Part shown: positions 1-64,000 of the stretch, piece by piece | Position numbering within the stretch: position 1 is the stretch's first letter | Layout: each line of letters starts with the position of its first letter | Origin: Pempheris klunzingeri | Lineage: Eukaryota; Chordata; Actinopteri; Acropomatiformes; Pempheridae | Length of the DNA: 64,000 nt | NCBI RefSeq assembly: GCF_042242105.1 | Contig: NC_092017.1 | Location: forward strand, 15,710,432 to 15,774,431 | Direction of reading: 5' to 3' | Made by a program: the position numbers and the translations under genes | The notes under the pieces: generated by a model | What the model was told of the DNA's origin: nothing | Databases searched by the model: none | The model's input: the letters and a program-made list of their open reading frames with translations, nothing else

Positions 1-119
1 TTTGCCACCATAATTCAGAACTGTTGGTGTAAGCAAGTATGTCCTGTGGAGTAAATTGGAGGTAAAGGTACTTTATCAGGACATTCAATCGTTCTTGCAC
101 CAGTTGTCATCTACCTTAC

Positions 120-2506
120 CTTAGACTCCACGTCCTCACTGATGGCCTTGATCTTCTTCTTGATGTCATCGATCAGCAAGTTGAGCTGATTCTTGACGAA
201 CTCCAGCCGGTCCATCTGATACTCTCTGTCCTCCAGTGCCGCGACTCTGAAGCCAACAGGAAGCAACATCACAAAAGCAAACTGGAAGCTGACCTGATTT
301 CAAGTGATTTCAACAGTTAAAAGAATAAAAGAATCAGGTAAAGATACACAAAGTGCAACGAAGTAGAGAGAAGAATTTTTGGAGAAAAAACATCCACAGA
401 AATCTTGTTACGCCGACATTTTTCTATTTTCGCAGACGTTTCATAGATTACCTCTCCTAGCCCTTCATAGCATTGACAAAAAGAGACAATCAGGTGACAG
501 TATCAGATTACCAGATTAAATTCGTCTCTACCAACCCACTGCCAATAACAGTGGGAAAGGAAAAAAATGTACGGAGCAAGATACTCACCGCTTCTCTGCT
601 GCTTCGATGTTGATGGCGTCCATGATGCCCTGGACTTTTTCTGTGATCAGCTTGGCCCTGATAGTGTGCTGCTCAAACTTTGTTTTCACTGCTGACTGCG
701 AGATACACTCCTGCGAGGCCATAACACACAAGTTACTGTGACAGCTATAGGGGCTGCTGCTGGATAGGGTGCATGAACTGCACGCTACCAGGGACAAAGA
801 ATGGACAAGATAGACACCTGCTACTTTAACTGAGGAGAAGAACAGAAATGGAAACACAGGGATGAAAATGACAGCAGCAGTGTGTGTATCTTGGGTCCTA
901 CAGCCCACATGTTGTAAAGTCACAGTAATGTGTTGGTGAAACCTCAGCTAAATCATAAAAACATATACATACAAGAATGCAAGTGAAAGACAATTAAAAA
1001 AAAAAAACACTATTACATATAAAAGTAGGAATATGTGTCATTTTGGCTCAAGGCAGGTTATGCCTGAGGCAACGTTCTTATTTGATCACTTATAGTTGAA
1101 ATCATTAGGATTTTCATGAAATTAAAACTATGGTCAGCATTAACGCTAACTCATCAGGTTGCTTATGAGATTGTGGAAAAAGGTCAATTATTGACCGACT
1201 TTTAAAACAACAGTTGGTTTGGCTGCACTGTAAACAAATACCTGTGCTGCTTTACAATTTTATTTCTAATAAAGTAGTTGCTCAACAAGTGTTTCCTGCA
1301 CGGACCCTGACAGAAAGCCGCCCACCTCTGAGCCTGGTTCTGTTCGAGGTTTCTTCCCAAGTTTTTCCTGCCACTGTTGCCTAATATAATATCTGATGCT
1401 GCTCATGTGAGGATTCTTGAATCATTAATTTTGAATTCCTGAAGCATTGGGTCTCTCTCTTAATTAGAGAGTTTGGTCTAGACCTGCTCTTTATGGAAAG
1501 TGTCCTGAGATAACGCTGTTATGAATTGGCAGTATATAAACAAAGATTGATTGACTGATTGATTGATTAATTGCTCCCAGAATTCTGGGAAGTGTGGGAT
1601 CAAACACCAAGTTACCATGGGACGGAAATCTAAAGGATTATGATAATTTCATCCCATTATGGACACAATTCAATTCCTGCTAGTTAAAAATCAAAAAAAT
1701 CTCAACAAGATGCAAGAAACACAGAGACACAAAGAAAACTGAACAATCAAATTAGTCACAACAGAGGAAAACCAAAGTGCAATGAAAACAAACAGATGCC
1801 CTCGCCCAAGTGAATCTAGACTTCAGCAATGAAGACGCAGGTTGATGGAAAACGCACAGTGATTGGACTAGAAGGCTCTGGGTCTGCCGGCTTGACACTG
1901 AACCACTAAGCCAGGTTCAAGTAGTTGACTGCTCAGGTTAATAGTTATGATTACGAGGAGGAAACTAGTTGCTTCTTGTTTTATTCAGTTTCTTTCACCA
2001 TGCAATAGTCTCAAACACATGCATGACAAACATGCAAACACACACACACACAGCAACTACATTTCTAAAAGTAGTATTTCTAAAATGCCCACAGAGTTTG
2101 TGTGACTGATTTAAAGTAAGCTCTGGCTCGCAGCCTGATGAGGCAGCTTCTTTCTGTATCTCCTATTCTGACTGAATTAAAAAATAGCCTCACTTCTCAT
2201 TAACAGTGATTTCCCTCATCTCTCCGGTTGTTCATTCTCGCCAGCAGCAGCAGAGACAGCAGCATTTATCAGTTTGACAGATTCATCAGCATCTGTGTAA
2301 ACAGCTGTTTTTGGCTTAATTTGAGTCGACACTGATTTAACTTCAGGTTGAGATGTCTGTCTTGTAGAAAATAGAACCGTGTCTAATCACATATACGCCA
2401 AAACTATTGAAAACTGCGGCATTTTGATTAAAATCTCTCTTGGGATTCAGTAAGGGAATACATTTTGCTTTGAGAAGTGGCAATAAAATTATTGGATGAT
2501 AGAGGA

Positions 2507-2547
<41 letters not shown>

Positions 2548-5500
2548 CAAACCTCCTCTCAAAGCACTGGAACTCCTTCAGTCTCTCCTGAAAGCCCTCA
2601 GCCAGGGCTCCACCTGTTGGATGAAATGGTCACATTGTATGCAAAATAAAAACTACTCGTTATTATTGCTCAAACACAAAACTTGCATCAGCAAAGACGA
2701 TTTATCTTACATCATATGTCAAATACGGAATTGTTTATTGATCAACTCAATTAATGTAATTACCGTTTGAATATTTTGTCATTTGCAAGATAAATCTAGT
2801 TTAGTGCTCCCGAACTACTCCTAGAACATTCAAGATTATAGTTGATTTGGTTTGATAAACAGAGTATGAAGGTTGTGAACAATATGAAACATAAAAATGT
2901 GGACACCGTTTCTCCATCCTCCTCAAATACAATATCAGCTTTAAGGCGAAGCCTCACCTGTTTCAGGCATGCCCTGTGCGCGCTGCATGCGGGAGTTGAG
3001 CACTTCTTTGGCAGAGACGAAGAAAATGCGGTTGGGTGCCTGATCACGGTCGACAACCTTCAGCTCCTCTACCAGAAAGTTCACACAGCGGTCTGTGTGC
3101 TGCTTTCTCACCTGAAGGAGGAAGTGTAAAATTCTTAGGTTGTGATATTCTTTTTTAATTTTGTATTGAGAAATCCATATAAAAAAATAAAATCATTAAT
3201 ATGGATACATGGCTAAAAACAAGTACATAAATACATTATTTTCATTGCATACATTGTAATTTAGTATGTCTCATTTTCATTTACATGTAGGTATCAAAAG
3301 GATTAATTAATTTTAATCGTTTTCTAAAAGAATTTTGGTAATTTTTGCAAAAGTCAGTAAAAATGATGAGCTACAATGGATGGTCGACTTACATCCTCCA
3401 TGTATTCTGGTTCGTTTGCTGAAGCGTCCCAGCGGTTGTTGAGGATGAAGATGTTGGGCTTTGAAAGTCTTTCATTCACCTTGTGGAAAAAGTGCTTTTC
3501 CTAAATGGTGGAAGGTCGAAGAGAGACCGAGAGGTTTAGCACCATGCTAAATCAAAATATATGTTGGTTTTGACATAATAAAAAATGAAAGGCCTCCAAC
3601 TTTACTATTGATTTAATATCAGTGCTGACATTGGTACAGGGTGTACTGTGCATGCAGTATCTCTCTCTATCCACAGTAAAGTTGGCAGCATGAATAAAAA
3701 AGGAGCCAGAAATCAGGCTCTGACTGACACATGACGCATTTTTTGCTACTTGACTATCTTGCATTATTTACACAATGCCTGGGTTTATTTCCATTGAATA
3801 GCCCAGAGGGGAAAGTGTGTTTGCTTTCCCTTTAAGAGCTGCTGCCGGGTTAAGGAGCTCTGTGATTGACAGTGTGTCTAGCTTCACATTGCATGAATGC
3901 CTGAGCCAAGAGAAACAAGAGTGGGGCCTGTGTGGCTGGATACAAAACACAGGCAGCCACATTCTCCACTCTGTAATCAGCTCAGCATAGAAAACATCCA
4001 CACACAAGTGACTGACATGACTGAAAACTAACTGTGGCGTGTTACAATTAAGTGGTAAAATTACTCACTATCACCACTTTTTAAGGCATATTCAATGATA
4101 ATGAGCTGCAGCAGTTAACAGCTAATATTCCACCCAGGAAATTGGGGAGAATCCTTTAATCAGTTGTTAAATGAGTATTACAAAGTATTACAGTAAGTTT
4201 TGAATTTAAGTCATCTAGCCTATTCCTTGCTTAAGTTATTCTTTTCTTGTAAACTACGTGTGAAAGTGTAGGTGCATTAATGACAATGGCCAAACCTTAA
4301 CACCAACATATAGTGTAAACTCTACAGGGTATTAGTCAGATATGAGCGTCACGAGGCTCAAAGGCATTACTGTGTTCATAAGTGTAGATTCAGAGTTGGC
4401 CACCAGCACAAAGACATCAGCATCCAGGCAAAATTTGTCGATCCAGCTGTCCAGTTGTGACGTAACATCTGTTCCTGGGCTAGGAGGTGGAAGAGAAGTC
4501 AGGAGGTCAAATGCATGACATCTACAATATATGTGAAGTAATATGTCCACTTCAGCTTGATTTTTCTTCTGCACATCACTGTCCTTAAAGGAATAGTTTG
4601 GATTTTTTGTAGAGGGGTTTGTATGAGGTACTTATCCATAGTCAGTGCACATGATGGAAACTAAACAATGCACTGCTGTGGACAAGGTAAACAGCAAAAT
4701 GTATTTAAGCAACCTAAAAAAGTCCACATCACTTTAAGTGTACACTACACTGGAACATTTCCACTGCTTTACCTTGCATCAGACAACCCTTTCAGACTGC
4801 TCTCCCTCTCTCTTTGCTCTCTTCAAAGCCGCCAGACTCCATTGATAAAAAACAGTAATTTTACCTTGCAGAAAGTGGGAGTTGCTGGTCTAAAATGACT
4901 GTTTTTGTCAAAGGAGTCAGGTGGCTTTGCTTTGAAGAGAGCGAAGAGAGAGAGCTTCAGTTCTCTGTTGAAAGTGTTTTCTTTTAGGTAGGCCATTTTT
5001 GGGCTATTATATTTTATTCTGCTGTCACCATCCACAGCAATATGTCCGTCTGGGGACTCCTTTCTGCTTCTCCAAACTGGGGGTGCCCCCGACTAGGTAG
5101 TAAGTAAGTACTTCACACAATCCCACTTCAAAACATCCAAACTATCCCTTTAACGCCCTAGAAACTGCTTGATATTTGTGAATGTGTCCTGAATTCTCAC
5201 ATCTGATTAACAGCTACTGTTACCTGTCTACAAGCACCAGGTCGTCTCGAAGCAGAGCACACTTGGTCTTTGGCCAAAACACACGGACGAGACAGCCGGC
5301 GTCCAGACTCTCATCCATGTGGAGTGCATGAGCCAGCTGGTTTACAGTCTGCAGAGGAGACGTAAACAAACTGACGTTATGGTTCTTAATCTTATAACTT
5401 CTCATTCATGTAAAAGCATTTTGCAGCAATTAGTTTTACCATGCTGTTAACATTATGAATTTCCCATAAGTAAATATTTCCTACAGATATCGTGATTGCA

Positions 5501-6126
5501 TTTACCATGTAATATATCATGTAAAAGCAAACCGATGAAGCTGCTTTTTATGTTGAACCCGTTTCAACTTCATTCAGTTCAGTGAGTTAAAGTGAAGTCT
5601 CCCATATCAGGCTCTCATTTCAGACACCTGACACCACCGAAAATATCCCCCATACCTGCATCGGTCAACATGGCTGTAGGTTCAGGTGGCGTTTGCTCAA
5701 TTCACACACGTCACATATGGAAAATTAAAACAAGCCAACAGCCAAGTGTAAACATCATCTGCCGTTATCACTTTCAATGCCGAAATTACAGCTAGCAGGT
5801 AAAAAATGACAAGCTGGGTATTTTTGTGTTATGAAAGCCCAGATCTCTTATCTGTTGTTGGTTTATATCCCTTTCTTTCACTGTTGTTTATAACGTTTTA
5901 CTGATCTGTACATACCTATATTGCCAACTTTAAGGGGGCGTTTTGGTCTATAAATGGCTGTGTGGCCCATTTATAGACACAACAACAGTAAATCACGTTC
6001 CTGCTACACTAGCTGCACTTAGGCTAACCCCAGTCAAATCAACAGAGAAATGTGATGAAGTGCAACATCCCTTTCCCAACATACATAATCAGTGCAACTG
6101 GGTGACAACTGATCAAAGGCGATTCT

Positions 6127-6187
<61 letters not shown>

Positions 6188-7524
6188 CCATGTCCCAATT
6201 TACTCTAGCAGGAGTACAAAATAGTTCTCAGTCATTGAGACCAAGCAGTCCGAAGTAGATCCCAGTTATTAAAATGTGTAAATATTAGAATAGAAGACAG
6301 ACTGGTGCTATTAAAAGACAAACAGTGCTGACAACATCTACCTTGATGCTCTTCTCTTCATCAGAGCCCTCCGTCTTGAGGTAGGCCTTGTCCTCATCAG
6401 TGCCCTCCACACTTAGGAAGCAGTTAGTAGTGTGGCCGATCCCGCTGGGCAGCACACGGTCCCTAAGCATGGCGTTTACGACTGTGCTTTTACCATTACT
6501 GGTCCTAAAAACAAACAAAATAGACACTGGCTTAATGTGGAGCCAAGCAATTTATTCACACTCCAAATTACGCTTGAATTGTACAAATGTAAAGTCCTAA
6601 AATGCCCAATCCTAATTTACATTAAATGTTAACGCAAAACAAATATGCAGTTAGTGATGCATCAGACTGACTAGATAATCCAGTTTCAACTGTTTTCCAT
6701 TTAAGGAGATTCAAGAAACTGCACCGGCTCTCCAACTCTTTGCTCAGTCAGTCATGCAAACCTCTCAGTTTAGTCACAGACTCGTACTCCTATTGTTTTT
6801 TGAACCCAAAGCCTTTCCTTTGCATTAATGCAGAGCATAACAAGTATAAACTCAATAAGGCAGAATGGGTTTTAACAATAGAAAACAAATAAGGTGACTG
6901 AACAGAGTCCCTTCAAGCGTACCAGTCTAATTAAAACAAAATGAAAGCGAAAGCGAAGACTGGTTTAACTTACTAACACCTTTGGACATCACACCAATTA
7001 TGTCAGTAACGCTGTTTGAGAATCACATCGGAACATTCTTCACTAAGAGAAACAAAACTCAGGTGTGCGAATTGATGCATTTACCTGCCGAAAAACGCCA
7101 CTTTCATGTGTCTGCGTGCCAGCACCTCCTTAATCACAGCAAGTTTATCAGCATACGACTGAATCTCCAACATTTGATCCTGACTCGCAATCTTCTCCAA
7201 AGCTTTATTCCCACAGGTTTCTGCCCAACACACACAACACACACTTCATCAGCCGTTCAGATTGATTGATAAAACCAACATGCAGCTATTTGGTTGTATA
7301 TTGCTGTTGACGTACTAAATTCCCAATATAATAAATATAACCTTCTTGAGCTGACTGACAAATAGTAAACTCTCACCTTCTACAAACTCTGAAGTTTCTC
7401 TCACGTAGTTCAGTAGTTGGTCAAACACATCGCTTATCTTCTTCTTGGCCACAACAAAGTGCTTCAGAGGAGAGAAATCCCCCCGAGCGGAGTCTGACCG
7501 TGTGAGTGGAGGGGCTGCAGCCAT
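120..7524 (-). CDS. mfn1: Mitofusin-1, N-terminal 420 residues (3' half outside window)
   Basis: Outer-mitochondrial-membrane dynamin-like GTPase that tethers and fuses mitochondria. Ten coding exons join in frame: 7524-7377, 7220-7085, 6504-6342, 5348-5224, 4479-4371, 3500-3393, 3111-2958, 2613-2546, 710-589, 246-120 (1260 nt, 420 codons). Visible in order: the [12 protein letters not shown]-terminus; helical segment; P-loop GRTSNGKST (the G1 codon spans an intron); the [10 protein letters not shown] switch region; DSPGTD (G3, split by an intron); NNRWD (G4); and the start of heptad-repeat region 1 ([13 protein letters not shown]). The transmembrane pair and HR2 lie beyond base 1. The ATG at 7524 is chosen because an acceptor precedes it in the same exon. 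The wording of the G-domain and HR1 is closer to remembered MFN1 than MFN2; teleost mfn1 paralogues cannot be separated here. The donor of the 2613-2546 exon runs directly into a TG repeat. It diverges from plaat1. Confidence 0.93.
711..2545. other. Large mfn1 intron (about 1.8 kb)
   Basis: This intron separates the 2613-2546 and 710-589 exons. No open frame in it resembles mitofusin or any other family I know. It contains the interspersed repeat listed at 1325-1573 and the CA repeat at its upstream edge. Confidence 0.7.
1325..1573 (+). repeat. Teleost interspersed repeat tail with TGAT-rich end
   Basis: A block beginning with CTCTGAGCCTGGTTCTG, followed by a GAGGTTTCTTCC segment, a GTTTGGTCTAGACCTGCTC segment and a final run of GATT/TTGA units. 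From memory this matches a very common fish LINE/SINE-type 3' tail. The family name was not confirmed. It lies inside an mfn1 intron. Confidence 0.65.
2509..2546. repeat. (CA)n microsatellite abutting an mfn1 splice donor
   Basis: About 19 CA units. On the minus strand this is (GT)n starting exactly at the 5' splice site of the mfn1 exon 2613-2546, so the donor GT is itself the first repeat unit. Confidence 0.95.
4585..5153. mobile_element. piggyBac-like MITE with TTAA target duplication
   Basis: Both ends carry TTAA (4585-4588 and 5150-5153). Immediately inside are long inverted repeats: AGGAATAGTTTGGAT on the left and the complement of AGGGATAGTTTGGAT on the right. Similarity continues inward for about 45 bases to GGTACTTA-type sequence on both sides. 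The 569-base interior has no transposase frame. TTAA duplication plus terminal repeats is the piggyBac signature, so this is read as a non-autonomous copy inside an mfn1 intron. The short open frames inside it are not genes. Confidence 0.85.
6128..6183. repeat. (TG)n microsatellite
   Basis: About 28 uninterrupted TG units in an mfn1 intron. The valine-cysteine open frame across it is an artefact of the repeat. Confidence 0.97.
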
Positions 7525-7976
7525 GGTGCTCAGTCTGGACACACAGAGGGGTCAAAAAGGGCAAACACGGTTATATCAGTGGGCACTCTGGATAACATGA
7601 TGCTCATAATGTCTGGCTGTTTATGTTGATTATTAGTTGCACGACCTTTAGGGCAGGATATGTAAAACACTGCATAAAACCAGGCAACGTTAGGTTTAAC
7701 AGTTTAGCTAGGTGCATTAATGTTTACTGTTAGTGAAGCCATAAGATACAAGTTAGCCGTGACATCGTGTAACTTCATGACACAGGAGAATAATGAGAGT
7801 TATTTACGTAAATAACTACACAAATGTGCGTTTGTTCTCAGTTTGAAAGTCTTGTGTTAAAACGAGCGGACGCATGCCAAACAAGCTAACATTAAGCTAG
7901 CTAACGGTACAAGCGGCAACGCGGTAGCCGGCTAGCATTAGCACAGCTGGCTAACTGGAGGTATTATTTTTCCTAC

Positions 7977-8160
7977 CACAGTCCTTAGACAGCCAGTGTC
8001 TTCTTCTCATAACACAAACAGTATTGATCCGCTGTGACAGCGCAGATGATCCCTTTTCTCGCTGAACGATTACTTGCTGTCAGACGTGCTAACCTTGTTT
8101 GTATTTTGTTACTGCGTCAAGCTAGTCCCAACAGGAGCAGAGCTTCCGGAACACATTTCA
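7977..8160 (-). promoter_or_regulatory. mfn1: mfn1 non-coding first exon and promoter
   Basis: On the minus strand a good donor (CTGTG then GTAGGA) sits at 7977, and the next acceptor lies just before the coding ATG exon (near 7537), so a non-coding first exon ending at 7977 is likely. Upstream, at 8143-8149, the minus strand reads CCGGAAG, an ETS/GABP (NRF-2) core of the kind common in promoters of nuclear genes for mitochondrial proteins. The transcription start is inferred, not seen. Confidence 0.5.
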
Positions 8161-8759
8161 AAATAAGAGGCCTGGGTTGCCACATTTGACATTGTGGCAC
8201 AAGGACAACTATTTGAATGTATAAGAATAAGATTTTAGTTTTATATTTTAGACTTGCATATGCTCTAAATAGAGATATTTGTTATCCTTAAAACTTAACC
8301 GATTCACTCTTGAGACTGGTTTTGATTTTGCAGTGCATCCCTTGTTTATTTGACTGCTAGTAAATTTCATCATTTCAGTCATCTGTTGTCAGATTTTACT
8401 GGTTTAGTAGCCATTAGTCCTTTAATTATTGTCACAAGGTTAAATACATCAGGCTACTCTAAATGGGATAAATACAATCTCAAAGCAAAGTTTACTAAGT
8501 TTACTATATGCCTTCATATTGAAACTTTATTTCAATCTATGAATAATTGCATCAAAAACTTGGGATGAAATAAAAAATAAAGAAGAACAAATATACAAAA
8601 TACACACATGCTACATATGATCTACTTCATAACTCATAAATTCACCCAGCTTACTGACAGACTTTTTTTCAAACATGACCTAACTCCTGTTTCTTTTTAA
8701 TTAAATCTATAATCATTTCGAAACTACAAGTAACAAGTAACTTCCTGTTATTTTAAGAT

Positions 8760-8900
8760 TCACCGGCGTGAGCTTGACGTAGCTGTCGGAGCAGGCGGAG
8801 TGGGCGGAAACAAATGACGTAAAGCCTGGCGGGCAGCAGCCAATCAGCGCGCAAAGAATGCATCCAGCCCCTGAGCTCTGCTGTAGTGAAGCTACAACAG
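8760..8900 (+). promoter_or_regulatory. plaat1: Probable plaat1 promoter (CCAAT, GC box, CRE-like)
   Basis: A locally CpG-rich stretch in AT-rich surroundings. It has a GGGCGG box at 8802-8807, a CRE-like TGACGTAA at 8815-8822 and a CCAAT box in CCAATCAGCGC context at 8840-8844. It lies about 700 bases from the mfn1 promoter and points towards plaat1. The link to plaat1 is inferred from position; the first coding exon is 2.3 kb downstream. Confidence 0.5.
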
Positions 8901-11197
8901 ATTATACACGACAGGTTTAGTGCATGGAAAGCTGACAGGCATGAAAAATAATGTCATGACATGAGAGTAAATGTAGTAATATTGCATGCAACAATCACGC
9001 ATGTTAGAAAAGGATGAAAAAGAAAGGAAAAAATGTGTTTCCTACTGAGTTTTACTTTTTTCACTTGGAGAAGTTGCAGAAAGCTCCTTTACAATCTTCT
9101 CAGGGTTAACAGTTCCTCAAGCTTGGGATCTCAGGCCAGCATCAATTATGATATCACCACAGCAGTACACTGGCCCAAACATACTACAGTGGTGACCTAC
9201 AGTAGTGACTGTATGTCCTGTGCAGGGTTGCAGGGGGTTGGAGTCTGTCACCCTGGACAGTTAGTTATTAGTCAAACATCTATTTCCAAGAACGATTTCA
9301 GAAATGTATTTCTTAGATTTTTGAATTCTAGATGCCATAATACCATACTAACACGTAACACCACAGGTTGCACCATAGGGAATATACAGTATGAACACGC
9401 ACATGGGCTGCTGCACTACTGTCATGGCAGATCAAACAGCTTTTAAATGCAACCGGTCACATATATGTGTTGCCTTTGCAAACACACAATAGCTCCTATT
9501 CAGAAGAGCAGCATGGCTGCTTGTGAATGGGACAATGCCTGAGAGGAAGCGCCTCTCTGTGTGTATGTGAGTGTGTGACCTTAGCAACTGTGGCACACTG
9601 CCATCAGTGAGAGCGGCGGACACTGAAACACCTCCACCAGGACCTCCACCGTCTGAATTTGGCTGTTGGGATATTTGCCAACCTTTTGTCATCTCAGAAA
9701 CTTGGAAATCGATCTCTTTCTGTTTCTCTTTTTCTTGCTGGACTTTTTTTTTTGTATTTTTGTGGTTATGTGCGGATTTACGATGGAGAATTAAAATGGT
9801 GAGGAAGAAAAAGCTGCTGGTGTTTGAGTAAGTATCATTCGTGAGTGCAATTTGCTTTGTGCTGACTGTTTGAGCCTCTGACATGAATTCAGTTCATCCA
9901 ATAGCTCAATAAAATCACTATAACAACACTATAACATTACAACAAGGGACTTTAAAGGTGTCTTTGGCACTCATTTTTTATGTTTTACATGGTATTTCCA
10001 CAGAATGTTTTGTACATGTCGTAATATTAGATGTTTATTGAGCATTACAACATGATTTATGACAAAATGATTTCATGATGTCAATATACAGTTAAATTAG
10101 AGTATGTTTTCATGTTAGCAGTACTCCACAAATGCTGCTGGAGTTTTGGATTAGGTGAATTAATACGTAGCTTTCTTTTTCAGCATCATACATTATTGAT
10201 GAGATGGATATACTAATTGCCCTCCTGGGCAGATATAGATTTCGTGCCATCTATATGTGTCTTATTCATCCAAACTAAACTATTTTCTGTGGAAGCAACA
10301 GAAGATCGTTTTAATTATCATCTCATGTTGATCCAAGGCGAGTCATTTTTAGACCAAACTATCAGAAGTTGTGGACATGATATAAATTCACATTTTTATG
10401 GGTGATTATTTCTATGTGAAATAACCTGGACTCCAACTATTTTTTCTGCCAGCTTCTCCATTGTGTCGCTGCTATTGTGGCCACGCAGGTGACACAACAG
10501 CTTATGTGTGTATTGTCTGTGTGTGAGCTGGTGTGTATTGTCTGTGTGCGTATGTATGGGTGCCCTTTACATTGTACCATCCTATCTAGCATTCTCTCTC
10601 CCTGGGAATTTAGTTATTTTGCCCTTTTGAGTCTTGTTTTAGCTCAAACTAAGTCAGAAAATTCTAAAAATATTTGTCAGTTCTCTGATTCAGTGACCTG
10701 TCAGTGGGATCTTAATAGTTTTGTTGTTTGTTTTTTCTATCTGTGTTTTCTTTTTTTTTTTTAGAATTTGTGGAAGCATGATGTGGGATGGATAAACAAC
10801 AACAAAACTCTGCTGTAAGTCGACTGAAAAGCGATTATTGTGACCTGAAATTTTTTATTTTTGAGTTTCTTTTTAATGACGGGTGAAAGTGAATATGTAC
10901 TGAGGAGTATGAGGAGTATGAATGACCCCATTGACCTCCAAAAAAGGAAATGTGTGAGTCAGTGGTCATTTCAAGAGTCTATTTATAGCTATAGTTTCCC
11001 AAAATTGTAACATTTCACTTTGATTTAATCTGTGGCTCAATAGAAAAGTAAGGCATTGATTTATTTACCTTATAAAGGCCTGTCGTTCTGCATCAGGTGT
11101 TTCTTGACTTTAGCATGAACTCAGAGCGTAATCAATGTGTGAAATAGTTACACACTGTGTCTGTTTATACCTTATATCTCTCTCCCTCTCTGTGCAG
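8901..11197 (+). other. plaat1 5' region: presumed leader exons and intron
   Basis: No coding exon is recognised here. Two pieces look like spliced leader exons. One ends at the donor GTAAGTATC at 9828. The other, 10765-10814, is bounded by a poly-T/TTAG acceptor and a GTAAGT donor. Joining them gives a short upstream open frame starting at the ATG at 9796 and ending at a TAA in the second piece, out of frame with plaat1. A short partial match to an L2/SINE tail lies near 9210-9245. Confidence 0.35.
10765..10814 (+). other. Candidate non-coding leader exon of plaat1
   Basis: A 50-base segment flanked by a strong polypyrimidine tract with TTAG on the left and GTAAGT on the right. It carries ATGs quickly followed by TAA, so it cannot extend the plaat1 protein. 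Supported only by splice-site appearance and position. Confidence 0.35.
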
Positions 11198-13711
11198 ATG
11201 GCCTCTAATGACCCCGACCTTCCCGACCTCTCTGGTGACCCCCAGCCTGGTGACCTCATTGAGATCTTCAGACCAGCCTATCAGCACTGGGCTCTCTACC
11301 TGGGAGATGGTTACATCATCAACCTAACTCCTGTTGGTCAGTAGGAACCTTCGAGAGACTGAGCTTTACGCTTAACAAAAAAAGACAAACACAGGGCGAT
11401 TTTGACACACGATAGTAATGATAATAATAATATGGCCCATCATGGTACTAAAGACCACATATGATCTTAAATATGATCATTTAAACACCAGCGGTCAGAT
11501 GTAGATGAATCTGAAGCATTTTGATGTCTATATTCCGGCTAAAGACGTGTTAATCTGCACCCCCAAACTCACAAAAACACCCCTTTAAACACGGACATGG
11601 AAAAGTAACCGCATATCAATTTACTCATTAGTTGTGACCTCCCTCTTTCCCTGGGTTTCCTATCTGTATCAAACAGGGGCAACATGCTAAAAATATTCTT
11701 TAGGAAAAAAAACGTATTCTAAGGAGGTATTTTTACAATACATTGTTGTAATGGTACTTTTACTTATGTTGAGGATCTAAATACTTCTTCCACCCCTGTG
11801 GTTTGATTAAATCCCCAGAAAAAATATTCTGTTACTTGAAATATTTGTGACTAAATATTTATCTATTGTTTTCAATTCTTATTTAATCAGGTAGTCTCAT
11901 TCTCTCTTTTGCAAGAGAGGCCGGAGACCAAGCAACTTTCACAAAAACGCAATCGGCAAAACAGAACAACGCAGTTGCACAATAAACAAGAATTAGAGGA
12001 ACATTTACATGAAACAGTAACAAGAATCATTGGAAAGATCAGATAATGAGGTTTTAAAGATTATGTTCTGTAGCTATTGGATTTAAGTACAAGAGGAGAT
12101 GCAGAAGAGCTCTATGAATAAGCAACAATCAAAGCTGAAGTTTAAAAACATCCTCAGATAAGACTTTTGCACTTAAAAACTCAACATCAGCCCAACAACT
12201 ATCTTCATATTCTGAATATAATGTGATTATTACATATCAGGGCTTGTGGCTGGTTGTGTACTCATGTAAGAATCATCATTATGATCAGACCTAAAATACT
12301 GAGGGCTTCAGGATCTCTTTTCTTGTGCATCTTCACATCTTCCATATTTTCCCAAAGCTGCAAGATTCCAGATCCAAGATCCTTAAAAAAAAATTCACTT
12401 TTGGCAAACACTTGTTGTGTACTCAGTGGAAGAAGATCTTGTCGCTCCTCTTCCTCTCCAGATGAGAGCCAGGCAGCCGCCATGTCCAGTGTGAAGTCCG
12501 TCTTCAGCAGGAAGGCAGTGGTGCGCATGCAGCTGCTGAAGGAGGTGGTGGGGAGCGACTCGTACCGTGTCAACAACAAGTATGACCACAACCACACACC
12601 CCTGCCCGTCTCTGAGATCATCCAGCGAGCGCAAGTCTTGATTGGCCAGGAGGTGTCTTATGACCTGCTGGGGAGCAACTGCGAGCACTTTGTTACCCTT
12701 CTGCGCTACGGGGAGGGGGTCTCCGAGCAGGTCTCTCACTGTTTGTTTTGTTTCAGTCTCATGTGTCATCAGGGCAAAACACTGACTTTTCACTCAACAT
12801 AGCTCAGAGAATAAAGAATCCCAAATGTCACAACAGTCATAGTTTTGGTTGTGGAGAAGGTTTTAGAACAGGACAGGACAGTCAGTGAGCCTCACCATGA
12901 AATAAATACAACAACATTTACCTCATAAAGGCCTGTGTGACTTTCTGGACTCCAGATTGTTTGTATGTGTACTTTAACACTGCTGACCTCGGCTGGTCTG
13001 CTCTCTAGCCTACAGGAAGCCATGGATCAAAATGTAAAGAGACCCAATTTTACTTATTATTATCTTTTATCATTTGGCAAAATTAGATAAACCATAACTG
13101 GTTGGATTGAGGCATAGGTTTGGAGTTGTTTAAGTTATGGCTACAGTCAGGGTTAGTATTAAAGGGATACTCTGCCCAAAATCTATCATTTGAATGCCAA
13201 ACTCTCCACGCCTTAGCCTCGGAAAGTGGCCCATGATGTATTTTCTTTCTTCAAAAGCAATAGCAGTTGTGGTAAGGTTAAATTAATTCAGATTATAATG
13301 GTTTACATTGGTACAATAGTTTATTGAACAGCTTGTAGGTAGAAAAAATGATCAAAACATCCCTATAAACCTCTCTAAAAAAAATCCATTCCATCCATTC
13401 TTATGTTGTTCTAATGCTGTAAAAGATGCTTGTGATTGTTTGTGTCTGCCTCCTCTCATAAGCAACAGACACATTTTGATATTTATGGCTGTTTTTGACT
13501 TGATGAGCTATACAATAATGTATTTACTCTTTAATGTATAGACTTGTGCCAAGCCGTAGATCACGGTAATCCTCAGTCCACCTCCTGTTCTCCTCCTTCG
13601 TCTCCACAGGCTACACGGGCCATTGGGGCCATCAGTTTGGTGACGGCAGCAGCCAGTGCCTTCTCTGTCCTGGGACTGATCAACACACGATCCAGAAACA
13701 GGCCTTTCTGA
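11198..13711 (+). CDS. plaat1: Phospholipase A and acyltransferase 1 (HRAS-like suppressor), 169 aa
   Basis: LRAT/NlpC-P60-like thiol enzyme that acts on phospholipids (phospholipase A1/A2 and O/N-acyltransferase reactions), membrane-anchored. Three coding exons: 11198-11336, 12462-12730, 13610-13711, total 510 nt including TGA. The catalytic His is in [12 protein letters not shown] (about residue 30) and the nucleophile Cys in [14 protein letters not shown] (about residue 120). A hydrophobic C-terminal segment ([15 protein letters not shown]) precedes a short basic tail and would be the membrane anchor. The length and the GDLIEIFRP and [14 protein letters not shown] blocks match vertebrate PLAAT1 rather than the shorter PLAAT2-5 type. 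The ATG sits directly after an acceptor (CAG-ATG). It is followed by two AATAAA signals and lies between divergent mfn1 and ftsj3. Confidence 0.94.
11728..11799 (+). repeat. 3' fragment of CAGTGGTG-ended fish element
   Basis: Ends in GATCTAAATACTTCTTCCACC preceded by GGTACTTTTACTTA, which matches from memory the right end of the same fish MITE family seen nearly whole at 45825-46288. It lies in a plaat1 intron. Confidence 0.6.
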
Positions 13712-13777
13712 CAGCTGTGCTCTTCACTGAAGGGTGTTGTCCCCCAGCATTCATGCGGCTGTGATTTAAAATTGATA

Positions 13778-13794
13778 AATAAAGCATTAATAAA
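13778..13794 (+). terminator. plaat1: plaat1 polyadenylation signals
   Basis: Two AATAAA hexamers, at 13778-13783 and 13789-13794, about 70 bases after the plaat1 stop codon. Confidence 0.75.
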
Positions 13795-14570
13795 AATCCA
13801 AACCACTGTGTTTGTTGTTCAGTAACCAGCCTCTAATAATTTACACAATATGGTTGCAGTTTCATGGTCAGATTTTAGGAGAAACCATCATCCAATAATG
13901 TCATATACTGAACTGGATAAATGCAATATTTAAATGCTAGAGCTGCAATGATTACTCAATTAATGTATTAAATTGATTAAATAAATCAGTTTGAGTGTAT
14001 TTTTGAGAAAAGAGAAAAGTTAAAATTCTCTGATTCCAGCTTCTTAAATGTGAATATTTTCTGATTTCTTTACTCCTCTATGACAGTTAACTGAATATCT
14101 TTTGGTTGTGGACAAAAAAAAGACATAACGTTGGATTTAGGGAAACACTAATCGACACTTTTCACCATTTTCTGCCATTTTCTAGACCAAACGGATTAAT
14201 TGAGAAAATAATGTGCAGATTAATTGATGATTAAGATAATAGTTGCAGCTCTACTGTCAGTAAGGTAGTGGTAACTAGTGGATTGAATCCAACTCAACAT
14301 GTTTAATACAAATTTATGCTATAACATTAGCATTCAGTAAAATGCTGTAGAAATATACTTTATACAGACTATATATATCTGTAAAACGTAGAAAGCAAAA
14401 ACTTCCTTCAATGCAAAGCCAGTATCTCAAATCAGTATCTATTAACACTTAATTAAATGCTCTTAGTGACAAAGATGTTTCACTGCCCAGTTTGAGTTTA
14501 AGGCGTCTCAACGTGTTGCAGACAGCAGGAGGCGACAGCAGGCGTGTCATAAATAAAACAGAAGAAGAAG
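13795..14570. other. plaat1-ftsj3 intergenic gap
   Basis: AT-rich sequence with no gene. The only structure seen is the hAT-like MITE at 13938-14253 and a short GAA run just before the ftsj3 promoter. Confidence 0.7.
13938..14253. mobile_element. hAT-like MITE with inverted ends
   Basis: Starts TAGAGCTGCAA and ends TTGCAGCTCTA, a perfect 11-base terminal inverted repeat. The interior has the ATTAATTGA / CCATTTTCTAGACCAAACG wording of an abundant fish non-autonomous element. No clear 8-base target duplication is visible, so the hAT assignment is from memory of similar elements. Confidence 0.7.
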
Positions 14571-14579
14571 AAGAATTAC

Positions 14580-14711
14580 GTACACTGTGACGTCAAACGT
14601 CTGCGCCGGCACAGCCACACGTGTTGTGTTTATGGACGTCTGAGTGCTTTAAGTTTAGACCGAGTTTGATATTTCTGTGTTAAAGTAAAGTGTAAAACCA
14701 CAGCGACAAAC
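14580..14711 (+). promoter_or_regulatory. ftsj3: ftsj3 promoter with perfect CRE and E-box
   Basis: A perfect CRE, TGACGTCA (14588-14595), and a canonical CACGTG E-box (14618-14623) lie within 125 bases of the start codon. CACGTG is the MYC-type site common at ribosome-biogenesis genes, which suits the product. The sites are seen; factor binding is inference. Confidence 0.6.
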
Positions 14712-15745
14712 ATGGGGAAGAAACTCAAAGTAGGAAAGACCAGGAAAGATAAATTCTACCACCTGGCTAAAGAAACAGGTAACGTTACGTTACAGACTTT
14801 CAGACCGTGAGCAGTGGGGGGGGATGTTAGCTTTAGCAGGATTGTTAGCTACTAAGCTAACACTAAAATATATATATTTAAATTGAATCTAACAACACTT
14901 TGTCTCTTTCAGGCTATCGCTCTCGTTCCTCCTTCAAGCTCATCCAGCTCAACCGCAAATTTCAGTTTCTACAGAAAGCCAGAGCTGTGGTCGACCTGTG
15001 TGCTGCTCCTGGTGGATGGTGAGCTGCCTGTCAGATGATGATTGTCTGTCTGTCCATTCCAACCATATATTTGGATATTCATAAAATCTATAAAACCCTG
15101 ATTAAATTCTAATTTAAGGTTAAGTATGTTATTAGAAATGTGTGTTGTGTGCTGTTTTAACTCAATAATGCAGGACAACATGATAGAAGCAGGGACCTCT
15201 GCTGTTCTTAAACAGACATTGTGTAATACTGTTCATAAGGTAGCACCCTTTTAATCTACACCCTCATTTATGCTAAGTACCCTATGGAGTACTACTTATG
15301 TGGCCCCATGTGTGAGCCCCATCAGAGGTGGTTTTGTGATCTCCCAGATGTCAGATTTTTTGTCTTACTCTTTCTGCCGTCATTGAGTTTAAAAGCAATG
15401 TTTTCACAGACGGGGCTTTTCTGCTCAGCTTTAATTCTTTGCTGGAACTTCAGTTTAAGTCTGTGAAAATATTGCATTTAAACAGTGATTTTGCCCTGGG
15501 TGAATATTTGATCGTACTAGTCAGACAGTATACATCGTTTGATCAGGAAAATTCAAAATATAACCCTTTTGGTTTCCCCCCCCCCAAGGTTTGGCAAAGG
15601 CAAGCAACGTAACCAAATCCTGGAGTAATGTTCTAGTAATTGTACGTCTGGGTGTTATGGTCACAAATTGGACTATGTATTTAAACGCTTTTGTAGGAAG
15701 ACAGAGGAGGGAAATATGTGTTGACAAATATAAGTAGCACAATGA

Positions 15746-15802
<57 letters not shown>

Positions 15803-18800
15803 TCGATTCAAAATATCTGTGCAGGTTGCAGGTGGCGTCCAAGTTCATGCCTGTATCAAGCCTCATTATTGGTGAGTGTTATGTCATCAATGTGATTATT
15901 TGATTAAAAAAATAATAATAATTCTCTCCTTATACTTTTCAGTTGTTTCAGTCATTCATTAGAAAAGTCCACATTACAATTGTAATCTAATTTAAATTAT
16001 TGAGAGAAAAGATTTTAAAAAGCCTTTCCCCCTGTCAGGTGTTGACCTGGTGCCCATCAAACCCATCCCCAACGTGGTGACGCTGCAAGAAGACATCACC
16101 ACTGAGAAATGCAGACAGGTGAGGCAGCTGCTGCCAAGTTCAGTGCATCACTGAAGGAGAACAGACATCAGGGTCGTGGTGCTGCATACACTGATGTACA
16201 CAGAATAAGCAATTTAATAGTCCTACAGAAATGACACTGCAGAGGGTTTTGTCACGGCAATACACAGATATCCACTTCTCTAAAATTACAGGACAGGTCT
16301 TGACATGGATTTATAAAGTGAGACACTGTTTGTTCCATACAGGCTTTACGCAAGGAACTGCAGACATGGAAGGTTGATGTTGTGTTAAATGACGGAGCCC
16401 CGAATGTGGGAGCCAACTGGCAACACGATGCCTTCACACAAGGTAGGTGCCAGTAAAACAAAAGTTACAAATCATTACAGTGAAATCTAAAACACACAAT
16501 CAGTCACTATCATGCAGTTTGCCCCCCCCCCCGCCCTATGTAGAGGCTCCCACACCTGCCGTAATGGATCATGTTTTAACCTAACGTCCAAAAACCTCAC
16601 TCTGTTCCCCAGCTCATCTGACCCTCATGGCCCTGAAGTTGGCCTGTGACTTTCTGACCAAAGGTGGCACTTTTGTCACCAAGGTCTTCCGCTCCAAAGA
16701 TTACCAGCCACTGCTCTGGATCTTCCAGCAGTTCTTCAAGAAGGTGCAGGCAACCAAGCCACAGGCGTCCAGGAACGAGTCTGCTGAGATTTTTGTCATC
16801 TGTCAGGGTCAGTGGCCGCTACAGATTACACTCTGTGATTACTGAATTTTCTTTAGCACATATTTTCTAAAGAAGGTCTTTATTTACGGGCATTATTTCT
16901 GTGGATTACAGCTGAAGCCAATGTGCTTTTTCTTACCAGGTTTTGTTGCCCCAGACAAAATCGACAGTAAGTTCTTTGATCCGAAACATGCGTTCAAAGA
17001 GGTGGAGGTGCAGGCCAAAACTGTGAGGGACCTGATTCCTGTCAAGAAGCCAAAGGCATGTACACTGTATGAGACAATGGAATACTAAATGAACAGTATT
17101 CAAATGTTTAATTTCAACCAAACTGTCACATTAGGAACGCCCAAACTCAACTTTCCAATAATTTCCTGTAATTACCCGAGTAGCTATTCACAAATGATTC
17201 GCTACAGTATTTACAATATTTGATTCCAAGTATTGCATCACTGATCAAGCAGCTGCTCTTTTTTTTCCAGGCGGAGGGATACACGGATGGTGATCTCACA
17301 CTCTACCACAGCTTCACAGTGACAAGTTTTCTGAAAGCTGACAACCCTGTAGACTTCCTGAGCAAAGCCAGCGAGGTTAGATCTTTGTACCACTTATGTT
17401 TGTCTGCCATTTCATAGGACACCCTGTCAGATATACATTGCAGCCATAAGGGAGCAAAATTTCTGATGAATTGTCCTGGACCCGATTATTTGAATGCATT
17501 CTACATCAACATATTTGTAATGTTAAAAAGGTATTTTCATTCTGTCTCCTTTTATTTAGATCACCTTTGACAACAAAGAGTTAGAGTCTCACTCTTCCAC
17601 CAGTGCTGAGGTAAAGGAGTGTTGTCGTGACATCAAAGTGTTGGGCCGTAAAGAGCTCCGGTAAGTCTTTTCCATGCTGAGGTTCGTGCATAAGTAAACA
17701 ACCGTTTTTTTATACAGATGAGTATTACTCAAGCATGCATGTGTTCACTGTACTTCATCCATCCTCACATCTGCAGCCTGCTGCTGAGCTGGAGGTCCAA
17801 GCTGAGGAGATTCCTGGCCAAACAACTGAAGGCAGCCAAACAGATTGACCAGGAAATCAAGTAAAAACTCTTTTTACTACATTCACAAAAAGCCTCTGAA
17901 AGATGCTCATGTCTTTGTCTTTGACTATGTCATAACGGGTAATACAAATCCTCTTTGCTTTGTTTTTCAGGTTAAGTTCTGATGAAGAAGAGGGTAATTC
18001 AGAGGAAGAACCAGATAAGAAGAAAGAGGAGAAGGAGAAGGAGGAAGAGGATGAGGAGGCAGAAATGGAGAGGAAACTGGCAGAACTGAAAGCTGACGAG
18101 GTGGCTGAGCTCAAACGGTACGGCACGAAGTTGGTCTGGATTACTGTTTTCTCATTACTAAGGATTTTTTTTCTGTGACCATTTGTTGCAGTTATAGTTG
18201 CCAAAATTACAGATTTCCTTACTTTCACTTGTACACAGTCACGTTCAACATATCACAGCAAACCTCTCATCATTTCGTCAACCTGTTGCCTTTGATGTGG
18301 TTTTAGTGGAAAACTGTGAAATTGGAAATTGCTGTTTTGACTTGACTTGAAAACAGTATTTGTATTACTGTTGCGCTGCATCAGGAAGAAGAGGAAGCTG
18401 CTGAAGGAGAGGAGGAAGCAGAGGGAGAGGGTGGAGCTGAAGATGGACCTGCCCGGTGTCTCCATTGCAGATGACAACGATTCGTGCATGTTCTCCCTCA
18501 GCACCATCAATAAGCAAAAGGTGAAGCCCACACACACACACACACACACACAGAGTTCCCACTTGGGCCTTGTTGGTAAAAACTTTTGGTGCAGATATCA
18601 TCAGCCCATCTCTAATGTGTCCTCCAAAAGTTGTCCAGTCCACTTGTTATTCTGATTACACGGAGAAGCAGCTGAACCTTTTTACCAATGCTAACTAGAT
18701 GCTCCTTTGGAATTCGCTTGTCTTCATCAGGTGCTGGCTGACATATCCAAGGGGGACATGGAGGCAGCAGACGCACTGGTAGAAGGAGAAGACGACCTCC

Positions 18801-21515
18801 ACCTGTCTGATGAAGAGGATGATGAAGTGGACAAAATGTCCTTGGCCTCTGACCTGGATGAAGAGGACTTAGAAGAGGTGGAGCACCGACAGACGGAGCT
18901 GGAGAAAAAAGCACCAAAGAAGAAGTAAGTGGCCATTGAGACCCTCATAAATGAATTGTTCTCTTATTGAGTTTTTGATTATTGATTACTCGTGTCTGCG
19001 TTTTCCAGAGTTAAGTTCACTGAAGAAGAAGAGGATGGTGATGAGGTGCAGGAAGGCGGTTTGCTGGTGGAACTAGAGGGAAAGGACGAGAAGAAGGAAC
19101 GGGAGACCAACCTGTGGTTCAGCAAGGTTAGTCCACACACTGGTGTTGCATAATGATTGGTCAGTCACCTGCCTCTTCGTCATCGCTGGTCTTCTTCATG
19201 GCTTACACCTGCACATGACTTAATTTCTGTGTGAGGTCTGAGCCTGCCATCCCTCTGCTCTGCAGGGCATCTTCTCCGAGATCGACCTGGAAGGAGACGC
19301 CGAGAGCGAGCTCCGACAGACTGAGTGGCTCCAGAGCAAACAGACAGGTGACAGTCTCCCCAGTTTTTCATTACATCTTCATCATTCAAAAGTCTTTTTT
19401 TCAAAAATGGATTTCCATGATTCCTTAAAAAAAAGACAAATCAAAAACAATCAGATAAAATAAAATAATGTAAACTACAACTTTTAAAAAGATGTTGTAA
19501 ATCTGTGGCTGACAAAACAATGATTTGGGGTCTTTTTGTAGGAAAAGGCAAAAAGAGGAAAGCTGAAAAAGAAGAGGAAGAGGAGGAGGAGGAGGAGGAG
19601 GAGGAGGAGGCTGCCCCACCATCACCAAAGGAGGCTGGACCTTCACAGGAAGCTGAAGAGGACAGTGACAGCGACTCAGACGACAGCAGCGATGATGAGA
19701 AGTAAAAAATAATTTTGACTGTTTATGCCGTTTCACAATATTAAATACTAAATCAAATTTGGCTCTTAATATCGATGACTAAACAAATGTATACATATAA
19801 GCAATCAGTCAGTATTGTGCTGCTCGTTCCAGGGAGATTACCAGGATGAAGCACGCCAAGGGGGCTGGTGCGATGTCAGGACTGGCCAATGAAGATGACT
19901 TCCAGGTTGTTCCTGTGGAAAGCACCAGTGAGTATGACAAACATTTATATTTCAGGTGTTTAGTTTGGGGAATCTCCAGCACGCACGGATCCTGACTTTT
20001 CTAATTGCTGGAGAAACAAACTTTCATCTGGGTTTATTTAACCAAATTGACTCCAAACCAGGTTACATAAACACAGCCAGTAGAAGTGCTTCAGCTTTGT
20101 TTTTGTGTAACTTAATGGATGTTTGTGGGTTCTCTGCACCTCAGGTAAGAAAGCCAGGATCCTGGATGCAGAAGGCCTGGCCCTGGGCTGTCAGATCGCC
20201 ACGTCTAAGAAGAAAGCCAGAGACCTGGTGGACAGCAGCTTCCACAGGTGTGTGTGTGTCTATTCAAATGCGTATCCACTTCCATTGACATCAGACTTGC
20301 ATTACTAAAATCTGTGATCAGGTGTCACATGCATTGACGCCACAATGTTTACATCAGACTTAAATTTGCACACAATATTTGAGTTTAAAACTGGTATTCA
20401 ATGTATTTTTGCTGGCATATTTAATCCTCAGGTGGGAGGCATGGTAGCCAAAATGTTTTGCATGATGTATTACACACATCATCAGTTTCAGAATCTGCTT
20501 TGTAAACACACATCGTTTCACAAAAATACTGATTGAATGTTCTAAGAAAAACAAGTTTGTATCAGTAGTTACACCGTAGGGATGAATAGCATGTTTTGCA
20601 CCTGTACGTCAAGCTGATTGTGCGCTCCTGTAGGTTTGCTAGCTCAGAGGAGCAGTGGGACGTACCAGAGTGGTTCCTGGACGATGAACGGAAACATCGG
20701 AAGAAGCCGGTGCCGGTCACCAAGGAGATGGTCGAAGAGTACAAACAAAAATGGAAGGAGATCGATGCCCGACCCATCAAAAGAGTTGCTGAGGCCAAAG
20801 CCAGGAAGAAGAGGAGGGTGAGACAATTAAAAAGATGATGAGACATAAAACTGGATCATGATTGAAATTGTCACAGCTGTTAGATGTTAAGACAAACGAA
20901 AACATGACAAACTGTTTAGTTTAAACTTGTAAATCAGGTCAGATGCCAAAATTAAAGACTGGTCAAAGATTTCAGTAGAACTGATTGTGTTAGTTGCTCT
21001 GTGACTTTTCCAGATGCTGAAGAAGATGGAGCAGGCTAAGAAAAAGGCAGAGGCGGTTGTCAACACAGTGGACATCTCTGAGAGGGAGAAGATGGCTCAG
21101 TTGAAGAGGTATGATGTCAAACCTGCTGGAGCCACAACTTCAACTCATGACTCCATGACACTAAATGCATTTTACCAATGCAGTTTTACCAATAATGGCA
21201 TTTCAATCATTTTGTTGTTTTCCCTATTATGTCAGTATATACAAGAAAGCGGGCCTGGGGAAAGAGAAGAGAGAAGTAACGTACGTTGTGACCAAAAAGG
21301 GAGCTGGCAAGAAGGTGAGACGGCCCCCCGGCATCAAAGGAGCCTTCAAAGTGGTGGACAGTCGCATGAAGAAAGACATGCGGGGAATGCAGAGAAAGGA
21401 ACAACATGCTAAAGGGGGCAAAGGAAAGGGTGGCAAAGGAAAAGCAGGACCAGCAAAGGGTGGCAAAGGAAAAGGAGGACCGCCAAAGGGTGGCAAAGCA
21501 CGCAAAGGAAGATAA
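14712..21515 (+). CDS. ftsj3: FtsJ-like rRNA 2'-O-methyltransferase 3 (Spb1 family), 864 aa
   Basis: Nucleolar SAM-dependent 2'-O-ribose methyltransferase for pre-rRNA processing (yeast Spb1). Exons: 14712-14778, 14913-15018, 15825-15871, 16039-16118, 16343-16442, 16613-16807, 16940-17055, 17271-17375, 17560-17660, 17777-17860, 17971-18117, 18385-18520, 18731-18924, 19009-19126, 19266-19347, 19542-19701, 19833-19927, 20145-20247, 20634-20817, 21014-21108, 21236-21515 (2595 nt). The FtsJ fold is residues 1-210: SAM motif DLCAAPGGW (50-58) and K31, D117 (NDGAPN), K157 (FVTKVF), E192 (SAEIF) forming the K-D-K-E tetrad. Acidic low-complexity and coiled segments follow, including a run of about 13 Glu, then the conserved Spb1 C-terminal region ([12 protein letters not shown] onward) and a Gly/Lys-repeat tail. 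The intron after 17055 is GC-AG. Human FTSJ3 is of similar length. Confidence 0.95.
15749..15800. repeat. (AT)n microsatellite
   Basis: About 26 AT units in ftsj3 intron 2, ending 24 bases before the next acceptor. The Ile-Tyr open frames over it are artefacts. Confidence 0.97.
18529..18552. repeat. Short (CA)n repeat
   Basis: Twelve CA units nine bases inside an ftsj3 intron, immediately after the donor of the exon ending at 18520. Confidence 0.9.
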
Positions 21516-21835
21516 ATTTGAACCTCACACAGTTCTGCCTATTAAAAACTATTAAACATCGCCTGGTCTGATGCTGCAGGTGAGCAGTTAAGGAGCTTTG
21601 TGAGCGGCCACAGTTTGGGCTTTGAGGCCAGAATGAAGGTTGGCCATTCACATGGCCTCTTTTTAGGATCCTTTGCTGAGGTTCCTTAATCTCCTGGACA
21701 CTTAAGATCTGTCCTGGGGGTGTCTAACTGCTGGTGTCCTGTTCACATCTTTCTGAAGATGTAGATTACTTGCCTTGAAATCTGCAAAGAGAATGGTTTC
21801 ACTGAACAGCTTGAACTGTAAATCACATTAAACAT

Positions 21836-21888
21836 AATAAATGTTGGTTTTAATATTGTAAATATTATATACACATCTTTGCAATAAA
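21836..21888 (+). terminator. ftsj3: ftsj3 polyadenylation signals
   Basis: AATAAA motifs lie near 21836 and at 21883-21888, about 330-370 bases after the ftsj3 stop, followed by a TG/T-rich stretch. Confidence 0.65.
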
Positions 21889-22739
21889 TGTCTTTGTTTA
21901 AATGGCGTGTTGAGTCATTTATTCAGTGTTTTTTATGGGAAAAGAGTTGATTAGTGTGTCAAAACCTTAATTTCCTGGCAGAAGTCACATTCCTTGTCTG
22001 ATAAGTACTGTAGCTTAACATTTTGCAGCCTCAGTTGCACACTTAACACCTGTGGAAGCAAGTAACTATAGATATGTTTGATTAAGTATTATTTTTAGTT
22101 ATCTCGTATTCTACATTTGTTTCACAGCTGCAATCAGTAGTTACTTTGCTGATCAAAATTTTACATACAATCAGCTTATATGCAGCTTGATGCATTGATA
22201 ATACAAAGCAGCAGTAGTTGATTTTTTTTTTTTAATTTAATTTATTGGACAATTTAATATAAAAGAAAACACCAGCCCTGCTGCGGCAAAGAGTGTTAAC
22301 ATAAAAGAAATGGCTGTGTGGTAGATAACATTTCTTAAATCACAATCTAATTCAACAAAAATGCTGAACAAGATGATCAGTTTAAATAATAATGAAATAC
22401 AAATAGGGTCCATTCTTCTTTACCACATTAATACATCTTTACTACTTCATGTATTGATGTATTTTTATGTAATTTTTATATTTAATTTTTAATTATGCTT
22501 TATATATTTTTATGTTTATTTAATACTTCTGTACTTGGACTTTTCTCGTCACTGAGTATTTTACATTATGCTCCTGTAATTCAAAATTTTTGTTAACTTA
22601 TTACAATAACTTTACTTAGAGGATATTTTTCTTTCATTTTTGCTGAGAGCTTCCACTAAAGTGTGAGTTATTCTGTCAGAATAACTTGTATTCTGTCACA
22701 GTAAAACAGACTTCTATTTATGCGCCACCCCATCTCTAC
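21889..22739. other. ftsj3-clcc1 intergenic gap
   Basis: AT-rich, with a poly-T run near 22230 and no gene-like frame. Parts of 22430-22660 (ACTTCTGTACTTGGACTTTT and similar) loosely resemble the CAGTGGTG-ended element, too diverged to call. Confidence 0.6.
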
Positions 22740-23169
22740 ACTACACTACACCTCCCATGAGTCTTTGCGGTAACGTAAGTCGCGTCAAAGGGTTTGCACA
22801 AGGGTTGTACAAGTTGTACCGTAAAGCGGCTCTGTCGTTTGTTTATTTTCACGTTGCAAGTAACTGTTGTAACGCTGGGCTGTTTTGTGCTATTACAGTG
22901 GAAAGTTTTTAATATTCAGCGTGTGTATCGAAGACTTCGCATATTAAAGTGTCTACAAAGCCAAGTTTTAGTCGGTGGGTATGAAATTATCAGCTCACAG
23001 TAGTTTTAATTCAGCCATTATTTACGCAACTTAGCTTAAATTACAGTTAGCCGCATGCACGTCCTTCCTCTTTCCTTGGACTTTAGCTTGGACTGTACCA
23101 ACCCAGCCTGCCGACAAGCTTTAACACTGGCCGGTACGTTAGGCCAAGCGCCCTCCTCAGTCTGCCAGG
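22740..23169 (+). promoter_or_regulatory. clcc1: clcc1 promoter and 5' leader
   Basis: The stretch 22745-22762 reads ACTACACCTCCCATGAGT, close to the ZNF143/Staf site (ACTACA-TCCCA core) found at many housekeeping promoters, followed by a short CpG cluster. A GT donor-like sequence near 22975 suggests a non-coding first exon. The coding ATG at 23170 follows a CCAGG context. Confidence 0.5.
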
Positions 23170-26100
23170 ATGCTCCTCATCTTCCTGGTGTGCAGCCTGG
23201 CGGTGGCTGGCACGGGGCAGCAGCTGGACGACGACTGGATTGACCCCTACGATATGATCAACTACGAACCAAGCACCAAAACTATGCGGAAGCCCGCAGA
23301 GGTATGGTGGTGCTATGAGTGTACATTTGTTGCTATTGCTCTGGATAATCTGCAGATATGTTGATATTTCTCTTGTGACGGTAAATGTGTGTGTGTCCTG
23401 CAGCCAGTTAACTACCCCAACGTGCCAACCAAAAGAAGAGAGCATAATCAGGACCCCAGCCAGGCCGAGCAGACTCTCTGTGACAGAGAAGTAGTGGATC
23501 TAAAGAATCAGGTTGGTTTAATCACTGTCAGAGTCACAACAGGAGCTTCAGGAAATGTCTGAATGGGTTTATGCATTCATGCAGCTTTTCCTAGCAGAGT
23601 TTAGTCAAGAGATTGCAGATTGTGCGAAAGAGTTTTTAATATCTGTTTGTTTTGGCTAATGGGAGTCTGAAAAAGGAAATGGAGGGCAAGATCTGAAATC
23701 CTAGATGTCAGGGATGGGAGCTGTCGCACACAACTTCAACAACTTTTGTTCAAGATTGATAAAACATAAAATAAAAACCTGAATGTCACTGAGGTTCAGG
23801 TTACGGTACACAGTCGTCCAACATAAATACATACAATACATCATGCACGACACAGAACAGAAACATTTTTCTGTTTCACTGTTTTTGGCTGCAGACATTT
23901 TTCTGCTTAGATATTAGAGAAGCACGACAAAGCAAACTACATAAACTCAACTACAATGACATAAACACAACAAAACTGTTGGCCAGAACGTGTGCATGCC
24001 CCTATCCTCCTCAAACTGTAAAGGAGGAATGAGCACAAGGTAGTTTCTTCAAGTTCAAGTCCTCTTGAAAACCAGCACCTGCCCTGCTTATTGTCTTTAA
24101 GAGATGCACTGAACGGATCACTAATTAAAAAATTAATCTCCATGGAATCAGTCAAGCATGACAAACGCTGTGCTTTGCTTTCGTGCAGATTGAAGAATTT
24201 AAGAAGGAAATCACGCTCATGTCACAGCAGCCTACATGTAATCCAGTGTTCAAGCGGTTCCTTAGCAGACTCCTGAAGGAGATACAGAGAGTTGGTGTGG
24301 TATGTGGTCATTTCACATTTATTATGCTGTGTCATGTGGCTTTGAGTACATCTTTGCTAATCTGAAATGCATTTTACCAAACCAATCATCACATGGCCTA
24401 CTTTTGACAAAGCTACTGAATCTGTTTTTAAATGTAATATCGCTGACATTTCAACCTCCTCTTTTCTCCCCAGCCCAGCGACTCCACAGAAGTCTTTTAT
24501 GATGCCAAAATCAAACTGTCCAGACAGGCCATGATGGAGATTCAGTCTCTTCTGGAGGGTGAAGACAGCTGGAGAACAGGAGCTCTGGACAATGCCATCA
24601 ATCAGATACTGGTGGATCTCAGACCGCATAACTATGAGGCCTGGAAGTGGCGTTTTGAAGACAGCTTTGGCGTGGAGCTTGACACAGTATTAAAAGTAAG
24701 TCCTTTAATCTGAAACCTTTTGTTTATGAGTCTTTAAGACACTTCAATTATGTAAAGACTTCTGATTTTAGAGAGCTTTGACTCTGAATAATAAGTGTCC
24801 ATTTTAAGGTTGAGTCTTAAGTGAGACTGGAGTGTGTGCTGCAAACTTAAGGAGCCGTTTTATTTAGAGAATAAATGTCAAATCAAGCCAAGTCACAACT
24901 TATTTATGTAGCCCAAATGCACAAATCACAATTTGCTTCAGGGGGCTTTACAGTCTGTCCAGCGTACGACACCCTCTGTCCTTAAACCCTCTTTTCAGAT
25001 AAAGAAAAACTCCCTTCAAAAGCCACAGAGAGTCAGGAATCCTCTCCCAGGATGGACAGACATGCAATAGATGTCATGTGTACAAAACAGACCAATAAAA
25101 TCGCAGCATACACAAATTATGATGACAACATTTCTCGTAGATGTACTTATTAAAACATATGTGAAGAATGCACATCCCTAATGTCCTATGCACCCTGGAT
25201 ATTTTTGAAATCTGCCTGAATTTGAAAATACCGAAAACCACAAATGTAACAACATTGTTTTTTCCCTCAGTCATCACAGTATGTATATTCTCGTAAATAA
25301 CATAAAATATATATATATACGTTTGTATTTATACATAGATGTATGTGTGCGCAAATGCAATAAAGATGTATATGAATATAAGAATATAGCCTATCCCACT
25401 GTACGACATGCAAAACGTGTCAAAAAAATGATCCATTGATTCCATGTCTCCTCAGTGAGCCATGACAAGTTGTCCGAGCTGCAACAAAAAATCTGCTATA
25501 AAAAAAAAAAAAAGCATATTTTCTATGTGATTGTTGAGCTTTTAATTAAACAAAAACAACACTTACGATCGTACGGGCTGAAGTGGCCACTCACTTCTGT
25601 GTGAGATTTTAAAATACTTTTTGTGCATATTTTGTGTTACAAATGGTTTTTTCTTTTCGTGTAACCAGTCAAGTTGTAACCCGGTCTCTCTGTTTGTCTT
25701 CCAGATAGGGCTGTTTGTTCTGGTCATAGTGGCCATCATATGCACCCAGATGTGGTCGACAGTGTCCTGGTTTGTGCAGTTCAGCAGACTGCTTGCAGTC
25801 TGCTTCGTCGTCAGTATTGTCTGGAACTGGATCTATCTGTACAAGGTGAAGAGGAGCTATTTTGGTTACTATGCTGTTGTTTTGCTGTCATTCAGTGCTT
25901 TTTTTTTTTTTTTTTTTTTTAGACAGATAAGTTTGTAACACCATCGCTTTTTTTTTTTTTCAGATTGCCTTTGCTGAGCACCAAAGCAACATAGTAAAGA
26001 TGGATCGTGTCAATGAAAAATGCACTGGGATTAAGAAAATTAACTGGCGTGATAGTTTGACAGGTGAGTCCCTTTCAAGTATAAGCAAATACAGTAAACT

Positions 26101-28163
26101 TCATATTGTCGCCTCCTGTAAAAAAACACGTATCTGAAGAATGTCAACGTTTCAGCTGTAATCTTTACAGCTTTGTGGCAATGCATTTTGGATTTACAGG
26201 AGGAAAAAAGAGGGGAGCTGCAGATTTAGGTGATGATTGTTAGTCGGTTGTTGTGAAAATATTGATCATAGTTACTTTAATCTTTCTGTTTATTAAAAAA
26301 ATTCAAAATCAGCTAATTTGGGGAAACATGGTTTTCTCCACACTGGAAAGATGTGAAGAATATTTCTTGTCTCCTACTTTTACACCTTCATTTCACATGA
26401 AAGACAATGACGTCCCAATGTCTTACTTCCTAATTATCAGCGTCCTACCTTGGTACTATTGCTATTCGTAGCTGCATCTGAGGTGTTTGGTTATTTTCGT
26501 TCAGAGTGGTTCAGAAGCACCTGGACTCTTCAAGATGACCCCTGTAAGAAATACTATGAAGTCCTCATGGTCAACCCCATTCTGTTGGTACCTCCAACCA
26601 AGGTACGGAACTACGATGGCATGTCTGTGTTCTGAGTGCATGTACAGGCTAAATTATGCTGCATATGCGGAATAACTTAACTGTTGTCTTAAGATATCCC
26701 AACGTAAAAATGCTTACATGCTTGGTGTTTTATTTTCCAGTTGTTGGGCATTAAGGAAGTTCATAGAATGAAGCATTTCGCACACTATCACGTTTCACTT
26801 TCACACTATCACTTTAAAATTGGTGTTAGTTTTGAATGTCTGTATGGGTGTCATGTTATATTCTAAACATCCCTCTGTGTTTAGGCGATCTCAGTTACCA
26901 TCACAACCTTCATCACGGAGCCGCTGAAGCACATTGGTCAGGGGATCAGTGAATTTCTTCGAGCCCTCCTCAAAGATCTACCAGTTACCCTGCAGATCCC
27001 AGTACTCCTCACTATCGTGCTTTCCATTGTGGTAAGAGCCCTCAATGAATTCTTCAATTCACTGACACTTGTTAAAATAAATAGAATCAGACCACATTTC
27101 TACGTACTGGTGTATTCATTGTCTACAGATATGCATGTATGGAGGTGTTCAGGCAGCCTTCCAACATGGCATCTTGGCACCTTTCCGCCACCCTCGAAGG
27201 GGTCCACCTCCTCCAGAGCTGGAGCAACCACAGCGTCACCCCCAGGCGATCGAGGACCACGACCACTTAGCAGGAGGGGACGCATTACAACCTGCCCAGA
27301 GGCACCGAGCCAATGACGGCAGATTACACAGAAACCAGGTTCATCAGAGGCGGCCCAACAGACCCAGGGAAGAGCCAGTCAAGGTGGCGGTGGAGACACT
27401 ACGCACCGCCGAGCCTCCCTACAGTGAGGATGAGACCGACGCTGAGCAGCATGAGGCTGAGCAGAATCTCTCTGCTGAATCAGATTCAGAAAATCAGCAG
27501 GAGACACGGGAAAAGCCAACAGGAGCAAGGGCTGGAGGTGTTGCCGCTAAAACAGCCCAATCAAAAACTAAACCCACTGAAACAGACTCATCTCAGTCGA
27601 AGACTAAACCAAAAGGGAAAGAAAAACCCTCCAAAGATGATAAAGACAAACTCAGCAGAGATGGCGCAGCACCTAAATCTCAGCCAGCAGCACAGGGACC
27701 TTTAGACGCTGATGTTCAGGTGAGTGCTTTTAAAAATTCATGAAAACTAAATCAGATTCATCTTACTAATATACAATTAAGGACATAAAACAATACCTCT
27801 TAACTGTGATTAAACCTTTTAAAGTACCCTGTTTTTTAATGTTTAATGCTGCAGCGTTGCACATGCACTCATGGAATGATGAATATTCACACACTACATG
27901 AATTGGTAAAGAAGTATTTAATAACTAGATTATATTATACTTTATACTTTTTATATTATACTTTGGTTTCTGAATGTAATATTTGCTACTACAAGACATT
28001 TTTATTTGGATGTCTTTTTGTTTTATCATGATTTTTGATGTAAACCCCCTCACTGCAGGACCTGCAAGTCTCAGCAGAAGACAACAAGACCTTGGTCTCA
28101 CTGAATGCAGTCGAAACTCTCGGAGTTCCTGTTCAGAAGTCGCCTCCAACGTTTGCGGAGTAG
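23170..28163 (+). CDS. clcc1: Chloride channel CLIC-like protein 1, 584 aa
   Basis: ER-membrane protein reported as an anion channel, also linked to ER ion and lipid homeostasis. Exons: 23170-23301, 23404-23511, 24189-24299, 24474-24695, 25705-25845, 25964-26063, 26505-26602, 26885-27031, 27129-27719, 28059-28163; 1755 nt, in frame to TAG. Visible: a signal peptide ([16 protein letters not shown]); a luminal region starting [13 protein letters not shown] with a predicted helical stretch; two hydrophobic segments close together ([17 protein letters not shown] and [18 protein letters not shown], about residues 192-236); the conserved loop ending WRDSLTEWFRSTW; a third membrane segment ([20 protein letters not shown], about 335-360); and a long, polar, probably disordered C-terminal tail rich in Pro, Gln, Lys and Ser. 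The order and the wording are those of vertebrate CLCC1; the tail makes it slightly longer than the human protein. Confidence 0.94.
24882..25084 (+). repeat. Teleost interspersed repeat
   Basis: Contains the GGGGCTTTACAGTCTGTCCAG, AAAAACTCCCTTC and GGATGGACAGACATGCAATAG blocks of a fish repeat I recall as very common in percomorph genomes. It lies inside a clcc1 intron; the class (SINE or LINE tail) is not settled. Confidence 0.7.
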
Positions 28164-29132
28164 ACGGCTGCTACACCAGTCAAAGGAGGAAGATAAACAT
28201 CATCAGTTTTTGGTGATTTTTGTTTTAAATGTGGACTATTGTTTAAACGTGTGCTCACAACACTGGGGAGCCCACTGGGGAACCACTGCTGTGTTTCCAG
28301 TATAACTTTTTCTCACTGCTGGATGCGTCTTTCTCTGAGCACAGTCATTCACGCAGTCAATACTGTTTGAAAGTTTTGAACCGAATTCCTCTTGAAATAC
28401 TGAGCAGATTCACCAATCAGCCGCACAACAGCCAGATGAATACAGGAAAAACAGTATTGTTTACTTGATCTGGTGTTTCAGTGTGTCTTACCCACAGGCA
28501 GGAATCATAGTCTTACAAATATAAATGATAAAAATGAAATGAGTAATATCTTGTTTCAATTTTCAGTCGAAAAATACATTTGTAATTTGTGATTTAAGAG
28601 GGAGAAAAGTATCTCTTTATGCTGTTTTTTACAATAAGATATTTTTGTGGTTATTAACGGTTTTTATTATTTAAATAGCGATGCCAATGCTTGTTTTGCC
28701 GGGAGACAGTGCTATTTCCTTTTCTAAAAGCTTCAGATGAACCCACTGTATACTGCGTGTTCAGCTCCAAATGCCTGACAGACACAGACACAGCTACAGC
28801 ACAGCTACAGAGCCAGATATTTCCCTGGGGTGTAGTTGAAGAGCAAAAAAAGAGCTAAAAGAAGAGTAAATATTAGACTTGGATTCATCAGGTGCCAAAA
28901 ACACATCTGCAAATGAATGATAATGGTGCTTCGTGTTTGCTGGATGTGTGAATAGGCAAATGTTGGCTAAAATGTTCGACTTTTTATGAAGTTGTTAATA
29001 TATAGTTAAGCTATTTTACAATTAAGTGTGCTGGAAAAATTGCACAATCATTACAAACTGAGACCTTTCAAGGTAAATTATGTCGTGTATACAAGGTATT
29101 TTTCTTTTAATAATGGGTATAAGTGAAATAAA
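28164..29132 (+). other. clcc1: clcc1 3' untranslated region and polyadenylation signal
   Basis: No frame of interest follows the TAG for almost 1 kb. An AATAAA at 29127-29132 with downstream T-rich sequence is a plausible cleavage signal. Confidence 0.5.
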
Positions 29133-30300
29133 ATTTTGTTACACTGAATTTGTTTCTCTGTCCAGTGTGACATTACTCAGCTGATATCAAACAAACCATC
29201 TTTTCCATTGTGATACAAGTTATCTTAGATCTTTAGGACCTTATTTCTCTTTTGCAAAGCTGCAGCAGATATCGTGAATGTCCTGCCTGAGGAAAGTTTC
29301 CTCTCACTCAGATCAGCATGCTGCAGTAAACACCAGGGAGACGCAGCATGAAGGCAGTGAGGTTTTGATGTCTAACTCTGCATCTTAAACAGCCATAACA
29401 GAAAGAATATCATCATATCTCATTCCAAAAATAAAACTATTAAACCCAAGTACCATTGGGACTGTCGGTGACAAGTTTCACTGTTTATTTGGCATTTCAC
29501 AGCCATGTGTGTGCACACGAAGGCAAAGATGGTCAACAGGGAGCGTCTATGACCAGGATGAAAACTGAAATTGAATGTGCATGCTCTTGTAATGTTTTTT
29601 TTGTTCCATCTGCTTCATCATCCTAGTGTCATAGCTGATGGTTGGTAAGCTTGAAAACTTTATTACATTACACTCCCTTTTTTGTGTGATGTAAAAACAC
29701 CCCAAACTTTAATCAAGTAGCCCCAAACGGATTTTAGCGAAAACTCTATCTGAGTGTGTTTTTGTCTGTTATTGTCCTGAGGCTGGATTACTTAACATTT
29801 GAGGAAACTGATGTCATTTCCTTGGTGCATTTGGGAGTTTTAGTCACCATGGGGGGTAGTTTACATTCCACAATTAAAAACAAACTCTTGGTAGATATAT
29901 CACAGGCTGAGTCCACACTCAATATATTTAAATGACTACTTTTAGGCCAACAAATGAAAAGTGTTTCCACTCCATAATGTTATTCCTAAAATAAATAAAC
30001 AGTTAAGTAATACAGACCAGGCTACATTATCTGTGTTGATCTGTAGGAATGTGGATGATAAAGTCACTCTCGTGCAAGCACAACTATCACTGAAGAGCAG
30101 CAGAGATAAAATCATAATGTTTTATTTTCGTGGACCCACGTCGATCCTCTGGTGGCCCCCGGGCCGCAGATTGGGAACCTGTGCGCCGCCTGAAACTCAT
30201 TTCCTGATTGGCTGACTGGAAGCTGCGTGATGACACAGAAAACCCAGCTGAAGCCTTTCTGACAGCCTCCTGATAACCACATACTCAACCAACTGGAGAG
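29133..30300. other. clcc1-mcoln2 intergenic gap
   Basis: No gene recognised. AT-rich, without obvious repeats apart from a GC-rich GGTGGCCCCCGGGCCGCAG stretch near 30150 that resembles part of a dispersed element. Confidence 0.55.
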
Positions 30301-30333
30301 TGTGTCTGTGTGTGTCCACGTGGATAATCAATC
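30301..30333 (+). promoter_or_regulatory. mcoln2: CACGTG E-box just upstream of the mcoln2 start codon
   Basis: The 10-base palindrome TCCACGTGGA (30315-30324) contains CACGTG (30317-30322), 12 bases before the ATG. CACGTG is the core of TFEB/CLEAR and of MYC/USF sites, and TFEB control is known for lysosomal genes; whether it works here is inference. Confidence 0.45.
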
Positions 30334-33300
30334 ATGGAATTATTGGTTCGATATCTGGACAGAAGTAATTCAGTTAGGTAAGTTTACTTTTTAATGACTG
30401 GCGTAAGGAAACTAACTCACAGGCATGATTTCGACGTTTAAAAACGCGCTCAAGCGTTAAATGGTTAAAAGTATGTTTCTGAAATATAACGTGCAAACAG
30501 AAACGCCGGATTTTGTTGCAAAAGTGAACTTATTGGTGCTTTATATTAAAATAACAGCAGCAGCAGTCACTTAACAGTCCCTGAAGGGTTTTTAACACAC
30601 CGCATCCAGATGGAAATAACTGTAAAATGTGCCATTTACCTTCAGGTACACTTTTGTAAAAAAAAAAAAAAGAATAAGAGGAGTTTTGTACTCTGCCAGG
30701 GAGAGTCTGTGGGTGACTTACTGTTGAGAAAATATTGAAAGTGCACTCACTGAGCTAACCTTGGACTTAAACCCAGGTAGCACCATGAATGCAGGCAGTG
30801 TCCTCAGTACATGGAGTTCTTCCTCTCACCAGTCTGGCGCAATGAAAAACGGCATTGCTCAAGTAAATTATCTTGAAATAACTGCTTTCACTTCTGTTTT
30901 TTTTTCATCCTGAGTACCATATTCTGGCCTCTTCACAGGCTACTTAAATGAACTCAAGTGAGGGCTTTAACAAAATTTTATTTCATGACCTAGTTCCTGC
31001 ATGATATCACATTTTTATTACATCTGTAATATCTTTTTTTTCTTCAGCTCTGTCACAACTCAAGATATTATCAAAGAGGAGAACCTGAGAGATGACCTGA
31101 AGTATTACTTCATGAGCCCGTGTGAGAAGTACCGGGCCCGACGACACATACCCTGGAAACTTGGGGTGCAGATTCTGAAAATCGTCACGATCACCACACA
31201 AGTACGTACTGTGAATTTAAGGTTGCTAAGGAAGGACCTGGGAAGAGGATCCACCCAGAAAATGCTTCCTGGAACAGTTATCTGTCCATGGCGTGTAGCC
31301 TGGTGCAGTAAATGCGTATGAACTGGTGTTCAAGTGTCACATGGGGAGACTACATAATCTGAGTGCATTTGTTTTTCCAATTCAAGATGATGAAATAAGT
31401 GAACCCCACCCAAACATCTGGACCTCGCTCTTCCTCCTGCTGGCTGCTTGTATGACAATAATGGAATTTGTAGTATTTTTTTCTTATATTCCAGCACAAA
31501 ATTATGTTGCACAGGAAAACTGCTAAACAGGACAACAACCTCACTGATACTTAAAAAATTAAAATCCATTGTTGTCCACATCAGTGTTGTGAGTTGAGAA
31601 ACTGGGAAATGACACAATGAAGTGGGCAACTAAAAGCTAGATAATTAGGTCCATAAAGATTTCAGCTCTAATGTAAAAACAGATTTATTCCAAATATATT
31701 TCCGAAAATGTTACCTAGGCTTTAATAAATAAGAATAGATACACGAACATGAAAAACTACACGGGAATAGATGTACTTAGTTACCCTCACCCTTGACTAT
31801 TACTGTAAGCATCAACATGAAATATAAATGTTGTTTTTTTTCCCCTGTTGTTTCCTCCGTAGCTCATCCTGTTCGGCCTCAACAACCAGTTGGTGGTGTC
31901 CTATAAGGAGGAGAACGCCATGGCCCTCAAAAACCTTTTCCTGAAGGACTACAGTGGAATGGATGAGGACGACTACAGTGTTGCTGTCTACACGCAGCAA
32001 GGCGTCTACGACAGTCTGTTTTATGTCCTGGATCAGGCAAGTTCAGCCCCCTCACTGCTGTATCTCTGCTTTTGCTTTTACCACAACAAACAATTAATAC
32101 TACTGGTTGTAGTTCTTTCCGTGTGGGATGGATAGTTGGAGACGGGAAGGATTGCATGTTGACAACTTGAGTTTTTTGTGTGATGGTTTACTGTCCACTG
32201 ACAACATATGACATTATAGCCATTGATTTATTATTTTTTTATTTTTATTTTTTTTTAGTGTCCCTACATGCACACTGGTATCCTGCTTGTGTTTGGATTT
32301 TTGGGGTATCCTGGTTAAGTGTAGTGCATGCAAACATAATATCGTGGCCTCAGAAAGATGTATAAGCCCTTATCCATTAGGAATCAAGATATACCAAACG
32401 ACAAATGATCTGACACTTGGACACAGATATAATGATATAAACGTGGATATGAATAACCTCATGTTCCATGTGCTGTAGATGCCATATACCAAATATGACC
32501 AAAACTGGGATGCTAATTTTCATGTAAACATGCTCAATGTGATGTAATGTGTAAACTATTCCACATATATCTGGTAATCCTGTGAAACAGGCAGCAACGT
32601 CTTTTTCAGTCACTTAATATTTTACCAGCCTTTGTGTGTGTTATTTGGCGGTTTGCAGCTTCTCGCCAATATGGTGTAACTCACCCCGGGACAGTGTGTT
32701 TTATCTGAGGCTTTTCATATTTATAGTACAGCGAGTTGGGCCGGCTCTCTCTGGGTCCCATCAGTTACGCTGAGGATGAAGATGGCCAGCTGCTGCCTCT
32801 CATCATTTGTAAAGAGCACTACAAGAGGGGCAGCGTGGAGCCCTCAGACGAGGCCTATGACATAGACGCCCGGCTGGAGACGGGTGAGCGGACACGTTTT
32901 ATATGATCAGCTGACGAGTAAAATTGCTGATTTCCCTCCTCTGTAGTTTTAGTTTGCAAACCTGTTTGTGCTTTAAACAAACCTTTAATTTAAAGGTTTT
33001 AAAAGACTGTTTGTGTTCTCTCTCTGTTCCTCTCTTCTCTCTCAGTTTGTATGTCACATGACCCAAAGACTGCAAACCAGTGGAAAACGCAGAATTCATC
33101 TTTTTTTGATCTGGACTTTTACAGGTATAAATATTCCGTCAGTGAACTGGTTATGACTGCAGCTGACACACATCCTTTTCTTTTGTTCTAATGTACATTA
33201 AAATGCTAAATTTTGCTTTCAGGCTTGTTGACATAAAAATAACCTTCCAGCTGAAAGGAATCAACCTACAGACGGTGCGTTCACGGGAGTTACCTGACTG

Positions 33301-36300
33301 CTACTCCTTCTACGTGACGGTACGTTTCAGCCATATTTTCTACCATTTAGGAAATTAACTGTATGTAACCATCCATCCATCCATCCATACATACATACAT
33401 ATATGCATGACACTTTCCATCAGTGAGAGATGTGGAGTCAAGACACTTTGTGACCGATCACACTTTGTACTAACCAACAGATTTGAAAAGAGCATATAGA
33501 TCACAGGACTTGATGATAAGACAACTAGTTATATAATACTTTCCTTTGGTCTCATCCTTTTGTGTCCACTTTTGTCTTCTGTCCTGTGGCTCCTTATCTT
33601 TCACTGTCTCCACTGGTGTTTTTATTGTATCTCTACCCAACCAACCCCATGGTGTCACAGATTATTGTACTGCAAGATGGCAGCGCCCTTGCCAGGAAAC
33701 AGAAAAGAAAAAAAGAAGCCCCATTTTATATCTTTACATTTGTCATGTTTGTCCTATAATTGTTAATTAGGGAGGAAATCCATCTATTAAATCATCTCAA
33801 CTTTATTGAATGCTTCATGTCCCCTTTTAAGATAACATTTGACAACCAGTGTCACAGCGGGAAGGTGAAAATACTCATGGACTTCGACTCCAAGAGCAGT
33901 GCATGTCGAGACTGGAAGATATCTGGGACGGGTAAGTTGTAGTCGTTTAACCTAATGGAGAAACAAATAAGTAATCAAAAGCAAGACAGAAAATAAACTA
34001 ACAAAAGAAAGAAATCAAGACAGAATATGGGAAAAATCTGCTGTTCGTGCATTTTGGCTTTTCTAGAGTACAGACAGAACTTATATTGTAACTATAACTA
34101 TCCCACTATCCCACATCTACTGTATTTAAAAAAAAAAACAACAAAAAAAAACCTAAATAATATTCATCTTGAAAATGCAAATGTCTCTCACTGTTGATTA
34201 GAGAGGCGTTTTCCAGTAAACTTGTAGTTATCAGTAATGGGTGTGAGGGAGTTATGCAAAAGATAAACCCTCACGCACAGACTCTCTCTCACACACACAC
34301 ACACTTTTTCTCTGTTTCAGCTCAGAAGAACACGCACTATCTTCTGGTGTTTGACGGCTTCGTTATTCTCGTTTGCCTCACGTCAGCGGTGTTGTGCACC
34401 CGCTCCATCATACTGGCTGTCAGGTTGCTGCAGGTCAGCTGTTCAGTCTCTGCCCACACAGCACGATATCACACAGGGAATTTTGTATTTTTCTCTCTGG
34501 TCAGCCTTTCCTGTTTCTAGTTTTTGGTTGACATTTCTTCTCTGACTGTTCAGAACTTTTTGTTTCTTTATTACCCTCCTTTTCTTAAGCCAAAAGTCAC
34601 AATAAGCACAAACGATCAAATTTCAAATTCCCATTATTAAAATATCTAAAATACAAAATGCTACAAATTCTTGTGCTTGTGTACACAGTCTGTAGGATAA
34701 GGGTATCACCCAAAATTTAGATTTAGTCATTAATTGATCCGATACTGTGCTGTGTTTTGTCATTAAAGTGTTCATTCATTTAGCCATACACAGTCAGGCG
34801 CTATTATCATCTTTGGTAGCAAACTATCTAAAGATCCATGGAAAGTTAAGATATTGAGAAAAATCAATATAAACAGTCAGCCATTATAACACAACCAGAT
34901 CATCTCTGTTCTAGCAATGTTATTGGTGAAAAAGTGACCCCATGGCCTCTTAAAGCTACTTAACTTGTTCATATGACACGATTTCTGACATATACTATTT
35001 TTTTATGATCTGGAGAGGACATGCTTTTCCATAATCTGAGGATCTTTTTGGCAGCTGTGACAACCCCTACACATATCACTGCAAAATCATATTTCTAAAC
35101 TTTTGTTTGGTCCCCCAGTCAGCATGTTCGTGGTGACACAACCGTCAAACCCAACTGCTTATCTATGTGTTTCAGAGCTATTTTCCAAAATGAGCAAACA
35201 AATTTACACTCTCAAATTGTGTGTAGAAATGTTGCTGTTTCTGTTCAACATTTGTAGCAAAAAGTATTGGTTTTGCAAGCCCATCCTGAGGAGCTTAGGA
35301 GGAAAATAAAACCTATTTATTAACTTATATTGAGTAAATTTCCCCCTAATCTCCTTTTATGTATTTCCTGTTCTTTATGTGGTTTATCTTTTTCTATAAC
35401 AGACTGAATTTACATTTGTATTTGCAGAGATTCTCCAGATTCCTCCATGAGAGCTATAATCGTAAAGTGTGTGAGGATGACCAGAGTGAGTTCCTGAATG
35501 GCTGGTATGTGCTCGTCATTATCAGCGACCTCTTGGCCATAATTGGATCCATACTGAAGATGGAAATACAAGCCAAGGTGAAGTTATCATCTCCTTTTAA
35601 CTTAGAGAGAGGGCCACTGTATGGTAGAGGCAACAATAAAGTTATATAACAGGCACGGGAGGGGTTTGTCATCAGATCAGGCAAAAAAATAAAATAAAGT
35701 TTTAAGCCATCAGCATCATACTATTGTAGAGCTAACTGCGTGGCATTACCTTTGAATTTATGTCCTGTTGCCACCGGGAAATAAAATTCTGGTCGTGTTT
35801 CAGTGTTTGGACTTTGGACCAAAGAGACTCAATATAGACACTGTGAAGATCTGTTTATTTTAACCTGTCGACTGCCTGTCCCTATTATAGTCACCATGTA
35901 AAGTGTTTACCCCAAGACATCTTGGCAGAGGTGGAAATATACATTTTACACCTTTTTAAATTTAGACACTTACACAGTGTGGTTATTGTGTTAAAGTCAC
36001 AGAGCATAAGAGCAAAATGTCACATTATGTCACACATTAGTTAACAATTGATAGGATGTTCCTCTTGCAGACAGCTGCACGGTGCACTTTAAACTGAAAT
36101 AAAACAATCAGTGCAGATTATGTCACAGTTTACCACCTGATACAATAAAATCATACTCAATTAAGTAACAACAAAATGTAACCTTTCTGACCCTGTGTTA
36201 TTCTTCTTGGTGTGCCAAAAGCTGGAGAGTGCCACATTCACTAACAGTTAATATTTGCTAATCCTACAGGGCTTCACTACGGCCTGATTTCTGAGAGCCC

Positions 36301-39300
36301 ACTTAAACTACTTTCTCAGTGCTCTTTGTGAATTTGCTTTCCCTTCCCCTCCTCTCCTGTAGAGTCTGACCAGTTATGATCTGTGTAGTATCTTCCTGGG
36401 AACGTCTACATTATTGGTGTGGGTCGGCGTGATCAGGTACCTGGGATACTTCCAGAAATACAACGTGAGTCTGTGAACCTTTTTTCTCTCATTGTACAAG
36501 GCCTCTACTTGCACTCAGGACAATAAAACCCAGAGCTTTGGCTTACTGGTGCCTGTCAGGTGTGTTGCAGTAAAGATAATTAACAAACTATTGTTATTTG
36601 GTAGCAATTACCTAATGTCTCCATTCTACCCGTGTGTCTAGGTGTTGATTCTAACCATGAAAGCAGCCTTCCCCAAAGTCCTGCGTTTCTGCTGCTGTGC
36701 CGGCATGATCTACCTTGGCTACACCTTCTGCGGATGGATCGTACTGGGTCCGTACCATGAGAAGGTAACTCTCTAACTGGTTTGAGGAGGGCAGACAATG
36801 TGGACGCCTGAGGGTCAGAGATAAGACAAGAGTTTATGATGGGGCAGTTGGCTGGTCTGAATCTCTGCGTTGGCTGTTAATTAGAGGAACTGTCAAGGCT
36901 CTTTTTTACTGACGTTGCATCTGAATATTCCTGAGAACTGCTGAGTTCACAAGAATAAAGAACACAAGCTTAAAATACCAGTGATTAGACGCTACAGTTG
37001 ACTGGCGACCAGTCCAGGGTGTCACCCGCCTCTCGCCCAATGTTAGCTGAGATTGGCTTCAGCCCCCCTGTGACCCATAAAGATAAGCGGTATAGATAAT
37101 GGAAGTTTTTCACAAAATTGTCTGACTTACAGTAGGAGGAAAACAACAACTGATCAGACTTTATCCCAAGGTTATTTGGCTTTTGAATTGCTGTTTCATC
37201 GTTATGTTCTGCAAATTGAGGAAATTGCGAAAATTTCTCCGCCTTCCTTGTCCAAGGGGAACTTCATGTCCTTGGCTTTTTAGTTTTTTGAAGACCCTAA
37301 AATATATAACCACTAGGTGTCAGTATATGTTTTGTCCATGAAACCTCCAGCCTCAATGGGAGCAGCTTTCTGGCACTTTGACCAAATTTAGAACATCTTA
37401 AAACTGGGACACAAGTTCTCACACGCACAGACACAAAGCATATATACATACACACTCACAGTCTTGTCTCTGTTTGAAACAACCACATTTTCAAGGATTT
37501 TTGGGGGTCTCCTTTTTATTAAAGCGAGCACAGTGTAGAAGTGATAAGGGGAGATAAAAGGTGGTTAACATTCAATGAAGGTCCCCCTGCAGGACTTGGG
37601 GATGTCATGATTGAATGATCAGCATCCGAAACCCCAATATGGCTAAAAAACAATCAGATTTTTTTAACTAACAAAAATGGAGGAAAACAGTGTACCTCCC
37701 TTTTTTTTTTTTTTTTTTAATCAAACACACCATAAGTGAAAAATAAAGACTGTAAGAAAATAGTTTTGCCTGCTTTGAAAACACAGTCAACTGATATTGG
37801 AGCTGCAAGTAGGAGACATTTGGACAGAGAAGACCACAGCTTGGACATCAAATGTCATCAGGGAAAATAAGTGCATGTTTAGCTGTCCATGGCTGTTAAG
37901 ATAAATTATTTACGGAAGTCCGAGCATGCAGTAGGCGTGTAAACAAGGCAGTGCGCATACTGTTGGAGAGACAGATGTGAGATAGACTGAGATCAGCCGC
38001 CCCAGGCCAAATGGAAATTTGTTGATAATCTCGCACTGAAGAGATTTGAAGGGCATTTGTCAGGTTAGTTTGCTTCATAGAGCTTGATCGACACTTGTGG
38101 CACACGATTAGTTGTTTAATGCACTTTATACCTGCATATTTAGCCCACTAGAAAAGTTATGTGCAACATTCGTATCATTAATTGCATTTCCGATCTTGAA
38201 AGTGATTTGATCTGCACAGGACAGTACAGTAACAGTAAAATAGGTTTCAGTTCTCTGTGCGTCTACCCCTCCAGTCAACAGATCATGATATTTACATTGC
38301 AGTGGCTGGGGGAGTCCCCTGTAGTGTGCTGTTGGCTGTTCCAGGCTCCTCTGTGTATTTACTGAAGGAATAAACAGAGGATGTTGTACGACTTGCCATC
38401 CCACACGTCTTCAAGTGCCGTGCCCTGAATCCATACCGTGGCAGGGGGATGTTGTATTTAGATACTATCACATTCTGAGGAACTTTCATAATGTTCGAGT
38501 TTCTCCCTTTTGGCCAGCTGTCTTTGTTTGCCTTTCTGTCTTTATCATTCCACCTTTATCAACCACCGTGCTTCTGTCGGTCTGCTGTACGTCCTTCTTC
38601 TCTGAAATCCTACCTCAATAAGGACCACCATTTTTGCACCAGTGCTGTTAAAACCAGAAATTATATTACACTCAAAAGATGTTTATGGAAAAATGTACAA
38701 CATACAGGAACAATATAGTTTTAAATCTGGATGTACATGTTGTTTTCTCAAACGCATTTCTTAATATCTTTTCATGTCTCAAATATTAGTACTTGTATAC
38801 TAATTGGAAATCAATCACTTTCCAGTTTTTATCATTTGGCTCCATTCTCTGTCTTGTTGGTCCCAACCTCTCTGGCTTGTTCTCGATCAGAAATAATAAT
38901 TTTTTGTCAATCGGCAACTATTTTGATAATTGATCAGTTGTTTTTTCAAGCAAAAATGTCAAACATTCCCTCTTTTGAGCTACTAAGTTTCAAAGAAAAG
39001 AAATTTTAAATTGTTAAAGGGATTCATTTTTACTATTTTCGACCATTTTACAGGCCAAATGACAAAAATAGAAAATAATAGGATAATAATAGAAAGAATA
39101 ATAGAATAAATGAAAATTTGATTTATTGTAGCAGAGCTTCTTATGACCCTTAAAATGAAGCTACAGCTACTTGTAATCGCTCATCACAGCTTGTAAATGT
39201 GACTTGGTGCTGGCTGGTAAAACCAAAGAGTTATTTTATTTTATTTTTTTTTCAATGGAAAAGAAGACATTCTGCTTTGTTATCCTATATAAATCCAAGT

Positions 39301-39933
39301 CTGTTTTTTTTTTTTTTCTTGATTCACTGCACTTGTGTTAACTGTGTTTACAACTTTCCTAAAGTCCAGTCTTATGTCCCCTCTTCCACGTCTCTAGTTT
39401 GAGGGCCTGAGTCGTGTAGCGGAGTGCCTTTTCTCCCTGCTGAACGGCGACGACATGTTCACCACCTTCGCCCAGCTGAAGGATAAAAACATTTTGGTGT
39501 GGCTCTTCAGCCGAGCCTACCTCTACTCCTTCATCTCCCTGTTCATCTACATGGTGCTGTCGCTCTTCATCGCCCTCATCACCGACTCCTATGAGACCAT
39601 CAAGGTTCTTTTGCTTTGCTTTGGTTTTAGTGAGGAGGGTTTCAAGTACTCTGAGGACTTCTTTTTAATTGTTTGTTCAATTGTTGGTCTTCATCATTCT
39701 AGTGTGAAAAAAGGTACCGCTGTGAAATAATGATTTGTTGTCTTTTACCTTTTGCATTTCTTTGTGTTTTTTACCAACAGAACTACCAAAAGGATGGATT
39801 CCCGTTGACGGACTTGCAAAAGTTCCTCAGAGAGCAGAAGGACTTTTCTGTTGCAGAGGAGTGCAGTCAGACAAACAACAGACACCTCAAATACCCTTCG
39901 TTCTGCTGCTGCCGGCGGTATGATCATGTTTGA
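30334..39933 (+). CDS. mcoln2: Mucolipin-2 (TRPML2) cation channel, 550 aa
   Basis: Endolysosomal TRPML-family cation channel gated by PI(3,5)P2 (family knowledge). Exons: 30334-30377, 31048-31201, 31863-32036, 32727-32883, 33046-33124, 33223-33319, 33832-33931, 34321-34433, 35428-35577, 36363-36464, 36642-36764, 39398-39604, 39781-39933; 1653 nt. The cytosolic N-terminus [19 protein letters not shown] leads into TM1. The luminal domain, with paired cysteines, spans about residues 80-285. TM2-TM6 follow, with the pore helix and selectivity filter LNGDDMF (about 446-452) and TM6 ending [15 protein letters not shown]. The tail holds a FCCCRR cysteine cluster. [16 protein letters not shown] and [16 protein letters not shown] favour MCOLN2 over MCOLN3. 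The intron after 32036 is GC-AG. The last exon ends at a TGA after YDHV; a GTATGA at the RR codons could instead be a donor to a further exon, so the last few residues are uncertain. Confidence 0.93.
33369..33404. repeat. (CCAT)n/(CATA)n microsatellite
   Basis: Compound tetranucleotide repeat of about nine units in an mcoln2 intron. Confidence 0.9.
36996..37105 (+). repeat. L2/SINE-type 3' tail
   Basis: Reads GACTGGCGACCAGTCCAGGGT, then CCCGCCTCTCGCCCAATG, then GATTGGCTTCAGCCCCCC and AAGATAAGCGGTATAGATAATGGA. From memory this is the standard fish CR1/L2-derived SINE tail. Confidence 0.8.
38889..39085. repeat. Degraded hAT-like MITE
   Basis: Contains CAACTATTTTGATAATTGATC and CAAGCAAAAATGTCAAACATT, wording shared with a common fish non-autonomous element. 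The ends are not intact. Confidence 0.55.
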
Positions 39934-41073
39934 TTATGATAATAATCAATATTTAGACTTAAGTCATGCACCCTTATGCACTCACATTCACACCTGGGAG
40001 ACTGCACTGTACAAACATGTCCTCTCATCACTGTAACATGAGCAACATTATTTATCTGAATACCTTCCTGAAAGGCAGTGTGTGTAAAACTCTTTTCTTC
40101 TGCTTGTATCTTCAGTTGATTTTGGATTCAAACTGACAACCTGGTCAGTAATTTCTGTCTTTATGCTTTTGTCCTCTCAGACTACAGTGCGCCGGTTGTT
40201 TGTAGACTATTCTTTAGTGAGATTGATAAAATCACATTATGCAAGAAATTGCTCTGATTCACTTCTACCTAATAGTTGCAGCTGTAGAGAAATGCATCAG
40301 GTGTTTTAAGAAGTGGATGCAGTATAGATTGATTTCTTTTTGTGCTAGAGATTAGTCAACAGTGTAGAGGAGCAAATCTAAGCTGCTTCATAAGTAATTA
40401 TCACACAATATTGCATTAGCGTGCATCAATATTTCAGTCCCAAATTGGGTAAATCACTCCAAACAAGCGAAGAAACATTACACACACAGTAATATTTCTG
40501 AATAGAAAACAGTCTGCTTTGCTTACACCTTGTTGCTACAGCAAGACGTTGTATTTTTCTATATGTCCCCATTTTGTGCTCATTCCTTTTCTATGAGCCA
40601 ATCTCTATCATCAGCAGGCAGCAGACTGCAGCGGAGTTTCCTCCACGCTGTGGTTTGGCATGGTCTAATGTGGTCTGAGAGCAATGAAATTAGTGGTGAG
40701 AACTATGCAGACACACCCAGTGATGGGCTGATTACAGAGAAACTGAGGCTGTACACTGAGGAGAACCCCCCTCTTCCACCCCCCAGCCTGCGCTCCCGCT
40801 TTGCTGTGTTGCTTCCCAAATAAACAGGCCACAGCCAACAGTCAGTCAAGACTTGAGCCAGAGGAGTATTGTTGAAACACAGTGATTAGTTGGAAGAGTT
40901 ATTAGATTCAAGCGTGATGGGTGAAAGTTAAGCAGTTGGTTTTCCAGTTGCCTTTAATGTGGTGTACAGTGTAGTTCAATGGCTAATCTGTGTGTGGGTG
41001 GGTGGTTGGTTTTATAGCAGGACTTAACACTGTATCCTGTCTTTCCCCATCACTTTTTCTTTCCTCCTTCTGT

Positions 41074-41097
41074 AATCTGATGATGTTTCATCAGATT
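41074..41097. repeat. Perfect 10-bp inverted repeat (hairpin)
   Basis: AATCTGATGA (41074-41083), loop TGTT, then TCATCAGATT (41088-41097). A partial extra copy of the arm (TCATCTGAT) follows shortly after. Confidence 0.85.
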
Positions 41098-41262
41098 ATC
41101 ATTCATCTGATTTCATTGCTTTGTCTTTAAAGCAAAGCAACGCACTTTTTAATGCCTCAACGTACATATGTGTCCCTGATGTGCCTACAGACCGACATCC
41201 TCCCTCTTTTTCTCCTACACAATCTTTCAGTAAATGTGTGAGAAAACACTCTGTTTAGATTT

Positions 41263-41290
41263 GCTCCCCTTATGACGCCATAAGGGGAGC
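41263..41290. repeat. Perfect 12-bp inverted repeat (hairpin)
   Basis: GCTCCCCTTATG (41263-41274), loop ACGC, then the exact complement CATAAGGGGAGC (41279-41290). It is not followed by a T run and lies in intergenic DNA, so its role is unknown. Confidence 0.9.
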
Positions 41291-44200
41291 AGCTCCCAGC
41301 GTCAGCTGATGAGCAGAATATGGGACCTTTTAACGGTCTGTATTTACCAAACACCAAAAGCAGCACTTCACCAGTCTGTATTGTCTTACCTTGGCCTTTG
41401 GTTCCGCATTCGTAAAGATTCCTAAAATGTTATGCAACTTTTTAATATATTATTCAGTTTCCCTGTTTCGGATCAAGGAAGTCTGTAGTCAGGATGAATT
41501 GAATACAGATACCAGGCTTGGTCTCTGTAGCAATCACCATCCCTCCTCTCAAAAAGTGCGAGTCCATTTTATGACAGAAAAGATATAAAAGATGCTGTTT
41601 ATCTTAGAAAAGCAGCTGCTATAGTGTTCTCTGCAAGCCACGGCCTTAAATGTTTGCACACACTATAAAAATAATTGTGTACTCAGTGGAAAAGAACTGA
41701 ATACATTAAAAATGGAAAAATTTTGGTTGCTTTTTCTGATCAGTTTTTGCTTTTAGCACTCTTCCCTCATTACTGTTTTACCAGACATTAACACTCTGCC
41801 TCTGCAGTCTTTCCTGCGTGACCCACAGCCATTTTCTATCTCCGAGCCATCCGGTTCGCCTGCTCTGTGTTTAAGGAAGTTTTAGTCTCAGTTACAGAGC
41901 CAGTATGTAATAATGTGCAACGTAATGTAAGACTGACGGCTGAACATGCGTCTTCTCTATGGAGATGAGCTGCCTTTCAGAGTTGGCTGACTTTTTGTCA
42001 TTAGGCGCACTCTTGTCAAGTTACAGATTCTGTAATTGCAGTCATTTGCAGCCTCTGACCTGATCAAATTAAATTTTTTCAAGTATCTTTGTCTCATTGT
42101 GCTCACAAAAATTAGATCAGTGTTCTCAGCAAACATATTAATGTCTCACTGGATGAAATTTCATCTGCATACATTTAGCCTCTTCCTGCTGTTATCTTCT
42201 GCGAGTGCGGTAACTTATCCTGTTTCCAAAGCAAGTTGAAGAACAAGAGTCAAGTCTGTCGAGTTGAGATAATGTCTTATGGCTCAAGACCATGTAAATG
42301 AAACTGAATGTTTCTACAGACAGACAGAATTTATGACACATTCAAGTCCTAGCTGTCTGTTGCTTGTCCATTCAGAAATTCTATGTGCTTACACAGTATG
42401 ATACAGCAGCTTAGGGCACATCATAAAGGAGAAGCAAAAATGTCCAATCGCTTACAGATTTGATGCAACAGGAACATAATTACCTGTTTCTTTTGAGAGC
42501 AAACACAAAGCGTTCGAGGCGCATGGTGACACGGCTATCATTTTCAAAGTGCTTGTTTGGTGGATTTATTCTCAGAACAGGGATGCACAGTCACCAGAAA
42601 TCCAGACCTCTTCCTGCCTCCCTTCGTAGTCCCTTTAAGTCAGGACCAATACCTGCATGCAGGTGGATGCTCAGAGATTAAAGAGGCATGCTTGTGCTGG
42701 TTTGAATTGTAGGAACTATGAGGATATCTCAACTATCTATCTCAACAACAACAACATTTAATGATGCAGCAAGAGTTTGGAGAAACCTCACTGAACAAGC
42801 AGCTGCTGAATTGAAGCTCTTGTGACCTTAGAGGCAACCTGAATGTAACGTCTGAAAACAAATGACTCAGGAGATGGACACCAGTCTTAGTTGGGAAAAA
42901 TGTGATGTCACGTACTTCAGTAAACCTTATCAAACCACACCCGCATAGTCCTAGTGAAGCAGGGGCCTGGTTCACCAAATCTGCAACAATCTGCAATTTT
43001 CTTTCACATCGGTTTTGAAATGTTTCACTAATCAAAAAAATTCCATACTAATGACAAATGCATAAGCAAGCACGATTTGCTGACGCATCAGTTCTTATCC
43101 TTTTTATAAATGACCTAGAGTAGGAAGAATGTGTGTTTTTATATGATGGTGTTGATGAGATACTGGATGCCTCATGCTTCTTTTTGGATCATGTTTTTGC
43201 AGAGTTTCTGAAAATGATGACGTCATCCTGATCAGCTGACATCTGTCCCACCTCCAGATGAGACAGTTCAGGGAGGAGGAGGATGCCGGGAACAGCACTT
43301 CACACGTCTGATATCGACTTTGAGCTCAAATGATCCAAGTCAAAATCGCGGAAAAGGTGTAGATTTATCGTTCCAGGAAAAAGATTGTGTGAGGACTGGT
43401 ACGAAACACTAAATAAGTTCTTTCTCTTGAACATTAAAACGGAGCTTAAGCCAAAGACTTGGAGCCAGAAACAAGAAGGTGTTATAACAGTATCCATTTC
43501 AGTATACTGTTGAGAAGTTTACTGGGCCTTTTTAAGGTCTGCACATGCATTTAGTGACCAAAGGACTGGGCGCAGTGTGTTCTTCATTTGAGTGTAGCTG
43601 AAAACACTGGTGTTATGTAACATCATGTGCTAGATGTAATTTATTTGTCAAGTGTTGTCGTAAATATTGTAGTAAAGCTAATCTTTGTACTGGTTCATTG
43701 TTTGATAAAGTTTCCTGTGTGGATGTTCAGCCTTTCTTTCAAAATCTGAGTTGAGTGTACAAAGAGAACAGTGCTCCAAAGGTTTCTCTAAACTGCACTG
43801 ACAGTCGGAGCTGGGTGGAGACTGAGTGAGCAAAAGGGGAGTTTTGAATGACAACACCAGAGCTCCAGCATGAGTCAGCTCTATCATCAAATTTACCAGC
43901 AGGTTTAGATGTTCAGACAAGCTGGAGCATGACCTCTCACTTGGAGTGTGACTACTGTGCTTTCAACTTGATAAGATCCAAAGAATGTATTTCCTTTAAA
44001 CCGTAACAACACGCTGGAACAATTCAAGGAGTTATCTTCAAGACCTGTCATCTGGTGGGAATCCTCATTTTCATGTCATCCAGAACAGCTCTTGACAAAT
44101 TTCAGCTTGGAAGTGCCTGAGGTAAAGGTGGACATATGACACCTATTGTTGAGGCAACACGTCATCGAGTATTTTTCCTATGTGGCAATATTGCCCCTAT

Positions 44201-44529
44201 ATTAGCAATGTTTGACTTTTAGACATGGTATGAGTCCAAGTAACAACTGAAAACAGAGCAAATCAAATCCTACTTAAAAACAAAAGCAGGATATTCACTT
44301 TAAGAACAAGACAAGCTAATAAGAAATGTTAACACACTTGTGCACAGTACCAAACAAAATGTGCAGTTTTTTGAGACCGCAGTGATTTGGGATTTTGTGA
44401 AAGAAGAAATCCGAGAAAAACTGATTAAAAAGTGTAGTTAAATGTTCAGACACATAAAACATAGAACAACCAATTTTTTTTTACCATCATAACAATTTGT
44501 AAACCCAGCTGTGGCCATGCTCCAATGGG

Positions 44530-44680
44530 GAGGAATGGAATAACATAAAGATACTCCATTACAAGTAAAAGTCCTGCATTCAAATTCTGATGTGAGTAAA
44601 CTTACACCAGCATACAAGTATAATCAGCAAAATGTACTTTAAATAACAAAGGTAAAGTTCATGTTATGCAGAAAAACAAC
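44530..44680 (-). repeat. Fragment of fish MITE, reverse orientation
   Basis: Carries ATACTCCATTACAAGTAAAAG, then TCCTGCATTCAAA and GCAAAATGTACTTTAAA. This is the reverse orientation of the family seen at 45825-46288 or a close relative. Confidence 0.55.
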
Positions 44681-45109
44681 CACTGTTACTGACATATATT
44701 TTTTTATTATTGATACTGATACTAAAGATATTGATACTGATACTCAAAAGGGTCAGGAGATCAATCTGAGGGCTCCTGAGAACTCATTGACACCCAAAAT
44801 CAGACAATGCTTTACTGTAAACAGACATAAACCAAAGAAAAGCATCATTTATAAGCTTTTTATACGATTTGTTTTTTTTAATAAAAAAAAAATCAACCTC
44901 TAATCTGAAAAGCAGTATAAAGTAGCATAAAATAGAAACACTGAGGCAACGATTGGAGCACAGAGCTGGACGGGGCAATTTTTCACCAGGTGAACTAAAA
45001 TCTTTGGAGCTCTAAAAAAAAAAAAAAAAAAAAATCACGTCAGTAAAAAATGATCTATTAATTTTCAGAGGAATGAATCAAATACATCACAACAAAAAAC
45101 AGATGAAAC

Positions 45110-45388
45110 GGTGGCTTCGCCAGTGTTTCTGATGGGACCGTGAGCTCGCGGGGCCTCGTGCGGTCGACCGGAGGAATTCACACGTGAGAGTGGGAGGCTC
45201 ACGCCCTCTACGTCACCGGGCTGCAGCCTCAAAGTGAAGACGCGCAACTTTCCCGCCTCCACTCCGTCTCCTGGCCCGCTGCTGTCACCTCCCTCTGTCC
45301 ACTGCTGCGGCGGAGCAACCGGACGGGAAACATGCTCATTACCTCCACACGGAATATTTCACAACTCCACTGAGGCCCTTCGACACAG
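45110..45388 (+). promoter_or_regulatory. lpar3: lpar3 promoter and non-coding first exon
   Basis: The most CpG-rich stretch of the neighbourhood. It has TACGTCACC (CRE half-site) near 45208 and TTTCCCGCCTCC (E2F/GC type) near 45250, and ends in a donor, CGACACAG then GTACAC, at 45388. The coding exon acceptor is at 46538-46539, so this is a sensible 5' leader exon. Assignment to lpar3 is by position and strand. Confidence 0.55.
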
Positions 45389-45484
45389 GTACACTCACCT
45401 GTACAACTGCTCCTCTTTTTGGATTGTGTTTTTACTTCAAGATCAGTAGTTTTGTCTGCTTTATATTTTGGTTTCAGTGTTGAG

Positions 45485-45486
<2 letters not shown>

Positions 45487-45529
<43 letters not shown>
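45487..45529. repeat. (TC)n microsatellite
   Basis: About 21 TC units, 100 bases inside the presumed first lpar3 intron. The Arg-Glu frame on the other strand is an artefact. Confidence 0.95.
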
Positions 45530-45532
<3 letters not shown>

Positions 45533-45824
45533 CCTGTGTGGGAACTTATCTGGAAGTCAACAGGACAGGTTGTAAAGTTGATTGCATGATAAAAGAAGAA
45601 ACTGCTTGAGACCGTGTTAGGCTTAGGTCTTGTTTTGCAGCATATCAATGGTGTTTACCCAAAGAAGTGTTTGTACAGGCAGAAAACTCATTTGTCATTT
45701 GACTCGACTGAGCCTGATGTCAGATAGTTTTCATTTTATTGTTGCTGAGGTCATTATCTTAATGGAGATCACTGTGACTTTAGCAGCTTCTTCTAGTGAG
45801 TGGGTTTTGGGCTCTTGCACGTGC

Positions 45825-46288
45825 CAGTGGTGCAATGCACATTTACTCAAGTGCTGCGTTCAAGTACAAATATGAGGTACTTGTCTTTTACCTGAGTCTT
45901 GTCTTTTCATACTTCTAGTCCAATGCATTTCATATTATTTCTTTATTTATTAGTTCTACAAAAACAATCAATTGATTAATGGCGAAAATAATTGACAGAT
46001 GAATCCACAATAAAAACAATAAATTATTTGCTGTCCTATCCAAATAATTAGCTCCAACTTCAACAGTAAAATTCTGCTTTTACATTAATGCTTGAGTAAT
46101 AATCATCTAAATATATATAACGGTACAACAGTCACAGGTGCCATGCAAGCACTTACACCTTTATATAATACTTTAAGCATATTTTAATATCACACTTACT
46201 TACTTGTACTTAAGCAATATTTATATGTGAGTATGTGGTATTAGTAATTGTACTATGAGCACTTCCTTTAAAACTTCCTCTACCAGTG
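45825..46288 (+). mobile_element. Nearly full-length CAGTGGTG-ended fish MITE
   Basis: Begins CAGTGGTGCAATGCACATTT, continues with the TTTACTCAAGTGCTG / GAGGTACTTGTCTTTTAC and ATACTTCTAGTCCAATGCATT blocks, then AATTAGCTCCAACTTCAACA, and ends ACTTCCTCTACCAGTG. The order of blocks matches, from memory, an abundant teleost hAT-type MITE. The middle (45955-46030) departs from it and may be a nested piece. No transposase frame and no clear target duplication. Confidence 0.65.
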
Positions 46289-46552
46289 CAAGTCACTAAA
46301 TCTCTCTTTACCTTTTGGCAATCTGTCAGAAAAATTGAGGAAAATATAAATTTTTTACAGTGCTAATTGTCCAAGCAGTAAACCCTCAGATGAGAAGCAA
46401 GAACAAAGGAATGTTTGGTAATTTTTGCTTGACAGAGGAAGTTTTCTGTTGATCGACTGACCAATTAATTGCCTAACCGCTCTTCTTTTTAATTGATGAA
46501 TGGTTCCACCTCTTATGTTGTCTTGTTCTTATTTTACAGACTCACCTCTAAA

Positions 46553-49500
46553 ATGGCTCAGCAGAACCAAAACTGTCATTATAATGAGTCCATGGTGTTC
46601 TTCTACAGAAACAGCGGCGCTGATGATAAATGGGACAATACACAGCTTATCCTGGTTCAGGTGGTCGGCTCTATCTTCTGCTGTTTCATCCTGGTCTCCA
46701 ACGCCATGGTCATAGCTGCTGTCATCACCAATAAGAGATTTCACTACCCTTTCTACTACCTTCTTGCCAACCTCGCCGCCTCGGACTTCCTGGCAGGCAT
46801 AGCTTACGTGTACCTCATGTTTAACACAGGCGAGGAGTCACGGAAACTTACAGTTAAAGGATACTTTATCCGTCAAGGTCTTCTGGACGTCAGCCTCTCA
46901 GCCTCGCTGGCGAACCTGTTGGTAATAGCTCTGGAGCGCTACATCTCCGTCATGAACTGGAAAGTCCACAGCAACCTGACGAAGAGGAGGGTGACCCTGC
47001 TGATCGTGCTGGTGTGGGCCATCTCCATTTTCATGGGTGCTGTGCCGAGTCTGGGCTGGAACTGCATCTGCAACCTGAACGACTGCTCCCAGCTGGCTCC
47101 CATCTTCAGCAAGAGCTACCTGATCTTCTGGTCCGTGTCTAACCTGGTGGTGTTCCTGGTGATGGTGGTCATCTACCTGAGGATCTACACCTACGTCAAG
47201 AAGAAGACTTCAATGCTCACGCCGCACACCAGCGGCTCCATCAACCGCAAGAGGACACCCATCAAGCTGATCAAGACGGTCATGGTTGTGCTTGGTAGGT
47301 GCAAAATCATAAAAATGTTATGATGTTGATGATAGAAGACAGAACAGCAAGTCAGATCGTTTTCTGCACCAGTCAGGTGTGAATAGTTGCGGTGTTAAAG
47401 AAGTTGCAACATCCAGGCAATTCACTGCATTGTAATCTATATTCCTTCTATTAGCATAACACAACAAACATTTGGCTTTTAGTGACTACGATAATTGCTT
47501 ATCAGTGATTTGAGGGAACCTTAAATGAAAGCGGAAGAGTTGGCAAAATGTTTCTTTTATTTCTCTTTAGGTTATTTGTCACTATTCAGGGTTTGTTTTC
47601 TGATTAGTGGTTTAAACGCTCATTAACCCATTATAGCTTATTCTGTCATTCAACTATTTGCTTAATAGATCAATATTAAGTCTATAAAATGTGAAAAATA
47701 TATTTAAAGATGCCCGTCACAGATTTCAAAACCTCAAAGGGACGTCTTTAAATTTCTTTTTCTGTCCAACTAACAGTCAGAAATCCAAAGGACATTAAGT
47801 TTACAGGATGTAAAACAGGAAAAAGAAGCAAATCCTCTCTTTTGAGAAGCTGGAGAAGGAGAGGCAATTCATTTTTTGTCCATGGACTCATTATTGCAGC
47901 ACTACTCCACTCTGTTCCCCGAGTAAGAAAGCACAAAAAGTTTCCTTCTCCCCTCATGCATTTTCATCCTAGATGAGACAGTTTGATATCCTGGTTTGGC
48001 TCTTAGTTCAGGTGTTGCAACAGGATACATTGCAATAGAGGCACAGCCCTGAAATTGTTCCCCTCCCAGCGCCAAACAATCGGGCTGCACTAACATATTC
48101 TATTTGAGCACCAAAATAGGGGGTAATTATATATATATATATTCTCATGCAACCATAACGCACAATGCTCATTGTAGGTTCCCATACCATCAAAAAAGTG
48201 ATGCATTTCTCATGAGTTCGCCTCGGTGTCGAATGTGCTCAGTTTTGTTTTCATACATTCTTCACACAACCATGCAGATAAAAACATGCATGAGATAGTT
48301 GTAGTGACTTTTGGGCCGTCGCCCTGCAGGATAATGGTCTGTCATTGTTCTTTGTCTCTTTGGGCACTCGGCTTGCCAGATGTCTCGATACAGTACGTTG
48401 CGTAGGAGCTGCCTCTGTACACACTTTATTCCAGCCTGCCGTGTAATTATCTCTCTCTGCAAGGACACAGCCTCCTCAGCCTGTGTGGCATACCATCCAC
48501 ACCACACCACACTGGCCTTCAATGAGCGTCCCCTAATCCCCTCCCATCCAAAAAAAAACTATGCTTGAAGACTCTGTCAATTGCTTTCACATGCTTTACA
48601 GAGTTCCCCTTGAACTTGTGGAAGTGATGCAGTGTCATTGCTAAATTCTCTTTGTTAAATAGCAACAATATTTGAGAGAAAAGGGAAGGAAATCTGAGGA
48701 CACACACTCAGGTCCAGGACCATCATGGGATACATTAAGCAGCATGAAAAACTGTTGACTCTTGTTCTAAGAAAAGCAGTCTCCTCAGGAGGAAAAGGCA
48801 ACTGGACAAACCAGTTTGGAGACGCATAACCCACATATTCTTTGTTATTACTAGAGTAAAATGAATGAGTGCAAAAGAATTAGACAGGGACGCAGTCAGT
48901 AACTGCTGCTGCTGATGTGTGTATATATACAGTGTGTTTAGATTTGGACTTTAATCAATTATTTAGTCAGTCAGATGTCAAACAAATAAGAATAAAATGA
49001 ACTTCACTCTTCATTGCGCTAGTTTGCTAAAACATCTTCTTGTATTTTGATAGCCATCAGCCATTTGTTATTTTTTCAATTAAATAATAAGTAATAAATA
49101 ATCAATTAATAAGAAATAATCTTGCCAAAGCATCAAAAAATACAAATAGAAACACACATACTGAGCAGGAAGATTTTGTAGCAATCAAACTACAGCACGC
49201 AGAGTTAGACCAGACCATCGTCAAGTGAATACCAAATGAGAAAAGGAAGATATGTTTGAAATGTATGTTCCCAAAATCCTCTGTTTCTTTCTTTGTCAAA
49301 GATTAAAAGGGAAGAAAGTCCACTTTTAACTTCAATGCATCAAAAACTGGAAGACCATTAAATGGGGTCTCATTCAATTTCAATGCAGTTCACTTTATTT
49401 CAAACATGTGGGCCATCAAAGACTATAGAAAAAAGAGGAGGAAGAATGGGTATAGAAATAGGAAAACAGTAAAAATGTGGCAAACGTTTTGACTTTAAGG

Positions 49501-50469
49501 CATGAGAGCAGTGGAAAACATACAAACTGAGATCAACGCTTCTACCAGACCTTCTTTGTTTGTGTGCACATGCATGTGTGCACATGTATGCAAAGAGAGA
49601 GAGAGCTGCAAAGAACAGAGCTTGTTTTTGTTCTGCAGATGTATTGAAGCCGTAGAGATGCTGGTACTGTCAACATTACCGTAGGTAGACAAGTTGCTAC
49701 TTGTGGCTTCCTTTCTGTTCCAGAAATCTTTTAGTAGCTCTGTTTTGTGCCCAAACATGTTTGAAGTAGATGGCTAATTGGATGCCTCAGTAGCACTGCT
49801 ACCTACCATACACATAACACAACACAGTAATGACATTGTGTTTGTAACCTGTGTCTGTCTGTTGTAAGGTTATTGGAATTGTATTACTCTGCTAAAATGC
49901 TCTTATTGTCCTACTTTCTGAGTTTTAGTTTCATTAATGGAAATACATGAAACCACCCAATACATTCTAATTTAGTTCTGATTAGTTTATAATGTAAATT
50001 TGCCTTTTTGATACCCATTTAAACAATCAAGAACCTTTAGGAAACAGGACTAAATCCATAATTTTCACAAAAAATGCTACATGTTACAAACATGTTACAA
50101 AAACTTAAGTGGGTGTGATTTGCTGTACTTTTTCCTGAAGGGGCCTTTGTGATTTGCTGGACTCCTGGACTCCTGGTTTTGCTGCTGGATGGCCTCAGCT
50201 GTGAGAGATGTAACGTCATGAAGCTGAAACGCTGGCTGCTGCTCCTGGCTGTGCTCAACTCCATCATGAACCCCTGCATCTACTCCTACAAGGACGAAGA
50301 AATGTGGACAACCATCAAGAACCTCATGCACTGCATCGGGAACGGCACGCGGCGGCAGCGGTCGACGAAGGCTAACGCCAGGCCGCTCAGCTCTGCTCAG
50401 GATACAGGCAACAGTCAGCCTCCGTCAGAGGACACAAAAAATGATGATCAGGGCATACTGAAGACCTGA
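46553..50469 (+). CDS. lpar3: Lysophosphatidic acid receptor 3, 356 aa
   Basis: Class A GPCR of the EDG/LPA group; it senses extracellular lysophosphatidic acid at the plasma membrane and signals through Gi/Gq (family knowledge). Two coding exons: 46553-47294 and 50141-50469 (1071 nt). Visible: the CHYNESMVFFY N-terminus with an N-glycosylation sequon; seven hydrophobic segments; the LPA-contact motif RQGLLD at TM3; ERY in place of DRY; the WNCIC extracellular-loop-2 motif; the TM6 CWTP motif; and NPCIYSY (NPxxY) in TM7. The single coding intron splits the Gly codon before AFVICWTP in TM6, the position conserved in LPAR1-3. SPHTSGS-like and VHSNLTKRRVTLL wording favours LPAR3. The ATG at 46553 is used because the in-frame ATGs further upstream lie before the acceptor at 46538-46539. 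Length is close to human LPAR3 (353). Confidence 0.95.
47295..50140 (+). other. lpar3 coding intron (2.8 kb)
   Basis: No exon-like sequence recognised. It contains a diverged hAT-like MITE (47620-47860), a short AT repeat near 48130, and otherwise AT-rich unique sequence. Confidence 0.65.
47620..47860. repeat. Diverged hAT-like MITE
   Basis: Holds GTCTATAAAATGTGAAAAATA, GGACGTCTTTAAATTTCTTTT, CTGTCCAACTAACAGTCAGAA and GCAAATCCTCTCTTTTGAGAA in the order of a common fish element. The ends are not clear. Confidence 0.65.
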
Positions 50470-53400
50470 AAATGGAACTTGTTAACTAGAACTTCAGTTC
50501 AGTTCAGACTGGACATAACTTACGAAGATACAGATTTGAGTTGACTTGAAAGGGAAACTACATCATTGTCTGCAGTCAGTTTCAGGGGGTCGTTGCTGTC
50601 CGCAGATTAAAAGTACTTTCTTGAAGAGACACTGCAGGCCAGTGGCTCCGCTGTAGAGCTGGAGTTATAGTGAGATGAAGATAAGAGGAGACACTGATGC
50701 ACTACAAAGCCCCAAAATGGATGTAAAGATGTGCCTCTTAAGTTGTTTTTTCAGGATTTTACAAGTCTTGGACCCAACTTCCATTCATTTGAAATGGGAG
50801 ATTCCCGTTGGTCTTTCAGCCCTTTTTGTCTTCCTCATCACATTCCTGTGGGTTATTCAAAGTTGGATAATCTTGTGCTCCAATGGCTGAAAAAAGAATC
50901 CAGTAAAAAGCTCACAGTGGTACATTTCTACATTTACCTCCAAGAAGGGTAAAAATCATGCAAAGGGTAACTTCTCTCTCTCCCTAATATACATTTGTGT
51001 ACATCTGTGTGAATCCTATAGGTTTAATTCCTGTGTAGCTTTTGATGAAGCAGTACTGTAATGGATGATCTAGGTAAGAAATGTAACTTATTAATGGTCA
51101 GGCACTAAAAAACTGTAGGTTTGCTTGGGTAGCAAAGATTATTTTGAAGATTATTCCCTGTTTGTAAAGCCAGCAAAAAAATCCTGTAAACTGCTGTAGT
51201 CTTTGAATATACTTATACATCCTGTTAGGTGCTTTTCAAGAAGAGGTGAAGTAATTTAAACTGCATGACATCTAGCATGCTCAGCGTGGCCTGATTGCAA
51301 TTCTAAGTTAGATCACATCCTGCTTTCTTTTGTAAAGGAGGGTTGGCTCTGGGGAATGGACAATAGACTCACTGCTCTCTTGTCCCTTCTGCCACCTTAT
51401 ATCAGTTCAGATACACAGCTACACTCCCTGTAGCATTTTAGCACATCCTCTTCAAGTCATTGAATAATAGCAGCTCTGACGAAACAGCTGCTCACCTGAG
51501 AGTGCAGGGGTTGTAAAATGATGTTGCAACACACTGGATTCCTGCAGTAGGTTCATCATACATTGAGTACCTGCAAGAAGCAAAGAGGATATGACTGAAT
51601 AGACCGTAACTGAATAGACTGTAACTACCCAACCCCTGCCTGGCCGCTCTGACGACTCCATTGTTAAATCATTGACAGGGTTCAAATTCTTCTTCTTCAA
51701 CCTGCTGTACAGTATTTATGGCATGCCAGCTGTAAAGGACATGACATTATTAAATCTGATTTGTTTTTGTCTTGGGAGTGCAGGAATGCCACATAGTGAG
51801 AGTGAGTGGAAAGGTTTACAGCTCCAGTGGTGGTTTTCTTTACTGAACTGAGAATATTCATGATCATTCCTGTGTTGTGCAACCTTTGAACTGTTGGAAA
51901 TGTAAAATTATATAAATCAACAGCTTTTGGAGTTTCATGTTTTTTTGATGACTTGTACATTATGTCTGTCTATTGTTGCCTGACAAAATGATGACATGAT
52001 ACAGAATCAGCAAGCAGCATAGTTTTCATAGAAATTATCTTAAATAATATACAGAATGTAATGTGTCTTACAGTTTTATGAATTTTCTGGCATTTACTAC
52101 ATTTTTAGCTCTGCTAGTTTTGCGGGGGAAATGTTGTCGGTCGTTGGGTCCATCACTTTGGTCCAGACTGAAATATCAACAAATTGCCATGAAATTTCAT
52201 ACAGATACTCGCATCTTAATACTAATGACGTCAGTGTTCCTTTTAATGTAGCACCACCAGTTCGTTGCACCCTAAACACGCCAATGGGGATAACTGAGTT
52301 TTTGTAGCACCACCGCGAGGTTCACATTTTTGGTTCTGAGTGAAATATTTTGATTGATGAATAACTTTGATGATCTCCTGACTTTTCCTCCAGCTTCATT
52401 ATCTGGTCAGTTTTAATTTGTTTATTACTCTGCGTGAGGACCAAATACCTGCAAAACTTAACTGCCTTAACTGTACTTTGTGTGTACTGCTAATTGGCAA
52501 ATGTCGGCATGCCTGCTGAAGATCAGCATGCTAACATGATCACTTTTAGCATTTTAGCATTCAGTATGGCCTCTCAATGTAGCTTCTTTAAACCTTGCAC
52601 ACACCATCCACCTACATTAGCCAAACCAAACCATAAGATAACTTGTAAATCCTCTTTGACTGAGTCAGACTGCCTTCTGATTTTCAATGAAAATGATCAT
52701 CACTGGCTGATAATACCTGCTCGTAATAGTAAGTCTATAAACGTCTGATGACACAGCAATGCAAATGTTAGTGTACGAATTACCAAAAAATAAATAAATA
52801 AAACAGTAAAAGGACTATCTGACGTCTTTCACTGTTAATAGTTGATGAAGTGCCACTGCTTGAGTTTTCTGGTGCTCAAGTGCTGCCACTTTAGGATGAT
52901 TTGCTCTGTTCAGTTCAATTAGTGAATGACCTTCAGTTTCTATCCAGTAGGCTGAAGAGCTTGAGGACAACAAAATTGACTCCTAAGTGGGAGAAACAAG
53001 ATCGGCTTCTGAATTAGACTGCAAATCACTCACTTTAGTAAAAATAGCCACACTATATACTCCAGAGTTACTACATCTTTCTGTGATAGATAGTAACTTC
53101 AACTACATGTAACTGTTTAAATTGTCCCAGTAAGAGTCACCTAAGATACTAGAGAGTGAAATACATTTAAACATTGAAACATACCAAGTAGGTTATAAAC
53201 TGCATGTTGTCTTCATCTGTCATTTGCTTAAAAAGAGTGACTGTTACATAGCTCCTCTGGTCTCCCCAAAAAGCTGTTGAATCCTGTTAAAGTCTCAGAT
53301 CTCCCCTGTAATTTTCTCAATCTGACATGCTTAAAATGCCTATTGTTCATAAACTTTCACTCTTTTCAACCACAAACCCACAGCTGTTTTTATTTTCCCC

Positions 53401-55010
53401 TGATTCTTTAGATAACCTGTTTTTACAGCGTTCCTAATCACATGTTATATTCTTATTATGCAGTAAAATCTCTCTCAGGATTTAGTCCCTTAAACCAGCA
53501 CCCTTTGGCAGAGGAATAAAAGGTTCAACACTGAACATTTTGCTCACAGAAAACTGCTCAGGATGTAAATGACATTCAGTTTATGTTTCAGGTTGAGGTT
53601 TGAATTGATTCAAGTCATGTGGTTTCCATTAAGGGCGTGCTGTATTGTAGCGAGTACTGTATGTCCTCAGTAGAGCCCTCTGTAGACCTGTCGTGACTGC
53701 TGTCTGCCACTCTGGTTTTGCTTTCCCAAAAAACATGAACTGTAAACTGTGTGGTGTGGCAGGCTTTTTTCTACAGCTGTGCTGTAATTATGCATTCTTG
53801 AAAAGCCAATTAAATTTCACAGATGTTCAGAAATGCTGTCTTTTGGTTTGATCCAAATCTCAGGGCAAACAGAAGTAGTCATGTTCATCAGTACACACGA
53901 TATATTCTGTTATGTAGATATGCACCATGAAGGCGAGGATTGAATTGAATTTAAAAATGTATCCTACGTACTTCCAGGACACATGATTATCATATGTGTC
54001 AGATATCAGCTGAATACAATGATACAGACCATATTATACCTGATGAATGGGGGCAAAGACACATTGTCAAAAGGAAAGGCCAGCACACAGTAAAGGTGAC
54101 TGACAGGGCACCATCACAAATCACTCTACATATTACCATGTATGCCTCTCTCTCACCCAAGTACACACACACTCATACGCCAATGGCAGCGAGCTATCAT
54201 AAATGCACCATACAGGCTTTCTGATGGTTACAGCTTCATCAGCACATGAGCACAAGTGTCCTCAGTGGAAATCACCAACATTGTTGAGCAGAATCGGGTA
54301 TCATACCTCAACACTTATTCAGTTTGACCAAATTGAACTGAAAGCTGGCATTAAATGTTTGGTCAGATTTGTTGTCTAGTTTATTTGTTCTTAGATCGGG
54401 TAGCTAACTTTGGTCAGAATTCTTCATCAGAGATGTTTTTGTTAACATTTAACTGTTATGATGTGACCGTCATGTGAAGGTCCATACTTGGACCAAGCAC
54501 TGGAAAAAACATGTCTCTAATTCCTCAAAGCAAGGTACGCTTACATGTTACTAAAAATAATGTTAGTATTGGTACAAAAAAGGCATTGTATTACAAAAGG
54601 TCACTGGTCTGGTACCTATTACCTCAACATCCAATGTTTCCTCTTGACATGTCTTTGAAGAAAACAATAAAATTCATCCTGTGCTGTAAATTTGGTGCCT
54701 AAAATGTGAAGAGTGTTGACATTAAAGGGACTACAATCATGTCTACCAGGGATGAATGTAAGTGTTTCCGCCAGTAAATGACACTAATGATGCAGAAGAC
54801 AACTGAAGACTACAAATGGTGTTTTGGTGGTCAGTTCAGGTGCAGCAGAGACCTCTGGGTAATTCTGACCTGTGGGGGAGTGAAGGTGAGCTGAACCACT
54901 TTGTGAACGAGCACATGATCAAACTGTGATTGGAGAGCCTCTTCTGCTGATTGGACAATTTTAGCGACAAGGGATGGACATACAAAAAACATGAAAACAT
55001 GCATTTAAAA
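50470..55010. other. lpar3 3' region and gap before the guanylyl cyclase
   Basis: About 4.5 kb with no coding exon I can support. The first part is presumably lpar3 3' UTR; no polyadenylation signal was assigned with confidence. A dispersed repeat lies at 52115-52570. Open frames in this interval resemble no family I know. Confidence 0.55.
52115..52570 (+). repeat. Teleost dispersed repeat with internal duplication
   Basis: Carries GGTCCAGACTGAAATATC / TTGCCATGAAATTTCATAC, then CTGACTTTTCCTCCAGC and GACCAAATACCTGCAAAAC, then TGCTAATTGGCAAATG and GATCAGCATGCTAACATGATC. I recall this as a common fish repeat whose ATTGCCATGAAATTT unit is often duplicated. Family not assigned. Confidence 0.65.
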
Positions 55011-55019
55011 ACACACACA

Positions 55020-55072
<53 letters not shown>
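55011..55072. repeat. (CA)n microsatellite upstream of the guanylyl cyclase
   Basis: About 30 CA units with one CATA interruption, ending 76 bases before the cyclase start codon, so in its promoter or leader. Confidence 0.95.
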
Positions 55073-55075
<3 letters not shown>

Positions 55076-55148
55076 CACAAGCACAGATTTAGTCATTCAC
55101 TTAGTCAGTCAGATCAGAGTGGGTCCAGCCACAGCAACAAACCTCCCC

Positions 55149-58100
55149 ATGGCTCTTTGGACAGTGGCATCCGTTTACCTGTGCTTCCTGCTGGTGAGTT
55201 CTCACATAGTTGAGGATCTACAAAATAAAACATGACGACAGATTTAATTTTAAAGAGCAAATGTGGACTAATGACCACATATGTTAAAGGTTAACCTGCT
55301 AATGAACTGGACAATGATGCAAAATGAGGGCAGGGGTGATGCATTTTCAAGTGACTGTGTTAGACAGAGGAAAGGATATAAATGTTTGTGTAAACTGGGT
55401 GTATAATATTAACATTTTTATTTATCGCTGAGGAAGCCCCCTTGCTTTTGTTGTCTTGTCAGAAACACTTGCTGCTGCGGGCATGTGGTCATGGGCTTGT
55501 GGTGTTTCTGTGTTTCAGTTTTTTGCTGGGTTACTTGCCAGCCTCTTGTGGGGCTGATTTCCTACATTATGAAACATTCTCTAATCAGTCTCGAATAAAA
55601 GATAATAATGTGATTCTTACCTACATTTATTCACCAGAATGGCTCTGCTTGTAATATTGAAGTTGCTACTGTTTAACTTTACTAAGTAGTCTGGCTCAAA
55701 ACCAACAAGGCTTTAGAGAGCTGACTTGTGTATTTAAATGATTGAATGATTGGCTGATAAGGCACACGCATTAGGCTCTAATTTGTTTACACACAGTAAA
55801 AATGCCTTAACATAACAAAAATCTTCTCATCTGTCTGCAGGGAGTACATTGCTGGCATGATCTGGACAACACAGAGTACGACTGTTGGCCGATCAATAAT
55901 CCAAATGATTACAACATGATCAGCTGTGGTGGTAAGTTTTTATACGTGTATTTGACTGTGTTGGTCTCCGTTTGGTGCGAGTGTTTCATTACAGTTCAAT
56001 TAGTAGATCTTTAGTTGTTTGAGTGACTTATGTGTGAGTATTTACTGTAAAGTCAGATGGTTTTCTTTTTCCTTTTTTCTGGCTAAAAAGGAAGGAGACA
56101 GTGAAGTTGGTGGGGCTCAACAGAATAATACATATATGTGTCCAAATACAACGCACAGTATCCTTTACTGCGTGGATATGTATACTGTTTGAATGTGTAT
56201 GTTCAGGTGACGTGCGTGTGTGTTGTCACAGGTCTGGAAATGGCCTGGGTACAGCGTCCTCCAGAGAAAGTAACCAATGGGGAAGAGTTCAATGTCTCGT
56301 ACACGGTGACGGCCTCAGATTCCTTCTACGAGTACTCGGTCAGGAACAAGATTTTCCAGTTCAGGTGAGTGTGTTACATAAACACTTGGAATCCTGAACG
56401 TCTGCTGTACCCACTCACACACGCAACGAGCACAAACACGTGCACACACACACAAATGCAACCACATATTCATCTAATCAGTGAATTGACTCGAGAGGTT
56501 CAGTTACAAAAAGTTAGTTAAGTCAATTATACAATTATTGAAATACAATATATATGAAGTGCAAACACACACACACTGGAGATATTTAGTACTAAAAAAA
56601 GAAAGATGCCAATTGCAATTGATCAGATTATATAGATGATCAATACCTATTCCCCCTCTCTGTAACTTAACATGTCTTATAGGTTATTTTAGGCTAACAC
56701 CTGTTTTCATTAAAGGTTAAGGAAAGCTGATCCTCATGCTTTTGTTTGAGCTTCCATTGTAAATAACACCTTGGGGCGTCGTGTTAGTCCATTTGTTTGT
56801 CTTCCCTTCTAGCAATGCGTCAGAAGCAAAGCGATTCTGTCATGAACACGAGTGCCCGGCAAACTGGAATAACGCCAACGAAATGAACTGCTGCGTGTAT
56901 CACGCCAACATCCACTCCTGTCCTCTGGGTCTCATGGTGGGTATCCAGCAGTATTCTGCACAACACTGGTTTCATCTCACCAAACACAGTCCACGTTTAA
57001 ATAAAACTACAGCAAGCAAATATGACCTTTAGATTATGCCAAAGCTGTTGTGTTATCTTTGATATTCAATGGGGAAGTATTCATTAGTAGTCTTTTGTAT
57101 TGCATGATATGTATAGATATCTATCATGTAGGATCATCTGATTACTTTGTATGCTCATTTAAGCATGTCTGGTTCTCTTAAACCTTGCAGGCTGAATTTC
57201 CTCATACTTTTCCCTTAAGCAACTCAAGAAAATCCACAGGGTACCACAGTCACTTATCACTGTATACTTTGTACCTGCTTATTCCAACTCTTCATTGCAC
57301 CTACTTTGTATGATTCCTACTTACTTACTTTGATTCTTACTTTCTTACTGATGTTAAAATACAAGACATTATAGAAGTTTGGTGCCTTTTTTACTCTCTC
57401 TTTGCACAAATTTTGCCTCAAATCTGGTATCTTTGGAGGTTTTGTGATTTTCAAAACTGCTTGTCTACTAGTAATTATGTGTCGTAAGAGGTTGACTTTC
57501 TACAGTGTTTGTAAAAGCATAATGACTTTAAGAATTATAAAGTAACTTTCCACGTCTCTCTAAGACTGTTGTATATCTCTCATCACAGCCAAGGTCATCT
57601 TTGAGTAAAAGGTGACCCAGAGGGTCAGTGCCATTGAGCTTTTCCCCTTTTCTGCTCTCAACACAGCTGTTGTGTTTGATGTTTGATGCTTCTTCTAGAT
57701 CTGCTCTCAAGGCACCATGACTTTGAAATCTTCATGAAGCTCCAACTTTTGGATGTATTTCTGTTGTTGAATAAATTGAGATATTTAGATTTCCAAAACA
57801 TCACCATCTTCCCCTTAAGGAGGAGAATGCTTGAATGAACTGTCTAAAGGGCACATTGTGGATTAAACCCTCTCCAAACTGTTGTGCTATCTCCTTGCAG
57901 AAACAAGGTGACATCTGTGGCCCGTGGATTCCTGACGATGGTAAAATAGTGACTCACACTGTATCCAAAGCAGGCACGATGACACAGAAATACTGGACTT
58001 CAAAGGTGAGCCGACCCAAACAAAACTCTTCAAACGAATGGGTAATTTCTAACATGTGTTGAGGTTTGGAGAATATTTGTAGTATTTCTTACAGTCCCAT

Positions 58101-61100
58101 AGCAGGTTAGTATCTGCAAACACAAAGACACACATCTCTAGTTAAAGTCATCTAGCACTGAAACATTCACCAACTGTAGTGTTTCAGTATGACTGCAGTA
58201 CGGTCCAGCATCTTTGTTTGAGTAAAAGAGTTTCTTGAATGGCAGATGTCCAACTTTAACTTGGTTGTTTGTCTGAGAGGAATTCATCTTGCACCCATGC
58301 AGGCAAAACATAAAAGACATGTGTTTGATCAAAGTGACACATCCTTTGTGATTCTGTTATGCTGTTATGTCACGATACGGACAGCAGGCTGCAATTACTT
58401 GCCTGTTAGTAGAAAATTACAAGAGTACAGAAAGTCATGCTTTTGGTTGTGGCATATCAGATGGCTGTAAATGTACCGAAAAAGGGTACACAAGTAAAAA
58501 ACAATGAATTCATGTATGATACAGTTTTGCTGTTGTGGGTAAAATCTGACAGAATACTCTCTCATATGATCTTTAAATGTTTTTAAGTCTTCGGACAGTG
58601 AAATAAAGTGCGGTAGTTATATGAGGGATTGTTTTCTATGTATATTGATTTAAACTGTAATAACAGTCGATACTCTAAATAATTAGCAGAATAATTTTTC
58701 ATGCATGCATTTCATTATATTCAGTGAGGAAAGGTGTACCATAATTTTGTCTTTTAATCTTCTGATAAAACAACAAATGCTGACAATATTGTTGACTGAG
58801 GCTTCCTAATATACAACCTAACTTCCACAGCTCATTTTAATTTCTGTCATGGTGTTTTCTCACACAGGTGGTGCTGATCCATGTGGGAGTCACCTCAGTC
58901 ATCGCTCATATCAAAATAGGACAGATGCACGCGGCACTGGAGTCCAAAGTACTTGTTGTCAGCGCTCAAGGTCAGTCTGCTCATCAAGTTTCTGTTTGTT
59001 GATATGCTGAATCCTACAGGATGCACTGCTGCTCCACCATGATCTGCTAATACTATATTTGTACAAAATCATCTTTGAGGTCTGAGCAATACGACACAAT
59101 TTAAATTAGTTGTTTAGGTTTAGAGAGTGCACTCTTGTTTACATCCTGGACCTGCGCAGAAACATTAGGTCAGCTTGTGCATGATCTTGCAGTAGCATGC
59201 CATCATTTTAAAAGAACTGCTGCACTATCAGCTGAATAATAGACTTTATTTTAGTTTAGCATTCTATTAGTTGATGTATCTGTAATCGTTTGTGAAACAT
59301 CATGAGCCTCACTGATTTCTGTGTGAATTTAATTCAGTCATTTGTGGAGAGTAATGAAGCACATTTACTGAAGTACTCTATTGAAGTACAATTTTAGTAC
59401 TTTAATACTTTATTCTTCTATTCTATTCCACTACCTCTGTTTGATACGTTTAGTAACTAATTGCTTTGCAGATTCAGATTAATACAAAATGTAATCAACA
59501 CAAAAATGATGATGTAATTTTGGAGGTGAAGTTAAGATTAGTAAGAAGTTGTTGATTCCTGTGGTAAGATTCACAAGTTCAGTTGACTGAGACTGAAAAT
59601 GTAAAATGTGTGATTGTGTTTCAGTGTGTGGGGATGATGTCTGCGAGCTGGAGGAGACCTGTCTGAACTGTCCTGCAGACTGTGGCATCTGCCCCATGTC
59701 CATCGCTATCAAGGTGGCCATCGGGCTTCCAGTCGCTCTGTTCAGCAGCGGCTTCATCCTAACCATGGTGGTCAGTCTGTGCACACACACACACACACAC
59801 ATACACTCACAGACAAACGCTAGAGAAGTTTTATGCACTCATGTTTATCTCACTTTCTGCACATCAGTGGCTCCAGTACCAGAAACAGAGGATGTTTTGG
59901 GATGAAAGCTGGATCATCAACTACAAGAGCATAATATTTGGTAAAATGTCTCATGCTGAAGTTGTTAAAATATAGTGTTTACAGATACAGTATATTTCTA
60001 CAGAAAACTTAATTTACTTGAAGGCTCTATAGTTTCACTTTCTTTTAAGACTCAGTGTACTTCAGGAATGGATCACTTTCATTTAACAACCTTAAACAGA
60101 CAAGAATGTGGCTATTAAAAACAATTATTGATATACTGTATCTGTTATGTTATCTGTCATACACAGTGTGTTGCTATTATGTGAACTGCTTTCTTAAAGG
60201 AAGGTTATTTACCCTCTCTACCATCAAATAAAAGCATTTTTGTTCATTAATGCAGCACAATTGTGGATTTTACTACTTTCAGATCTCATCTGTTACGTCT
60301 CTGCAGGTAGAGTGTACTGCATGGGCCTTGGCAGCACTGCCAGCCAGCAGCGCGTCAGGAGTAACTCCACCATCAGTCGAACTACTGACATGACCGTGTG
60401 TACCAGAGTCAACACCTCCTTCAAACAAGGATTCATTCAGCCAGGCATCTAGTGAGAACAATTACTATTAGTGTATCTAAATGCCCATGGATCATCATTT
60501 TAATGTAGAGTAGATGTTTTAAATCTGTTCTTGACAAAATGATAACTGTTGTGACTTGTTCCTCTACATTTCACAAATATATGATGTTTTTGCTGAGAAA
60601 TTTCTTCGATATTGATGTGAATAAGTTGCCTTGACAATCGTAACTGTCTTGCAGTGATGGAAGGACGGTGGCAGTGAAACACATCCAGAACAAACATTTC
60701 ACCCTCTCTAAAACCATCAGGAAGGAGGTGAAAGAAGTTAGGTGAGGAAAGTCGTGCAGATAAAGCCTTTGTTTTACTGACATAATAAAGTCTTGTCTCC
60801 CAAATAAAAGAGCACCCCTTGCAAGCTGATGCCATTTTTCATACTGTCCAGGCAACTGGACCACCCCAATCTATGCAAGTTCATTGGTGGCTCCATCGAG
60901 GTCCCCTACGTCAGCATCATCACAGAGTACTGCCCCAAAGGAAGTCTGTCTGATGTCCTGCTGAATGATGACATCCCCATCAACTGGGGCTTCAGGTGAG
61001 AAAAATTCACATACAGTTTCATTTTGCAAGCTACGAGACATATATTGTTATGTTTTTGTGTTGTAGGTGCGACATTACCCAGTGTTTATTATATGCCTTG

Positions 61101-63523
61101 ACTTTTACTTTTGATTGACAACAAATGTGTGGAATGGATAAACAGAAACATGAGTGTTTCTTACCCCATGCAGACTGTCCTTCGCCACTGACATCACCCG
61201 CGGGATGTCTTACCTCCACCAGCACAGGATATTTCATGGGAGACTTCACTCCAGAAACTGTGTCATTGATGACCGCTGGGTGTGCAAAATCTCAGGTATT
61301 AATCACAGTCATCCTCAGACACAACTTGAGTCTGCCGCCCCCAACTCTGTTTTTGTTATATCCTTTCCCACATCCTGCACCTGCAGCACTGTTGTCATTG
61401 AGGCAAACTGATAAACAACATCCTGAGTCACTGTGCTCTTTTTTCCTGTGTTTGGCCTCAGATTATGGACTCACTGCCTACAGAAAGGAAGACTTTGAGG
61501 TCTGCAGTAACGGCTTCAATTGTGGAGATGTTAAGCGTATATATTGTGCCCCAGAGGTCCTGCTGGGAAGCAGCTCCAATATGACCCCAGCAGCAGATGT
61601 CTACAGGTGTGCTGGAGCATCACAGTCTTATCACTTAATTTTAGTTAAAGCAGTTTATTTTGGGTTGCAATGTTTGGACCACAAGAAAATTTGGTGCAGG
61701 TAAATTAAAGATATGGAAATTAAGTAAGAGTAGACCAGAAAGCACCTTTACATGTATGTAAAATGTTACAGTTGAGTCTTAGTAGCTGCACTGGAAAATA
61801 CATAGAAAATAATATCCTTCCTCTACTTTTCCCTCCTCTCCTCAGCTACTCCATGATTCTAGTTGAGATTGCAACTCGATCTGACCTCATTTTGGTGAGT
61901 GGGACAGCCCTCGCAGTAGATTACAACCTTCAGCCTCCTTTTGATCTTTGCTTTGTAACCAGCGGTCCTCTCCAACAGGACCAGGCCGAGGGAGTGAGAA
62001 TGGATATCATGTGGCGCCCCCCTCTGCCTGAACTCAGAGCAGGGAAGGCAGATACTGACTGTCCCAGTCAAGGAGATTACTGTGAGGTCTGAAAATGCTG
62101 CTGTACTATTTAGGGGAAAATGTGATATTGGTGCTAATTTCACTCTTATGTGTGTATTAATAACTACAAAAACTTGTAAATGTTAGACTGGTATTATATG
62201 TCAATGGCATATTACTGTATGAACTGTATGAAACGAGGTGTCGCTCTCCTCTCTGGATCAGCTCATTAAGAAGTGCTGGTCTCACAACGCCACCATGAGG
62301 CCAACATTTGAGCAGGTGAAGAAGATGCTTGACAAAATGAACCCTCACAAAGTCAGCCCTGTGGACATGATGATGAACCTGGTAATAACCTGCTGAAATG
62401 TGGTAAAATGACATGGGAATAATTGGTGTAAAGATACATTGTTTGCATTAAATCTACCATGAGTGAAACAAGGATACGTCAAATTTAATGTGACATTATT
62501 CTACATTTCACAAACGATTGCATTTCTAAGACAAATGCTAAGGGAAAATTTGCAATGCTATTTGTTGTATTTGGATTGTTGTGAGTTACAAGCGCATGAT
62601 TTTTTTTAAATGCAGATGGAGAAGTACAGCAAACATCTGGAGGCCATAGTTGCAGAGAGGACGCAGGATCTTCTTCAAGAGAAACAGAAGACAGACCGGC
62701 TGTTATACAGTAAGTCAGGATAAGAGTGTGGAGTGATGAGAAAGAGTTGCATGGCTGTAATGACTGATCACATGCAGAATCATGCCATTGAAGTACAGCT
62801 CTCAGGAATTTCTTGGTGACATAGCAGAGATAACACAGGGGGGATGAAAAGTGAATTAGAAAATGTATACATATACATTCATTATCTACAATATGTGGAT
62901 GCCATAGTGCTCAAAATAGGAAGTTGTTACTGTTTAGTTAATGCCAGTCAGTCATTTGTGAGTCACCTACACTTGGTTGTTAATCCTGAAGTATTAATGG
63001 ACACAGTGTCCTCTAGTGGTGCAGAAACAGTACATACATCACTACAAACAGCTGCAGCAGGGAAAGACACTTGCTTTTAGTCATGAAATTCCTGTGCAGG
63101 TATGCTGCCAAAACCAGTGGCTGATGACCTTCGTCAAGGTCGAACAACAGAGGCACAGAGCTTCTCCAATGCCACCGTCTACTTCAGGTTTGTGTTGTTT
63201 AAAGCACGTTCATGGACATTGGTTCAGTTGTAGATTCTCCAGAGAGCAACTTAAATGTGTTTCAATGATGTTTTGTTATGTTTTCCCTCATGTTACATGC
63301 AATTTTCTTATTTTTTTGAAAAAGAAAAGCCATATACATGTAGAACTAGAGATGGCTAACAGTGCGTTACTCCCCTGTGACAGTGATATTGTCGGCTTTA
63401 CTCAGCTGTCTGGTGCCAGCACTCCCCACCAGGTCGTGAACTTCCTCAACCAGCTCTACACCACCTTCGATGACATTATTGACAATTACGACGTCTACAA
63501 AGTGGAGACAATAGGCGATGCTT
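55149..63523 (+). CDS. Receptor-type guanylyl cyclase with short Cys-rich ectodomain (5' part, about 687 aa)
   Basis: Single-pass receptor predicted to make cGMP. Exons: 55149-55193, 55841-55931, 56232-56364, 56813-56936, 57901-58005, 58868-58970, 59625-59770, 59868-59940, 60307-60451, 60655-60741, 60852-60995, 61174-61295, 61462-61606, 61846-61894, 61979-62086, 62262-62381, 62616-62709, 63100-63187, 63384-63523; all junctions keep frame. Signal peptide (1-16); ectodomain (about 17-225) with 15 Cys, two N-glycosylation sequons and a [12 protein letters not shown] motif beside the membrane; TM about 227-249; kinase-homology domain with VAVK but HGRLHSRNC in place of HRD, plus DYGL and CAPEVL; coiled-coil linker to [12 protein letters not shown]; and the start of the cyclase domain ([16 protein letters not shown]). 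The rest is off the right edge. The intracellular part resembles NPR1/NPR2; the ectodomain has no NPR-type ligand-binding domain. Orphan; no symbol assigned. Confidence 0.88.
59351..59503 (+). repeat. Truncated copy of CAGTGGTG-ended fish element
   Basis: Contains CACATTTACTGAAGTACTC, GAAGTACAATTTTAGTACTTT and GTTTAGTAACTAATTGCTTTG then GCAGATTCAGATTAATAC, the left part of the family seen at 45825-46288. It lies in a guanylyl cyclase intron, 120 bases before an exon. Confidence 0.6.
59782..59801. repeat. Short (CA)n repeat
   Basis: Ten CA units in the very short 97-base intron that follows the transmembrane exon of the guanylyl cyclase. Confidence 0.9.
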
Positions 63524-64000
63524 GTAAGTAAGGATGATAAATGTTTACTGTTTCACATAAATAACAAAATACAATACAAACATTTAACTAGACAACACAT
63601 AATATTGCAAACATACTACCTCAGACATTGTGAATAAGTAGCTGTAGTGCAATCAGTGAAGTGACTAGTCTGCACAGGAGCACTGAGGCCTACTGAGAAC
63701 CCAAACTCTGGTTTAACAGTTTGACAGTCTGGGGAACACAACAGTGTCTGCTCAGTCGAGCCAGTGGGACTCTAAATCCTCAGTTTGATAGCAAAAGGTT
63801 ATATTCTTCAAATGAAATACGAGAGGGGTCATATGTGATATTACCTGCCAGAGACAACAGTCTTTTAATGTACGCTGCCTAAAAACAACTCAAGCCTTTG
63901 ACCCCAAATCTTTGAGCAGATACGTAGCAGTCTGGCCAGTTAGAAGAGAAAACTGTAGCATGCACTGATTCCATATTGTATAACACTCTGTATTATTGAT
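63524..64000 (+). other. Guanylyl cyclase intron at the right edge
   Basis: Starts with the donor GTAAGT after codon 687. No further exon is seen before the window ends; the next should begin with the rest of the Tyr codon of GDAY. Confidence 0.7.

Follow-up and report, generated by a model that had tools for sequence, protein, structure and literature searches.

Gene model, splicing, and domain layout

The window, a stretch of 64,000 nucleotides of Pempheris klunzingeri contig NC_092017.1, carries on its forward strand a gene whose seven 5' exons (55149-59770) are spliced in frame to twelve further exons, yielding a 687-residue model in which all introns are of the GT-AG type (GT donors at all of exons 1 to 7 and AG acceptors at exons 2 to 7). 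The twelve exons coding for the kinase-homology and cyclase parts end at 63523, and the reading frame is still within the cyclase domain where the window ends. The database counterpart, P0001 (P. klunzingeri, 836 aa), is annotated as "atrial natriuretic peptide receptor 2-like." Our model differs from it in just two residues, at the exon 15 acceptor, which lies at 61979 in our model and at 61985 in the database model; the C-terminal 151 residues of P0001 fall outside the window. The features, with the evidence for each, are as follows.

55149..55193, + strand: exon 1, with the start codon and the bulk of the signal peptide (residues 1-15) (spliced model; same in P0001)
55841..55931, + strand: exon 2, with the last residues of the predicted signal peptide (to 55852), the predicted mature N terminus W20-H21 (55853-55858), and Cys 30 and 44 (spliced model; alignment)
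56232..56364, + strand: exon 3, with β-sandwich strands, residues 46-89 (spliced model; AlphaFold2 model)
56813..56936, + strand: exon 4, with Cys 99, 104, 116, 117, and 126, His 120 (56901-56903), His 124 (56913-56915), and the motif HANIHSCP (spliced model; alignment)
57901..58005, + strand: exon 5, with Cys 137, the motif CGPWIPDDG, and His 150 (57955-57957) (spliced model; alignment)
58868..58970, + strand: exon 6, with the final sandwich strands and His 180 (58907-58909) (spliced model; alignment; AlphaFold2 model)
59625..59770, + strand: exon 7, with the juxtamembrane six-Cys module C202-C223 (59627-59692) and the transmembrane helix at about residues 225-249 (59697-59770) (spliced model; alignment; hydropathy)
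59868..62381, + strand: exons 8-16, with a juxtamembrane stretch and the kinase-homology domain (pseudokinase) (spliced model; Pfam; alignment)
62616..63523, + strand: exons 17-19, with the coiled-coil linker and the beginning of the guanylyl cyclase domain, the gene running past the window (spliced model; Pfam; full-length P0001)

The signal peptide and the transmembrane helix were assigned by inspection, hydropathy, and conservation, the strongest hydrophobic windows beginning at residues 222 to 233. A sequence-only reading of this locus had joined seven small exons in frame to an NPR-like pseudokinase and cyclase, and the GT-AG sites, the open frame, and P0001 bear this out. The homologues listed carry this ectodomain together with the kinase and cyclase Pfam domains of the window protein, so the exon chain is beyond chance; a prediction artifact is rejected because proteins from many species in the databases share the architecture. 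Taken together, the splice sites, the open frame, the database model, and this conservation confirm the splice chain at the level of sequence.

Pfam profiles matched to the window protein are PK_Tyr_Ser-Thr, HNOBA, and Guanylate_cyc, and NCBIfam searches with three members returned kinase and cyclase matches only, all far under the curated cutoffs. The kinase-homology domain has HGR instead of HRD, with Arg at the position of the catalytic Asp in 204 of the 223 rows of our alignment of homologues. For the cyclase domain, we compared the catalytic residues (two Asp, Glu, Cys, Asn, and Arg) as named in PMC5461267: D640, D684, E680, N759, and R763 are present in 221/223 rows, the exceptions being gaps and one Asn at position 680, and C752 is found in every row (223/223). 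By these residues, the cyclase domain is of the guanylyl cyclase type. By sequence, the parts expected of a receptor guanylyl cyclase are present, from the signal peptide and ectodomain through a single transmembrane helix to the kinase-homology domain, the linker, and a class III cyclase.

The ectodomain and its predicted fold

The ectodomain is about 204 residues long. The sequence-only reading had described it as bearing 15 cysteines, and this count holds for residues 17-225; however, C19 is unconserved and lies at the end of the predicted signal peptide, in the -1 position of the predicted cleavage (read by eye from the -3/-1 residues), so that, if this site is used, the mature ectodomain would begin at W20 and carry 14 cysteines. 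The other 14 are kept across the 223 aligned homologues (an alignment that omits P0217, one fetched protein of more than 1,300 aa), with three single-row exceptions plus gaps. W20 is invariant in the 210 rows having a residue there, and the residue preceding it is C, G, S, or A in 190/197. Four histidines are near invariant in the alignment, H120 (222/223 rows), H124 (223/223), H150 (221/221), and H180 (223/223), as are the motifs HSCP and CGPWIPDDG.

No Pfam family, PF01094 (ANF receptor) included, matched the window ectodomain at E values up to 10, nor was PF01094 matched by the ectodomains of 20 members (E up to 10) or 29 members (E up to 1). A named Pfam domain for the ectodomain was rejected, the matches among members being scattered and at chance level (best, Lectin_like at 0.062 in 2 of 29 members and MACPF_1 at 0.1 in 1 of 20). 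Searches of PDB sequences with ectodomain profiles gave 0 matches; when the juxtamembrane six-Cys module was searched alone, its best match was a ferredoxin at a chance-level E of 0.48. The sequence-only reading had recognized no NPR-type fold here, and the Pfam and PDB sequence searches likewise gave no significant match.

AlphaFold2 predicts a β-sandwich for the ectodomain (pLDDT 85.6, pTM 0.77) in a model built on 29 divergent sequences (29 of 30 selected pieces, with P0214 dropped for its odd end). It superseded a weaker model from 20 close sequences (pLDDT 73.5), whose structural matches were likewise generic sandwiches. The matches of the later model are also generic only, with β-sandwiches among those listed, and no periplasmic-binding-like fold appears among the 50 + 50 matches listed by two aligners; the same is true of the earlier model. 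The matches cover model residues 4-184 and hence scarcely probe the fold of the six-Cys module. Among the 50 listed by Foldseek are 2 PmoD, 4 superoxide reductase, and 11 LPMO-type rows, all of them weak (TM to query, 0.28-0.39); the LPMO-type rows span 0.30-0.35, and 7 of the 11 are so named in the database, the remaining 4 being ones that we take to be CBM33/AA10 proteins. The second aligner ranked A2M domains and SoxY first. The likeness to Ig-like/macroglobulin-type sandwich domains (A2M, complement C3/C4, and SoxY) is near the tool's level for models without true relatives, and there is no significant sequence match to these domains. As for the AA10 lytic polysaccharide monooxygenases, their family profile is not among the Pfam matches of the window ectodomain or of the 20 or 29 members; they have an N-terminal His copper site, whereas the predicted mature N terminus here is Trp-His.

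Relatives, paralogues, and known receptor cyclases

Ectodomain-only homologue searches returned 394 matches of 781 candidates, 408 of 968, and 97 of 277; we inspected 120 rows of each of the first two sets and all 97 of the third, which comprises only proteins of at least 858 aa. Among the matches listed, relatives with kinase and cyclase domains come from lamprey, sharks, bony fish, frogs, lizards, turtle, birds, and platypus and, among invertebrates, from amphioxus, scallop, and nemertean. The best reading of this sequence distribution is of an ancient bilaterian receptor class rather than a fish novelty. Therians, arthropods, nematodes, echinoderms, and cnidarians have none among the matches listed. 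Since platypus is the only mammal among them, the class was likely lost in therians; the suggestion of a possible loss in mammals needs narrowing, because platypus keeps a sister paralogue (P0171).

The tree revealed two jawed-vertebrate paralogues. Its 52 family rows, hand-picked for breadth from 224 proteins, fall on one side, apart from NPR1 and GC-C (99% SH-aLRT), these two being the only other receptor cyclases included and both forming long branches; the tree therefore sets the family apart as far as these two comparators go. Identity between the window protein and shark paralogue A is 72.1% in the ectodomain, 70.1% in the kinase-homology domain, and 80.4% in the cyclase domain. In more distant comparisons, identity is lower in the ectodomain than in the kinase-homology domain (52.7 versus 58.5% for amphioxus, 40.1 versus 54.0% for scallop, and 38.7 versus 47.2% for nemertean). 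By these identities, the ectodomain is conserved as strongly as the kinase-homology domain within vertebrates only.

NPR1 and NPR2 (GC-A and GC-B) share with this class a single-pass layout with pseudokinase, coiled coil, and guanylyl cyclase. They differ in the ectodomain, which in NPRs is roughly 440 residues long; that of the present class has no ANF-receptor Pfam match and is modeled as a β-sandwich, and the class stands apart from NPR1 in the tree. GC-C (GUCY2C) has the same intracellular domain order and is matched from residue 321 on, but more weakly (E, 1.1e-102) than NPR1 and not beyond the kinase-cyclase part. The medaka protein P0172, named "membrane guanylyl cyclase" in the database, has the same ectodomain and architecture and belongs to sister paralogue B (ectodomain identity to the window protein, 64.4%). 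So plain a name suggests that a medaka sequence had been cloned before; our literature search found no paper on it. We recognized no description of the class in that search, which was judged mostly by titles and the starts of abstracts, subscription journals lying mostly outside its scope.

A probable receptor class with its own ectodomain and its possible inputs

On the basis of these observations, we consider it very likely that the gene product is a receptor guanylyl cyclase that crosses the membrane once and belongs to a class whose ectodomain is its own, an orphan class that annotation labels NPR-like. The architecture, its conservation, the ancient origin, and the catalytic residues are established by sequence comparison, and the earlier proposal, a receptor guanylyl cyclase whose short ectodomain is rich in Cys and unlike that of the NPRs, gains support from Pfam, the PDB sequence searches, and the β-sandwich model. 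The extracellular part would be a compact β-sandwich of some 180 residues that holds eight of the conserved cysteines, followed by the six-Cys juxtamembrane module and one transmembrane helix; inside the cell, an NPR-like pseudokinase leads through the coiled-coil linker to the cyclase domain. By analogy with NPR-type cyclases, two copies of the protein may work together as a homodimer; a cue from outside the cell, acting on the sandwich, would then shift the transmembrane and pseudokinase parts into a new arrangement and raise cGMP. Within vertebrates, conservation of the ectodomain matches that of the kinase-homology domain, and for this reason we favor a slow-changing ligand (a small molecule, an ion, or a protein under strong conservation) rather than a peptide that evolves quickly. 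The four near-invariant histidines form a candidate metal or small-ligand site worth testing, and the conserved His and Cys residues may also be purely structural.

The database name implies instead an NPR1/NPR2-type natriuretic peptide receptor with a shortened or mispredicted ectodomain. Databases do label the relatives ANP receptor 1- or 2-like, and NPR1 is the best solved-structure match of the intracellular half (E, 2.2e-141). However, this match starts only at residue 314 here and is confined to residues 519-1025 of the 1,029-residue NPR1 chain, PF01094 is unmatched in all of the above searches, and the structural matches listed are β-sandwiches. Furthermore, this ectodomain, cysteines included, is shared by 223 aligned proteins of species ranging from nemertean to platypus and is therefore no prediction error. 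A truncated NPR is rejected on the ground that the ectodomain has no NPR match in Pfam or PDB sequence searches, and the NPR reading as a whole strikes us as very improbable. Another reading is that the class has no soluble ligand: at cell contacts, the ectodomain might bind either a partner protein that is itself conserved or another copy of itself, or it might serve only in folding and dimerization, with the cyclase regulated from inside, as retinal cyclases are by GCAPs (PMC6170504). High conservation over the whole ectodomain would fit a protein interface; the near-invariant HSCP and CGPWIPDDG motifs would fit a specific site, though one that could equally be for a partner protein or for a ligand. 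We regard this as possible but unlikely.

Rather improbable, in our view, is a metal or redox sensor in which H120, H124, H150, and H180, perhaps with the N-terminal Trp-His, make up a Cu/Zn site that sets cyclase activity. The near invariance of the four histidines, the presence of H21 in 209 of the 211 rows with a residue there, and the PmoD, superoxide reductase, and LPMO-type proteins among the Foldseek matches are consistent with it. In addition, H120, N122, and H124 occupy every second position in part of one predicted strand (model residues 101, 103, and 105 of strand 99-108) and therefore could face one side. Against this, those matches are weak, the second aligner has no LPMO among its 50 listed, and H21 is replaced by Pro in one amphioxus row. 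The broadest form of this idea is less probable still, namely, that the undescribed β-sandwich ectodomain of a bilaterian-old class is a copper/zinc or redox sensor acting through these histidines, perhaps with the mature N terminus, and coupled directly to cGMP from lamprey to platypus.

Reviews put the number of membrane guanylyl cyclase genes in mammals at seven (PMC5461267). To these come two paralogues from vertebrates, mostly filed as ANP receptors in databases, whose ectodomain is of another kind and strongly conserved. If they signal as we infer, a cGMP input of this kind would be present in many vertebrates and in two or more phyla of lophotrochozoans; its ligand could be sought in fish, frog, or chicken, and physiological work on fish or birds that takes these genes for ANP receptors would be misled.

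Gene structure and intracellular domains

The rebuilt gene comprises 19 forward-strand exons (55149-63523), the first starting at the ATG, that are joined by GT donors and AG acceptors and share a single reading frame of 687 residues, with the window ending within the cyclase domain. The model agrees with the Pempheris klunzingeri database protein P0001 (836 residues, named "atrial natriuretic peptide receptor 2-like") at all but two residues, at the exon 15 acceptor, and lacks the 151 residues of that protein that lie past the window. This match points to P. klunzingeri as the source of the window. Exon 15 has adjoining alternative acceptors at 61979 and 61985, giving a pseudokinase with or without Asp-Gln; the database model takes the second. 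The sequence-only reading, which had described seven exons for the ectodomain/transmembrane part, 15 cysteines in residues 17-225, and a transmembrane helix, is borne out by the rebuilt model.

The Pfam domains of the protein are PK_Tyr_Ser-Thr, Pkinase, HNOBA, and Guanylate_cyc, and the best PDB matches of the intracellular half are NPR1 (E = 2.2e-141, from residue 314) and GC-C (E = 1.1e-102, from residue 321). In an alignment of 223 proteins, the six cyclase catalytic residues are retained in 221 to 223 rows, and the kinase catalytic Asp position holds Arg (204 rows), Lys (6), Gln (4), a gap (4), or another residue (5). Together, these residue patterns identify the protein as a guanylyl cyclase with a pseudokinase, a combination also seen in NPR1.

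Other features of the window are as follows:

12227-12802, + strand: LRAT-domain exon (PF04970, 9.2e-23)
21005-21515, + strand: Spb1_C exons (4e-07 and 2e-14), presumably of an FTSJ3-like rRNA methyltransferase
25582-27316, + strand: exons matching PF05934 (1.1e-13 and 2.7e-11), from a gene resembling the MCLC chloride channel
39398-39730, + strand: exon with a weak, under-cut-off Ion_trans match (1.6e-4), which we take to resemble mucolipin TRPML1
46493-47323, + strand: first ORF of a Rhodopsin-family GPCR (PF00001, 2e-26), presumably similar to a lysophosphatidic acid receptor
50119-50469, + strand: second ORF, which may be the C-terminal end of the same GPCR

A 30-base repeat (21425-21498) lies within Lys/Gly-rich coding sequence of the Spb1_C gene. 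Both GPCR ORFs share the strand of the cyclase gene and lie upstream of it. A GPCR domain also occurs in P0217, an Acipenser ruthenus protein (2,725 aa) named Vitellogenin that combines the receptor cyclase with lipoprotein and 7tm_1 GPCR Pfam domains and is most likely a gene-prediction fusion.

Distribution and phylogeny of the family

Three protein searches were scored on the ectodomain alone, and the rows listed by them also possess kinase and cyclase Pfam domains. The window protein matched 394 of 781 candidates, the best 120 all being from bony or cartilaginous fish. With a shark protein as the query (408 of 968 matched), the 120 rows listed add rays, chimaera, coelacanth, frogs, a caecilian, crocodilians, and birds. 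A search limited to proteins of at least 858 aa (97 of 277 matched, all listed) adds lampreys, turtle, lizards, and platypus, the only mammal among the matches listed, along with three amphioxus proteins (48-52% identity), a scallop protein (41%), and a nemertean protein (38%).

A quick tree of 52 family proteins of our choosing, in which NPR1 and GC-C were represented by their kinase-cyclase parts, placed the window gene in class A, one of two jawed-vertebrate paralogues (21 rows; SH-aLRT, 99), with cartilaginous and ray-finned fish, coelacanth, frogs, and a caecilian; no amniote is found in class A among these chosen rows. Two lamprey rows join it (support, 95). Class B (24 rows; support, 96) spans cartilaginous and ray-finned fish (the medaka paralogue P0172 among the latter), frogs, squamates, turtle, crocodile, birds, and platypus. 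Outside both lie amphioxus and then a scallop-nemertean pair, which has a support of 86 but joins two long branches; those of NPR1 and GC-C are also long, and the tree program warns of long branches.

Receptor cyclases as such are already known, and family proteins are already in databases, mostly named NPR-like; the name of P0172, "membrane guanylyl cyclase," suggests that the medaka sequence was cloned earlier. A literature search recovered no recognized description of this ectodomain class.

A conserved ectodomain and its predicted role

The sequence-only reading had recognized no periplasmic-binding-protein-like fold in the ectodomain, and the Pfam search that it proposed matched no family there at E values up to 10. 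Homologous ectodomains, scanned as sets of 20 and 29 members, gave only scattered chance-level Pfam matches, and their profiles retrieved no PDB sequence at E values up to 10. Across the 223 aligned proteins, all cysteines but C19 (14 in total) are kept in every row with a residue there, the exceptions being single rows at positions 44, 116, and 117. C19 sits immediately ahead of W20. In 190 of 197 rows, W20 is directly preceded by C, G, S, or A, and in 177 of 197 the third residue ahead of it is V, A, or T. Since these residues fit the -3/-1 rule of signal peptidase cleavage, the mature protein is predicted to start with Trp-His. Little or no variation is seen at H21, H120, H124, H150, and H180 or in the motifs HSCP and CGPWIPDDG.

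The window protein and the shark class A protein share 72.1% of ectodomain residues, compared with 70.1% for the kinase-homology domain and 80.4% for the cyclase; the corresponding identities to the scallop protein are 40.1, 54.0, and 63.7%. By these identities, the ectodomain changes no faster than the pseudokinase within vertebrates but faster over greater distances.

At the sequence level, a receptor-cyclase architecture with intact cyclase residues is established. By analogy to NPR1 and its kin, the receptor would be a homodimer on which an extracellular cue acts, relieving restraint by the pseudokinase and thereby allowing cGMP to be made. The conserved histidine set might form a putative metal site, an idea open to testing, and the conservation of the ectodomain favors a ligand or partner that does not change.
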